A stretch of 64,000 bases of DNA from Antedon bifida. Lineage: Eukaryota > Echinodermata > Crinoidea > Comatulida > Antedonidae. The position numbers were made by a program, and so were the translations under genes. The notes under the pieces are model-generated. The model was not told the DNA's origin. It saw only the letters and a program-made list of their open reading frames with translations, and searched no databases. The stretch is from assembly GCA_963402885.1 (NCBI GenBank), contig OY727103.1, forward strand, positions 10,690,085-10,754,084. Direction: 5' to 3'. Below, piece by piece: positions 1 to 64,000 of this stretch (positions are counted from its first letter, which is position 1; every line of letters begins with the position of its first letter).

Positions 1-847
1 AAAATGGTCTAAAACGTCTCCAAATGCGATTTGAAGCTATTCTAAGCACTTTGGTGTTTTCATGTTAACAAGTTTTTTCGAAATGCTCAATATGGTCTAA
101 AACGGTTTCAAATGTGATTTTAAGCACTTTGATATTTTTTGTGAAAAAGTTTTGTCGAAATGCTCATAATGGTCTAAAACGTTTCCAAATACGATATTAA
201 GCTATTTTGTGAACTTTGATATTTTTGTGTGAAAAGTTTTACCGAAATGCTCAAAATGGTCTAAAACGGTTTCAAATGTGATTTTAAGCACTTTGATATT
301 TTTTGTGAAAAAGTTTTGTCGAAATGCTCAAAATGGTCTAAAACGTTTCCAAATACGATATTAAGCTATTTTGTGCACTTTGACATTTTTGTGTGAAAAG
401 TTTTATCGAAATGCTCAAATTGGTCTAAAACGGTTTAAAATGTGATTTTAAGCACTTTGATATTTTTTTGTAACCAAGTTTCATCGAAATGCACAAAATG
501 GTCTAAAACGTCTCCAAATGCGATTTGAAGATATTTTAAGCACTTTGGTGTTTTTATGTTAACAAGTTTTGTCGAAATGCTTAAAATGGTCTAAAACGTT
601 TCCAAATACGATATTAAGCTATTTTGTGCACTTTGACATTTTTGTGTGAAAAGTTTTATCGAAATGCTCAATATGGTCTAAAACGTCTCCAAATGGGATT
701 ATAAGCTATTCTGTACACTTTGATATTTTTTTGAAAAATGTTTGTCGAAATGCCTAAAATGGTCTAAAACGTTTCTAAATACGATATTAAGCTATTTTGT
801 ACACTTTGATATTTTTGTGTGAAAAGTTTTATCGAAATGCTCAAAAT
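1..847 (-). repeat. Block copy paired with 2933-3779
   Basis: This stretch matches 2933-3779 at a constant offset of 2932: monomer anchors 94, 258, 500 and 761 map to 3026, 3190, 3432 and 3693. The pair includes an unusual L monomer with GGGATTATAAGCTATT followed by TTTTTTGAAAAAT. Single-base differences occur, for example in that T/A run and at about 797. The match ends near the GGTCT/GGTGT difference at 848/3780. The left end is cut by the window. A related copy of the unusual monomer lies near 19693. Confidence 0.85.
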
Positions 848-969
848 GGTCTAAAACGGTTTCAAATGTGATTTTAAGCACTTTGATGTATTTGTGTAAC
901 CAAGTTTCATCGAAATGCACAAAATGGTCTAAAACGTCTCCAAATGCGATTTGAAGCTATTTTAAACAC

Positions 970-2311
970 TTTGGTGTTTTTATGTTAACAAGTTTTTTCG
1001 AAATGCTCAATATGGTCTAAAACGTCTTCAAATGGTATAATAAGCTATTCTGTACACTTTGATGTTTTGTGTGAAAAAGTTTTGTCGAAATGCTCAAAAT
1101 GGTTTAAAACGTTTCCAAATGTGATTTTAAGCACTTTGATATTTTTGTGTAACCAAGATTCATCGAAATGCACAAAATGGTCTAAAACGTCTCCAAATGC
1201 GATTTGAAGCTATTCTAAGCACTTTGGTGTTTTCATGTTAACAAGTTTTTTCGAAATGCTCAATATGGTCTAAAACGGTTTCAAATGTGATTTTAAGCAC
1301 TTTAATATTTTTTGTGAACAAGTTTCATCGAAATGCACAAAATGGTCTAAAACGTCTCCAAATGCGATTTGAAGATATTTTAAGCACTTTGGTGTTTTTA
1401 TGTTAACAAGTTTTTTCGAAATGCTCAATATGGTCTAAAACGTCTTCAAATGGTATATTAAGCTATTCTGTACACTTTGATATTTTTTGTGAAAAAGTTT
1501 TGTCGAAATGCTCAAAATGGTTTAAAACGTTTCCAAATGTAATTTTAAGCACTTTGATATTTTTGTGTAACCAAGTCTCATCGAAATGCACAAAATGGTC
1601 TAAAACGTCTCCAAATGCGATTTGAAGCTATTTTAATCAGTTTGGTGTTTTTATGTTAACAAGTTTTTTCGAAATGCTCAATATGGTCTAAAACGTCTTC
1701 AAATGGTATAATAAGCTATTCTGTACACTTTGATGTTTTGTGTGAAAAAGTTTTGTCGAAATGCTCAAAATGGTTTAAAACGTTTCCAAATGTGATTTTA
1801 AGCACTTTGATATTTTTGTGTAACCAAGTTTCATCGAAATGCACAAAATGGTCTAAAACGTCTCCAAATGCGATTTGAAGCTATTCTAAGCACTTTGGTG
1901 TTTTCATGTTAACAAGTTTTTTCGAAATGCTCAATATGGTCTAAAACGGTTTCAAATGTGATTTTAAGCACTTTGATATTTTTTGTGAACAAGTTTCATC
2001 GAAATGCACAAAATGGTCTAAAACGTCTCCAAATGCGATTTGAAGATATTTTAAGCACTTTGGTGTTTTTATGTTAACAAGTTTTTTCGAAATGCTCAAT
2101 ATGGTCTAAAACGTCTTCAAATGGTATATTAAGCTATTCTGTACACTTTGATATTTTTTGTGAAAAAGTTTTGTCGAAATGCTCAAAATGGTTTAAAACG
2201 TTTCCAAATGTAATTTTAAGCACTTTGATATTTTTGTGTAACCAAGTCTCATCGAAATGCACAAAATGGTCTAAAACGTCTCCAAATGCGATTTGAAGCT
2301 ATTTTAATCAG
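970..2311 (-). repeat. Two tandem 671-bp higher-order units
   Basis: Units 970-1640 and 1641-2311 are tandem copies of an eight-monomer block (five L and three S, 671 bp). The marker TTTTAATCAGTTTGG occurs at corresponding places (ATCAG at 1636 and 2307). The differences I saw are AGATT versus AGTTT (about 1150/1821) and TTTAATATT versus TTTGATATT (about 1304/1975), so the copies are nearly identical. The same unit is present once near 19975-20645 (offset 19005 from the first copy). Confidence 0.85.
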
Positions 2312-2932
2312 TTTGGTGTTTTTATGTTAACAAGTTTTTTTGAAAAGCTCAATATGGTCTAAAACGTCTTCAAATGGTATAATAAGCTATTCTGTACACT
2401 TTGATGTTTTGTGTGAAAAAGTTTTGTCGAAATGCTCAAAATGATTTAAATCGTTTCCAAATGTGATTTTAAGCACTTTGATATTTTTGTGTAACCAAGT
2501 TTCATCGAAATGCACAAAATGGTCTAAAACGTCTCCAAATGCGATTTGACGCTATTCTAAGCACTTTGGTGTTTTCATGTTAACAAGTTTTTTCGAAATG
2601 CTCAATATGGTCTAAAACGGTTTCAAATGTGATTTAAAGCACTTTGATATTTTTTGTGAAAAAGTTTTTTGGAAATGCTCATAATGGTCTAAAACGTTTC
2701 CAAATACGATATTAAGCTATTTTGTGAACTTTGATATTTTTGTGTGAAAAGTTTTACCGAAATGCTCAAAATGGTCTAAAACGTTTCCAAATACGATATT
2801 AAGCTATTTTGTGCACTTTGACATTTTTGTGTGAAAAGTTTTATCGAAATGCTCAAATTGGTCTAAAACGGTTTCAAATGTGATTTTAAGCACTTTGATA
2901 TTTTTGTGTAACCAAGTTTCATCGAAAAGCAC

Positions 2933-3779
2933 AAAATGGTCTAAAACGTCTTCAAATGCGATTTGAAGCTATTCTAAGCACTTTGGTGTTTTCATGTTAA
3001 CAAGTTTTTTCGAAATGCTCAATATGGTCTAAAACGGTTTCAAATGTGATTTTAAGCACTTTGATATTTTTTGTGAAAAAGTTTTGTCGAAATGCTCATA
3101 ATGGTCTAAAACGTTTCCAAATACGATATTAAGCTATTTTGTGAACTTTGATATTTTTGTGTGAAAAGTTTTACCGAAATGCTCAAAATGGTCTAAAACG
3201 GTTTCAAATGTGATTTTAAGCACTTTGATATTTTTTGTGAAAAAGTTTTGTCGAAATGCTCAAAATGGTCTAAAACGTTTCCAAATACGATATTAAGCTA
3301 TTTTGTGCACTTTGACATTTTTGTGTGAAAAGTTTTATCGAAATGCTCAAATTGGTCTAAAACGGTTTAAAATGTGATTTTAAGCACTTTGATATTTTTT
3401 TGTAACCAAGTTTCATCGAAATGCACAAAATGGTCTAAAACGTCTCCAAATGCGATTTGAAGATATTTTAAGCACTTTGGTGTTTTTATGTTAACAAGTT
3501 TTGTCGAAATGCTTAAAATGGTCTAAAACGTTTCCAAATACGATATTAAGCTATTTTGTGCACTTTGACATTTTTGTGTGAAAAGTTTTATCGAAATGCT
3601 CAATATGGTCTAAAACGTCTCCAAATGGGATTATAAGCTATTCTGTACACTTTGATATTTTTTTGAAAAATTTTTGTCGAAATGCCTAAAATGGTCTAAA
3701 ACGTTTCTAAATACGATATTAAGCTATTTTGTGCACTTTGATATTTTTGTGTGAAAAGTTTTATCGAAATGCTCAAAAT
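2933..3779 (-). repeat. Block copy paired with 1-847
   Basis: Second copy of the block at 1-847, with the same monomer order and offset 2932. The gap between the copies holds the 671-bp tandem duplication and further L/S monomers, so this is a dispersed rather than a strictly adjacent duplicate. Confidence 0.85.
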
Positions 3780-3795
3780 GGTGTAAAACGGTTTT

Positions 3796-5179
3796 AAATG
3801 TGATTTTAAGCACTTTGATATTTTTGTGTAACCAAGTTTCATCGAAAAGCACAAAATGGTCTAAAACGTCTTCAAATGCGATTTGAAGCTATTCTAAGCA
3901 CTTTGGTGTTTTCATGTTAACAAGTTTTTTCGAAATGCTCAATATGGTCTAAAACGGTTTCAAATGTGATTTTAAGCACTTTGATATTTTTTGTGAAAAA
4001 GTTTTGTCGAAATGCTCATAATGATCTAAAACGTTTCCAAATACGATATTAAGCTATTTTGTGAACTTTGATATTTTTGTGCTTAAATGGTCTAAAACGT
4101 TTCCAAATACGATATTAAGCTATTTTGTGCACTTTGATATTTTTGTGTGAAAAGTTTTATCGAAATGCTCAAAATGGTCTAAAACGGTTTGAAATGTGAT
4201 ATTAAGCTATTTTGTGCACTTTGATATTTTTGTGTGAAAAGTTTTATCGAAATGCACAATATGGTCTAAAACGTCTCCAAATGCGATTTGAAGCTATTTT
4301 AAGAACTTTGGTGTTTTTTGGGAAAAAGTTTTGTCGAAATGCTCAAAATGGTCTAAAACGTTTCCAAATACGATATTAAGCTATTTTGTGCACTTTGACA
4401 TTTTTGTGTGAAAAGTTTTATCGAAATGCTCAAATTGGTCTAAAACGTTTCAAATGTGAAATTAAGCACTTTGATATTTTTGTGTTACCAAGTTTCATCG
4501 AAATGCACAAAATGGTCTAAAACGTCTCCAAATGCGATTTGAAGCTATTTTAAGCACTTTGGTGTTTTTATGTTAACAAGTTTTTTTGAAAAGCTCAATA
4601 TGGTCTAAAACGTCTTCAAATGGTATAATAAGCTATTCTGTACACTTTGATGTTTTGTGTGAAAAAGTTTTGTCGAAATGCTCAAAATGGTTTAAAACGT
4701 TTCCAAATGTGATTTTAAGCACTTTGATATTTTTGTGTAACCAAGTTTCATCGAAATGCACAAAATGGTCTAAAACGTCTCCAAATGCGATTTGAAGCTA
4801 TTCTAAGCACTTTGGTGTTTTCATGTTAACAAGTTTTTTCGAAATGCTCAATATGGTCTAAAACGGTTTCAAATGTGATTTTAAGCACTTTGATATTTTT
4901 TGTGAAAAAGTTTTGTCGAAATGCTCATAATGGTCTAAAACGTTTCCAAATACGATATTAAGCTATTTTGTGAACTTTGATATTTTTGTGTGAAAAGTTT
5001 TACCGAAATGCTCAAAATGGTCTAAAACGATTTCAAATGTGATTTTAAGCACTTTTATATTTTTTGTGAAAAAGTTTTGTCGAAATGCTCAAAATGGTTT
5101 AAAACGTTTCCAAATACAATATTAAGCTATTTTGTGCACTTTGATATTTTTGTGTGAAAAGTTTTATCGAAATGCTCAA
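3796..5179 (-). repeat. 1.38-kb block, copy 1 (offset 4247)
   Basis: This matches 8043-9426 at offset 4247. Shared rare markers are ATCGAAAAGCACAAAATGG, the truncated monomer with GTGCTTAAATGG (4079/8326), TTTTTTGGGAAAAAG (4320/8567) and the variant starting TTGAAAAGCTCAAT (4586/8833). Few single-base differences were seen, for example near 5030 and 5113. The match ends where CTCAAAATGG meets CTCAATATGG. Confidence 0.85.
4079..4090 (-). repeat. Truncated monomer with 21-bp deletion (type copy)
   Basis: GTGCTTAAATGG replaces the usual run from GTGTGAAAAG to CAAAATGG, shortening the monomer to about 66 bp. The same junction is found at 8326, 21493, 28474 and 31279, always in the same neighbourhood. 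A version with one more A is at 10475. It is an inherited deletion and a useful tracer of block amplification. Confidence 0.85.
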
Positions 5180-5389
5180 AATGGTGTAAAACGGTTTTAA
5201 ATGTGATTTTAAGCACTTTGATATTTTTGTGTAACCAAGTTTCATCGAAATGCACAAAATGGTCTAAAACGTCTCCAAATGCGATTTGAAGCTATTTTAA
5301 GCACTTTGGTGGTTTTAAGTTAACAAGTTTTTTCGAAATGCTCAATATGGTCTAAAACGTCTTCAAATGGTATAATAAGCTTTTCTGTA

Positions 5390-8300
5390 CACTTTGATAT
5401 TTTTTGTGAAAAAGTTTTGTCGAAATGCTCATAATGGTCTAAAACGTTTCCAAATACGATATTAAGCTATTTTGTGAACTTTGATATTTTTGTGTGAAAA
5501 GTTTTACCGAAATGCTCAAAATGGTCTAAAACGGTTTCAAATGTGATTTTAAGCACTTTGAAATTTTTTGTGAGAAAGTTTTGTCGAAATGATCATAATG
5601 GTCTAAAACGTTTCCAAATACGATATTAAGCTATTTTGTGCACTTTGACATTTTTGTGTGAAAAGTTTTATCGAAATGCTCAAATTGGTCTAAAACGTTT
5701 CAAATGTGAAATTAAGCACTTTGATATTTTTGTGTTACCAAGTTTCATCGAAATGCACAAAATGGTCTAAAACGTCTCCAAATGCGATTTGAAGCTATTT
5801 TAAGCACTTTGGTGTTTTTATGTTAACAAGTTTTTTTGAAAAGCTCAATATGGTCTAAAACGTCTTCAAATGGTATAATAAGCTATTCTGTACACTTTGA
5901 TGTTTTGTGTGAAAAAGTTTTGTCGAAATGCTCAAAATGGTTTAAAACGTTTCCAAATGTGATTTTAAGCACTTTGATATTTTTGTGTAACCAAGTTTCA
6001 TCGAAATGCACAAAATGGTCTAAAACGTCTCCAAATGCGATTTGAAGCTATTTTAAGCACTTTGGTGTTTTTATGTTAACAAGTTTTTTCGAAATGCTCA
6101 ATATGGTCTAAAACGTCTTCAAATGGTATAATAAGCTTTTCTGTACACTTTGATATTTTTTGTGAAAAAGTTTTGTCGAAATGCTCATAATGGTCTAAAA
6201 CGTTTCCAAATACGATATTAAGCTATTTTGTGAACTTTGATATTTTTGTGTGAACAGTTTTACCGAAATGCTCAAAATGGTCTAAAACGGTTTCAAATGT
6301 GATTTTAAGCACTTTGATATTTTTTGTGAAAAAGTTTTGTCGAAATGATCATAATGGTCTAAAACGTTTCCAAATACGATATTAAGCTATTTTGTGAACT
6401 TTGATATTTTTGTGTGAAAAGTTTTACCGAAATGCTCAAAATGGTCTAAAACGGTTTCAAATGTGATTTTAAGCACTTTGATATTTTTGTGTAACCAAGT
6501 CTCATCGAAATGCACAAAATCGTCTAAAACGTCTCCAAATGCGATTTGAAGCTATTCTAAGCACTTTGGTGTTTTCATGTTAACAAGTTTTTTCGAAATG
6601 CTCAATATGGTCTAAAACGGTTTCAAATGTGATTTTAAGCACTTTGATATTTTTTGTGAACAAGTTTCATCGAAATGCACAAAATGGTCTAAAACGTCTC
6701 CAAATGCGATTTGAAGATATTTTAAGCACTTTGGTGTTTTTATGTTAACAAGTTTTTTCGAAATGTTCAATATGGTCTAAAACGTCTTCAAATGCGATTT
6801 GAAGCTATTTTAAACACTTTGGTGTTTTTATGTTAACAAGTTTTTTCGAAATGCTCAATATGGTCTAAAACGGTTTCAAATGTGATTTTAAGCACTTTGA
6901 TATTTTTTGTGAAAAAGTTTTGTCGAAATGCTCATAATGGTTTAAAACGTTTCCAAATGTGATTTTAAGCACTTTGATATTTTTGTGTAACCAAGTTTCA
7001 TCGAAATGCACAAAATGGTCTAAAACGTCTCCAAATGCGATTTGAAGCTATTCTAAGCACTTTGGTGTTTTCATGTTAACAAGTTTTTTCGAAATGCTCA
7101 ATATGGTCTAAAACGGTTTCAAATGTGATTTTAAGCACTTTGATATTTTTTGTGAACAAGTTTCATCGAAATGCACAAAATGGTCTAAAACGTCTCCAAA
7201 TGCGATTTGAAGATATTTTAAGCACTTTGGTGTTTTTATGTTAACAAGTTTTTTCGAAATGCTCAATATGGTCTAAAACGTCTTCAAATGGTATATTAAG
7301 CTATTCTGTACACTTTGATATTTTTTGTGAAAAAGTTTTGTCGAAATGCTCAAAATGGTTTAAAACGTTTCCAAATGTAATTTTAAGCACTTTGATATTT
7401 TTGTGTAACCAAGTCTCATCGAAATGCACAAAATGGTCTAAAACGTCTCCAAATGCGATTTGAAGCTATTTTAATCAGTTTGGTGTTTTTATGTTAACAA
7501 GTTTTTTTGAAAAGCTCAATATGGTCTAAAACGTCTTCAAATGGTATAATAAGCTATTCTGTACACTTTGATGTTTTGTGTGAAAAAGTTTTGTCGAAAT
7601 GCTCAAAATGGTTTAAATCGTTTCCAAATGTGATTTTAAGCACTTTGATATTTTTGTGTAACCAAGTTTCATCGAAATGCACAAAATGGTCTAAAACGTC
7701 TCCAAATGCGATTTGACGCTATTCTAAGCACTTTGGTGTTTTCATGTTAACAAGTTTTTTCGAAATGCTCAATATGGTCTAAAACGGTTTCAAATGTGAT
7801 TTAAAGCACTTTGATATTTTTTGTGAAAAAGTTTTTTGGAAATGCTCATAATGGTCTAAAACGTTTCCAAATACGATATTAAGCTATTTTGTGAACTTTG
7901 ATATTTTTGTGTGAAAAGTTTTACCGAAATGCTCAAAATGGTCTAAAACGTTTCCAAATACGATATTAAGCTATTTTGTGCACTTTGACATTTTTGTGTG
8001 AAAAGTTTTATCGAAATGCTCAAATTGGTCTAAAACGGTTTCAAATGTGATTTTAAGCACTTTGATATTTTTGTGTAACCAAGTTTCATCGAAAAGCACA
8101 AAATGGTCTAAAACGTCTTCAAATGCGATTTGAAGCTATTCTAAGCACTTTGGTGTTTTCATGTTAACAAGTTTTTTCGAAATGCTCAATATGGTCTAAA
8201 ACGGTTTCAAATGTGATTTTAAGCACTTTGATATTTTTTGTGAAAAAGTTTTGTCGAAATGCTCATAATGATCTAAAACGTTTCCAAATACGATATTAAG

Positions 8301-8828
8301 CTATTTTGTGAACTTTGATATTTTTGTGCTTAAATGGTCTAAAACGTTTCCAAATACGATATTAAGCTATTTTGTGCACTTTGATATTTTTGTGTAAAAA
8401 GTTTTATCGAAATGCTCAAAATGGTCTAAAACGGTTTGAAATGTGATATTAAGCTATTTTGTGCACTTTGATATTTTTGTGTGAAAAGTTTTATCGAAAT
8501 GCACAATATGGTCTAAAACGTCTCCAAATGCGATTTGAAGCTATTTTAAGAACTTTGGTGTTTTTTGGGAAAAAGTTTTGTCGAAATGCTCAAAATGGTC
8601 TAAAACGTTTCCAAATACGATATTAAGCTATTTTGTGCACTTTGACATTTTTGTGTGAAAAGTTTTATCGAAATGCTCAAATTGGTCTAAAACGTTTCAA
8701 ATGTGAAATTAAGCACTTTGATATTTTTGTGTTACCAAGTTTCATCGAAATGCACAAAATGGTCTAAAACGTCTCCAAATGCGATTTGAAGCTATTTTAA
8801 GCATTTTGGTGTTTTTATGTTAACAAGT
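5390..8828 (-). repeat. 3.4-kb block matching 25528-29027
   Basis: This matches array A at 25528-29027. The offset is 20138 up to about 6872, 20148 from about 6936, and 20199 beyond the foreign insert. The 10-bp step arises because one monomer after 6860 is S-type here and L-type at 27000. Shared markers include TTTGAAATTTTTTGTGAG (5560/25698), GATCATAATGG, and the TTGAAAAGCTCAAT variants at 5836/25974 and 7507/27655. Confidence 0.82.
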
Positions 8829-9270
8829 TTTTTTGAAAAGCTCAATATGGTCTAAAACGTCTTCAAATGGTATAATAAGCTATTCTGTACACTTTGATGT
8901 TTTGTGTGAAAAAGTTTTGTCGAAATGCTCAAAATGGTTTAAAACGTTTCCAAATGTGATTTTAAGCACTTTGATATTTTTGTGTAACCAAGTTTCATCG
9001 AAATGCACAAAATGGTCTAAAACGTCTCCAAATGCGATTTGAAGCTATTCTAAGCACTTTGGTGTTTTCATGTTAACAAGTTTTTTCGAAATGCTCAATA
9101 TGGTCTAAAACGGTTTCAAATGTGATTTTAAGCACTTTGATATTTTTTGTGAAAAAGTTTTGTCGAAATGCTCATAATGGTCTAAAACGTTTCCAAATAC
9201 GATATTAAGCTATTTTGTGAACTTTGATATTTTTGTATGAAAAGTTTTACCGAAATGCTCAAAATGGTCT
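6936..9270 (-). repeat. 2.3-kb block, copy at 7-9 kb
   Basis: This matches 20103-22437 at offset 13167: 7407 maps to 20574, 7507 to 20674, 7710 to 20877 and 8833 to 22000. It contains the rare GATTTGACGCTATTC monomer, AAAGTTTTTTGGAAATGC, and the truncated GTGCTTAAATGG monomer. Related copies at about 27084-29027 and 29889-31990 carry the same marker order, making this the most amplified block of array A. Confidence 0.85.
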
Positions 9271-9426
9271 AAAACGGTTTCAAATGTGATTTTAAGCACT
9301 TTTATATTTTTTGTGAAAAAGTTTTGTCGAAATGCTCAAAATGGTTTAAAACGTTTCCAAATACGATATTAAGCTATTTTGTGCACTTTGATATTTTTGT
9401 GTGAAAAGTTTTATCGAAATGCTCAA
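8043..9426 (-). repeat. 1.38-kb block, copy 2 (offset 4247)
   Basis: Second copy of the block at 3796-5179. Private variants include GTGTAAAAAG near 8395, GCATTTTGG near 8785 and GTATGA near 9236. The block overlaps the longer duplicated segment 6936-9270, which recurs at 20103-22437, so this sequence has been amplified more than once. Confidence 0.85.
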
Positions 9427-12400
9427 TATGGTCTAAAACGGTTTCAAATGTGATTTTAAGCACTTTGATATTTTTTGTGAACAAGTTTCATCGAAATGCA
9501 CAAAATGTTCTAAAACGTCTCCAAATGCGATTTGAAGATATTTTAAGCACTTTGGTGTTTTTATGTTAACAAGTTTTTTCGAAATGCTCAATATGGTCTA
9601 AAACGTCTTCAAATGGTATAATAAGCTATTCTGTACACTTTGATGTTTTGTGTGAAAAAGTTTTGTCGAAATGCTCAAAATGGTTTAAAACGTTTCCAAA
9701 TGTGATTTTAAGCACTTTGATATTTTTGTGTAACCAAGTTTCATCGAATTGCACAAAATGGTCTAAAACGTCTCCAAATGCGATTTGAAGCTATTCTAAG
9801 CACTTTGGTGTTTTCATGTTAACAAGTTTTTTCGAAATGCTCAATATGGTCTAAAACGGTTTCAAATGTGATTTTAAGCACTTTGATATTTTTTGTGAAA
9901 AAGTTTTGTCGAAATGCTCATAATTGTCTAAAACGTTTCCAAATACGATATTAAGCTATTTTGTGAACTTTGATATTTTTGTGTGAAAAGTTTTACCGAA
10001 ATGCTCAAAATGGTCTAAAACGGTTTCAAATGTGATTTTAAGCACTTTGATATTTTTTGTGAAAAAGTTTTGTCGAAATGCTCAAAATGGTCTAAAACGT
10101 TTCCAAATACGATATTAAGCTATTTTGTGCACTTTGACATTTTTGTGTGAAAAGTTTTATCGAAATGCTCAAATTGGTCTAAAACGGTTTAAAATGTGAT
10201 TTTAAGCACTTTGATATTTTTGTGTAACCAAGTTTCATCGAAATGCACAAAATGGTCTAAAACGTCTCCAAATGCGATTTGAAGATATTTTAAGCACTTT
10301 GGTGTTTTTATGTTAACAAGTTTTTTCGAAATGCTCAATATGGTCTAAAACGGTTTCAAATGTGATTTTAAGCACTTTGATATTTTTTGTGAAAAAGTTT
10401 TGTGGAAATGCTCATAATGATCTAAAACGTTTCCAAATACGATATTAAGCTATTTTGTGAACTTTGATATTTTTGTGCTTAAAATGGTCTAAAACGTTTC
10501 CAAATACGATATTAAGCTATTTTGTGCACTTTGATATTTTTGTGTGAAAAGTTTTATCGAAATGCACAAAATGGTCTAAAACGTCTCCAAATGCGATTTG
10601 AAGCTATTTTAAGAACTTTGGTGTTTTTATGTTAACAAGTTTTTTCGAAATGCTCAATATGGTCTAAAACATCTTCAAATGGTATAATAAGCTATTCTGT
10701 ACACTTTGATATTTTTTGTTAAAAAGTTTTGTCGAAATGCTCAAAATGGTCTAAAACGTTTCCAAATACGATATTAAGCTATTTTGTGCACTTTGACATT
10801 TTTGTGTGAAAAGTTTTATCGAAATGCTCAAATTGGTCTAAAACGTTTCAAATGTGAAATTAAGCACTTTGATATTTTTGTGTTACCAAGTTTCATCGAA
10901 ATGCACAAAATGGTCTAAAACGTCTCCAAATGCGATTTGAAGCTATTTTAAGCACTTTGGTGTTTTTATGTTAACAAGTTTTTTTGAAAAGCTCAATATG
11001 GTCTAAAACGTCTTCAAACGGTATAATAAGCTATTCTGTACACTTTGATGTTTTGTGTGAAAAAGTTTTGTCGAAATGCTCAAAATGGTTTAAAACGTTT
11101 CCAAATGTGATTTTAAGCACTTTGATATTTTTGTGTAACCAAGTTTCATCGAAATGCACAAAATAGTCTAAAACGTCTCCAAATGCGATTTGAAGCTATT
11201 CTAAGCACTTTGGTGTTTTCATGTTAACAAGTTTTTTCGAAATGCTCAATATGGTCTAAAACGGTTTCAAATGTGATTTTAAGCACTTTGATATTTTTTG
11301 TGAAAAAGTTTTGTCGAAATGCTCATAATGGTCTAAAACGTTTCCAAATACGATATTAAGCTATTTTGTGAACTTTGATATTTTTGTGTGAAAAGTTTTA
11401 CCGAAATGCTCAAAATGGTCTAAAACGGTTTCAAATGTGATTTTAAGCACTTTTATATTTTTTGTGAAAAAGTTTTGTCGAAATGCTCAAAATGGTTTAA
11501 AACGTTTCCAAATACGATATTAAGCTATTTTGTGCACTTTGATATTTTTGTGTGAAAAGTTTTATCGAAATGCTCAAAATGGTGTAAAACGGTTTTAAAT
11601 GTGATTTTAAGCACTTTGATATTTTTGTGTAACCAAGTTTCATCGAAATGCACAAAATGGTCTAAAACGTCTCCAAATGCGATTTGAAGCTATTTTAATC
11701 ACTTTGGTGTTTTTATGTTAACAAGTTTTTTCGAAATGTTCAATATGGTCTAAAACGTCTTCAAATGGTATAATAAGCTTTTCTGTACACTTTGATATTT
11801 TTTGTGAAAAAGTTTTGTCGAAATGCTCATAATGGTCTAAAACGTTTCCAAATACGATATTAAGCTATTTTGTGAACTTTGATATTTTTGTGTGAAAAGT
11901 TTTACCGAAATGCTCAAAATGGTCTAAAACGGTTTCAAATGTGATTTTAAGCACTTTGATATTTTTTGTGAAAAAGTTTTGTCGAAATGATCATAATGGT
12001 CTAAAACGTTTCCAAATACGATATTAAGCTATTTTGTGAACTTTGATATTTTTGTGTGAAAAGTTTTACCGAAATGCTCAAAATGGTCTAAAACGGTTTC
12101 AAATGTGATTTTAAGCACTTTGATATTTTTGTGTAAACAAGTCTCATCGAAATGCACAAAATCGTCTAAAACGTCTCCAAATGCGATTTGAAGCTATTCT
12201 AAGCACTTTGGTGTTTTCATGTTAACAAGTTTTTTCGAAATGCTCAATATGGTCTAAAACGGTTTCAAATGTGATTTTAAGCACTTTGATATTTTTTGTG
12301 AACAAGTTTCATCGAAATGCACAAAATGGTCTAAAACGTCTCCAAATGCGATTTGAAGATATTTTAAGCACTTTGGTGTTTTTATGTTAACAAGTTTTTT

Positions 12401-15400
12401 CGAAATGCTCAATATGGTCTAAAACGTCTTCAAATGGTATAATAAGCTATTCTGTACACTTTGATGTTTTGTGTGAAAAAGTTTTGTCGAAATGCTCAAA
12501 ATGGTTTAAAACGTTTCCAAATGTGTTTTTAAGCACTTTGATATTTTTGTGTAACCAAGTTTCATCGAAATGCACAAAATGGTCTAAAACGTCTCCAAAT
12601 GCGATTTGAAGCTATTCTAAGCACTTTGGTGTTTTCATGTTAACAAGTTTTTTCGAAATGCTCAATATGGTCTAAAACGGTTTCAAATGTGATTTTAAGC
12701 ACTTTGATATTTTTTGTGAAAAAGTTTTGTCGAAATGCTCATAATGGTCTAAAACGTTTCCAAATACGATATTAAGCTATTTTGTGAACTTTGATATTTT
12801 TGTGTGAAAAGTTTTACCGAAATGCTCAAAATGGTCTAAAACGGTTTAAAATGTGATTTTAAGCACTTTGATATTTTTTGTGAAAAAGTTTTGTCAAAAT
12901 GCTCAAAATGGTCTAAAACGTCTCCAAATGCGATTTGAAGATATTTTAAGCACTTTGGGGTTTTTATGTTAACAAGTTTTTTCGAAATGCTCAAAATGGT
13001 CTAAAACGGTTTCAAATGTGATTTTAAGCACTTTGATATTTTTGTGAAAAAGTTTTGTCGAAATGCTCAAAATGGTCTAAAACGTTTCCAAATACGATAT
13101 TAAGCTATTTTGTGAACTTTGATATTTTTGTGTGAAAAGTTTTACCGAAATGCTCAAAATGGTCTAAAACGGTTTCAAATGTGATTTTAAGCACTTTGAT
13201 ATTTTTGTGTAACCAAGTCTCATCGAAATGCACAAAATCGTCTAAAACGTCTCCAAATGCGATTTGAAGCTATTCTAAGCACTTTGGTGTTTTCATGTTA
13301 ACAAGTTTTTTCGAAATGCTCAATATGGTCTAAAACGGTTTCAAATGTGATTTTAAGCACTTTGATATTTTTTGTGAACAAGTTTCATCGAAATGCACAA
13401 AATGGTTTAAAACGTCTCCAAATGCGATTTGAAGATATTTTAAGCACTTTGGTGTTTTTATGTTAACAAGTTTTTTCGAAATGCTCAATATGGTCTTAAA
13501 CGTCTTCAAATGGTATAATAAGCTATTCTGTACACTTTGATATTTTTGTGTGAAAAGTTTTACCGAAATGCTCAAAATGGTCTAAAACGGTTTCAAATGT
13601 GATTTTAAGCACTTTTATATTTTTTGTGAAAAAGTTTTGTCGAAATGCTCAAAATGGTTTAAAACGTTTCCAAATACGATATTAAGCTATTTTGTGCACT
13701 TTGATATTTTTGTGTGAAAAGTTTTATCGAAATGCTCAAAATGGTGTAAAACGGTTTTAAATGTGATTTTAAGCACTTTGATATTTTTGTGTAACCAAGT
13801 TTCATCGAAATGCACAAAATGGTCTAAAACGTCTCCAAATGCGATTTGAAGCTATTTTAAGCACTTTGGTGTTTTTATGTTAACAAGTTTTTTCGAAATG
13901 CTCAATATGGTCTAAAACGTTTTCAAATGGTATAATAAGCTTTTCTGTACACTTTGATATTTTTTGTGAAAAAGTTTTGTCGAAATGCTCATAATGGTCT
14001 AAAACGTTTCCAAATACGATATTAAGCTATTTTGTGAACTTTGATATTTTTGTGTGAAAAGTTTTACCGAAATGCTCAAAATGGTCTAAAACGGTTTCAA
14101 ATGTGATTTTAAGCACTTTGATATTTTTTGTGAAAAAGTTTTGTCGAAATGATCATAATGGTCTAAAACGTTTCCAAATACGATATTAAGCTATTTTGTG
14201 CACTTTGACATTTTTGTGTGAAAAGTTTTATCGAAATGCTCAAAATGGTGTAAAACGGTTTTAAATGTGATTTTAAGCACTTTGATATTTTTGTGTAACC
14301 AAGTTTCATCGAAATGCACAAAATGGTCTAAAACGTATCCAAATGCGATTTGAAGCTATTTTAAGCACTTTGGTGTTTTTATGTTAACAAGTTTTTTTCG
14401 AAATGCTCAATATGGTCTAAAACGTCTTCAAATGGTATAATAAGCTTTTCTGTACACTTTGATATTTTTTGTGAAAAAGTTTTGTCGAAATGCTCATAAT
14501 GGTCTAAAACGTTTCCAAATACGATATTAAGCTATTTTGTGAACTTTGATATTTTTGTGTGAAAAGTTTAACCGAAATGCTCAAAATGGTCTAAAACGGT
14601 TTCAAATGCGATTTGAAGCTATTCTAAGCACTTTGGTGTTTTCATGTTAACAAGTTTTTTCGAAATGCTCAATATGGTCTAAAACGGTTTCAAATGTGAT
14701 TTTAAGCACTTTGATATTTTTTGTGAAAAAGTTTTGTCGAAATGCTCATAATGGTCTAAAACGTTTCCAAATACGATATTAAGCTATTTTGTGAACTTTG
14801 ATATTTTTGTGTGAAAAGTTTTACCGAAATGCTCAAAATGGTCTAAAACGGTTTCAAATGTGATTTTAAGCACTTTTATATTTTTTGTGAAAAAGTTTTG
14901 TCGAAATGCTCAAAATGGTTTAAAACGTTTCCAAATACGATATTAAGCTATTTTGTGCACTTTGATATTTTTGTGTGAAAAGTTTTATCGAAATGCTCAA
15001 AATGGTGTAAAACGGTTTTAAATGTGATTTTAAGCACTTTGATATTTTTGTGTAACCAAGTTTCATCGAAATGCACAAAATGGTCTAAAACGTCTCCAAA
15101 TGCGATTTGAAGATATTTTAAGCACTTTGGTGTTTTTATGTTAACAAGTTTTTTCGAAATGCTCAATATGGTCTAAAACGTCTTCAAATGGTATAATAAG
15201 CTATTCTGTACACTTTGATGTTTTGTGTGAAAAAGTTTTGTCGAAATGCTCATAATGGTCTAAAACGTTTCCAAATACGATATTAAGCTATTTTGTGAAC
15301 TTTGATATTTTTGTGTGAAAAGTTTAACCGAAATGCTCAAAATGGTCTAAAACGGTTTCAAATGTGATTTTAAGCACTTTGATATTTTTTGTGAAAAAGT

Positions 15401-15587
15401 TTTGTCGAAATGCTCATAATGGTCTAAAACGTTTCCAAATACGATATTAAGCTATTTTGTGAACTTTGATATTTTTGTGTGAAAAGTTTTACCGAAATGC
15501 TCAAAATGGTCTAAAACGGTTTCAAATGTGATTTTAAGCACTTTGATATTTTTGTGTAACCAAGTCTCATCGAAATGCACAAAATCG
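9427..15587 (-). repeat. A-array stretch without a mapped long duplicate
   Basis: L and S monomers of the usual array A variants, with no gene and no foreign sequence. It has its own TTGAAAAGCTCAAT marker at 10984 and a truncated monomer with GTGCTTAAAATGG at 10475. A chimeric S/L monomer lies at about 14599. Many short runs resemble 5.1-6.7 kb and 23-26 kb, but I did not follow a single long offset through it. The next TTGAAAAGCTCAAT marker is only at 15911, the largest gap between such markers (4927 bp). Confidence 0.75.
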
Positions 15588-18417
15588 TCTAAAACGTCTC
15601 CAAAAACGATTTGAAGATATTTTAAGCACTTTGGTGTTTTTATGTTAACAAGTTTTTTCGAAATGCTCAATATGGTCTAAAACGTCTTCAAATGGTATAA
15701 TAAGCTATTCTGTACACTTTGATATTTTTTGTGAAAAAGTTTTGGCGAAATGCTCAAAATGGTTTAAAACGTTTCCAAATGTAATTTTAAGCACTTTGAT
15801 ATTTTTGTGTAACCAAGTCTCATCGAAATGCACAAAATGGTCTAAAACGTCTCCAAATGCGATTTGAAGCTATTTTAAGCAGTTTGGTGTTTTTATGTTA
15901 ACAAGTTTTTTTGAAAAGCTCAATATGGTCTAAAACGTCTTCAAATGGTATAATAAGCTATTCTGTACACTTTGATGTTTTGTGTGAAAAAGTTTTGTCG
16001 AAATGCTCAAAATGGTTTAAATCGTTTCCAAATGTGATTTTAAGCACTTTGATATTTTTGTGTAACCAAGTTTCATCGAATTGCACAAAATAGTCTAAAA
16101 CGTCTCCAAATGCGATTTGAAGCTATTCTAAGCACTTTGGTGTTTTCATGTTAACAAGTTTTTTCGAAATGCTCAATATGGTCTAAAACGGTTTCAAATG
16201 TGATTTTAAGCACTTTGATATTTTTTGTGAAAAAGTTTTGTCGAAATGCTCATAATGGTCTAAAACGTTTCCAAATACGATATTAAGCTATTTTGTGAAC
16301 TTTGATATTTTTGTGTGAAAAGTTTTACCGAAATGCTCAAAATGGTCTAAAACGGTTTCAAATGTGATTTTAAGCACTTTGATATTTTTTGTGAAAAAGT
16401 TTTGTCGAAATGCTCAAAATGGTCTAAAACGTTTCCAAATACGATATTAAGCTATTTTGTGCACTTTCACATTTTTGTGTGACAAGATTTATCGAAATGC
16501 TCAAATTGGTCTAAAACGGTTTCAAATGTGATTTTAAGCACTTTGATATTTTTGTGTAACCAAGTTTCATCGAAATGCACAAAATGGTCTAAAACGTCTC
16601 CAAATGCGATTTGAAGATATTTTAAGCACTTTGGTGTTTTTATGTTAACAAGTTTTTTCGAAATGCTCAATATGGTCTAAAACGTCTTCAAATGGTATAA
16701 TAAGCTATTCTGTACACTTTGATGTTTTGTGTGAAAAAGTTTTGTCGAAATGCTCATAATGGTCTAAAACGTTTCCAAATACGATATTAAGCTATTTTGT
16801 GAACTTTGATATTTTTGTGTGAAAAGTTTAACCGAAATGCTCAAAATGGTCTAAAACGGTTTCAAATGTGATTTTAAGCACTTTGATATTTTTTGTGAAA
16901 AAGTTTTGTCGAAGTGCTCATAATGGTCTAAAACGTTTCCAAATACGATATTAAGCTATTTTGTGAACTTTGATATTTTTGTGTGAAAATTTTACCGAAA
17001 TGCTCAAAATGGTCTAAAACGGTTTCAAATGTGATTTTAAGCACTTTGATATTTTTGTGTAACCAAGTCTCATCGAAATGCACAAAATCGTCTAAAACGT
17101 CTCCAAATGCGATTTGAAGCTATTCTAAGCACTTTGGTGTTTTCATGTTAACAAGTTTTTTCGAAATGCTCAATATGGTCTAAAACGGTTTCAAATGTGA
17201 TTTTAAGCACTTTGATATTTTTTGTGAACAAGTTTCATCGAAATGCACAAAATGGTCTAAAACGTCTCCAAAAACGATTTGAAGATATTTTAAGCACTTT
17301 GGTGTTTTTATGTTAACAAGTTTTTTCGAAATGCTCAATATGGTCTAAAACGTCTTCAAATGGTATAATAAGCTATTCTGTACACTTTGATATTTTTTGT
17401 GAAAAAGTTTTGGCGAAATGCTCAAAATGGTTTAAAACGTTTCCAAATGTAATTTTAAGCACTTTGATATTTTTGTGTAACCAAGTCTCATCGAAATGCA
17501 CAAAATGGTCTAAAACGTCTCCAAATGCGATTTGAAGCTATTTTAAGCAGTTTGGTGTTTTTATGTTAACAAGTTTTTTTGAAAAGCTCAATATGGTCTA
17601 AAACGTCTTCAAATGGTATAATAAGCTATTCTGTACACTTTGATGTTTTGTGTGAAAAAGTTTTGTCGAAATGCTCAAAATGGTTTAAATCGTTTCCAAA
17701 TGTGATTTTAAGCACTTTGATATTTTTGTGTAACCAAGTTTCATCGAAATGCACAAAATGGTCTAAAACGTCTCCAAATGCGATTTGAAGCTATTCTAAG
17801 CACTTTGGTGTTTTCATGTTAACAAGTTTTTTCGAAATGCTCAATATGGTCTAAAACGGTTTCAAATGTGATTTTAAGCACTTTGATATTTTTTGTGAAA
17901 AAGTTTTGTCGAAATGCTCATAATGGTCTAAAACGTTTCCAAATACGATATTAAGCTATTTTGTGAACTTTGATATTTTTGTGTGAAAAGTTTTACCGAA
18001 ATGCTCAAAATGGTCTAAAACGGTTTCAAATGTGATTTTAAGCACTTTGATATTTTTTGTGAAAAAGTTTTGTCGAAATGCTCAAAATGGTCTAAAACGT
18101 TTCCAAATACGATATTAAGCTATTTTGTGCACTTTGACATTTTTGTGTGAAAAGATTTATCGAAATGCTCAAATTGGTCTAAAACGGTTTCAAATGTGAT
18201 TTTAAGCACTTTGATATTTTTGTGTAACCAAGTTTCATCGAAATGCACAAAATGGTCTAAAACGTCTCCAAATGCGATTTGAAGATATTTTAAGCACTTT
18301 GGTGTTTTTATGTTAACAAGTTTTTTCGAAATGCTCAATATGGTCTAAAACGTCTTCAAATGGTATAATAAGCTATTCTGTACACTTTGATGTTTTGTGT
18401 GAAAAAGTTTTGTCGAA
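15588..18417 (-). repeat. 1668-bp higher-order repeat pair
   Basis: 15588-16749 matches 17256-18417 at offset 1668. Markers CCAAAAACGATTTG (15600/17268) and the TTGAAAAGCTCAAT variant (15911/17579) agree, as does TTTTGGCGAAATGC (about 15742/17410). The length corresponds to about 20 monomers. The same combination recurs at 33144-33455 (offset 17544 from 15600), and part of it at 24734-25493 (offset 8823). The intervening 16750-17255 resembles the 15.2-15.6 kb stretch at a different spacing. Confidence 0.78.
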
Positions 18418-20102
18418 ATTCTAAAAATGGTTTAAAACGTTTCCAAATACGATATTAAGCTATTTTTTACACTTTGATATTTTTGTGTGAAAAGTTTCAC
18501 CGAAATGCTCAAAATGGTTTAAAACGGTTTCAAATTTGATTTTAAGCACTTTGATGTTTTTGTGTAACTAAGTTTCATCGAAATGCACAAAATGGTCTAA
18601 AACGTCTCCAAATGCGATTTGAAGATATTTTAAGCACTTTGGTGTATTTATGTTAACAAGTTTTTTCGAAATGCTCAATATGGTCTAAAACGGTTTCAAA
18701 TGTGATTTTAAGCACTTTGATATTTTTTGTGAAAAAGTTTTTTGGAAATGCTCATAATGGTCTAAAACGTTTCCAAATACGATATTAAGCTATTTTGTGA
18801 ACTTTGATATTTTTGTGTGAAAAGTTTTACCGAAATGCTCAAAATGGTCTAAAACGTTTCCAAATACGATATTAAGCTATTTTGTGCACTTTGACATTTT
18901 TGTGTGAAAAGTTTTATCGAAATGCTCAAATTGGTCTAAAACGGTTTCAAATGTGATTTTAAGCACTTTGATATTTTTGTGTAACCAAGTTTCATCGAAA
19001 TGCACAAAATGGTCTAAAACGTCTCCAAATGCGATTTGAAGCTATTCTAAGCACTTTGGTGTTTTCATGTTTACAAGTTTTTTCGAAATGCTCAATATGG
19101 TCTAAAACGGTTTCAAATGTGATTTTAAGCACTTTGATATTTTTTGTGAAAAAGTTTTGTCGAAATGCTCATAATGGTCTAAAACGTTTCCAAATACGAT
19201 ATTAAGCTATTTTGTGAACTTTGATATTTTTGTGTGAAAAGTTTTACCGAAATGCTCAAAATGGTCTAAAACGGTTTCAAATGTGATTTTAAGCACTTTT
19301 ATATTTTTTGTGAAAAAGTTTTGTCGAAATGCTCAAAATGGTTTAAAACGTTTCCAAATACGATATTAAGCTAATTTGTGCACTTTGATATTTTTGTGTG
19401 AAAAGTTTTATCGAAATGCTCAAAATGGTGTAAAACGGTTTTAAATGTGATTTTAAGCACTTTGATATTTTTGTGTAACCAAGTTTCATCGAAATGCACA
19501 AAATGGTCTAAAACGTCTCCAAATGCGATTTGAAGCTATTTTAAGCACTTTGGTGTTTTTATGTTAACAAGTTTTGTCGAAATGCTTAAAATGGTCTAAA
19601 ACGTTTCCAAATACGATATTAAGCTATTTTGTGCACTTTGACATTTTTGTGTGAAAAGTTTTATCGAAATGCTCAATATGGTCTAAAACGTCTCCAAATG
19701 GGATTATAAGCTATTCTGTACACTTTGATAATTTTTTGAAAAATTTTTGTCGAAATGCCTAAAATGGTCTAAAACGTTTCTAAATACGATATTAAGCTAT
19801 TTTGTACACTTTGATATTTTTGTGTGAAAAGTTTTATCGAAATGCTCAAAATGGTCTAAAACGGTTTCAAATGTGATTTTAAGCACTTTGATGTATTTGT
19901 GTAACCAAGTTTCATCGAAATGCACAAAATGGTCTAAAACGTCTCCAAATGCGATTTGAAGCTATTTTAAACACTTTGGTGTTTTTATGTTAACAAGTTT
20001 TTTCGAAATGCTCAATATGGTCTAAAACGTCTTCAAATGGTATAATAAGCTATTCTGTACACTTTGATGTTTTGTGTGAAAAAGTTTTGTCGAAATGCTC
20101 AA

Positions 20103-22437
20103 AATGGTTTAAAACGTTTCCAAATGTGATTTTAAGCACTTTGATATTTTTGTGTAACCAAGTTTCATCGAAATGCACAAAATGGTCTAAAACGTCTCCA
20201 AATGCGATTTGAAGCTATTCTAAGCACTTTGGTGTTTTCATGTTAACAAGTTTTTTCGAAATGCTCAATATGGTCTAAAACGGTTTCAAATGTGATTTTA
20301 AGCACTTTGATATTTTTTGTGAACAAGTTTCATCGAAATGCACAAAATGGTCTAAAACGTCTCCAAATGCGATTTGAAGATATTTTAAGCACTTTGGTGT
20401 TTTTATGTTAACAAGTTTTTTCGAAATGCTCAATATGGTCTAAAACGTCTTCAAATGGTATATTAAGCTATTCTGTACACTTTGATATTTTTTGTGAAAA
20501 AGTTTTGTCGAAATGCTCAAAATGGTTTAAAACGTTTCCAAATGTAATTTTAAGCACTTTGATATTTTTGTGTAACCAAGTCTCATCGAAATGCACAAAA
20601 TGGTCTAAAACGTCTCCAAATGCGATTTGAAGCTATTTTAATCAGTTTGGTGTTTTTATGTTAACAAGTTTTTTTGAAAAGCTCAATATGGTCTAAAACG
20701 TCTTCAAATGGTATAATAAGCTATTCTGTACACTTTGATGTTTTGTGTGAAAAAGTTTTGTCGAAATGCTCAAAATGGTTTAAATCGTTTCCAAATGTGA
20801 TTTTAAGCACTTTGATATTTTTGTGTAGCCAAGTTTCATCGAAATGCACAAAATGGTCTAAAACGTCTCCAAATGCGATTTGACGCTATTCTAAGCACTT
20901 TGGTGTTTTCATGTTAACAAGTTTTTTCGAAATGCTCAATATGGTCTAAAACGGTTTCAAATGTGATTTAAAGCACTTTGATATTTTTTGTGAAAAAGTT
21001 TTTTGGAAATGCTCATAATGGTCTAAAACGTTTCCAAATACGATATTAAGCTATTTTGTGAACTTTGATATTTTTGTGTGAAAAGTTTTACCGAAATGCT
21101 CAAAAAGGTCTAAAACGTTTCCAAATACGATATTAAGCTATTTTGTGCACTTTGACATTTTTGTGTGAAAAGTTTTATCGAAATGCTCAAATTGGTCTAA
21201 AACGGTTTCAAATGTGATTTTAAGCACTTTGATATTTTTGTGTAACCAAGTTTCATCGAAAAGCACAAAATGGTCTAAAACGTCTTCAAATGCGATTTGA
21301 AACTATTCTAAGCACTTTGGTGTTTTCATGTTAACAAGTTTTTTCGAAATGCTCAATATGGTCTAAAACGGTTTCAAATGTGATCTTAAGCACTTTGATA
21401 TTTTTTGTGAAAAAGTTTTGTCGAAATGCTCATAATGATCTAAAACGTTTCCAAATACGATATTAAGCTATTTTGTGAACTTTGATATTTTTGTGCTTAA
21501 ATGGTCTAAAACGTTTCCAAATACGATATTAAGCTATTTTGTGCACTTTGATATTTTTGTGTGAAAAGTTTTATCGAAATGCTCAAAATGGTCTAAAACG
21601 GTTTGAAATGTGATATTAAGCTATTTTGTGCACTTTGATATTTTTGTGTGAAAAGTTTTATCGAAATGCACAATATGGTCTAAAACGTCTCCAAATGCGA
21701 TTTGAAGCTATTTTAAGAACTTTGGTGTTTTTTGGGAAAAAGTTTTGTCGAAATGCTCAAAATGGTCTAAAACGTTTCCAAATACGATATTAAGCTATTT
21801 TGTGCACTTTGACATTTTTGTGTGAAAAGTTTTATCGAAATGCTTAAATTGGTCTAAAACGTTTCAAATGTGAAATTAAGCACTTTGATATTTTTGTGTT
21901 ACCAAGTTTCATCGAAATGCACAAAATGGTCTAAAACGTCTCCAAATGCGATTTGAAGCTATTTTAAGCACTTTGGTGTTTTTATGTTAACAAGTTTTTT
22001 TGAAAAGCTCAATATGGTCTAAAACGTCTTCAAATGGTATAATAAGCTATTCTGTACACTTTGATGTTTTGTGTGAAAAAGTTTTGTCGAAATGCTCAAA
22101 ATGGTTTAAAACGTTTCCAAATGTGATTTTAAGCACTTTGATATTTTTGTGTAACCAAGTTTCATCGAAATGCACAAAATGGTCTAAAACGTCTCCAAAT
22201 GCGATTTGAAGCTATTCTAAGCACTTTGGTGTTTTCATGTTAACAAGTTTTTTCGAAATGCTCAATATGGTCTAAAACGGTTTCAAATGTGATTTTAAGC
22301 ACTTTGATATTTTTTTTGAAAAAGTTTTGTCGAAATGCTCATAATGGTCTAAAACGTTTCCAAATACGATATTAAGCTATTTTGCGAACTTTGATATTTT
22401 TGTGTGAAAAGTTTTACCGAAATGCTCAAAATGGTCT
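20103..22437 (-). repeat. 2.3-kb block, copy at 20-22 kb
   Basis: Counterpart of 6936-9270 at offset 13167. Private variants include TGTAGCC near 20826, AAAAAGGTC near 21105 and TGAAACTATTC near 21299. A further copy lies 9786 bp downstream (20674 maps to 30460, 22000 to 31786). Confidence 0.85.
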
Positions 22438-23979
22438 AAAACAGTTTAAAATGTGATTTTAAGCACTTTGATATTTTTTGTGAAAAAGTTTTGTCGAAAT
22501 GCTCAAAATGGTCTAAAACGTTTCCAAATACGATATTAAGCTATTTTGTGCACTTTGACATTTTTGTGTGAAAAGTTTTACCAAAATGCTCAAATTGGTC
22601 TAAAACGGTTTAAAATGTGATTTTAAGCACTTTGATATTTTTTTGTAACCAAGTTTCATCGAAATGCACAAAATGGTCTAAAACGTCTCCAAATGCGATT
22701 TGAAGATATTTTAAGCACTTTGGTGTTTTTATGTTAACAAGTTTTTTCGAAATGCTCAAAATGGTCTAAAACGGTTTCAAATGTGATTTTAAGCACTTTG
22801 ATATTTTTGTGAAAAAGTTTTGTCGAAATGCTCAAAATGGTTTAAAACGTTTCCAAATGTGATTTTAAGCACTTTGATATTTTTGTGTAACCAAGTTTCA
22901 TCGAAATGCACAAAATGGTCTAAAACGTCTCCAAATGCGATTTGAAGCTATTCTAAGCACTTTGGTGTTTTCATGTTAACAAGTTTTTTCGAAATGCTCA
23001 ATATGGTCTAAAACGGTTTCAAATGTGATTTTAAGCACTTTGATATTTTTTGTGAAAAAGTTTTGTCGAAATGCTCATAATGGTCTAAAACGTTTCCAAA
23101 TACGATATTAAGCTATTTTGTGAACTTTGATATTTTTGTGTGAAAAGTTTTACCGAAATGCTCAAAATGGTCTAAAACGGTTTCAAATGTGATTTTAAGC
23201 ACTTTGATATTTTTTGTGAAAAAGTTTTGTCGAAATGGTCATAATGGTCTAAAACGTTTCCAAATACGATACTAAGCTATTTTGTGAACTTTGATATTTT
23301 TGTGTGAAAAGTTTTACCGAAATGCTCAAAATGGTCTAAAACGGTTTCAAATGTGATTTTAAGCACTTTGATATTTTAGTGTAACCAAGTCTCATCGAAA
23401 TGCACAAAATCGTCTAAAACGTCTCCAAATGCGATTTGAAGCTATTCTAAGCACTTTGGTGTTTTCATGTTAACAAGTTTTTTCGAAATGTTCAATATGG
23501 TCTAAAACGGTTTCAAATGTGATTTTAAGCACTTTGATATTTTTTGTGAACAAGTTTCATCGAAATGCACAAAATGGTCTAAAACGTCTCCAAATGCGAT
23601 TTGAAGATATTTTAAGCACTTTGGTGTTTTTATGTTAACAAGTTTATTCGAAATGCTCAATATGGTCTAAAACGTCTTCAAATGGTATAATAAGCTATTC
23701 TGTACACTTTGATGTTTTGTGTGAAAAAGTTTTGTCGAAATGCTCAAAATGGTTTAAAACGTTTCCAAATGTGATTTTAAGCACTTTGATATTTTTGTGT
23801 AACCAAGTTTCATCGAAATGCACAAAATGGTCTAAAACGTCTCCAAATGCGATTTGAAGCTATTCTAAGCACTTTGGTGTTTTCATGTTAACAAGTTTTT
23901 TCGAAATGCTCAATATGGTCTAAAACGGTTTCAAATGTGATTTTAAGCACTTTGATATTTTTTGTGAAAAAGTTTTGTC

Positions 23980-24400
23980 GAAATGCTCATAATGGTCTAA
24001 AACGTTTCCAAATACGATATTAAGCTATTTTGTGAACTTTGATATTTTTGTGTGAAAAGTTTAACCGAAATGCTCAAAATGGTCTAAAACGGTTTCAAAT
24101 GCGATTTGAAGCTATTCTAAGCACTTTGGTGTTTTCATGTTAACAAGTTTTTTCGAAATGCTCAATATAGTCTAAAACGGTTTCAAATGTGATTTTAAGC
24201 ACTTTGATATTTTTTGTGAAAAGTTTTGTCGAAATGCTCATAATGGTCTAAAACGTTTCCAAATACGATATTAAGCTATTTTGTGAACTTTGATATTTTT
24301 GTGTGAAAAGTTTAACCGAAATGCTCAAAATGGTCTAAAACGGTTTCAAATGCGATTTGAAGCTATTCTAAGCACTTTGGTGTTTTCATGTTAACAAGTT
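23980..24400 (-). repeat. Short tandem repeat of about 251 bp
   Basis: A three-monomer segment is repeated: the chimeric junction GGTTTCAAATGCGATTTG occurs at 24091 and 24342 (offset 251). Each is preceded by AAAAGTTTAACCG instead of the usual AAAAGTTTTACCG. The second copy lacks one A in the GTGAAAAG run. One related unit lies near 14570-14600. Confidence 0.75.
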
Positions 24401-26127
24401 TTTTCGAAATGCTCAATATGGTCTAAAACGGTTTCAAATGTGATTTTAAGCACTTTTATATTTTTTGTGAAAAAGTTTTGTCGAAATGCTCAAAATGGTT
24501 TAAAACGTTTCCAAATACGATATTAAGCTATTTTGTGCACTTTGATATTTTTGTGTGAAAAGTTTTATCGAAATGCTCAAAATGGTGTAAAACGGTTTTA
24601 AATGTGATTTTAAGCACTTTGATATTTTTGTGTAACCAAGTTTCATCGAAATGCACAAAATGGTCTAAAACGTCTCCAAATGCGATTTGAAGCTATTTTA
24701 AGCAGTTTGGTGTTTTTATGTTAACAAGTTTTTTTGAAAAGCTCAATATGGTCTAAAACGTCTTCAAATGGTATAATAAGCTATTCTGTACACTTTGATG
24801 TTTTGTGTGAAAAAGTTTTGTCGAAATGCTCAAAATGGTTTAAATCGTTTCCAAATGTGATTTTAAGCACTTTGATATTTTTGTGTAACCAAGTTTCATC
24901 GAAATGCACAAAATGGTCTAAAACGTCTCCAAATGCGATTTGAAGCTATTCTAAGCACTTTGGTGTTTTCATGTTAACAAGTTTTTTCGAAATGCTCAAT
25001 ATGGTCTAAAACGGTTTCAAATGTGATTTTAAGCACTTTGATATTTTTTGTGAAAAAGTTTTGTCGAAATGCTCATAATGGTCTAAAACGTTTCCAAATA
25101 CGATATTAAGCTATTTTGTGAACTTTGATATTTTTGTGTGAAAAGTTTTACCGAAATGCTCAAAATGGTCTAAAACGGTTTCAAATGTGATTTTAAGCAC
25201 TTTGATATTTTTTGTGAAAAAGTTTTGTCGAAATGCTCAAAATGGTCTAAAACGTTTCCAAATACGATATTAAGCTATTTTGTGCACTTTCACATTTTTG
25301 TGTGAAAAGATTTATCGAAATGCTCAAATTGGTCTAAAACGGTTTCAAATGTGATTTTAAGCACTTTGATATTTTTGTGTAACCAAGTTTCATCGAAATG
25401 CACAAAATGGTCTAAAACGTCTCCAAATGCGATTTGAAGATATTTTAAGCACTTTGGTGTTTTTATGTTAACAAGTTTTTTCGAAATGCTCAATATGGTC
25501 TAAAACGGTTTCAAATGTGATTTTAAGCACTTTGATATTTTTTGTGAAAAAGTTTTGTCGAAATGCTCATAATGGTCTAAAACGTTTCCAAATACGATAT
25601 TAAGCTATTTTGTGAACTTTGATATTTTTGTGTGAAAAGTTTTACCGAAATGCTCAAAATGGTCTAAAACGGTTTCAAATGTGATTTTAAGCACTTTGAA
25701 ATTTTTTGTGAGAAAGTTTTGTCGAAATGATCATAATGGTCTAAAACGTTTCCAAATACGATATTAAGCTATTTTGTGCACTTTGCCATTTTTGTGTGAA
25801 AAGTTTTATCGAAATGCTCAAATTGGTCTAAAACGTTTCAAATGTGAAATTAAGCACTTTGATATTTTTGTGTTACCAAGTTTCATCGAAATGCACAAAA
25901 TGGTCTAAAACGTCTCCAAATGCGATTTGAAGCTATTTTAAGCACTTTGGTGTTTTTATGTTAACAAGTTTTTTTGAAAAGCTCAATATGGTCTAAAACG
26001 TCTTCAAATGGTATAATAAGCTATTCTGTACACTTTGATGTTTTGTGTGAAAAAGTTTTGTCGAAATGCTCAAAATGGTTTAAAACGTTTCCAAATGTGA
26101 TTTTAAGCACTTTGATATTTTTGTGTA

Positions 26128-28932
26128 ACCAAGTTTCATCGAAATGCACAAAATGGTCTAAAACGTCTCCAAATGCGATTTGAAGCTATTTTAAGCACTT
26201 TGGTGTTTTTATGTTAACAAGTTTTTTCGAAATGCTCAATATGGTCTAAAACGTCTTCAAATGGTATAATAAGCTTTTCTGTACACTTTGATATTTTTTG
26301 TGAAAAAGTTTTGTCGAAATGCTCATAATGGTCTAAAACGTTTCCAAATACGATATTAAGCTATTTTGTGAACTTTGATATTTTTGTGTGAACAGTTTTA
26401 CCGAAATGCTCAAAATGGTCTAAAACGGTTTCAAATGTGATTTTAAGCACTTTGATATTTTTTGTGAAAAAGTTTTGTCGAAATGATCATAATGGTCTAA
26501 AACGTTTCCAAATACGATATTAAGCTATTTTGTGAACTTTGATATTTTTGTGTGAAAAGTTTTACCGAAATGCTCAAAATGGTCTAAAACGGTTTCAAAT
26601 GTGATTTTAAGCACTTTGATATTTTTGTGTAACCAAGTCTCATCGAAATGCACAAAATCGTCTAAAACGTCTCCAAATGCGATTTGAAGCTATTCTAAGC
26701 ACTTTGGTGTTTTCATGTTAACAAGTTTTTTCGAAATGCTCAATATGGTCTAAAACGGTTTCAAATGTGATTTTAAGCACTTTGATATTTTTTGTGAACA
26801 AGTTTCATCGAAATGCACAAAATGGTCTAAAACGTCTCCAAATGCGATTTGAAGATATTTTAAGCACTTTGGTGTTTTTATGTTAACAAGTTTTTTCGAA
26901 ATGTTCAATATGGTCTAAAACGTCTTCAAATGCGATTTGAAGCTATTTTAAACACTTTGGTGTTTTTATGTTAACAAGTTTTTTCGAAATGCTCAATATG
27001 GTCTAAAACGTCTTCAAATGGTATAATAAGCTATTCTGTACACTTTGATGTTTTGTGTGAACAAGTTTTGTCGAAATGCTCAAAATGGTTTAAAACGTTT
27101 CCAAATGTGATTTTAAGCACTTTGATATTTTTGTGTAACCAAGTTTCATCGAAATGCACAAAATGGTCTAAAACGTCTCCAAATGCGATTTGAAGCTATT
27201 CTAAGCACTTTGGTGTTTTCATGTTAACAAGTTTTTTCGAAATGCTCAATATGGTCTAAAACGGTTTCAAATGTGATTTTAAGCACTTTGATATTTTTTG
27301 TGAACAAGTTTCATCGAAATGCACAAAATGGTCTAAAACGTCTCCAAATGCGATTTGAAGATATTTTAAGCACTTTGGTGTTTTTATGTTAACAAGTTTT
27401 TTCGAAATGCTCAATATGGTCTAAAACGTCTTCAAATGGTATATTAAGCTATTCTGTACACTTTGATATTTTTTGTGAAAAAGTTTTGTCGAAATGCTCA
27501 AAATGGTTTAAAACGTTTCCAAATGTAATTTTAAGCACTTTGATATTTTTGTGTAACCAAGTCTCATCGAAATGCACAAAATGGTCTAAAACGTCTCCAA
27601 ATGCGATTTGAAGCTATTTTAATCAGTTTGGTGTTTTTATGTTAACAAGTTTTTTTGAAAAGCTCAATATGGTCTAAAACGTCTTCAAATGGTATAATAA
27701 GCTATTCTGTACACTTTGATGTTTTGTGTGAAAAAGTTTTGTCGAAATGCTCAAAATGGTTTAAATCGTTTCCAAATGTGATTTTAAGCACTTTGATATT
27801 TTTGTGTAACCAAGTTTCATCGAAATGCACAAAATGGTCTAAAACGTCTCCAAATGCGATTTGACGCTATTCTAAGCACTTTGGTGTTTTCATGTTAACA
27901 AGTTTTTTCGAAATGCTCAATATGGTCTAAAACGGTTTCAAATGTGATTTAAAGCACTTTGATATTTTTTGTGAAAAAGTTTTTTGGAAATGCTCATAAT
28001 GGTCTAAAACGTTTCCAAATACGATATTAAGCTATTTTGTGAACTTTGATATTTTTGTGTGAAAAGTTTTACCGAAATGCTCAAAATGGTCTAAAACGTT
28101 TCCAAATACGATATTAAGCTATTTTGTGCACTTTGACATTTTTGTGTGAAAAGTTTTATCGAAATGCTCAAATTGGTCTAAAACGGTTTCAAATGTGATT
28201 CTAAGCACTTTGATATTTTTGTGTAACCAAGTTTCATCGAAAAGCACAAAATGGTCTAAAACGTCTTCAAATGCGATTTGAAGCTATTCTAAGCACTTTG
28301 GTGTTTTCATGTTAACAAGTTTTTTCGAAATGCTCAATATGGTCTAAAACGGTTTCAAATGTGATTTTAAGCACTTTGATATTTTTTGTGAAAAAGTTTT
28401 GTCGAAATGCTCATAATGATCTAAAACGTTTCCAAATACGATATTAAGCTATTTTGTGAACTTTGATATTTTTGTGCTTAAATGGTCTAAAACGTTTCCA
28501 AATACGATATTAAGCTATTTTGTGCACTTTGATATTTTTGTGTGAAAAGTTTTATCGAAATGCTCAAAATGGTCTAAAACAGCAAATGCTGGATGGATCA
28601 CCCTCATTAAATATGGTTAAAATAAAATAAAATAAAGAAATGTGATATTAAGCTATTTTGTGCACTTTGATATTTTTGTGTGAAAAGTTTTATCGAAATG
28701 CACAAAATGGTCTAAAACGTCTCCAAATGCGATTTGAAGCTATTTTAAGAACTTTGGTGTTTTTTGTGAAAAAGTTTTGTCGAAATGCTCAAAATGGTCT
28801 AAAACGTTTCCAAATACGATATTAAGCTATTTTGTGCACTTTGACATTTTTGTGTGAAAAGTTTTATCGAAATGCTCAAATTGGTCTAAAACGTTTCAAA
28901 TGTGAAATTAAGCACTTTGATATTTTTGTGTT
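26128..28932 (-). repeat. 2805-bp tandem duplication, copy 1
   Basis: First of two adjacent copies; markers at 26221, 27655 and 27858 recur 2805 bp later at 29026, 30460 and 30663. The unit includes the 56-nt foreign segment, and beyond it the spacing to copy 2 falls to 2754. I saw about ten single-base differences between the copies, for example near 26395, 26905, 27062 and 28200, which is roughly 99.6% identity by eye. Confidence 0.88.
28581..28636. mobile_element. 56-nt non-satellite insert, origin unknown
   Basis: This is the only segment in the window unrelated to the satellite. It begins AGCAAATGCTGGATGG, contains ATCACCCTCATTAAATATGG and ends in an A-rich tail with AAAAT pentamers. 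Five bases (GGTTT) expected from the related copies near 4184, 8431, 21598 and 31387 are missing at the site, so the net gain is 51 bp. No target-site duplication or terminal inverted repeat is visible. The tail would suit a fragment of the 3' end of a retroposon (SINE- or LINE-like), but filler DNA captured during break repair fits the 5-bp loss equally well. The 'mobile element' label is tentative; that the segment is foreign is secure. Confidence 0.6.
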
Positions 28933-31686
28933 ACCAAGTTTCATCGAAATGCACAAAATGGTCTAAAACGTCTCCAAATGCGATTTGAAGCTATTTTAAG
29001 CACTTTAGTGTTTTTATGTTAACAAGTTTTTTCGAAATGCTCAATATGGTCTAAAACGTCTTCAAATGGTATAATAAGCTTTTCTGTACACTTTGATATT
29101 TTTTGTGAAAAAGTTTTGTCGAAATGCTCATAATGGTCTAAAACGTTTCCAAATACGATATTAAGCTATTTTGTGAACTTTGATATTTTTGTGTGAAAAG
29201 TTTTACCGAAATGCTCAAAATGGTCTAAAACGGTTTCAAATGTGATTTTAAGCACTTTGATATTTTTTGTGAAAAAGTTTTGTCGAAATGATCATAATGG
29301 TCTAAAACGTTTCCAAATACGATATTAAGCTATTTTGTGAACTTTGATATTTTTGTGTGAAAAGTTTTACCGAAATGCTCAAAATGGTCTAAAACGGTTT
29401 CAAATGTGATTTTAAGCACTTTGATATTTTTGTGTAACCAAGTCTCATCGAAATGCACAAAATCGTCTAAAACGTCTCCAAATGCGATTTGAAGCTATTC
29501 TAAGCACTTTGGTGTTTTCATGTTAACAAGTTTTTTCGAAATGCTCAATATGGTCTAAAACGGTTTCAAATGTGATTTTAAGCACTTTGATATTTTTTGT
29601 GAACAAGTTTCATCGAAATGCACAAAATGGTCTAAAACGTCTCCAAATGCGATTTGAAGATATTTTAAGCACTTTGGTGTTTTTATGTTAACAAGTTTTT
29701 TCGAAATGCTCAATATGGTCTAAAACGTCTTCAAATGCGATTTGAAGCTATTTTAAACACTTTGGTGTTTTTATGTTAACAAGTTTTTTCGAAATGCTCA
29801 ATATGGTCTAAAACGTCTTCAAATGGTATAATAAGCTATTCTGTACACTTTGATGTTTTGTGTGAAAAAGTTTTGTCGAAATGCTCAAAATGGTTTAAAA
29901 CGTTTCCAAATGTGATTTTAAGCACTTTGATATTTGTGTGTAACCAAGTTTCATCGAAATGCACAAAATGGTCTAAAACGTCTCCAAATGCGATTTGAAG
30001 CTATTCTAAGCACTTTGGTGTTTTCATGTTAACAAGTTTTTTCGAAATGCTCAATATGGTCTAAAACTGTTTCAAATGTGATTTTAAGCACTTTGATATT
30101 TTTTGTGAACAAGTTTCATCGAAATGCACAAAATGGTCTAAAACGTCTCCAAATGCGATTTGAAGATATTTTAAGCACTTTGGTGTTTTTATGTTAACAA
30201 GTTTTTTCGAAATGCTCAATATGGTCTAAAACGTCTTCAAATGGTATATTAAGCTATTCTGTACACTTTGATATTTTTTGTGAAAAAGTTTTGTCGAAAT
30301 GCTCAAAATGGTTTAAAACGTTTCCAAATGTAATTTTAAGCACTTTGATATTTTTGTGTAACCAAGTCTCATCGAAATGCACAAAATGGTCTAAAACGTC
30401 TCCAAATGCGATTTGAAGCTATTTTAATCAGTTTGGTGTTTTTATGTTAACAAGTTTTTTTGAAAAGCTCAATATGGTCTAAAACGTCTTCAAATGGTAT
30501 AATAAGCTATTCTGTACACTTTGATGTTTTGTGTGAAAAAGTTTTGTCGAAATGCTCAAAATGGTTTAAATCGTTTCCAAATGTGATTTTAAGCACTTTG
30601 ATATTTTTGTGTAACCAAGTTTCATCGAAATGCACAAAATGGTCTAAAACGTCTCCAAATGCGATTTGACGCTATTCTAAGCACTTTGGTGTTTTCATGT
30701 TAACAAGTTTTTTCGAAATGCTCAATATGGTCTAAAACGGTTTCAAATGTGATTTAAAGCACTTTGATATTTTTTGTGAAAAAGTTTTTTGGAAATGCTC
30801 ATAATGGTCTAAAACGTTTCCAAATACGATATTAAGCTATTTTGTGAACTTTGATATTTTTGTGTGAAAAGTTTTACCGAAATGCTCAAAATGGTCTAAA
30901 ACGTTTCCAAATACGATATTAAGCTATTTTGTGCACTTTGACATTTTTGTGTGAAAAGTTTTATCGAAATGCTCAAATTAGTCTAAAACGGTTTCAAATG
31001 TGATTTTAAGCACTTTGATATTTTTGTGTAACCAAGTTTCATCGAAAAGCACAAAATGGTCTAAAACGTCTTCAAATGCGATTTGAAGCTATTCTAAGCA
31101 CTTTGGTGTTTTCATGTTAACAAGTTTTTTCGAAATGCTCAATATGGTCTAAAACGGTTTCAAATGTGATTTTAAGCACTTTGATATTTTTTGTGAAAAA
31201 GTTTTGTCGAAATGCTCATAATGATCTAAAACGTTTCCAAATACGATATTAAGCTATTTTGTGAACTTTGATATTTTTGTGCTTAAATGGTCTAAAACGT
31301 TTCCAAATACGATATTAAGCTATTTTGTGCACTTTGATATTTTTGTGTGAAAAGTTTTATCGAAATGCTCAAAATGGTCTAAAACGGTTTGAAATGTGAT
31401 ATTAAGCTATTTTGTGCACTTTGATATTTTTGTGTGAAAAGTTTTATCGAAATGCACAAAATGGTCTAAAACGTCTCCAAATGCGATTTGAAGCTATTTT
31501 AAGAACTTTGGTGTTTTTTGTGAAAAAGTTTTGTCGAAATGCTCAAAATGGTCTAAAACGTTTCCAAATACGATATTAAGCTATTTTGTGCACTTTGACA
31601 TTTTTGTGTGAAAAGTTTTATCGAAATATTCAAATTGGTCTAAAACGTTTCAAATGTGAAATTAAGCACTTTGATATTTTTGTGTT
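28933..31686 (-). repeat. 2805-bp tandem duplication, copy 2 (no insert)
   Basis: Second copy, 2754 bp long because it lacks the foreign segment. At the equivalent site (about 31387) it reads straight through ACGGTTTGAAATGTG. Like copy 1 it has CACAAAATGG and TTTTTTGTGAAAAAG in the monomers after this site, where the more distant copies near 4.3, 8.5 and 21.7 kb have CACAATATGG and TTTTTTGGGAAAAAG. The two copies are therefore sisters. Private changes lie near 29934, 30067, 30980 and 31627. Confidence 0.88.
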
Positions 31687-34600
31687 ACCAAGTTTCATCG
31701 AAATGCACAAAATGGTCTAAAACGTCTCCAAATGCGATTTGAAGCTATTTTAAGCACTTTGGTGTTTTTATGTTAACAAGTTTTTTTGAAAAGCTCAATA
31801 TGGTCTAAAACGTCTTCAAATGGTATAATAAGCTATTCTGTACACTTTGATGTTTTGTGTGAAGAAGTTTTGTCGAAATGCTCAAAATGGTTTAAAACGT
31901 TTCCAAATGTGATTTTAAGCACTTTGATATTTTTGTGTAACAAAGTTTCATCGAAATGCACAAAATGGTCTAAAACGTCTCCAAATGCGAATTGATGCTA
32001 TTCTAAGCACTTTGGTGTTTTCATGTTAACAAGTTTTTTCGAAATGCTCAATATGGTCTAAAACGGTTTCAAATGTGATTTTAAGCACTTTGATATTTTT
32101 TGTGAAAAAGTTTTGTCGAAATGCTCATAATGGTCTAAAACGTTTCCAAATACGATATTAAGCTAATTTGTGAACTTTGATATTTTTGTGTGAAAAGTTT
32201 TACCGAAATGCTCAAAATGGTCTAAAACGGTTTCAAATGTGATTTTAAGCACTTTGATATTTTTTGTGAAAAAGTTTTATCGAAATGCTCAAAATGGTTT
32301 AAAACGTTTCCAAATACGATATTAAGCTATTTTGTGCACTTTGATATTTTTGTGTGAAAAGTTTTATCGAAATGCTCAAAATGGTGTAAAACGGTTTTAA
32401 ATGTGATTTTAAGCACTTTGATATTTTTGTGTAACCAAGTTTCATCGAAATGCACAAAATGGTCTAAAACGTCTCCAAATGCGATTTGAAGCTATTTTAA
32501 GCACTTTGGTGTTTTTATGTTAACAAGTTTTTTCGAAATGCTCAATATGGTCTAAAACGTCTTCAAATGGTATAATAAGCTTTTCTGTACACTTTGATAT
32601 TTTTTGTGAAAAAGTTTTGTCGAAATGCTCATAATGGTCTAAAACGTTTCCAAATACGATATTAAGCTATTTTGTGAACTTTGATATTTTTGTGTGAAAA
32701 GTTTAACCGAAATGCTCAAAATGGTCTAAAACGGTTTCAAATGTGATTTTAAGCACTTTGATATTTTTTGTGAAAAAGTTTTGTCGAAATGCTCATAATG
32801 GTCTAAAACGTTTCCAAATATGATATTAAGCTATTTTGTGAACTTTGATATTTTTGTGTGAAAAGTTTTACCGAAATGCTCAAAATGGTCTAAAACGGTT
32901 TCAAATGTGATTTTAAGCACTTTGATATTTTTGTGTAACCAAGTCTCATCGAAATGCACAAAATCGTCTAAAACGTCTCCAAATGCGATTTGAAGCTATT
33001 CTAAGCACTTTGGTGTTTTCATGTTAACAAGTTTTTTCGAAATGCTCAATATGGTCTAAAACGGTTTCAAATGTGATTTTAAGCACTTTGATATTTTTTG
33101 TGAACAAGTTTCATCGAAATGCACAAAATGGTCTAAAACGTCTCCAAAAACGATTTGAAGATATTTTAAGCACTTTGGTGTTTTTATGTTAACAAGTTTT
33201 TTCGAAATTCTCATTATGGTCTAAAACGTCTTCAAATGGTATAATAAGCTATTCTGTACACTTTGATATTTTTTGTGAAAAAGTTTTGTCGAAATGCTCA
33301 AAATGGTTTAAAACGTTTCCAAATGTAATTTTAAGCACTTTGATATTTTTGTATAACCAAGTCTCATCGAAATGCACAAAATGGTCTAAAACGTCTCCAA
33401 ATGCGATTTGAAGCTATTTTAAGCAGTTTGGTGTTTTTATGTTAACAAGTTTTTTTGAAAAGCTCAATATGGTCTAAAACGTCTTCAAATGGTATAATAA
33501 GCTATTCTGTACACTTTGATGTTTTGTGTGAAAAAGTTTTGTCGAAATGCTCAAAATGGTTTAAATCGTTTCCAAATGTGATTTTAAGCACTTTGATATT
33601 TTTGTGTAACCAAGTTTCATCGAAATGCACAAAATGGTCTAAAACGTCTCCAAATGCGATTTGAAGCTATTCTAAGCACTTTGGTGTTTTCATGTTAACA
33701 AGTTTTTTCGAAATGCTCAATATGGTCTAAAACAGTTTCAAATATGATTTTAAGCACTTTGATATTTTTTGTGAAAAAGTTTTGTCGAAATGCTCATAAT
33801 AACGTTTCCAAATACGATATTAAGCTATTTTGTGAACTTTGATATTTTTGTGTGAAAAGTTTTACCGAAATGCTCAAAATGGTCTAAAACGGTTTCAAAT
33901 GTGATTTTAAGCACTTTGATATTTTTTGTGAAAAAGTTTTGTCGAAATGCTCAAAATGGTCTAAAACGTTTCCAAATACGATATTAAGCTATTTTGTGCA
34001 CTTTCACATTTTTGTGTGAAAAGATTTATCGAAATGCTCAAATTGGTCTAAAACGGTTTCAAATGTGATTTTAAGCACTTTGATATTTTTGTGTAACCAA
34101 GTTTCATCGAAATGCACAAAATGGTCTAAAACGTCTCCAAATGCGATTTGAAGATATTTTAAGCACTTTGGTGTTTTTATGTTAACAAGTTTTTTCGAAA
34201 TGCTCAATATGGTCTAAAACGTCTTCAAATGGTATAATAAGCTATTCTGTACACTTTGATGTTTTGTGTGAAAAAGTTTTGTCGAAATGCTCATAATGGT
34301 CTAAAACGTTTCCAAATACGATATTAAGCTATTTTGTGAACTTTGATATTTTTGTGTGAAAAGTTTTACCGAAATGCTCAAAATGGTCTAAAACGGTTTC
34401 AAATGTGATTTTAAGCACTTTGATATTTTTTGTGAAAAAGTTTTGTCGAAATGATCATAATGGTCTAAAACGTTTCCAAATACGATATTAAGCTATTTTG
34501 TGAACTTTGATATTTTTGTGTGAAAAGTTTTACCGAAATGCTCAAAATGGTCTAAAACGGTTTCAAATGTGATTTTAAGCACTTTGATATTTTTGTGTAA

Positions 34601-35939
34601 CCAAGTCTCATCGAAATGCACAAAATCGTCTAAAACGTCTCCAAATGCGATTTGAAGCTATTCTAAGCACTTTGGTGTTTTCATGTTAACAAGTTTTTTC
34701 GAAATGCTCAATATGGTCTAAAACGGTTTCAAATGTGATTTTAAGCACTTTGATATTTTTTGTGAACAAGTTTCATCGAAATGCACAAAATGGTCTAAAA
34801 CGTCTCCAAATGCGATTTGAAGATATTTTAAGCACTTTGGTGTTTTTATGTTAACAAGTTTTTTCGAAATGCTCAATATGGTCTAAAACGTCTTCAAATG
34901 GTATATTAAGCTATTCTGTACACTTTGATATTTTTTGTGAAAAAGTTTTGGCGAAATGCTCAAAATGGTTTAAAACGTTTCCAAATGTAATTTTAAGCAC
35001 TTTGATATTTTTGTGTAACCAAGTCTCATCGAAATGCACAAAATGGTCTAAAACGTCTCCAAATGCGATTTGAAGCTATTTTAATCAGTTTGGTGTTTTT
35101 ATGTTAACAAGTTTTTTTGAAAAGCTCAATATGGTCTAAAACGTCTTCAAATGGTATAATAAGCTATTCTGTACACTTTGATGTTTTGTGTGAAAAAGTT
35201 TTGTCGAAATGCTCAAAATGGTTTAAAACGTTTCCAAATGTGATTTTAAGCACTTTGATATTTTTGTGTAACCAAGTTTCATCGAAATGCACAAAATGGT
35301 CTAAAACGTCTCCAAATGCGATTTGAAGCTATTCTAAGCACTTTGGTGTTTTCATGTTAACAAGTTTTTTCGAAATGCTCAATATGGTCTAAAACGGTTT
35401 CAAATGTTATTTTAAGCACTTTGATATTTTTTGTGAAAAAGTTTTGTCGAAATGCTCAAAATGGTCTAAAACGTTTCCAAATACGATATTAAGCTATTTT
35501 GTGCACTTTGACATTTTTGTGTGAAAAGTTTTATCGAAATGCTCAAATTGGTCTAAAACGGTTTCAAATGTGAATTTAAGCACTTTGATATTTTTGTGTA
35601 ACCAAGTTTCATCGAAATGCACAAAATGGTCTAAAACGTCACCAAATGCGATTTGAAGATATTTTAAGCACTTTGGTGTTTTTATGTTAACAAGTTTTTT
35701 CGAAATGCTCAAAATGGTCTAAAACGGTTTCAAATGTGATTTTAAGCACTTTGATATTTTTTGTGAAAAAGTTTTGTCGAAATGCACAAAATGGTCTAAA
35801 ACGTTTCCAAATACGATATTAAGCTATTTTGTGCACTTTGACATATTTGTGTGAAAAGTTTTATCGAAATGTTCAAATTGGTCTAAAACGGTTTCAAATG
35901 TGATTTTAAGGACTTTGATATTTTTGTGTAACCAAATTA
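31687..35939 (-). repeat. Right end of array A
   Basis: L/S monomers with TTGAAAAGCTCAAT markers at 31786, 33455 and 35117, spaced 1669 and 1662 bp, so roughly 1.66-kb higher-order units run up to the orientation switch. An 8-bp deletion unique to this copy removes GGTCTAAA near 33790, giving CATAATAACGTTTCC. Towards 35700-35939 the monomers carry more private changes (CACCAAATGC near 35641, TTAAGGACTTT near 35910, CCAAATTACATCG near 35933), as is often seen at array edges. No gene is present. Confidence 0.85.
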
Positions 35940-36037
35940 CATCGAAATGCACAAAATGGTCTAAAACGTCTCCAAATGCGATTTGAAGCTATTTTAAGCA
36001 TTTGGAGACGTTTTAGACCATTTTGTGCATTTCGATG
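35940..36037. other. Satellite orientation switch with inverted repeat
   Basis: This is the junction between arrays A and B. The left arm (35940-35979) and right arm (35998-36037) are perfect reverse complements over 40 bp, separated by an 18-nt spacer (35980-35997). An A-type L monomer runs up to TTTTAAGCA, and B-type sequence begins at GCATTTGGAGACG. The two share GCA at 35998-36000, a possible microhomology. Outside the arms the flanks diverge at once: the left is an S monomer and the right an L monomer. So this is a join of two different arrays, not the centre of a long palindrome. The sequence could form a hairpin or cruciform. An assembly misjoin cannot be excluded. Confidence 0.93.
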
Positions 36038-37903
36038 AAACTTTTCACACAAAAACAACAAAGTGCATACAATATCTTAATATCGTATTTGGAGACGTTT
36101 TAGACCACTTTGTGCATTTCGATGAAACTTTTCACACAAAAACATCAATGTGCATACAACAGCTTATTATCGTATTTGGAGACGTTTTTGACCATTTTGT
36201 GCATTTCGATGAAAATTTTCACACAAAACCATCAAAGTGCATAAAATATCTTCAAATCGCATTTGCAGACGTTTTAGACCATTTTGTGCATTTCGATGAA
36301 GCTTAGTTACACAAAAACATCAAAGTGCTTAAAATCACATTTGAACCCGTTTTAGACCATTTCGAGCATTTCTATAAAACTTTTGACACAAAACATCAAA
36401 ATGCACAAAAGAGCTCCAAATCGCATTTGGAGACGTTTTAGACCATTTCGAGCATTTCTATAAAACTTTTGACACAAAACATCAAAGTGCACAAAAGAGC
36501 TTCAAATCGCATTTGGAGACGTTTTAGACCATTTTGAGCATTTCGAAAAAACTTTTCACACAAAAACATCAATGTGCATACAACAGCTTATTATCGTATT
36601 TGGAGACGTTTTTGACCATTTTGTGCATTTCGATGAAACTTTTCACACAAAACCATCAAAGTGCATAAAATATCTTCAAATCGCATTTGGAGACGTTTTA
36701 GACCATTTTGTGCATTTCGAAAAAACGTGATTAAACAAAAATATCAAAGTGCCTTAAATCACATTTGAAACCGTTTTAGACCATTTTGAGCATTTCGATA
36801 AAACTTTTCACACAAAACATTAAAGTGCACAAAATAGCTTCAAATCGCATTTGGAGACGTTTTAGACCATTTTGTGCATTTCGAAAAACTTTTCACACAA
36901 AAACATCAAAGTGCATACAATAGCTTAATATCGTATTTGGAGACGTTTTAGACCATTTTGTGCATTTCGATGAAACTTTTTACACAAAACATAAAAGTGC
37001 ACAAAATAGCTTCAAATCGCATTTGGAGACGTTTTAGACCATTTTGTGCATTTCGATGAAATTTTCACACAAAAACAACAAAGTGCACAAAATAGCTTCA
37101 AATCGCATTTGCAGACGTTTTAGACCATTTTGTGCATTTCGATGAAACTTAGTTACACAAAAACATCAAAGTGCTTAAAATCACATTTGAAACCGTTTTA
37201 GACCATTTCGAGCATTTCTATAAAACTTTTGACACAAAACATCAAAGTGCACAAAAGAGCTCCAAATCGCATTTGTAGACGTTTTAGACCATTTTGAGCA
37301 TTTCGAAAAAACTTTTCATTCAAAAACATCAAAGTGCATACAATAGCTTAATATAGTATTTGGAGACGTTTTAGACCATTTTGTGCATTTCGATGAAACT
37401 TTTCACACAAAACATCAAAGTGCACAAAATAGCTTCAAATCGCATTTGCAGGCGTTTTAGACATTTTGTGCATTTCGATGAAACTTAGTTACACAAAAAC
37501 ATCAAAGTGCTTAAAATCACATTTGAAACCGTTTTAGACCATTTCGGGCATTTCTATAAAACTTTTGACACAAAACATCGAAGTGCACAAAAGAGCTCCA
37601 AGTCGCATTTGGAGACGTTTTAGACCATTTTGAGCATTTCGAAAAAACTTTTCACACAAAACCATCAAAGTGCATAAAATATCTTCAAATCGCATTTGGA
37701 GACGTTTTAGACCATTTTGTGAATTTCGAAAAAACGTGATTAAACAAAAATATCAAAGAGCTCCAAATCGCATTTGTAGACGTTTTAGACCATTTTGAGC
37801 ATTTCGAAAAAACTTTTCATTCAAAAACATCAAAGTGCATACAATAGCTTAATATAGTATTTGGAGACGTTTTAGACCATTTTGTGCATTTCGATGAAAC
37901 TTT

Positions 37904-38249
37904 TCACACAAAACATCAAAGTGCACAAAATAGCTTCAAATCGCATTTGAAGACGTTTTAGAACATTTTGTGCATTTCGATGAAACTTTTCACACAAAAA
38001 CAACAAAGTGCATACAATAGCTTAATATCGTATTTGGAGACGTTTTAGACAATTTTGTGCATTTCGATGAAACTTTTCACACAAAACATCAAAGTGCACA
38101 AAATAGCTTCAAATCGCATTTGAAGACGTTTTAGAACATTTTGTGCATTTCGATGAAACTTTTCACACAAAAACAACAAAGTGCATACAATAGCTTAATA
38201 TCGTATTTGGAGACGTTTTAGACAATTTTGTGCATTTCGATGAAACTTT
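37904..38249 (+). repeat. Tandem 173-bp dimer duplication
   Basis: Two adjacent copies of a two-monomer unit; TTTGAAGACG occurs at 37946 and 38119, followed in both by TTAGAACATTTTG and later TTAGACAATTTTG. The related block near 42.2 kb has the unit only once, which shifts the offset between the blocks from 4240 to 4067. The duplication therefore arose after those blocks separated, or was lost in the other. Confidence 0.85.
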
Positions 38250-38321
38250 TCACACAAAACAACAAAGTGCACAAAATAGCTTCAAATCGCATTTGGAGAC
38301 GTTTTAGACCATTTTGTGCGT

Positions 38322-38345
38322 TTCATTACACAGAACATCAAAGTG
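38322..38345 (+). repeat. Truncated monomer GCGTTTCATTACAC (type copy)
   Basis: TTGTGCGTTTCATTACACAG lacks about 10 bp of the usual CGATGAAACTTTTCACAC segment and has GCGTTT instead of GCATTT. Copies with the same junction are near 40017, 41206, 42384, 45192, 59006 and 59687. Shared sequence shows a single origin followed by spread with block duplications. Confidence 0.85.
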
Positions 38346-39390
38346 CACAAAATAGCTTCAAATCGCATTTGGAGACGTTTTAAACCATTTTGTGCATTTC
38401 GAAAAAACTTGATTACACAAAAATATCAAAGTGCTTAAAATCACATTTAAAACCGTTTTAGACCATTTTAAGCATTTCGATAAAACTTTTCACACAAAAC
38501 ATTAAAGTGCACAAAATAGCTTCAAATCGCATTTGGAGACGTTTTAGACCATTTTGTGCATTTCGATGAAACTTGGTTACACAAAAACATCAAGGTGCAC
38601 AAAAGAGTTCCAAATCGCATTTGGAGACGTTTTTGACCATTTTGTGCATTTCGAAAAAACTTTTCACACAAAAACATCAAAGTGCATACAATAGCTTAAT
38701 ATCGTATTTGGAGACGTTTTAGACCATTTTGTGCATTTCGATGAAACTTTTCACACAAAACATAAAAGTGCCTAAAATAGCTTCAAATCGCATTTGGAGA
38801 CGTTTTAGACCATTTTGTGCATTTCGATGAAACTTTTCACACAAAAACAACAAAGTGCATACAATAGCTTAATATCGTATTTGGAGACGTTTTAGACCAT
38901 ATTGTGCATTTCGATGAAACTTTTCACACAAAAACATCAATGTGCATACAACAGCTTATTATGGTATTTGGAGACGTTTTTGACCATTTTGTGCATTTCG
39001 AAAAAACTTTTCACACAAAAACATCAAAGTGCATACAATAGCTTAATATCGTATTTGGAGACGTTTTTGACCATTTTGTGCATTTCGATGAAACTTTTCA
39101 CACAAAACCATCAAAGTGAATAAAATAGCTTCAAATCGCATTTGCAGACGTTTTAGACCATTTTGTGCATTTCGATGAAACTTAGTTACACAAAAACATC
39201 AAAGTGCTTAAAATCACATTTGAAACCGTTTTAGACCATTTCGAGCATTTCTATAAAACTTTTGACACAAAACTTCAAAGTGCACAAAAGAACTCCAAAT
39301 CGCATTTGGAGACGTTTTAGACCATTTTGAGCATTTCGAAAAAACTTTTCACTCAAAAACATCAAAGTGCATACAATAGCTTAATATAGT

Positions 39391-41805
39391 ATTTGGAGAC
39401 GTTTTAGACCATTTTGTGCATTTCGATGAAACTTTACACACAAAACATCAAAGTGCACAAAATAGCTTCAAATCGCATTTGGAGACGTTTTAGACCATTT
39501 TGTGCATTTCGATGAAACTTGATTACACAAAAACATCAAAGTGCTTAAAATCACATTTGAAACCGTTTTAGAACATTTTGAGCATTTCGAAAAAACATGT
39601 TAACATAAAAACACCAAAGTGCTTAGAATAGCTTCAAAACGGATTTGGAGACGTTTTAGACCATTTTGTGCATTTCGTTAAAACTTTTCAAACAAAAACA
39701 TCAAAGTGCATACAATAGCTTAATATCGTATTTGGAGACGTTTTAGACCGTTTTGTGCATTTCGATGAAACTTTTTACACAAAACATCAAAGTGCACAAA
39801 ATAGCTTCAAGTCGCATTTGGAGACGTTTTAGACCATTTTGTGCATTTCGATGAAACTTTTCACACAAAAACAACAAAGTGCATACAATATCTTAATATC
39901 GTATTTGGAGACGTTTTAGACCACTTTGTGCATTTCGATGAAACTTTTCACACACAACATCAAAGTGCACAAAATAGCTTCAAATCGCATTTGGAGACGT
40001 TTTAGACCATTTTGTGCGTTTCATTACACAAAACATCAAAGTTCACAAAATAGCTTAATATCGCATTTGGAGACGTTTTAGACCATTTTGTGCATTTCGT
40101 TAAAACTTTTCAAACAAAACCATCAAAGTGCATAAAATATCTTCAAATCGCATTTGGAGACGTTTTAGACCATTTTGTGAATTTCGAAAAAACGTGATTA
40201 AACAAAAATATCAAAGTGCCTTAAATTACATTTGAAACCGTTTTAGACCATTTTGAGTATTTCGATAAAACTTTTCACACAAAACATTAAAGTGCACAAA
40301 ATAGCTTCAAATCGCATTTGGAGACGTTTTAGACCATTTTGTGCATATCGATGAAACTTGGTTACACAAAGACATCAAATTGCACAAAAGAGTTCCAAAT
40401 CGCATTTGGAGACGTTTTAGACCATTTTATGCATTTCGAAAAACTTTTCACACAAAAACATCAAAGTGCATACAATAGCTTAATATCGTATTTGGAGACG
40501 TTTTAGACCATTTTGTGCATTTCGATGGAACTTTTTACACAAAACATAAAAGTGCACAAAATAGCTTCAAATCGCATTTGGAGACGTTTTAGACCATTTT
40601 GTGCATTTCGATGAAACTTTACACACAAAACATCAAAGTGCACAAAATAGCTTCAAATCGCATTTGGAGACGTTTTAGACCATTTTGTGCATTTCGATGA
40701 AACTTGATTACACAAAAACATCAAAGTGCTTAAAATCACATTTGAAACCGTTTTAGAACATTTTGAGCATTTCGAAAAAACATGTTAACATAAAAACACC
40801 AAAGTGCTTAGAATAGCTTCAAAACGGATTTGGAGACGTTTTAGACCATTTTGTGCATTTCGTTAAAACTTTTCAAACAAAAACATCAAAGTGCATACAA
40901 TAGCTTAATATCGTATTTGGAGACGTTTTAGACCGTTTTGTGCATTTCGATGAAACTTTTTACACAAAACATCAAAGTGCACAAAATAGCTTCAAGTCGC
41001 ATTTGGAGACGTTTTAGACCATTTTGTGCATTTCGATGAAACTTTTCACACAAAAACAACAAAGTGCATACAATATCTTAATATCGTATTTGGAGACGTT
41101 TTAGACCACTTTGTGCATTTCGATGAAACTTTTCACACACAACATCAAAGTGCACAAAATAGCTTCAAATCGCATTTGGAGACGTTTTAGACCATTTTGT
41201 GCGTTTCATTACACAAAACATCAAAGTTCACAAAATAGCTTAATATCGCATTTGGAGACGTTTTAGACCATTTTGTGCATTTCGTTAAAACTTTTCAAAC
41301 AAAACCATCAAAGTGCATAAAATATCTTCAAATCGCATTTGGAGACGTTTTAGACCATTTTGTGAATTTCGAAAAAACGTGATTAAACAAAAATATCAAA
41401 GTGCCTTAAATTACATTTGAAACCGTTTTAGACCATTTTGAGTATTTCGATAAAACTTTTCACACAAAACATTAAAGTGCACAAAATAGCTTCAAATCGC
41501 ATTTGGAGACGTTTTAGACCATTTTGTGCATATCGATGAAACTTGGTTACACAAAGACATCAAATTGCACAAAAGAGTTCCAAATCGCATTTGGAGACGT
41601 TTTAGACCATTTTATGCATTTCGAAAAACTTTTCACACAAAAACATCAAAGTGCATACAATAGCTTAATATCGTATTTGGAGACGTTTTAGACCATTTTG
41701 TGCATTTCGATGGAACTTTTTACACAAAACATAAAAGTGCACAAAATAGCTTCAAATCGCATTTGGAGACGTTTTAGACCATTTTGTGCATTTCGATGAA
41801 ACTTT
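39391..41805 (+). repeat. Tandem 1185-bp duplication
   Basis: Unit 39391-40575 is followed directly by a second copy at 40576-41760, and the match runs on to 41805. Every rare variant compared is present in both at offset 1185: ACTTTACACAC (39431/40616), the GTTAAC monomer (39599/40784), CTTCAAGTCGC, GCATATCGATG, ACAAAGACATC and GATGGAAC. I saw no difference. A partial third copy lies at 43561-44596 (offset 4579). The near-identity points to a very recent event or a duplicated assembly path. Confidence 0.9.
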
Positions 41806-41997
41806 TCACACAAAAACAACAAAGTGCATACAATATCTTCAAATCGCATTTGCAGACGTTTTAGACCATTTTGTGCATTTCGATGAAACTTAGTTACACA
41901 AAAACATCAAAGTGCTTAAAATCACATTTGAAACCGTTTTAGACCATTTCGAGCATTTCTATAAAACTTTTGACACAAAACATCAAAGTGCACAAAA

Positions 41998-43064
41998 GAG
42001 CTCCAAATCGCATTTGTAGACGTTTTAGACCATTTTGAGCATTTCGAAAAAACTTTTCATTCAAAAACATCAAAGTGCATACAATAGCTTAATATAGTAT
42101 TTGGAGACGTTTTAGACCATTTTGTGCATTTCGATGAAACTTTTCACACAAAACATCAAAGTGCACAAAATAGCTTCAAATCGCATTTGAAGACGTTTTA
42201 GAACATTTTGTGCATTTCGATGAAACTTTTCACACAAAAACAACAAAGTGCATACAATAGCTTAATATCGTATTTGGAGACGTTTTAGACAATTTTGTGC
42301 ATTTCGATGAAACTTTTCACACAAAACAACAAAGTGCACAAAATAGCTTCAAATCGCATTTGGAGACGTTTTAGACCATTTTGTGCGTTTCATTACACAG
42401 AACATTAAAGTGCACAAAATAGCTTCAAATCGCATTTGGAGACGTTTTAAACCATTTTGTGCATTTCGAAAAAACTTGATTACACAAAAATATCAAAGTG
42501 CTTAAAATCACATTTAAAACCGTTTTAGACCATTTTAAGCATTTCGATAAAACTTTTCACACAAAACATTAAAGTGCACAAAATAGCTTCAAATCGCATT
42601 TGGAGACGTTTTAGACCATTTTGTGCATTTCGATGAAACTTGGTTACACAAAAACATCAAGGTGCACAAAAGAGTTCCAAATCGCATTTGGAGACGTTTT
42701 AGACCATTTTGTGCATTTCGAAAAAACTTTTCACACAAAAACATCAAAGTGCATACAATAGCTTAATATCGTATTTGGAGACGTTTTAGACCATTTTGTG
42801 CATTTCGATGAAACTTTTCACACAAAACATAAAAGTGCCTAAAATAGCTTCAAATCGCATTTGGAGACGTTTTAGACCATTTTGTGCATTTCGATGAAAC
42901 TTTTCACACAAAAACAACAAAGTGCATACAATAGCTTAATATCGTATTTGGAGACGTTTTAGACCATATTGTGCATTTCGATGAAACTTTTCACACAAAA
43001 ACATCAATGTGCATACAACAGCTTATTATGGTATTTGGAGACGTTTTTGACCATTTTGTGCATT
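41998..43064 (+). repeat. 1.07-kb block matching 37758-39000
   Basis: Second copy of the block, with a single version of the 173-bp dimer. It has small differences such as ACAGAACATTAAAG (ACAGAACATCAAAG in the other copy). After about 43065 the sequence changes to a different monomer order, and the next shared segment resumes at 43561 with offset 4579. Confidence 0.8.
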
Positions 43065-43560
43065 TCGATAAAACTTTTCACACAAAAACATCAAAGTGCA
43101 TAAAATATCTTCAAATCGCATTTGAAGACGTTTTAGACCATTTTGTGCATTTCGATGAAACTTAGTTACACAAAAACATCAAAGTGCTTAAAATCACATT
43201 TGAAACCGTTTTAGACCATTTCGAGCATTTCTATAAAACTTTTGACACAAAACATCAAAGTGCACAAAAGAGCTCCAAATCGCATTGGGAGACGTTTTAG
43301 ACCATTTTGAGCATTTCGAAAAAACTTTTCACTCAAAAACATCAAAGTGCATACAATAGCTTAATATAGTATTTGGAGACGTTTTAGACCATTTTGTGCA
43401 TTTCGATGAAACTTTTCACACAAAACATCAAAGTGCACAAAATAGCTTCAAATCGCATTTGGAGACGTTTTAGACCATTTTGTGCATTTCGATGAAACTT
43501 GGTTACACAAAAACATCAAAGTGCACAAAAGAGTTCCAAATCGCATTTGGAGACGTTTTA

Positions 43561-44596
43561 GACCATTTTGTGCATTTCGAAAAAACTTTTCACACAAAAA
43601 CATCAAAGTGCATACAATAGCTTAATATCGTATTTGGAGACGTTTTTGACCATATTGTGCATTTCGATGAAACTTTTCACACAAAACCATCAAAGTGAAT
43701 AAAATAGCTTCAAATCGCATTTGCAGACGTTTTAGACCATTTTGTGCATTTCGATGAAACTTAGTTACACAAAAACATCAAAGTGCTTAAAATCACATTT
43801 GAAACCGTTTTAGACCATTTCGAGCATTTCTATAAAACTTTTGACACAAAACTTCAAAGTGCACAAAAGAACTCCAAATCGCATTTGGAGACGTTTTAGA
43901 CCATTTTGAGCATTTCGAAAAAACTTTTCACTCAAAAACATCAAAGTGCATACAATAGCTTAATATAGTATTTGGAGACGTTTTAGACCATTTTGTGCAT
44001 TTCGATGAAACTTTACACACAAAACATCAAAGTGCACAAAATAGCTTCAAATCGCATTTGGAGACGTTTTAGACCATTTTGTGCATTTCGATGAAACTTG
44101 ATTACACAAAAACATCAAAGTGCTTAAAATCACATTTGAAACCGTTTTAGAACATTTTGAGCATTTCGAAAAAACATGTTAACATAAAAACACCAAAGTG
44201 CTTAGAATAGCTTCAAAACGGATTTGGAGACGTTTTAGACCATTTTGTGCATTTCGTTAAAACTTTTCAAACAAAAACATCAAAGTGCATACAATAGCTT
44301 AATATCGTATTTGGAGACGTTTTAGACCGTTTTGTGCATTTCGATGAAACTTTTTACACAAAACATCAAAGTGCACAAAATAGCTTCAAGTCGCATTTGG
44401 AGACGTTTTAGACCATTTTGTGCATTTCGATGAAACTTTTCACACAAAAACAACAAAGTGCATACAATATCTTAATATCGTATTTGGAGACGTTTTAGAC
44501 CACTTTGTGCATTTCGATGAAACTTGTCACACACAACATCAAAGTGCACAAAATAGCTTCAAATCGCATTTGGAGACGTTTTAGACCATTTTGTGC
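43561..44596 (+). repeat. Dispersed copy of 38982-40017
   Basis: It matches 38982-40017 at offset 4579, including CCATCAAAGTGAATAAAATAG, ACTTTACACAC (44010) and the GTTAAC monomer (44178). Small differences include CCATATTGTGC near 43650 and CTTGTCACAC near 44524. The match ends where the other copy enters the truncated GCGTTTCATTACAC monomer. Confidence 0.85.
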
Positions 44597-45503
44597 ATTT
44601 CGAAAAAACTTGATTACACAAAAATATCAAAGTGCTTAAAATCACATTTGAAACCGTTTTAGACCATTTTGAGCATTTCGATAAAACTTTTCACACAAAA
44701 CATTAAAGTGCACAAAATAGCTTCAAATCGCATTTGGAGACGTTTTAGACCATTTTGTGCATTTCGATGAAAATTGGTTACACAAAAACATCAAAGTGCA
44801 CAAAAGGGTTCCAAATCGCATTTGGAGACGTTTTAGACCATTTTGTGCATTTCGAAAAAACTTTTCACACAAAAACATCACAGTGCATACAATAGCTTAA
44901 TATCGTATTTGGAGACGTTTTAGACCATTTTTTGCATTTAGATGAAACTTTTCTCACAAAACATAAAAGTGCATAAAATAGCTTCAAATCGCATTTGGAG
45001 ACGTTTTAGACCATTTTGTGCATTTCGATGAAACTTTTCACACAAAAACATAAAAGTGCCTAAAATAGCTTCAAATCGTATTTGGAGACGTTTTAGACCA
45101 TTTTGTGCATTTCGATGAAACTTTTCACACAAAACAACAAAGTGCACAAAATAGCTTCAAATCGCATTTGGAGACGTTTTAGACCATTTTGTGCGTTTCA
45201 TTACACAAAACATTAAAGTGCACAAAATAGCTTCAAATCGCATTTAGAGACGTTTTAGACCATTTTATGCATTTCGATGAAACTTGGTTACACAAAAACA
45301 TCAAAGTGCACAAAAGAGTTCCAAATCGCATTTGGAGACGTTTTAGACCATTTTGTGCATTTCAAAAAAACTTTTAACACAAAAACATCAAAGTGCATAC
45401 AATATCGTATTTGGAGACGTTTTAGACCATTTTGTGCATTTCGATGAAACTTTTCACCCAAAACATAAAAGTGCACAAAATAGCTTCAAATCGCATTTGG
45501 AGA
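44566..45503 (+). repeat. 0.94-kb block matching 59058-59995
   Basis: Offset 14492: GATGAAAATTGG (44771/59263), TTTAGATGAAAC (44939/59431) and ATTTCAAAAAAAC (45359/59851) are shared. An internal monomer near 45040-45090 differs in several positions at once, as expected from local exchange between monomers. The match ends at the GACG/GACA difference at 45504/59996. Confidence 0.82.
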
Positions 45504-45555
45504 CGTTTTAGACCATTTTGTGCATTTCGATGAAACTTTTCACACAAAAACAACA

Positions 45556-46889
45556 AAGTGCATACAATAGCTTAATATCGTATTTGGAGACGTTTTAGAC
45601 CATTTTGTGCATCTCGATGAAACTTTTCACCCAAAACATAAAAGTGCATACAATAGCTTAATATCGTATTTGGAGACGTTTTAGACCATTTTGTGCATCT
45701 CGATGAAACTTTTCACCCAAAACATAAAAGTGCACAAAATAGCTTCAAATCGCATTTGGAGACATTTTTGACCAATTTGTGCATTTCGATGAAACTTTTT
45801 ACACAAAAACAACAAAGTGCATACAATAGCTTAATATCGTATTTGGAGACGTTTTAGACCATTTTGTGCATTTCGATGAAACTTTTCAAACAAAAACATC
45901 AATGTGCATACAACAGCTTATTATCGCATTTGGAGACGTTTTAGACCATTTTGTGCATTTCGAAAAAACTTTTCACACAAAAACATCAAAGTGCATACAA
46001 TAGCATAATATCGTATTTGGAGACGTTTTAGACCATTTTGTGCATTTTGATGAAACTTTTCACACAAAAACATCAATGTGCATACAACAGCTTATTATCG
46101 TATTTGGAGACGTTTTTGACCATTTTGTGCATTTCGATGAAACTTAGTTACACAAAAACATCAAAGTGCTTAAAATCACATTTGAAACCGTTTTAGACCA
46201 TTTCGAGCATTTCAATAAAACTTTTGACACAAAACATCAAAGTGCACAAAAGAGCTCCAAATCGCATTTGGAGACGTTTTAGACCATTTTGAGCATTTCG
46301 AAAAAACTTTTCACTCAAAAACATCAAAGTGCATACAATAGCTTAATATAGTATTTGGAGACGTTTTAGACCATTTTGTGCATTTCGATGAAACTTGGTT
46401 ACACAAAAACATCAAAGTGCACAAATGAGTTCCAAATCGCATTTGCAGACGTTTTAGACCATTTTGTGCTTTTCGATGAAACTTAGTTACACAAAAACAT
46501 CAAAGTGCTTAAAATCACATTTGAAACCGTTTTAGACCATTTCGAGCATTTCTATAAAACTTTTGACACAAAACATCAAAGTGCACAAAAGAGCTCCAAA
46601 TCGCATTTGGAGACGTTTTAGACCATTTTGAGCATTTCGAAAAAACTTTTCACTCAAAAACATCAAAGTGCATACAATAGCTTAATATAGTATTTGGAGA
46701 CGTTTTAGACCATTTTGTGCATTTCGATGAAACTTGGTTACACAAAAACATCAAAGTGCACAAAAGAGTTCCAAATCGCATTGGAGACGTTTTAGACCAT
46801 TTTGTGCATTTCGAAAAAACTTTTAACACAAAAACATCAAAGTGCATACAATAGCTTAATATCGTATTTGGAGACGTTTTAGACCATTT
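45556..46889 (+). repeat. 1.33-kb block matching 60830-62163
   Basis: Offset 15274: GCATCTCGATG (ATCTCG at 45611/60885), ATAGCATAATATCG (about 46001/61275) and the one-base-short CGCATTGGAGACG (about 46781/62055) are shared. Differences seen are few, for example CATTTCAATAAAAC versus CATTTCTATAAAAC (46209/61483) and AAATGAG versus AAAAGAG (46431/61705). Confidence 0.85.
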
Positions 46890-49404
46890 TGTGCATTTCG
46901 ATGAAACGTTTCACCCAAAACATAAAAGTGCATACAATAGCTTAATATCGTATTTGGAGACGTTTTAGACCATTTTGAGCATTTCGAAAAAACTTTTCAC
47001 TCAAAAACATCAAAGTGCATACAATAGCTTAATATAGTATTTGGAGACGTTTTAGACCATTTTGTGCATTTCGATGAAACTTGGTTACACAAAAACATCA
47101 AAGTGCACAAAAGAGTTCCAAATCGCATTTGCAGACGTTTTAGACCATTTTGTGCTTTTCGATGAAACTTAGTTACACAAAAACATCAAAGTGCTTAAAA
47201 TCACATTTGAAACCGTTTTAGACCATTTCGAGCATTTCTATAAAACTTTTGACACAAAACATCAAAGTGCACAAAAGAGCTCCAAATCGCATTTGGAGAC
47301 GTTTTAGACCATTTTGAGCATTTCGAAAAAACTTTTCACTCAAAAACATCAAAGTGCATACAATAGCTTAATATAGTATTTGGAGACGTTTTAGACCATT
47401 TTGTGCATTTCGATGAAACTTGGTTACACAAAAACATCAAAGTGCACAAAAGAGTTCCAAATCGCATTTGGAGACGTTTTAGACCATTTTGTGCATTTCG
47501 AAAAAACTTTTAACACAAAAACATCAAAGTGCATACAATAGCTTAATATCGTATTTGGAGACGTTTTAGACCATTTTGTGCATTTCGAAAAAACTTTTCA
47601 CACAAAAACATCAAAGTGCATACAATAGCTTAATATCGTATTTGGAGACGTTTTAGACCATTTTGTGCATTTCGATGAAACTTTTCAAACAAAAACATCA
47701 ATGTGCATACAACAGCTTATTATCGCATTTGGAGACGTTTTAGACCAATTTGTGCATTTCGAAAAAACTTTTCACACAAAAACATCAAAGTGCCTACAAT
47801 AGCTTAATATCGTATTTGGAGACGTTTTAGACCATTTTGTGCATTTCGATGAAACTTTTCAAACAAAAACATAAAAGTGCATACAATAGCTTAATATCGT
47901 ATTTGGAGACGTTTTAGACCATTTTGTGCATCTTTATGAAACTTTTCACCCAAAACATAAAAGTGCACAAAATAGCTTCAAATCGCATTTGGAGACATTT
48001 TTGACCAATTTGTGCATTTCGATGAAACTTTTTACACAAAAACAACAAAGTGCATAAAATAGCTTAATATCGTATTTGGAGACGTTTTAGACCATTTTGT
48101 GCATTTCGATGAAACTTTTCAAACAAAAACATCAATGTGCATACAACAGCTTATTATCGCATTTGGAGACGTTTTAGACCATTTTGTGCATTTCGAAAAA
48201 ACTTTTCACACAAAAACATCAAAGTGCATACAATAGCTTAATATCGTATTTGGAGACGTTTTAGACCATTTTGTGCATTTCGATGAAACTTTTCACAAAA
48301 AAACATAAAAGTGCATAAAATAGCTTAATATCGTATTTGGAGACGTTTTAGACCATTTTGTGCATTTCGATAAAACTTTTCACACAAAAACATCAAAGTG
48401 CATACAATAGCTTAATATCGTATTTGGAGACGTTTTAGACCATTTTGTGCATTTCAATGAAACTTTTCACACAAAACAACAAAGTGCACAAAATAGCTTC
48501 AAATCGCATTTGGAGACGTTTTAGACCATTTTGTGCATTTCGAAAAAACTTGATTACACAAAAATATCAAAGTGCTTAAAATCACATTTGAAACCGTTTT
48601 AGACCATTTTGAGCATTTCGATAAAACTTTTCACACAAAACATTAAAGTGCACAAAATAGTTTCAAATCGCATTTGGAGACGTTTTAGACCATTTTGTGC
48701 ATTTCGATGAAACTTTGTTACACAAAAACATCAAAGTGCACAAAAGAGTTCCAAATCGCATTTGGAGACGTTTTACACCAATTTGTGCATTTCGAAAAAA
48801 CTTTTCACACAAAAACATCAAAGTGCATACAATAGCTTAATATCGTATTTGGAGACGTTTTAGACCATTTTGTGCATTTCGATGAAACTTTTCACACAAA
48901 ACATAAAAGTGCACAAAATAGCTTCAAATCGCATTTGTAGACGTTTTAGACCATTTTGTGCATTTCGAAAAAACTTTTTACACAAAAACATCAAAGTGCT
49001 TAAAATCACATTTGAAACCGTTTTAGACCATTTTGAGCATTTCGATAAAACTTTTCACACAAAACATTAAAGTGCACAAAATAGCTTCAAATCGCATTTG
49101 GAGACGTTTTAGACCATTTTGTGCATTTCGATGAAACTTGGTTACACAAAAACATCAAAGTGCACAAAAGAGTTCCAAATCGCATTTGGAGACGTTTTAC
49201 ACCATTTTGTGCATTTCGAAAAAACTTTTCACACAAAAACATCAAAGTGCATACAATAGCTTAATATCGTATTTGGAGACGTTTTAGACCATTTTGTGCA
49301 TTTCGATGAAACTTTTCACACAAAACATAAAAGTGCACAAAATAGCTTCAAATCGCATTTGTAGACGTTTTAGACCATTTTGTGCATTTCGAAAAAACTT
49401 TTTA
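46890..49404 (+). repeat. B-array stretch, mosaic L monomers
   Basis: Ordinary array B monomers, with no gene and no foreign sequence. Parts are shared with 62.2-63.5 kb at changing offsets (GCATCTTTATGAAAC at 47931 recurs at 62952 and 63907). Two similar segments near 48.8-49.1 and 49.2-49.4 kb share GCATTTGTAGACG followed by CGAAAAAACTTTTTACAC. Confidence 0.8.
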
Positions 49405-50269
49405 CACAAAAACATCAAAGTGCATACAATAGCTTAATATCGTATTTGGAGACGTTTTAGACCATTTTGTGCATTTCGATGAAACTTTTCACCCAAAACA
49501 TAAAAGTGCACAAAATAGCTTCAAATCGCATTTGGAGACATTTTTGACCATTTTGTGCATTTCGATGAAACTTTTTACACAAAAACAACAAAGTGCCTAC
49601 AATAGCTTAATATCGTATTTGGAGACGTTTTAGACAATTTTGTGCATTTCGATGAAACTTTTCAAACAAAAACATCAATGTGCATACAACAGCTTATTAT
49701 CGCATTTGGAGACGTTTTAGACCATTTTGTGCATTTCGAAAAAACTTTTCACACAAAAACATCAAAGTGCATACAATAGCTTAATATCGTATTTGGAGAC
49801 GTTTTAGACCATTTTGTGCATTTCGATGAAACTGTTCACACAAAAACAAAAAAGTGCATACAATAGCTTAATATCGTATTTGGAGACGTTTTAGACCATT
49901 TTGTGCATTTCGATAAAACTTTTCACCCAAAACATAAAAGTGCACAAAATAGCTTCAAATCGCATTTGGAGACATTTTTGACCAATTTGTGCATTTCGAT
50001 GAAACTTTTTACACAAAAACAACAAAGTGCATACAATAGCTTAATATCGTATTTGGAGACGTTTTAGACCATTTTGTGCATTTCGATGAAAGTTTTCAAA
50101 CAAAAACATCAATGTGCATACAACAGCTTATTATCGCATTTGGAGACGTTTTAGACCATTTTGTGCATTTCGAAAAAACTTTTCACACAAAAACATCAAA
50201 GTGCATACAATAGCTTAATATCGTATTTGGAGACGTTTTAGACCATTTTGTGCATTTCGATGAAACTTT

Positions 50270-50790
50270 TCACACAAAAACATAAAAGTGCATACAATAG
50301 CTTAATATCGTATTTGGAGGCGTTTTAGACCATTTTGTGCATTTCGATGAAACTTTTCACCCAAAACATAAAAGTGCACAAAATAGCTTCAAATCGCATT
50401 TGGAGACATTTTTGACCAATTTGTGCATTTCGATGAAACTTTTTACACAAAAACAACAAAGTGCATACAATAGCTTAATATCGTATTTGGAGACGTTTTA
50501 GACCATTTTGTGCATTTCGATGAAACTTTTCACACAAAAACATAAAAGTGCATACAATAGCTTAATATCGTATTTGGAGGCGTTTTAGACCATTTTGTGC
50601 ATTTCGATGAAACTTTTCACCCAAAACATAAAAGTGCACAAAATAGCTTCAAATCGCATTTGGGGACATTTTTGACCAATTTGTGCATTTCGATGAAACT
50701 TTTTACACAAAAACAACAAAGTGCATACAATAGCTTAATATCGTATTTGGAGACGTTTTAGACCATTTTGTGCATTTCGATGAAACTTTT
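50270..50790 (+). repeat. Internal tandem repeat of 260 bp
   Basis: A three-monomer unit with the rare ATTTGGAGGCG (GGAGG at 50316 and 50576) is repeated at 260 bp spacing. The second copy has GGGGACATT where the first has GGAGACATT. Both are duplicated again at 53.9-54.4 kb within the larger unit. Confidence 0.83.
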
Positions 50791-50873
50791 CAAACAAAAA
50801 CATCAATGTGCATACAACAGCTTATTATCGCATTTGGAGACGTTTTAGACCATTTTGTGCATTTCGAAAAAAC

Positions 50874-52326
50874 TTTTCACACAAAAACATCAAAGTGCAT
50901 ACAATAGCTTAATATCGTATTTGGAGACGTTTTAGACCATTTTGTGCATTTCGATGAAACTTTTCACACAAAACCATCAAAGTGCATAAAATATCTTCAA
51001 ATCGCATTTGCAGACGTTTTAGACCATTTTGTGCATTTCGATGAAACTTAGTTACACAAAAACATCAAAGTGCTTAAAATCACATTTGAAACCGTTTTAG
51101 ACCATTTCGAGCATTTCTATAAAACTTTTGACACAAAACATCAAAGTGCACAAAAGAACTCAAAATCGCATTTGGAGACGTTTTAGACCATTTTGAGCAT
51201 TTCGAAAAAACTTTTCACTCAAAAACATCAAAGTGCATACAATAGCTTAATATAGTATTTGGAGACGTTTTAGACCATTTTGAGCATTTCGATAAAACTT
51301 TTCACACAAAACATTAAAGTGCACAAAATAGCTTCAAATCGCATTTGGAGACGTTTTAGACCATTTTGTGCATTTCGATGAAACTTGGTTACACAAAAAC
51401 ATCAAAGTGCACAAAAGAGTTCCAAATCGCATTTGAGACGTTTTAGACCATTTTGTGCATTTCGAAAAAACTTTTCACACAAAAACATCAAAGTGCATAC
51501 AATAGCTTACTATCATATTTGGAGACGTTTTAGACCATTTTGTGCATTTCGATGAAACTTTTCACACAAAACATAAAAGTGCATAAAATAGCTTCAAATC
51601 GCATTTGGAGACGTTTTAGACCATTTTGTGCATTTCGATGAAACTTTTCACACAAAAACATCAAAGTGCATACAATAGCTTAATATCGTATTTGGAGACG
51701 TTTTAGACCATTTTGTGCATTTCGATGAAACTTTTCACACAAAACCATCAAAGTGCATAAAATATCTTCAAATCGCATTTGCAGACGTTTTAGACCATTT
51801 TGTGCATTTCGATGAAACTTAGTTACACAAAAACATCAAAGTGCTTAAAATCACATTTGAAACCGTTTTAGACCATTTCGAGCATTTCTATAAAACTTTT
51901 GACACAAAACATCAAAGTGCACAAAAGAACTCAAAATCGCATTTGGAGACGTTTTAGACCATTTTGAGCATTTCGAAAAAACTTTTCACTCAAAAAAATC
52001 AAAGTGCATACAATAGCTTAATATAGTATTTGGAGACGTTTTAGACCATTTTGAGCATTTCGATAAAACTTTTCACACAAAACATTAAAGTGCACAAAAT
52101 AGCTTCAAATCGCATTTGGAGACGTTTTAGACCATTTTGTGCATTTCGATGAAACTTGGTTGCACAAAAACATCAAAGTGCACAAAAGAGTTCCAAATCG
52201 CATTTGAGACGTTTTAGACCATTTTGTGCATTTCGAAAAAACTTTTCACACAAAAACATCAAAGTGCATACAATAGCTTAATATCGTATTTGGAGACGTT
52301 TTAGACCATTTTGTGCATTTCGATGA
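50874..52326 (+). repeat. Internal 771-bp tandem repeat
   Basis: AAAACCATCAAAGTGC at about 50970 recurs 771 bp later, as does ATTTGAGACG (a one-base-short monomer, about 51431/52202). Distinguishing variants are AAAAACATC versus AAAAAAATC near 51208/51979, GGTTAC versus GGTTGC, and TTACTATCATATTTGG versus TTAATATCGTATTTGG. The copies are therefore somewhat diverged, and the pair is carried again inside the second 3617-bp unit. Confidence 0.83.
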
Positions 52327-53021
52327 AACTTTTCACACAAAACATCAAAGTGCACAAAATAGCTTCAAATCGCATTTGGAGACGTTTTAGACCATTTTGT
52401 GCATTTCGATGAAACTTGATTACACAAAACATAAAAGTGCATAAAATAGCTTCAAATCGCATTTGGAGACGTTTTAGACCATTTTGTGCATTTCGATGAA
52501 ACTTGGTTACACAAAAACATCAAAGTGCACAAAAAAGTTCCTAATCGCATTTGGAGACGTTTTAGACCATTTTGTGCATTTCAAAAAAACTTTTCACACA
52601 AAAACATCAAAGTGCATACAATAGCTTAATATCGTATTTGGAGACGTTTTAGACCATTTTGTGCATTTCGATGAAACTTTTCACACAAAACATCAAAGTG
52701 CACAAAATAGCTTCAAATCGCATTTGGAGACGTTTTAGACCATTTTGTGCATTTCGATGAAACTTGATTACACAAAAACATCAAAGTGCTTAAAATCACA
52801 TTTGAAACCGTTTTAGAACATTTTGAGCATTTCGAAAAAACTTTTCAAACAAAAACATCAATGTGCATAAAACAGCTTATTATCGCATTTGGAGACGTTT
52901 TAGACCATTTTGTGCATTTCGATGAAACTTTTCAAACAAAAACATCAATGTGCATACAACAGCTTATTATCGCATTTGGAGACGTTTTAGACCATTTTGT
53001 GCATTTCGAAAAAACTTTTCT

Positions 53022-56000
53022 CACAAAAACATCAAAGTGCATACAATAGCTTAATATCGTATTTGGAGACGTTTTAGACCATTTTGTGCATTTCGATGAA
53101 ACTTTTCACCCAAAACATAAAAGTGCACAAAATAGCTTCAAATCGCATTTGGAGACATTTTTGACCATTTTGTGCATTTCGATGAAACTTTTTACACAAA
53201 AACAACAAAGTGCCTACAATAGCTTAATATCGTATTTGGAGACGTTTTAGACAATTTTGTGCATTTCGATGAAACTTTTCAAACAAAAACATCAATGTGC
53301 ATACAACAGCTTATTATCGCATTTGGAGACGTTTTAGACCATTTTGTGCATTTCGAAAAAACTTTTCACACAAAAACATCAAAGTGCATACAATAGCTTA
53401 ATATCGTATTTGGAGACGTTTTAGACCATTTTGTGCATTTCGATGAAACTGTTCACACAAAAACAAAAAAGTGCATACAATAGCTTAATATCGTATTTGG
53501 AGACGTTTTAGACCATTTTGTGCATTTCGATAAAACTTTTCACCCAAAACATAAAAGTGCACAAAATAGCTTCAAATCGCATTTGGAGACATTTTTGACC
53601 AATTTGTGCATTTCGATGAAACTTTTTACACAAAAACAACAAAGTGCATACAATAGCTTAATATCGTATTTGGAGACGTTTTAGACCATTTTGTGCATTT
53701 CGATGAAAGTTTTCAAACAAAAACATCAATGTGCATACAACAGCTTATTATCGCATTTGGAGACGTTTTAGACCATTTTGTGCATTTCGAAAAAACTTTT
53801 CACACAAAAACATCAAAGTGCATACAATAGCTTAATATCGTATTTGGAGACGTTTTAGACCATTTTGTGCATTTCGATGAAACTTTTCACACAAAAACAT
53901 AAAAGTGCATACAATAGCTTAATATCGTATTTGGAGGCGTTTTAGACCATTTTGTGCATTTCGATGAAACTTTTCACCCAAAACATAAAAGTGCACAAAA
54001 TAGCTTCAAATCGCATTTGGAGACATTTTTGACCAATTTGTGCATTTCGATGAAACTTTTTACACAAAAACAACAAAGTGCATACAATAGCTTAATATCG
54101 TATTTGGAGACGTTTTAGACCATTTTGTGCATTTCGATGAAACTTTTCACACAAAAACATAAAAGTGCATACAATAGCTTAATATCGTATTTGGAGGCGT
54201 TTTAGACCATTTTGTGCATTTCGATGAAACTTTTCACCCAAAACATAAAAGTGCACAAAATAGCTTCAAATCGCATTTGGGGACATTTTTGACCAATTTG
54301 TGCATTTCGATGAAACTTTTTACACAAAAACAACAAAGTGCATACAATAGCTTAATATCGTATTTGGAGACGTTTTAGACCATTTTGTGCATTTCGATGA
54401 AACTTTTCAAACAAAAACATCAATGTGCATACAACAGCTTATTATCGCATTTGGAGACGTTTTAGACCATTTTGTGCATTTCGAAAAAACTTTTCACACA
54501 AAAACATCAAAGTGCATACAATAGCTTAATATCGTATTTGGAGACGTTTTAGACCATTTTGTGCATTTCGATGAAACTTTTCACACAAAACCATCAAAGT
54601 GCATAAAATATCTTCAAATCGCATTTGCAGACGTTTTAGACCATTTTGTGCATTTCGATGAAACTTAGTTACACAAAAACATCAAAGTGCTTAAAATCAC
54701 ATTTGAAACCGTTTTAGACCATTTCGAGCATTTCTATAAAACTTTTGACACAAAACATCAAAGTGCACAAAAGAACTCAAAATCGCATTTGGAGACGTTT
54801 TAGACCATTTTGAGCATTTCGAAAAAACTTTTCACTCAAAAACATCAAAGTGCATACAATAGCTTAATATAGTATTTGGAGACGTTTTAGACCATTTTGA
54901 GCATTTCGATAAAACTTTTCACACAAAACATTAAAGTGCACAAAATAGCTTCAAATCGCATTTGGAGACGTTTTAGACCATTTTGTGCATTTCGATGAAA
55001 CTTGGTTACACAAAAACATCAAAGTGCACAAAAGAGTTCCAAATCGCATTTGAGACGTTTTAGACCATTTTGTGCATTTCGAAAAAACTTTTCACACAAA
55101 AACATCAAAGTGCATACAATAGCTTACTATCATATTTGGAGACGTTTTAGACCATTTTGTGCATTTCGATGAAACTTTTCACACAAAACATAAAAGTGCA
55201 TAAAATAGCTTCAAATCGCATTTGGAGACGTTTTAGACCATTTTGTGCATTTCGATGAAACTTTTCACACAAAAACATCAAAGTGCATACAATAGCTTAA
55301 TATCGTATTTGGAGACGTTTTAGACCATTTTGTGCATTTCGATGAAACTTTTCACACAAAACCATCAAAGTGCATAAAATATCTTCAAATCGCATTTGCA
55401 GACGTTTTAGACCATTTTGTGCATTTCGATGAAACTTAGTTACACAAAAACATCAAAGTGCTTAAAATCACATTTGAAACCGTTTTAGACCATTTCGAGC
55501 ATTTCTATAAAACTTTTGACACAAAACATCAAAGTGCACAAAAGAACTCAAAATCGCATTTGGAGACGTTTTAGACCATTTTGAGCATTTCGAAAAAACT
55601 TTTCACTCAAAAAAATCAAAGTGCATACAATAGCTTAATATAGTATTTGGAGACGTTTTAGACCATTTTGAGCATTTCGATAAAACTTTTCACACAAAAC
55701 ATTAAAGTGCACAAAATAGCTTCAAATCGCATTTGGAGACGTTTTAGACCATTTTGTGCATTTCGATGAAACTTGGTTGCACAAAAACATCAAAGTGCAC
55801 AAAAGAGTTCCAAATCGCATTTGAGACGTTTTAGACCATTTTGTGCATTTCGAAAAAACTTTTCACACAAAAACATCAAAGTGCATACAATAGCTTAATA
55901 TCGTATTTGGAGACGTTTTAGACCATTTTGTGCATTTCGATGAAACTTTTCACACAAAACATCAAAGTGCACAAAATAGCTTCAAATCGCATTTGGAGAC

Positions 56001-56638
56001 GTTTTAGACCATTTTGTGCATTTCGATGAAACTTGATTACACAAAACATAAAAGTGCATAAAATAGCTTCAAATCGCATTTGGAGACGTTTTAGACCATT
56101 TTGTGCATTTCGATGAAACTTGGTTACACAAAAACATCAAAGTGCACAAAAAAGTTCCTAATCGCATTTGGAGACGTTTTAGACCATTTTGTGCATTTCA
56201 AAAAAACTTTTCACACAAAAACATCAAAGTGCATACAATAGCTTAATATCGTATTTGGAGACGTTTTAGACCATTTTGTGCATTTCGATGAAACTTTTCA
56301 CACAAAACATCAAAGTGCACAAAATAGCTTCAAATCGCATTTGGAGACGTTTTAGACCATTTTGTGCATTTCGATGAAACTTGATTACACAAAAACATCA
56401 AAGTGCTTAAAATCACATTTGAAACCGTTTTAGAACATTTTGAGCATTTCGAAAAAACTTTTCAAACAAAAACATCAATGTGCATAAAACAGCTTATTAT
56501 CGCATTTGGAGACGTTTTAGACCATTTTGTGCATTTCGATGAAACTTTTCAAACAAAAACATCAATGTGCATACAACAGCTTATTATCGCATTTGGAGAC
56601 GTTTTAGACCATTTTGTGCATTTCGAAAAAACTTTTCT
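53022..56638 (+). repeat. 3617-bp tandem duplication, copy 2
   Basis: Second copy, apparently identical to 49405-53021. Agreement ends just beyond 56638, at the TTTTAAACC/TTTTAGACC difference near 56692. The internal 260-bp and 771-bp repeats are present here too, so they predate this duplication. Confidence 0.92.
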
Positions 56639-59057
56639 CACAAAAACATCAAAGTGCATACAATAGCTTAATATCGTATTTGGAGACGTTTTAAACCATT
56701 TTGTGCATTTCGATGAAACTTTTCACACAAAACATAAAAGTGCACAAAATAGCTTCAAATCGCATTTGTAGACGTTTTAGACCATTTTGTGCATTTCGAA
56801 ACAACTTTTCACACAAAAACATCAAAGTGCATACAATAGCTTAATATCATATTTGGAGACGTTTTAGACCATTTTGTGCATTTCGATGAAACTTTTCACA
56901 CAAAACATAAAAGTGCATAAAATAGCTTCAAATCGCATTTGGAGACGTTTTAGACCATTTTGTGCATTTCGATGAAACTTGGTTACACTAAAACATCAAA
57001 GTGCACAAAAGAGTTCCAAATCGCATTTGGAGACGTTTTAGACCATTTTGTGCATTTCGATGAAACTTTTCACACAAAACATCAAAGTGCACAAAATAGC
57101 TTCAAATCGCATTTGGAGACGTTTTAGACCATTTTGTGCATTTCGATGAAACTTGATTACACAAAAACATCAAAGTGCTTAAAATCACATTTGAAACCGT
57201 ATTAGAACATTTTGAGCATTTCGAAAAAACTTTTCAAACAAAAACATCAATGTGCATAAAACAGCTTATTATCGCATTTGGAGACGTTTTAAACCATTTT
57301 GTGCATTTCGATGAAACTTTTCAAACAAAAACATCAATGTGCATACAACAGCTTATTATCGCATTTGGAGACGTTTTAGACCATTTTGTGCATTTCGAAT
57401 AAACTTTTCACACAAAAACATCAAAGTGCATACAATAGCTTAATATCGTATTTGGAGACGTTTTAAACCATTTTGTGCATTTCGATGAAACTTTTCACAC
57501 AAAACATAAAAGTGCACAAAATAGCTTCAAATCGCATTTGTAGACGTTTTAGACCATTTTGTGCATTTCGAAACAACTTTTCACACAAAAACATCAAAGT
57601 GCATACAATAGCTTAATATCGTATTTGGAGACGTTTTAGACCATTTTGTGCATTTCGATGAAACTTTTCACCCAAAACATAAAAGTGCACAAAATAGCTT
57701 CAAATCGCATTTGGAGACATTTTTGACAAATTTGTGCATTTCGATGAAACTTTTTACACAAAAACAACAAAGTGCATACAATAGCTTAATATCGTATTTG
57801 GAGACGTTTTAGACCATTTTGTGCATTTCGATGAAACTTTTCAAACAAAAACATCAATGTGCATACAACAGCTTATTATCGCATTTGGAGACGTTTTAGA
57901 CCATTTTGTGCATTTCGAAAAAACTTTTCACACAAAAAAATCAAAGTGCATACAATAGCTTAATATCGTATTTGGAGACGTTTTAGACAATTTTGTGCAT
58001 TTCGATGAAACTTTTCACACAAAACCATCAAAGTGCATAAAATAGCTTCAAATCGCATTTGCAGACGTTTTAGACCATTTTGTGCATTTCGATGAAACTT
58101 AGTTACACAAAAACATCAAAGTGCTTAAAATCACATTTGAAACCGTTTTAGACCATTTCGAGCATTTCTATAAAACTTTTGACACAAAACATCAAAATGC
58201 ACAAAAGAGCTCCAAATCGCATTTGGAGACGTTTTAGACCATTTTGAGCATTTCGAAAAAACTTTTCACTCAAAAACATCAAAGTGCATACAATAGCTTA
58301 ATATAGTATTTGGAGACGTTTTAGACCATTTTGTGCATTTCGATGAAACTTTTCACACAAAACATCAAAGTGCACAAAATAGCTTCAAATCGCATTTGGA
58401 GACGCTTTAGACCATTTTGTGCATTTCGATGAAACTTGATTACACAAAAACATCAAAGTGCTTAAAATCACATTTGAAACCGTTTTAGAACATTTTGAGC
58501 ATTTCGAAAAAACATGTTAACATAAAAACACCAAAGTGCTTAGAATAGCTTTAAAACGGATTTGGAGACGTTTTAGACCATTTTGTGCATTTCGATGAAA
58601 CTTTTCACACAAAAACAACAAAGTGCATACAATATCTTAATATCGTATTTGGAGACGTTTTAGACCATTTTGTGCATTTCGATGAAACTTAGTTACACAA
58701 AAAAATCAAAGTGCTTAAAATCACATTTGAAACCGTTTTAGACCATTTCGATCATTTCTATAAAACTTTTGACACAAAACATCAAAGTGCACAAAAGAGC
58801 TCCAAATCGCATTTGGAGACGTTTTAGACCATTTTGTGCATTTCGAAAAAACTTTTCACACAAAAACATCAAAGTGCATACAATAGCTTAATATCGTATT
58901 TGGAGACGTTTTAGACCATTTTTTGCATTTCGATAAAACTTTTCACACAAAACATTAAAGTGCACAAAATAGCTTCAAATCGCATTTGGAGACGTTTTAG
59001 ACCATTTTGTGCGTTTCATTACACAAAACATCAAAGTGCACAAAATAGCTTAATATC
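56639..59057 (+). repeat. B-array stretch with variant copies of 52.4-53.1 kb
   Basis: Ordinary array B monomers; no gene. The run near 57120-57440 resembles 52726-53050 and 56343-56667 (S monomer, then two TTATTATCGCATTTGG L monomers), but with private changes such as CCGTATTAGAAC and TCGAATAAAC. The fourth GTTAAC-bearing monomer of array B is at 58516. Confidence 0.8.
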
Positions 59058-59995
59058 GCATTTGGAGACGTTTTAGACCATTTTGTGCATTTCGAAAAAA
59101 CTTGATTACACAAAAATATCAAAGTGCTTAAAATCACATTTGAAACCGTTTTAGACCATTTTGAGCATTTCGATAAAACTTTTCACACAAAACATTAAAG
59201 TGCACAAAATAGCTTCAAATCGCATTTGGAGACGTTTTAGACCATTTTGTGCATTTCGATGAAAATTGGTTACACAAAAACATCAAAGTGCACAAAAGGG
59301 TTCCAAATCGCATTTGGAGACGTTTTAGACCATTTTGTGCATTTCGAAAAAACTTTTCACACAAAAACATCACAGTGCATACAATAGCTTAATATCGTAT
59401 TTGGAGACGTTTTAGACCATTTTTTGCATTTAGATGAAACTTTTCTCACAAAACATAAAAGTGCATAAAATAGCTTAAAATCGCATTTGGAGACGTTTTA
59501 GACCATTTTGTGCATTTCGATGAAACTTTTCACACAAAAACAACAAAGTGCATACAATAGCTTAATATCGTATTTGGAGACGTTTTAGACCATTTTGTGC
59601 ATTTCGATGAAACTTTTCACACAAAACAACAAAGTGCACAAAATAGCTTCAAATCGCATTTGGAGACGTTTTAGACCATTTTGTGCGTTTCATTACACAA
59701 AACATTAAAGTGCACAAAATAGCTTCAAATCGCATTTAGAGACGTTTTAGACCATTTTGTGCATTTCGATGAAACTTGGTTACACAAAAACATCAAAGTG
59801 CACAAAAGAGTTCCAAATCGCATTTGGAGACGTTTTAGACCATTTTGTGCATTTCAAAAAAACTTTTAACAGAAAAACATCAAAGTGCATACAATATCGT
59901 ATTTGGAGACGTTTTAGACCATTTTGTGCATTTCGATGAAACTTTTCACCCAAAACATAAAAGTGCACAAAATAGCTTCAAATCGCATTTGGAGA
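59058..59995 (+). repeat. 0.94-kb block matching 44566-45503
   Basis: Second copy at offset 14492. About 0.78 kb of other L monomers (59996-60829) separates it from the next shared block, whereas in the first location the gap is only about 50 bp. Material was therefore gained here or lost there. Confidence 0.82.
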
Positions 59996-60829
59996 CATTT
60001 TTGACCATTTTGTGCATTTCGATGAAACTTTTTACACAAAAACAACAAAGTGCATACAATAGCTTAATATCGTATTTGGAGACGTTTTAGACCATTTTGT
60101 GCATTTCGAAAAAACTTTTCACACAAAAACATCAAAGTGCATACAATAGCTTAATATCGTATTTGGAGACGTTTTAGACCATTTTGTGCATTTCGATGAA
60201 ACTTTTCACACAAAAACATAAAAGTGCATACAATAGCTTAATATCGTATTTGGAGACGTTTTAGACCATTTTGTGCATCTCGATGAAACTTTTCACCCAA
60301 AACATAAAAGTGCACAAAATAGCTTCAAATCGCATTTGGAGACATTTTAGACCATTTTGAGCATTTCGAAAAAACTTTTCACTCAAAAACATCAAAGTGC
60401 ATTCAATAGCTTAATATAGTATTTGGAGACGTTTTAGACCATTTTGTGCATTTCGATGAAACTTGGTTACACAAAAACATCAAAGTGCACAAAAGAGTTC
60501 CAAATCGCATTTGGAGACGTTTTAGACCATTTTGTGCATTTCGATGAAACGTTTCACCCAAAACATAAAAGTGCACAAAATAGCTTCAAATCGCATTTGG
60601 AGACATTTTTGACCATTTTGTGCATTTCGATGAAACTTTTTACACAAAAACAACAAAGTGCATACAATAGCTTAATATCGTATTTGGAGACGTTTTAGAC
60701 CATTTTGTGCATTTCGATGAAACTTTTCAAACAAAAACATCAATGTGCATACAACAGCTTATTATCGCATTTGGAGACGTTTTAGACCATTTTGTGCATT
60801 TCGAAAAAACTTTTCACACAAAAACATCA

Positions 60830-62163
60830 AAGTGCATACAATAGCTTAATATCGTATTTGGAGACGTTTTAGACCATTTTGTGCATCTCGATGAAACTTT
60901 TCACCCAAAACATAAAAGTGCATACAATAGCTTAATATCGTATTTGGAGACGTTTTAGACCATTTTGTGCATCTCGATGAAACTTTTCACCCAAAACATA
61001 AAAGTGCACAAAATAGCTTCAAATCGCATTTGGAGACATTTTTGACCAATTTGTGCATTTCGATGAAACTTTTTACACAAAAACAACAAAGTGCATACAA
61101 TAGCTTAATATCGTATTTGGAGACGTTTTAGACCATTTTGTGCATTTCGATGAAACTTTTCAAACAAAAACATCAATGTGCATACAACAGCTTATTATCG
61201 CATTTGGAGACGTTTTAGACCATTTTGTGCATTTCGAAAAAACTTTTCACACAAAAACATCAAAGTGCATACAATAGCATAATATCGTATTTGGAGACGT
61301 TTTAGACCATTTTGTGCATTTCGATGAAACTTTTCACACAAAAACATCAATGTGCATACAACAGCTTATTATCGTATTTGGAGACGTTTTTGACCATTTT
61401 GTGCATTTCGATGAAACTTAGTTACACAAAAACATCAAAGTGCTTAAAATCACATTTGAAACCGTTTTAGACCATTTCGAGCATTTCTATAAAACTTTTG
61501 ACACAAAACATGAAAGTGCACAAAAGAGCTCCAAATCGCATTTGGAGACGTTTTAGACCATTTTGAGCATTTCGAAAAAACTTTTCACTCAAAAACATCA
61601 AAGTGCATACAATAGCTTAATATAGTATTTGGAGACGTTTTAGACCATTTTGTGCATTTCGATGAAACTTGGTTACACAAAAACATCAAAGTGCACAAAA
61701 GAGTTCCAAATCGCATTTGCAGACGTTTTAGACCATTTTGTGCTTTTCGATGAAACTTAGTTACACAAAAACATCAAAGTGCTTAAAATCACATTTGAAA
61801 CCGTTTTAGACCATTTCGAGCATTTCTATAAAACTTTTGACACAAAACATCAAAGTGCACAAAAGAGCTCCAAATCGCATTTGGAGACGTTTTAGACCAT
61901 TTTGAGCATTTCGAAAAAACTTTTCACTCAAAAACATCAAAGTGCATACAATAGCTTAATATAGTATTTGGAGACGTTTTAGACCATTTTGTGCATTTCG
62001 ATGAAACTTGGTTACACAAAAACATCAAAGTGCACAAAAGAGTTCCAAATCGCATTGGAGACGTTTTAGACCATTTTGTGCATTTCGAAAAAACTTTTAA
62101 CACAAAAACATCAAAGTGCATACAATAGCTTAATATCGTATTTGGAGACGTTTTAGACCATTT
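60830..62163 (+). repeat. 1.33-kb block matching 45556-46889
   Basis: Second copy at offset 15274. Immediately after it, sequence from about 62156 follows 47221 onwards (offset 14935), skipping about 0.34 kb of the other copy. The right-hand part of the window is thus a rearranged copy of 44.6-48.5 kb. Confidence 0.85.
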
Positions 62164-62665
62164 CGAGCATTTCTATAAAACTTTTGACACAAAACATCAA
62201 AGTGCACAAAAGAGCTCCAAATCGCATTTGGAGACGTTTTAGACCATTTTGAGCATTTCGAAAAAACTTTTCACTCAAAAACATCAAAGTGCATACAATA
62301 GCTTAATATAGTATTTGGAGACGTTTTAGACCATTTTGTGCATTTCGATGAAACTTGGTTACACAAAAACATCAAAGTGCACAAAAGAGTTCCAAATCGC
62401 ATTTGGAGACGTTTTAGACCATTTTGTGCATTTCGAAAAAACTTTTAACACAAAAACATCAAAGTGCATACAATAGCTTAATATCGTATTTGGAGACGTT
62501 TTAGACCATTTTGTGCATTTCGATGAAACGTTTCACCCAAAACATAAAAGTGCATACAATAGCTTAATATCGTATTTGGAGACGTTTTAGACCATTTTGT
62601 GCATTTCGAAAAAACTTTTCACACAAAAACATCAAAGTGCATACAATAGCTTAATATCGTATTTG

Positions 62666-64000
62666 TAGACGTTTTAGACCATTTTGTGCATTTCGATGAA
62701 ACTTTTCAAACAAAAACATCAATGTGCATACAACAGCTTATTATCGCATTTGGAGACGTTTTAGACCATTTTGTGCATTTCGAAAAAACTTTTCACACAA
62801 AAACATCAAAGTGCCTACAATAGCTTAATATCGTATTTGGAGACGTTTTAGACCATTTTGTGCATTTCGATGAAACTTTTCACACAAAAACATAAAAGTG
62901 CATACAATAGCTTAATATCGTATTTGGAGACGTTTTAGACCATTTTGTGCATCTTTATGAAACTTTTCACCCAAAACATAAAAGTGCACAAAATAGCTTC
63001 AAATCGCATTTGGAGACATTTTTGACCAATTTGTGCATTTCGATGAAACTTTTTACACAAAAACAACAAAGTGCATAAAATAGCTTAATATCGTATTTGG
63101 AGACGTTTTAGACCATTTTGTGCATTTCGATGAAACTTTTCAAACAAAAACATCAATGTGCATACAACAGCTTATTATCGCATTTGGAGACGTTTTAGAC
63201 CATTTTGTGCATTTCGAAAAAACTTTTCACACAAAAACATCAAAGTGCATACAATAGCTTAATATCGTATTTGGAGACGTTTTAGACCATTTTGTGCATT
63301 TCGATGAAACTTTTCACACAAAAACATAAAAGTGCATAAAATAGCTTAATATCGTATTTGGAGACGTTTTAGACCATTTTGTGCATTTCGATAAAACTTT
63401 TCACACAAAAACATCAAAGTGCATACAATAGCTTAATATCGTATTTGGAGACGTTTTAGACCATTTTGTGAATTTCAATGAAACTTTTCACACAAAACAA
63501 CAAAGTGCACAAAATAGCTTCAAATCGCATTTGGAGACATTTTTGACCAATTTGTGCATTTCGATGAAACTTTTCACACAAAAACATCAAAGTGCATACA
63601 ATAGCTTAATATCGTATTTGGAGACGTTTTAGACCATTTTGTGCATTTCGATGAAACTTTTCAAACATAAACATCAATGTGCATACAACAGCTTATTATC
63701 GCATTTGGAGACGTTTTAGACCATTTTGTGCATTTCGAAAAAACTTTTCACACAAAAACATCAAAGTGCCTACAATAGCTTAATATCGTATTTGGAGACG
63801 TTTTAGACCATTTTGTGCATTTCGATGAAACTTTTCACACAAAAACATAAAAGTGCATACAATAGCTTAATATCGTATTTGGAGACGTTTTAGACCATTT
63901 TGTGCATCTTTATGAAACTTTTCACCCAAAACATAAAAGTGCACAAAATAGCTTCAAATCGCATTTGGAGACATTTTTGACCAATTTGTGCATTTCGATG
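62666..64000 (+). repeat. 955-bp tandem repeat running off the window
   Basis: Unit 62666-63620 is followed by a second copy starting at 63621 and cut by the window end. GTGCCTACAATAG (62811/63766) and the rare TCTTTATGAAAC (62952/63907) agree at offset 955. One difference seen is CAAACATAAACATC versus CAAACAAAAACATC near 63666/62711. Confidence 0.85.

What the first reader, a model, noticed from the sequence alone, without database searches (positions are those of the whole stretch)
35940..36037. Sharp inversion of satellite orientation with a 40-bp perfect inverted repeat
All monomers left of 36000 point one way and all to the right the other way. The breakpoint lies inside a monomer with GCA microhomology, and the arms 35940-35979 and 35998-36037 are perfectly complementary around 18 nt. 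Flanks differ in monomer type directly outside the arms, so this is a join of two diverged arrays rather than a simple foldback. Such switches mark inversions in centromeric arrays and can form cruciforms.
Basis: partly seen in the sequence, partly recalled or inferred. Interest (0 to 1): 0.7.

Follow-up and report, generated by a model that had tools for sequence, protein, structure and literature searches.

The report
Where two satellite arrays meet head-to-head
Two large blocks of a chromosome's tandem repeat, of the same family but evolved apart, meet here pointing in opposite directions; it is most likely a real and fairly old rearrangement scar of a known kind, one of several in this genome.

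Summary
The window is C16:10690085-10754084 of a 315.6-Mb genome. Left array A is about 190 kb; right array B keeps subfamily and strand over 78 kb and in three probes out to 324 kb. A and fetched B share no word of 90 bases or more; a C12 sample is B-like, a C14 sample A-like. Monomers near the join carry more private changes than most array-internal stretches, as array edges do; a stricter control keeps this for A only. The arms are mostly the family's conserved box: about 9% of random A|B joints reach 40 bp, 0.6% with so short a spacer. Switches recur: 6 in the fetched C16 array, others on C10-C15, including a fold-back on C13 with arms of at least 188 bp. Best reading: a repair or replication scar with 3-bp microhomology joining two independently homogenised arrays. 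Ordinary in kind; no raw reads were available.

The parts
1..35997 (+). Array A: about 87-bp satellite (mostly 77/78/87/88-bp monomers), + orientation; on C16 it extends left of the window to about 10536.2 kb (about 190 kb in all, with three inserts and one short reversed patch)
35545..35952 (+). Last five complete A monomers, each without an identical copy among 2125 A monomers
   Evidence: coordinates from the monomer lengths
35940..35979 (+). Left arm of the perfect inverted repeat (conserved box of the monomer)
35980..35997 (.). 18-nt spacer, A sequence
35998..36000 (.). GCA shared by the A continuation and the B sequence (junction microhomology)
35998..36037 (-). Right arm of the perfect inverted repeat; also normal B sequence
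36025..38600 (-). About 30 junction-nearest B monomers, among the least homogenised of the fetched B array, although the nearest two do have identical copies (end coordinate approximate)
35998..64000 (-). Array B: same satellite family, different subfamily, - orientation; contiguous to C16:10804084 and same subfamily and strand in three 121-bp probes to C16:11050120

Best explanation
A genuine breakpoint in a large, centromere-type satellite locus. Shown: two arrays of one family, each homogenised on its own, abut in opposite orientation with 3 bp of microhomology, and private changes are denser near the join than in most of either array (the B side depends on the control used). Inferred: a double-strand break or stalled fork inside array A was healed onto reverse-oriented satellite of the B subfamily (a subfamily also seen on C12), either by microhomology end joining or by a fold-back-primed template switch (3' GCA pairing with TGC 18 nt upstream, copying a few tens of bases, then moving into B). 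Because unequal exchange works between same-orientation copies (established knowledge), the flip then acted as a wall: A and B were homogenised separately and the monomers at the wall were renewed less. It probably has no dedicated function; it could act as a local hairpin former.
For: Exact geometry; the 760 anchors obey the switch and both-strand scans find none wrong-way; A and B monomers never identical across the join while 78% have an identical copy within their own array; class iii and class i monomers are closer to their counterparts across the join than to other classes, and the order class iii to class ii is enriched in both arrays, so they share an ancestor; last 5 A monomers all private (8 of 2121 windows as extreme) and B junction side at K=20 (4 of 890); the changes are mainly substitutions, 8 of 8 in A and 30 of 36 in B; further switches on C16, C15, C12 and C10, C11, C13, C14; fold-back with 18-nt spacer on C13; fold-back junctions in people carry 2-8 bp inverted microhomology (PMC3907307, passages).
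Against: No raw reads, so no spanning molecule is shown. With a local 150-monomer neighbourhood instead of the whole array the B-side signal is not significant (30 of 178 cuts at K=20) while the A side stays (8 of 282 at K=5). K was chosen after seeing the data; other K are weaker (A K=20: 118 of 2106; B K=3: 234 of 907). Substitutions also dominate in the rest of both arrays, and B's edge has relatively more indels (6 of 36 against 7 of 97), so the kind of change does not prove decay. Class ii is not closer across the join (0.152) than class i to ii within B (0.133), and the order i to iii is enriched in A but depleted in B. The mechanism cannot be read from a single junction.
Confidence: 0.75

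Rival explanations
1. Assembly misjoin of two array segments, for instance by scaffolding or patching without a gap.
For: Satellite arrays are prone to misassembly; no reads could be checked; B resembles a C12 array; the B-side edge signal fails the local control.
Against: A and fetched B share no word of 90 bases or more, so an overlap-based false join is hard to make; a missed-adapter or fold-back chimera would give long identical arms, not 40 bp then divergence; private changes are dense on both sides of the join in the whole-array test; B is not the sampled C12 sequence itself (best ungapped 400-bp placements 85-98%, longest exact word 276 bp).
Confidence: 0.15
2. Fold-back-primed template switch: A's 3' end GCA paired with TGC 18 nt upstream, copied 37 nt, then switched into array B. 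This makes the perfect arms by construction. (A sub-reading of the best explanation.)
For: 3-bp inverted microhomology exactly at the spacer edge; arms of 40 bp or more with a spacer of 18 or less in only 120 of 20000 random joints, and with A's end fixed in 4625 of 77923 B starts; a fold-back with 18-nt spacer on C13; same kind of junction in human inverted duplications.
Against: Needs two switches where one join suffices; the right arm is also ordinary B sequence (best B copies 98% over 200 bp from 35998, 21).
Confidence: 0.35
3. Direct microhomology-mediated end joining of an A end and a B end, as in a two-break inversion or an inter-array join. (A sub-reading of the best explanation.)
For: Single event; GCA overlap; both arms are ordinary for their arrays.
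Against: A perfect arm this long at so short a spacer arises in about 0.6% of random joints, although that threshold is post hoc.
Confidence: 0.4
4. Functional macro-dyad: opposed arrays kept by selection for hairpin or cruciform formation that helps centromere chromatin, as proposed for Tribolium.
For: Very large opposed arrays (about 190 kb and at least 78 kb contiguous); stable predicted stem; other junctions here occur in 3 or 4 copies.
Against: The stem is matched by 19 of 1000 random joints; the exact-box scan of the genome found no second copy of this junction; no chromatin data.
Confidence: 0.07

Closest known systems
Macro-dyad symmetries of major satellites in Tribolium madens, T. 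freemani and T. castaneum (PMC13081366; abstract, part 1 of section 7 and the Discussion read)
   Same: Long same-family subarrays abutting in opposite orientation, with a defined inversion site and a long predicted stem.
   Different: There two inversion-site types recur 2044 and 3486 times. Here this junction was found once and its two arrays are different subfamilies; copies of other junctions seen in this genome number 3 or 4.
Inversions in primate alpha-satellite arrays (PMC11062924; passages seen) and mosaic inversions in human beta- and HSat arrays (PMC9186530; passages seen)
   Same: Blocks of monomers re-oriented within one satellite locus.
Fold-back inverted duplications with a spacer and 2-8 bp inverted microhomology (PMC3907307; abstract and passages seen)
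   Same: Spacer bounded by inverted microhomology (3 bp), inverted arms.
   Different: Arms here are only 40 bp before divergence, and the spacer is 18 nt where most there are a few kb; no long identical inverted duplication.

Membership tests
Satellite macro-dyad (Tribolium type) | Two same-family subarrays in opposite orientation, directly adjacent | tested here: met
Satellite macro-dyad (Tribolium type) | Inversion site conserved and repeated many times | tested here: not met
   The exact-box genome scan would list exact copies and lists this junction once among ten places; one in the window at up to 3 mismatches. Copies with changed boxes would be missed; a search for the junction 25-mer did not complete.
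Fold-back inverted duplication | Spacer flanked by inverted microhomology of 2-8 bp | tested here: met
   TGC at 35977-35979 and GCA at 35998-36000
Fold-back inverted duplication | Long identical inverted arms | tested here: not met
   Perfect for 40 bp only; about 87% over aligned columns in the adjoining 0.5-3 kb, gaps aside
Centromeric satellite array inversion | Same satellite on many chromosomes | tested here: met
   9549 and 9558 box matches on the two strands; the capped listing shows C1, C10, C12, C14, C16 (38); further hits on C11, C13, C15. A large array was read only on C16.
Centromeric satellite array inversion | CENH3-bearing chromatin | not testable with these tools
   no chromatin data
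Centromeric satellite array inversion | Long reads span the breakpoint | not testable with these tools
   no reads held

The most novel reading that the evidence does not exclude
In this animal genome satellite arrays are repeatedly flipped by fold-back-primed template switching with loops of a few to about 20 nt, just downstream of the conserved monomer box. A flip lets an array capture a subfamily from another chromosome, walls off homogenisation, and some flip sites are then co-amplified with their array, giving macro-dyad satellites outside Tribolium.
Probability: 0.25. Interest if true: 0.6.

Novelty: new member of a known kind. Interest (0 to 1): 0.35.

Why it matters
If the flip is a wall to homogenisation, such junctions are natural markers that separate layers of satellite evolution, and many junctions in one genome would make the fold-back model testable from sequence alone. 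The Tribolium authors state that macro-dyads were documented only in that genus (PMC13081366, Discussion); this genome looks like a further case, although I made no dedicated search for others beyond. For a single junction the interest is modest.

Tried and rejected
Naming the satellite by literature: 13-mers (0 papers) and 12-mers (11 papers, unrelated by their titles; listing only). Plasmids and viral contigs gave no match. Paper searches on satellite inversions and cnidarian satellites were seen as listings; I then opened PMC13081366, PMC11062924, PMC3907307, PMC12222009 and PMC9186530 in part (PMC12222009 did not bear on the question). A plant origin, which I first assumed from recalled plant satellites, was dropped after transposon-like ORFs in the locus pointed to an animal (83-89). 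A whole-array self-BLAST timed out and was replaced by word and ungapped scans. Missed-adapter artefact rejected: the flanks diverge. 'B is C12 sequence misplaced' rejected for the sampled 4 kb only. Head-to-head breakpoints close behind CCAAATGC were seen in several junctions, but the pattern selects for it and the wider-gap and tail-to-tail searches did not complete, so this stays in the novel case only.

Full report
What is there. The window is satellite of about 87-bp monomers from end to end. One search placed 432 monomer anchors on one strand left of the join and 328 on the other strand right of it, searching only the expected strand on each side; both-strand searches found none wrong-way in the window. 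The arms 35940-35979 and 35998-36037 are perfectly complementary around 18 nt and extend neither outward nor inward. GC and AT skews flip sign at the same place.

Two arrays, not one. Of 758 complete monomers (291 distinct sequences) no A monomer is identical to a B monomer; the closest pair differs by 3.8%, while 78% of monomers have an identical copy within their own array. Fetched A with its left flank (236 kb) and 78 kb of B share no word of 90 bases or more; 80-base words are shared at 180 B positions there, and none inside the window. Across the arrays class iii monomers (mean distance 0.082) and class i monomers (0.120) are closer to their counterparts than to other classes; class ii is the exception (0.152 across, against 0.133 between classes i and ii within B) apart from four B-array monomers that lie 0.067 from the A class. 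The order class iii to class ii is enriched in both arrays (A 96 against 39.4 expected, B 27 against 12.3), but i to iii is enriched in A (105 against 51.9) and depleted in B (3 against 13.5) (21 A and 23 B monomers unclassified). So A and B most likely descend from one multi-class array and were reshaped and homogenised apart.

Genomic setting. The window is C16:10690085-10754084 of a 315.6-Mb genome in 27 contigs. The conserved box, at up to 3 mismatches, is found 9549 and 9558 times on the two strands genome-wide (places listed only in part). On C16 the satellite begins near 10522.7 kb with more diverged monomers of mixed orientation (mean 4.1-4.4 edits to the nearest window A monomer). Array A proper runs from about 10536.2 to 10726.08 kb with three inserts and one short reversed patch at 10543.5-10543.7 kb. 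B runs on without a further switch to the end of the contiguous fetched DNA at 10804.08 kb, and three 121-bp probes at 10850, 10950 and 11050 kb match fetched B at 100% on the same strand. Of five samples on other contigs scored by monomer (two on C15, two on C10, one on C12), only the C12 sample is B-like (43 of 43 monomers closer to B, mean 0.72 edits to B). By shared words a 401-bp C14 sample is A-like (29 words of 100 bases with A, none with B), and one C10 sample shares four 100-base words with B. The wider search for relatives of B did not complete.

Chance and artefact. For random A|B joints the median perfect arm is 16 bp or 20 bp (looser rule); arms of 40 bp or more occur in 7.4% of 1500 and 9.2% of 3000; with a spacer of 18 or less in 0.33%, 0.47% and 120 of 20000; with a spacer of 43 or less in 1.5% and 399 of 20000. 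Hairpin energy at least as low: 19 of 1000. These thresholds were set by the observation itself, so the mild unusualness must be discounted. Against a misjoin: with all fetched monomers (A 2125, B 909) the five junction-nearest A monomers are all private (8 of 2121 windows as extreme), and of the 20 junction-nearest B monomers 70% are private (4 of 890), although the two nearest B monomers are not, and other window sizes are weaker (A K=20: 118 of 2106; B K=3: 234 of 907). The differences are 8 substitutions of 8 in the last 12 A monomers and 30 of 36 in the last 30 B monomers; elsewhere they are 293 of 339 in A and 90 of 97 in B, so B's edge has if anything more indels. The older left end of A shows the same rise (0.64 private in its outermost 25 monomers, 0.28 in the next 100, about 0.1 in most of the interior). 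A stricter local control keeps the A-side signal (8 of 282) but not the B-side one (30 of 178).

Other switches. In the fetched satellite of C16 (10522.7-10804.1 kb) there are six switches, three head-to-head and three tail-to-tail, including this one; two of the tail-to-tail ones are, by eye, reverse-complement copies of the same junction. The C15 samples hold four, three of them the same head-to-head junction by eye, and the C12 sample two. An exact-box pattern with a gap of at most 61 found ten head-to-head places: C10 one, C11 two, C13 one, C14 four of identical matched sequence, C16 two. It misses junctions whose boxes carry mismatches, such as C15, and says nothing of wider gaps. On C13 the arms are perfect for at least 188 bp, limited by the 401 bases fetched, around an 18-nt spacer: a clean fold-back, unless it is itself a read artefact. 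Ours has arms of 40 bp, then divergence. In the same comparison of eight junctions, the other six showed arms of 19-62 bp at spacers of 2-120 nt.

Mechanism. Shown: 3 bp of microhomology that is also inverted microhomology at the spacer edge. Inferred: end joining (0.4) or fold-back-primed template switch (0.35); both are genuine-junction readings and together make up the 0.75 of the best explanation. The rest goes to misjoin (0.15), selected macro-dyad (0.07) and the unforeseen. Human fold-back junctions carry 2-8 bp inverted microhomology in 13 sequenced cases (PMC3907307). The Tribolium authors describe macro-dyads and call them exclusive to that genus so far (PMC13081366). Primate alpha-satellite inversions are known (PMC11062924), as are mosaic inversions in human beta- and HSat arrays (PMC9186530).

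Organism. Not named by any tool. ORFs in or beside the array match reverse transcriptase RVT_1 (6.7e-24) and the P2X7 C-terminal domain (3.4e-11). From recall this points to an animal, perhaps a cnidarian; that is a guess.

Noticed in passing
window 28588-28616 (inside a 138-bp monomer): A monomer of array A carries a non-satellite stretch of about 50 bp (GCTGGATGGATCACCCTCATTAAATATGG followed by AAAAT repeats), once in the window.
   Followed up: partly
L020 7341-9341 and L021 2820-5390 (C16 about 10606-10616 kb): Two inserts of about 4-5 kb in array A hold long ORFs: a 666-aa one without a Pfam match at 0.01, a 593-aa one with a sub-threshold MULE transposase match, and a P2RX7_C-like ORF.
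   Followed up: partly
C14:8217716, 8251916, 8256613, 8272285: Four places with the same 76-bp near-perfect palindromic head-to-head junction (43-bp arms, 2-nt centre in the one copy fetched), spread over 55 kb: a flip site apparently amplified with its array.
   Followed up: partly
C15:10831945, 10833531, 10864842: The same head-to-head junction (23-bp arms, 6-nt spacer) printed alike in three places.
   Followed up: partly
C13:6862280-6862680 (L040): Perfect inverted arms of at least 188 bp around 18 nt in satellite: young fold-back or read artefact.
   Followed up: partly
C12:16474742 to 16666933: Triplets of one box at 87-bp spacing recur six times in the capped listing; in the one place read they lie in a short inverted segment, suggesting an inverted micro-segment amplified within a higher-order repeat.
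   Followed up: no
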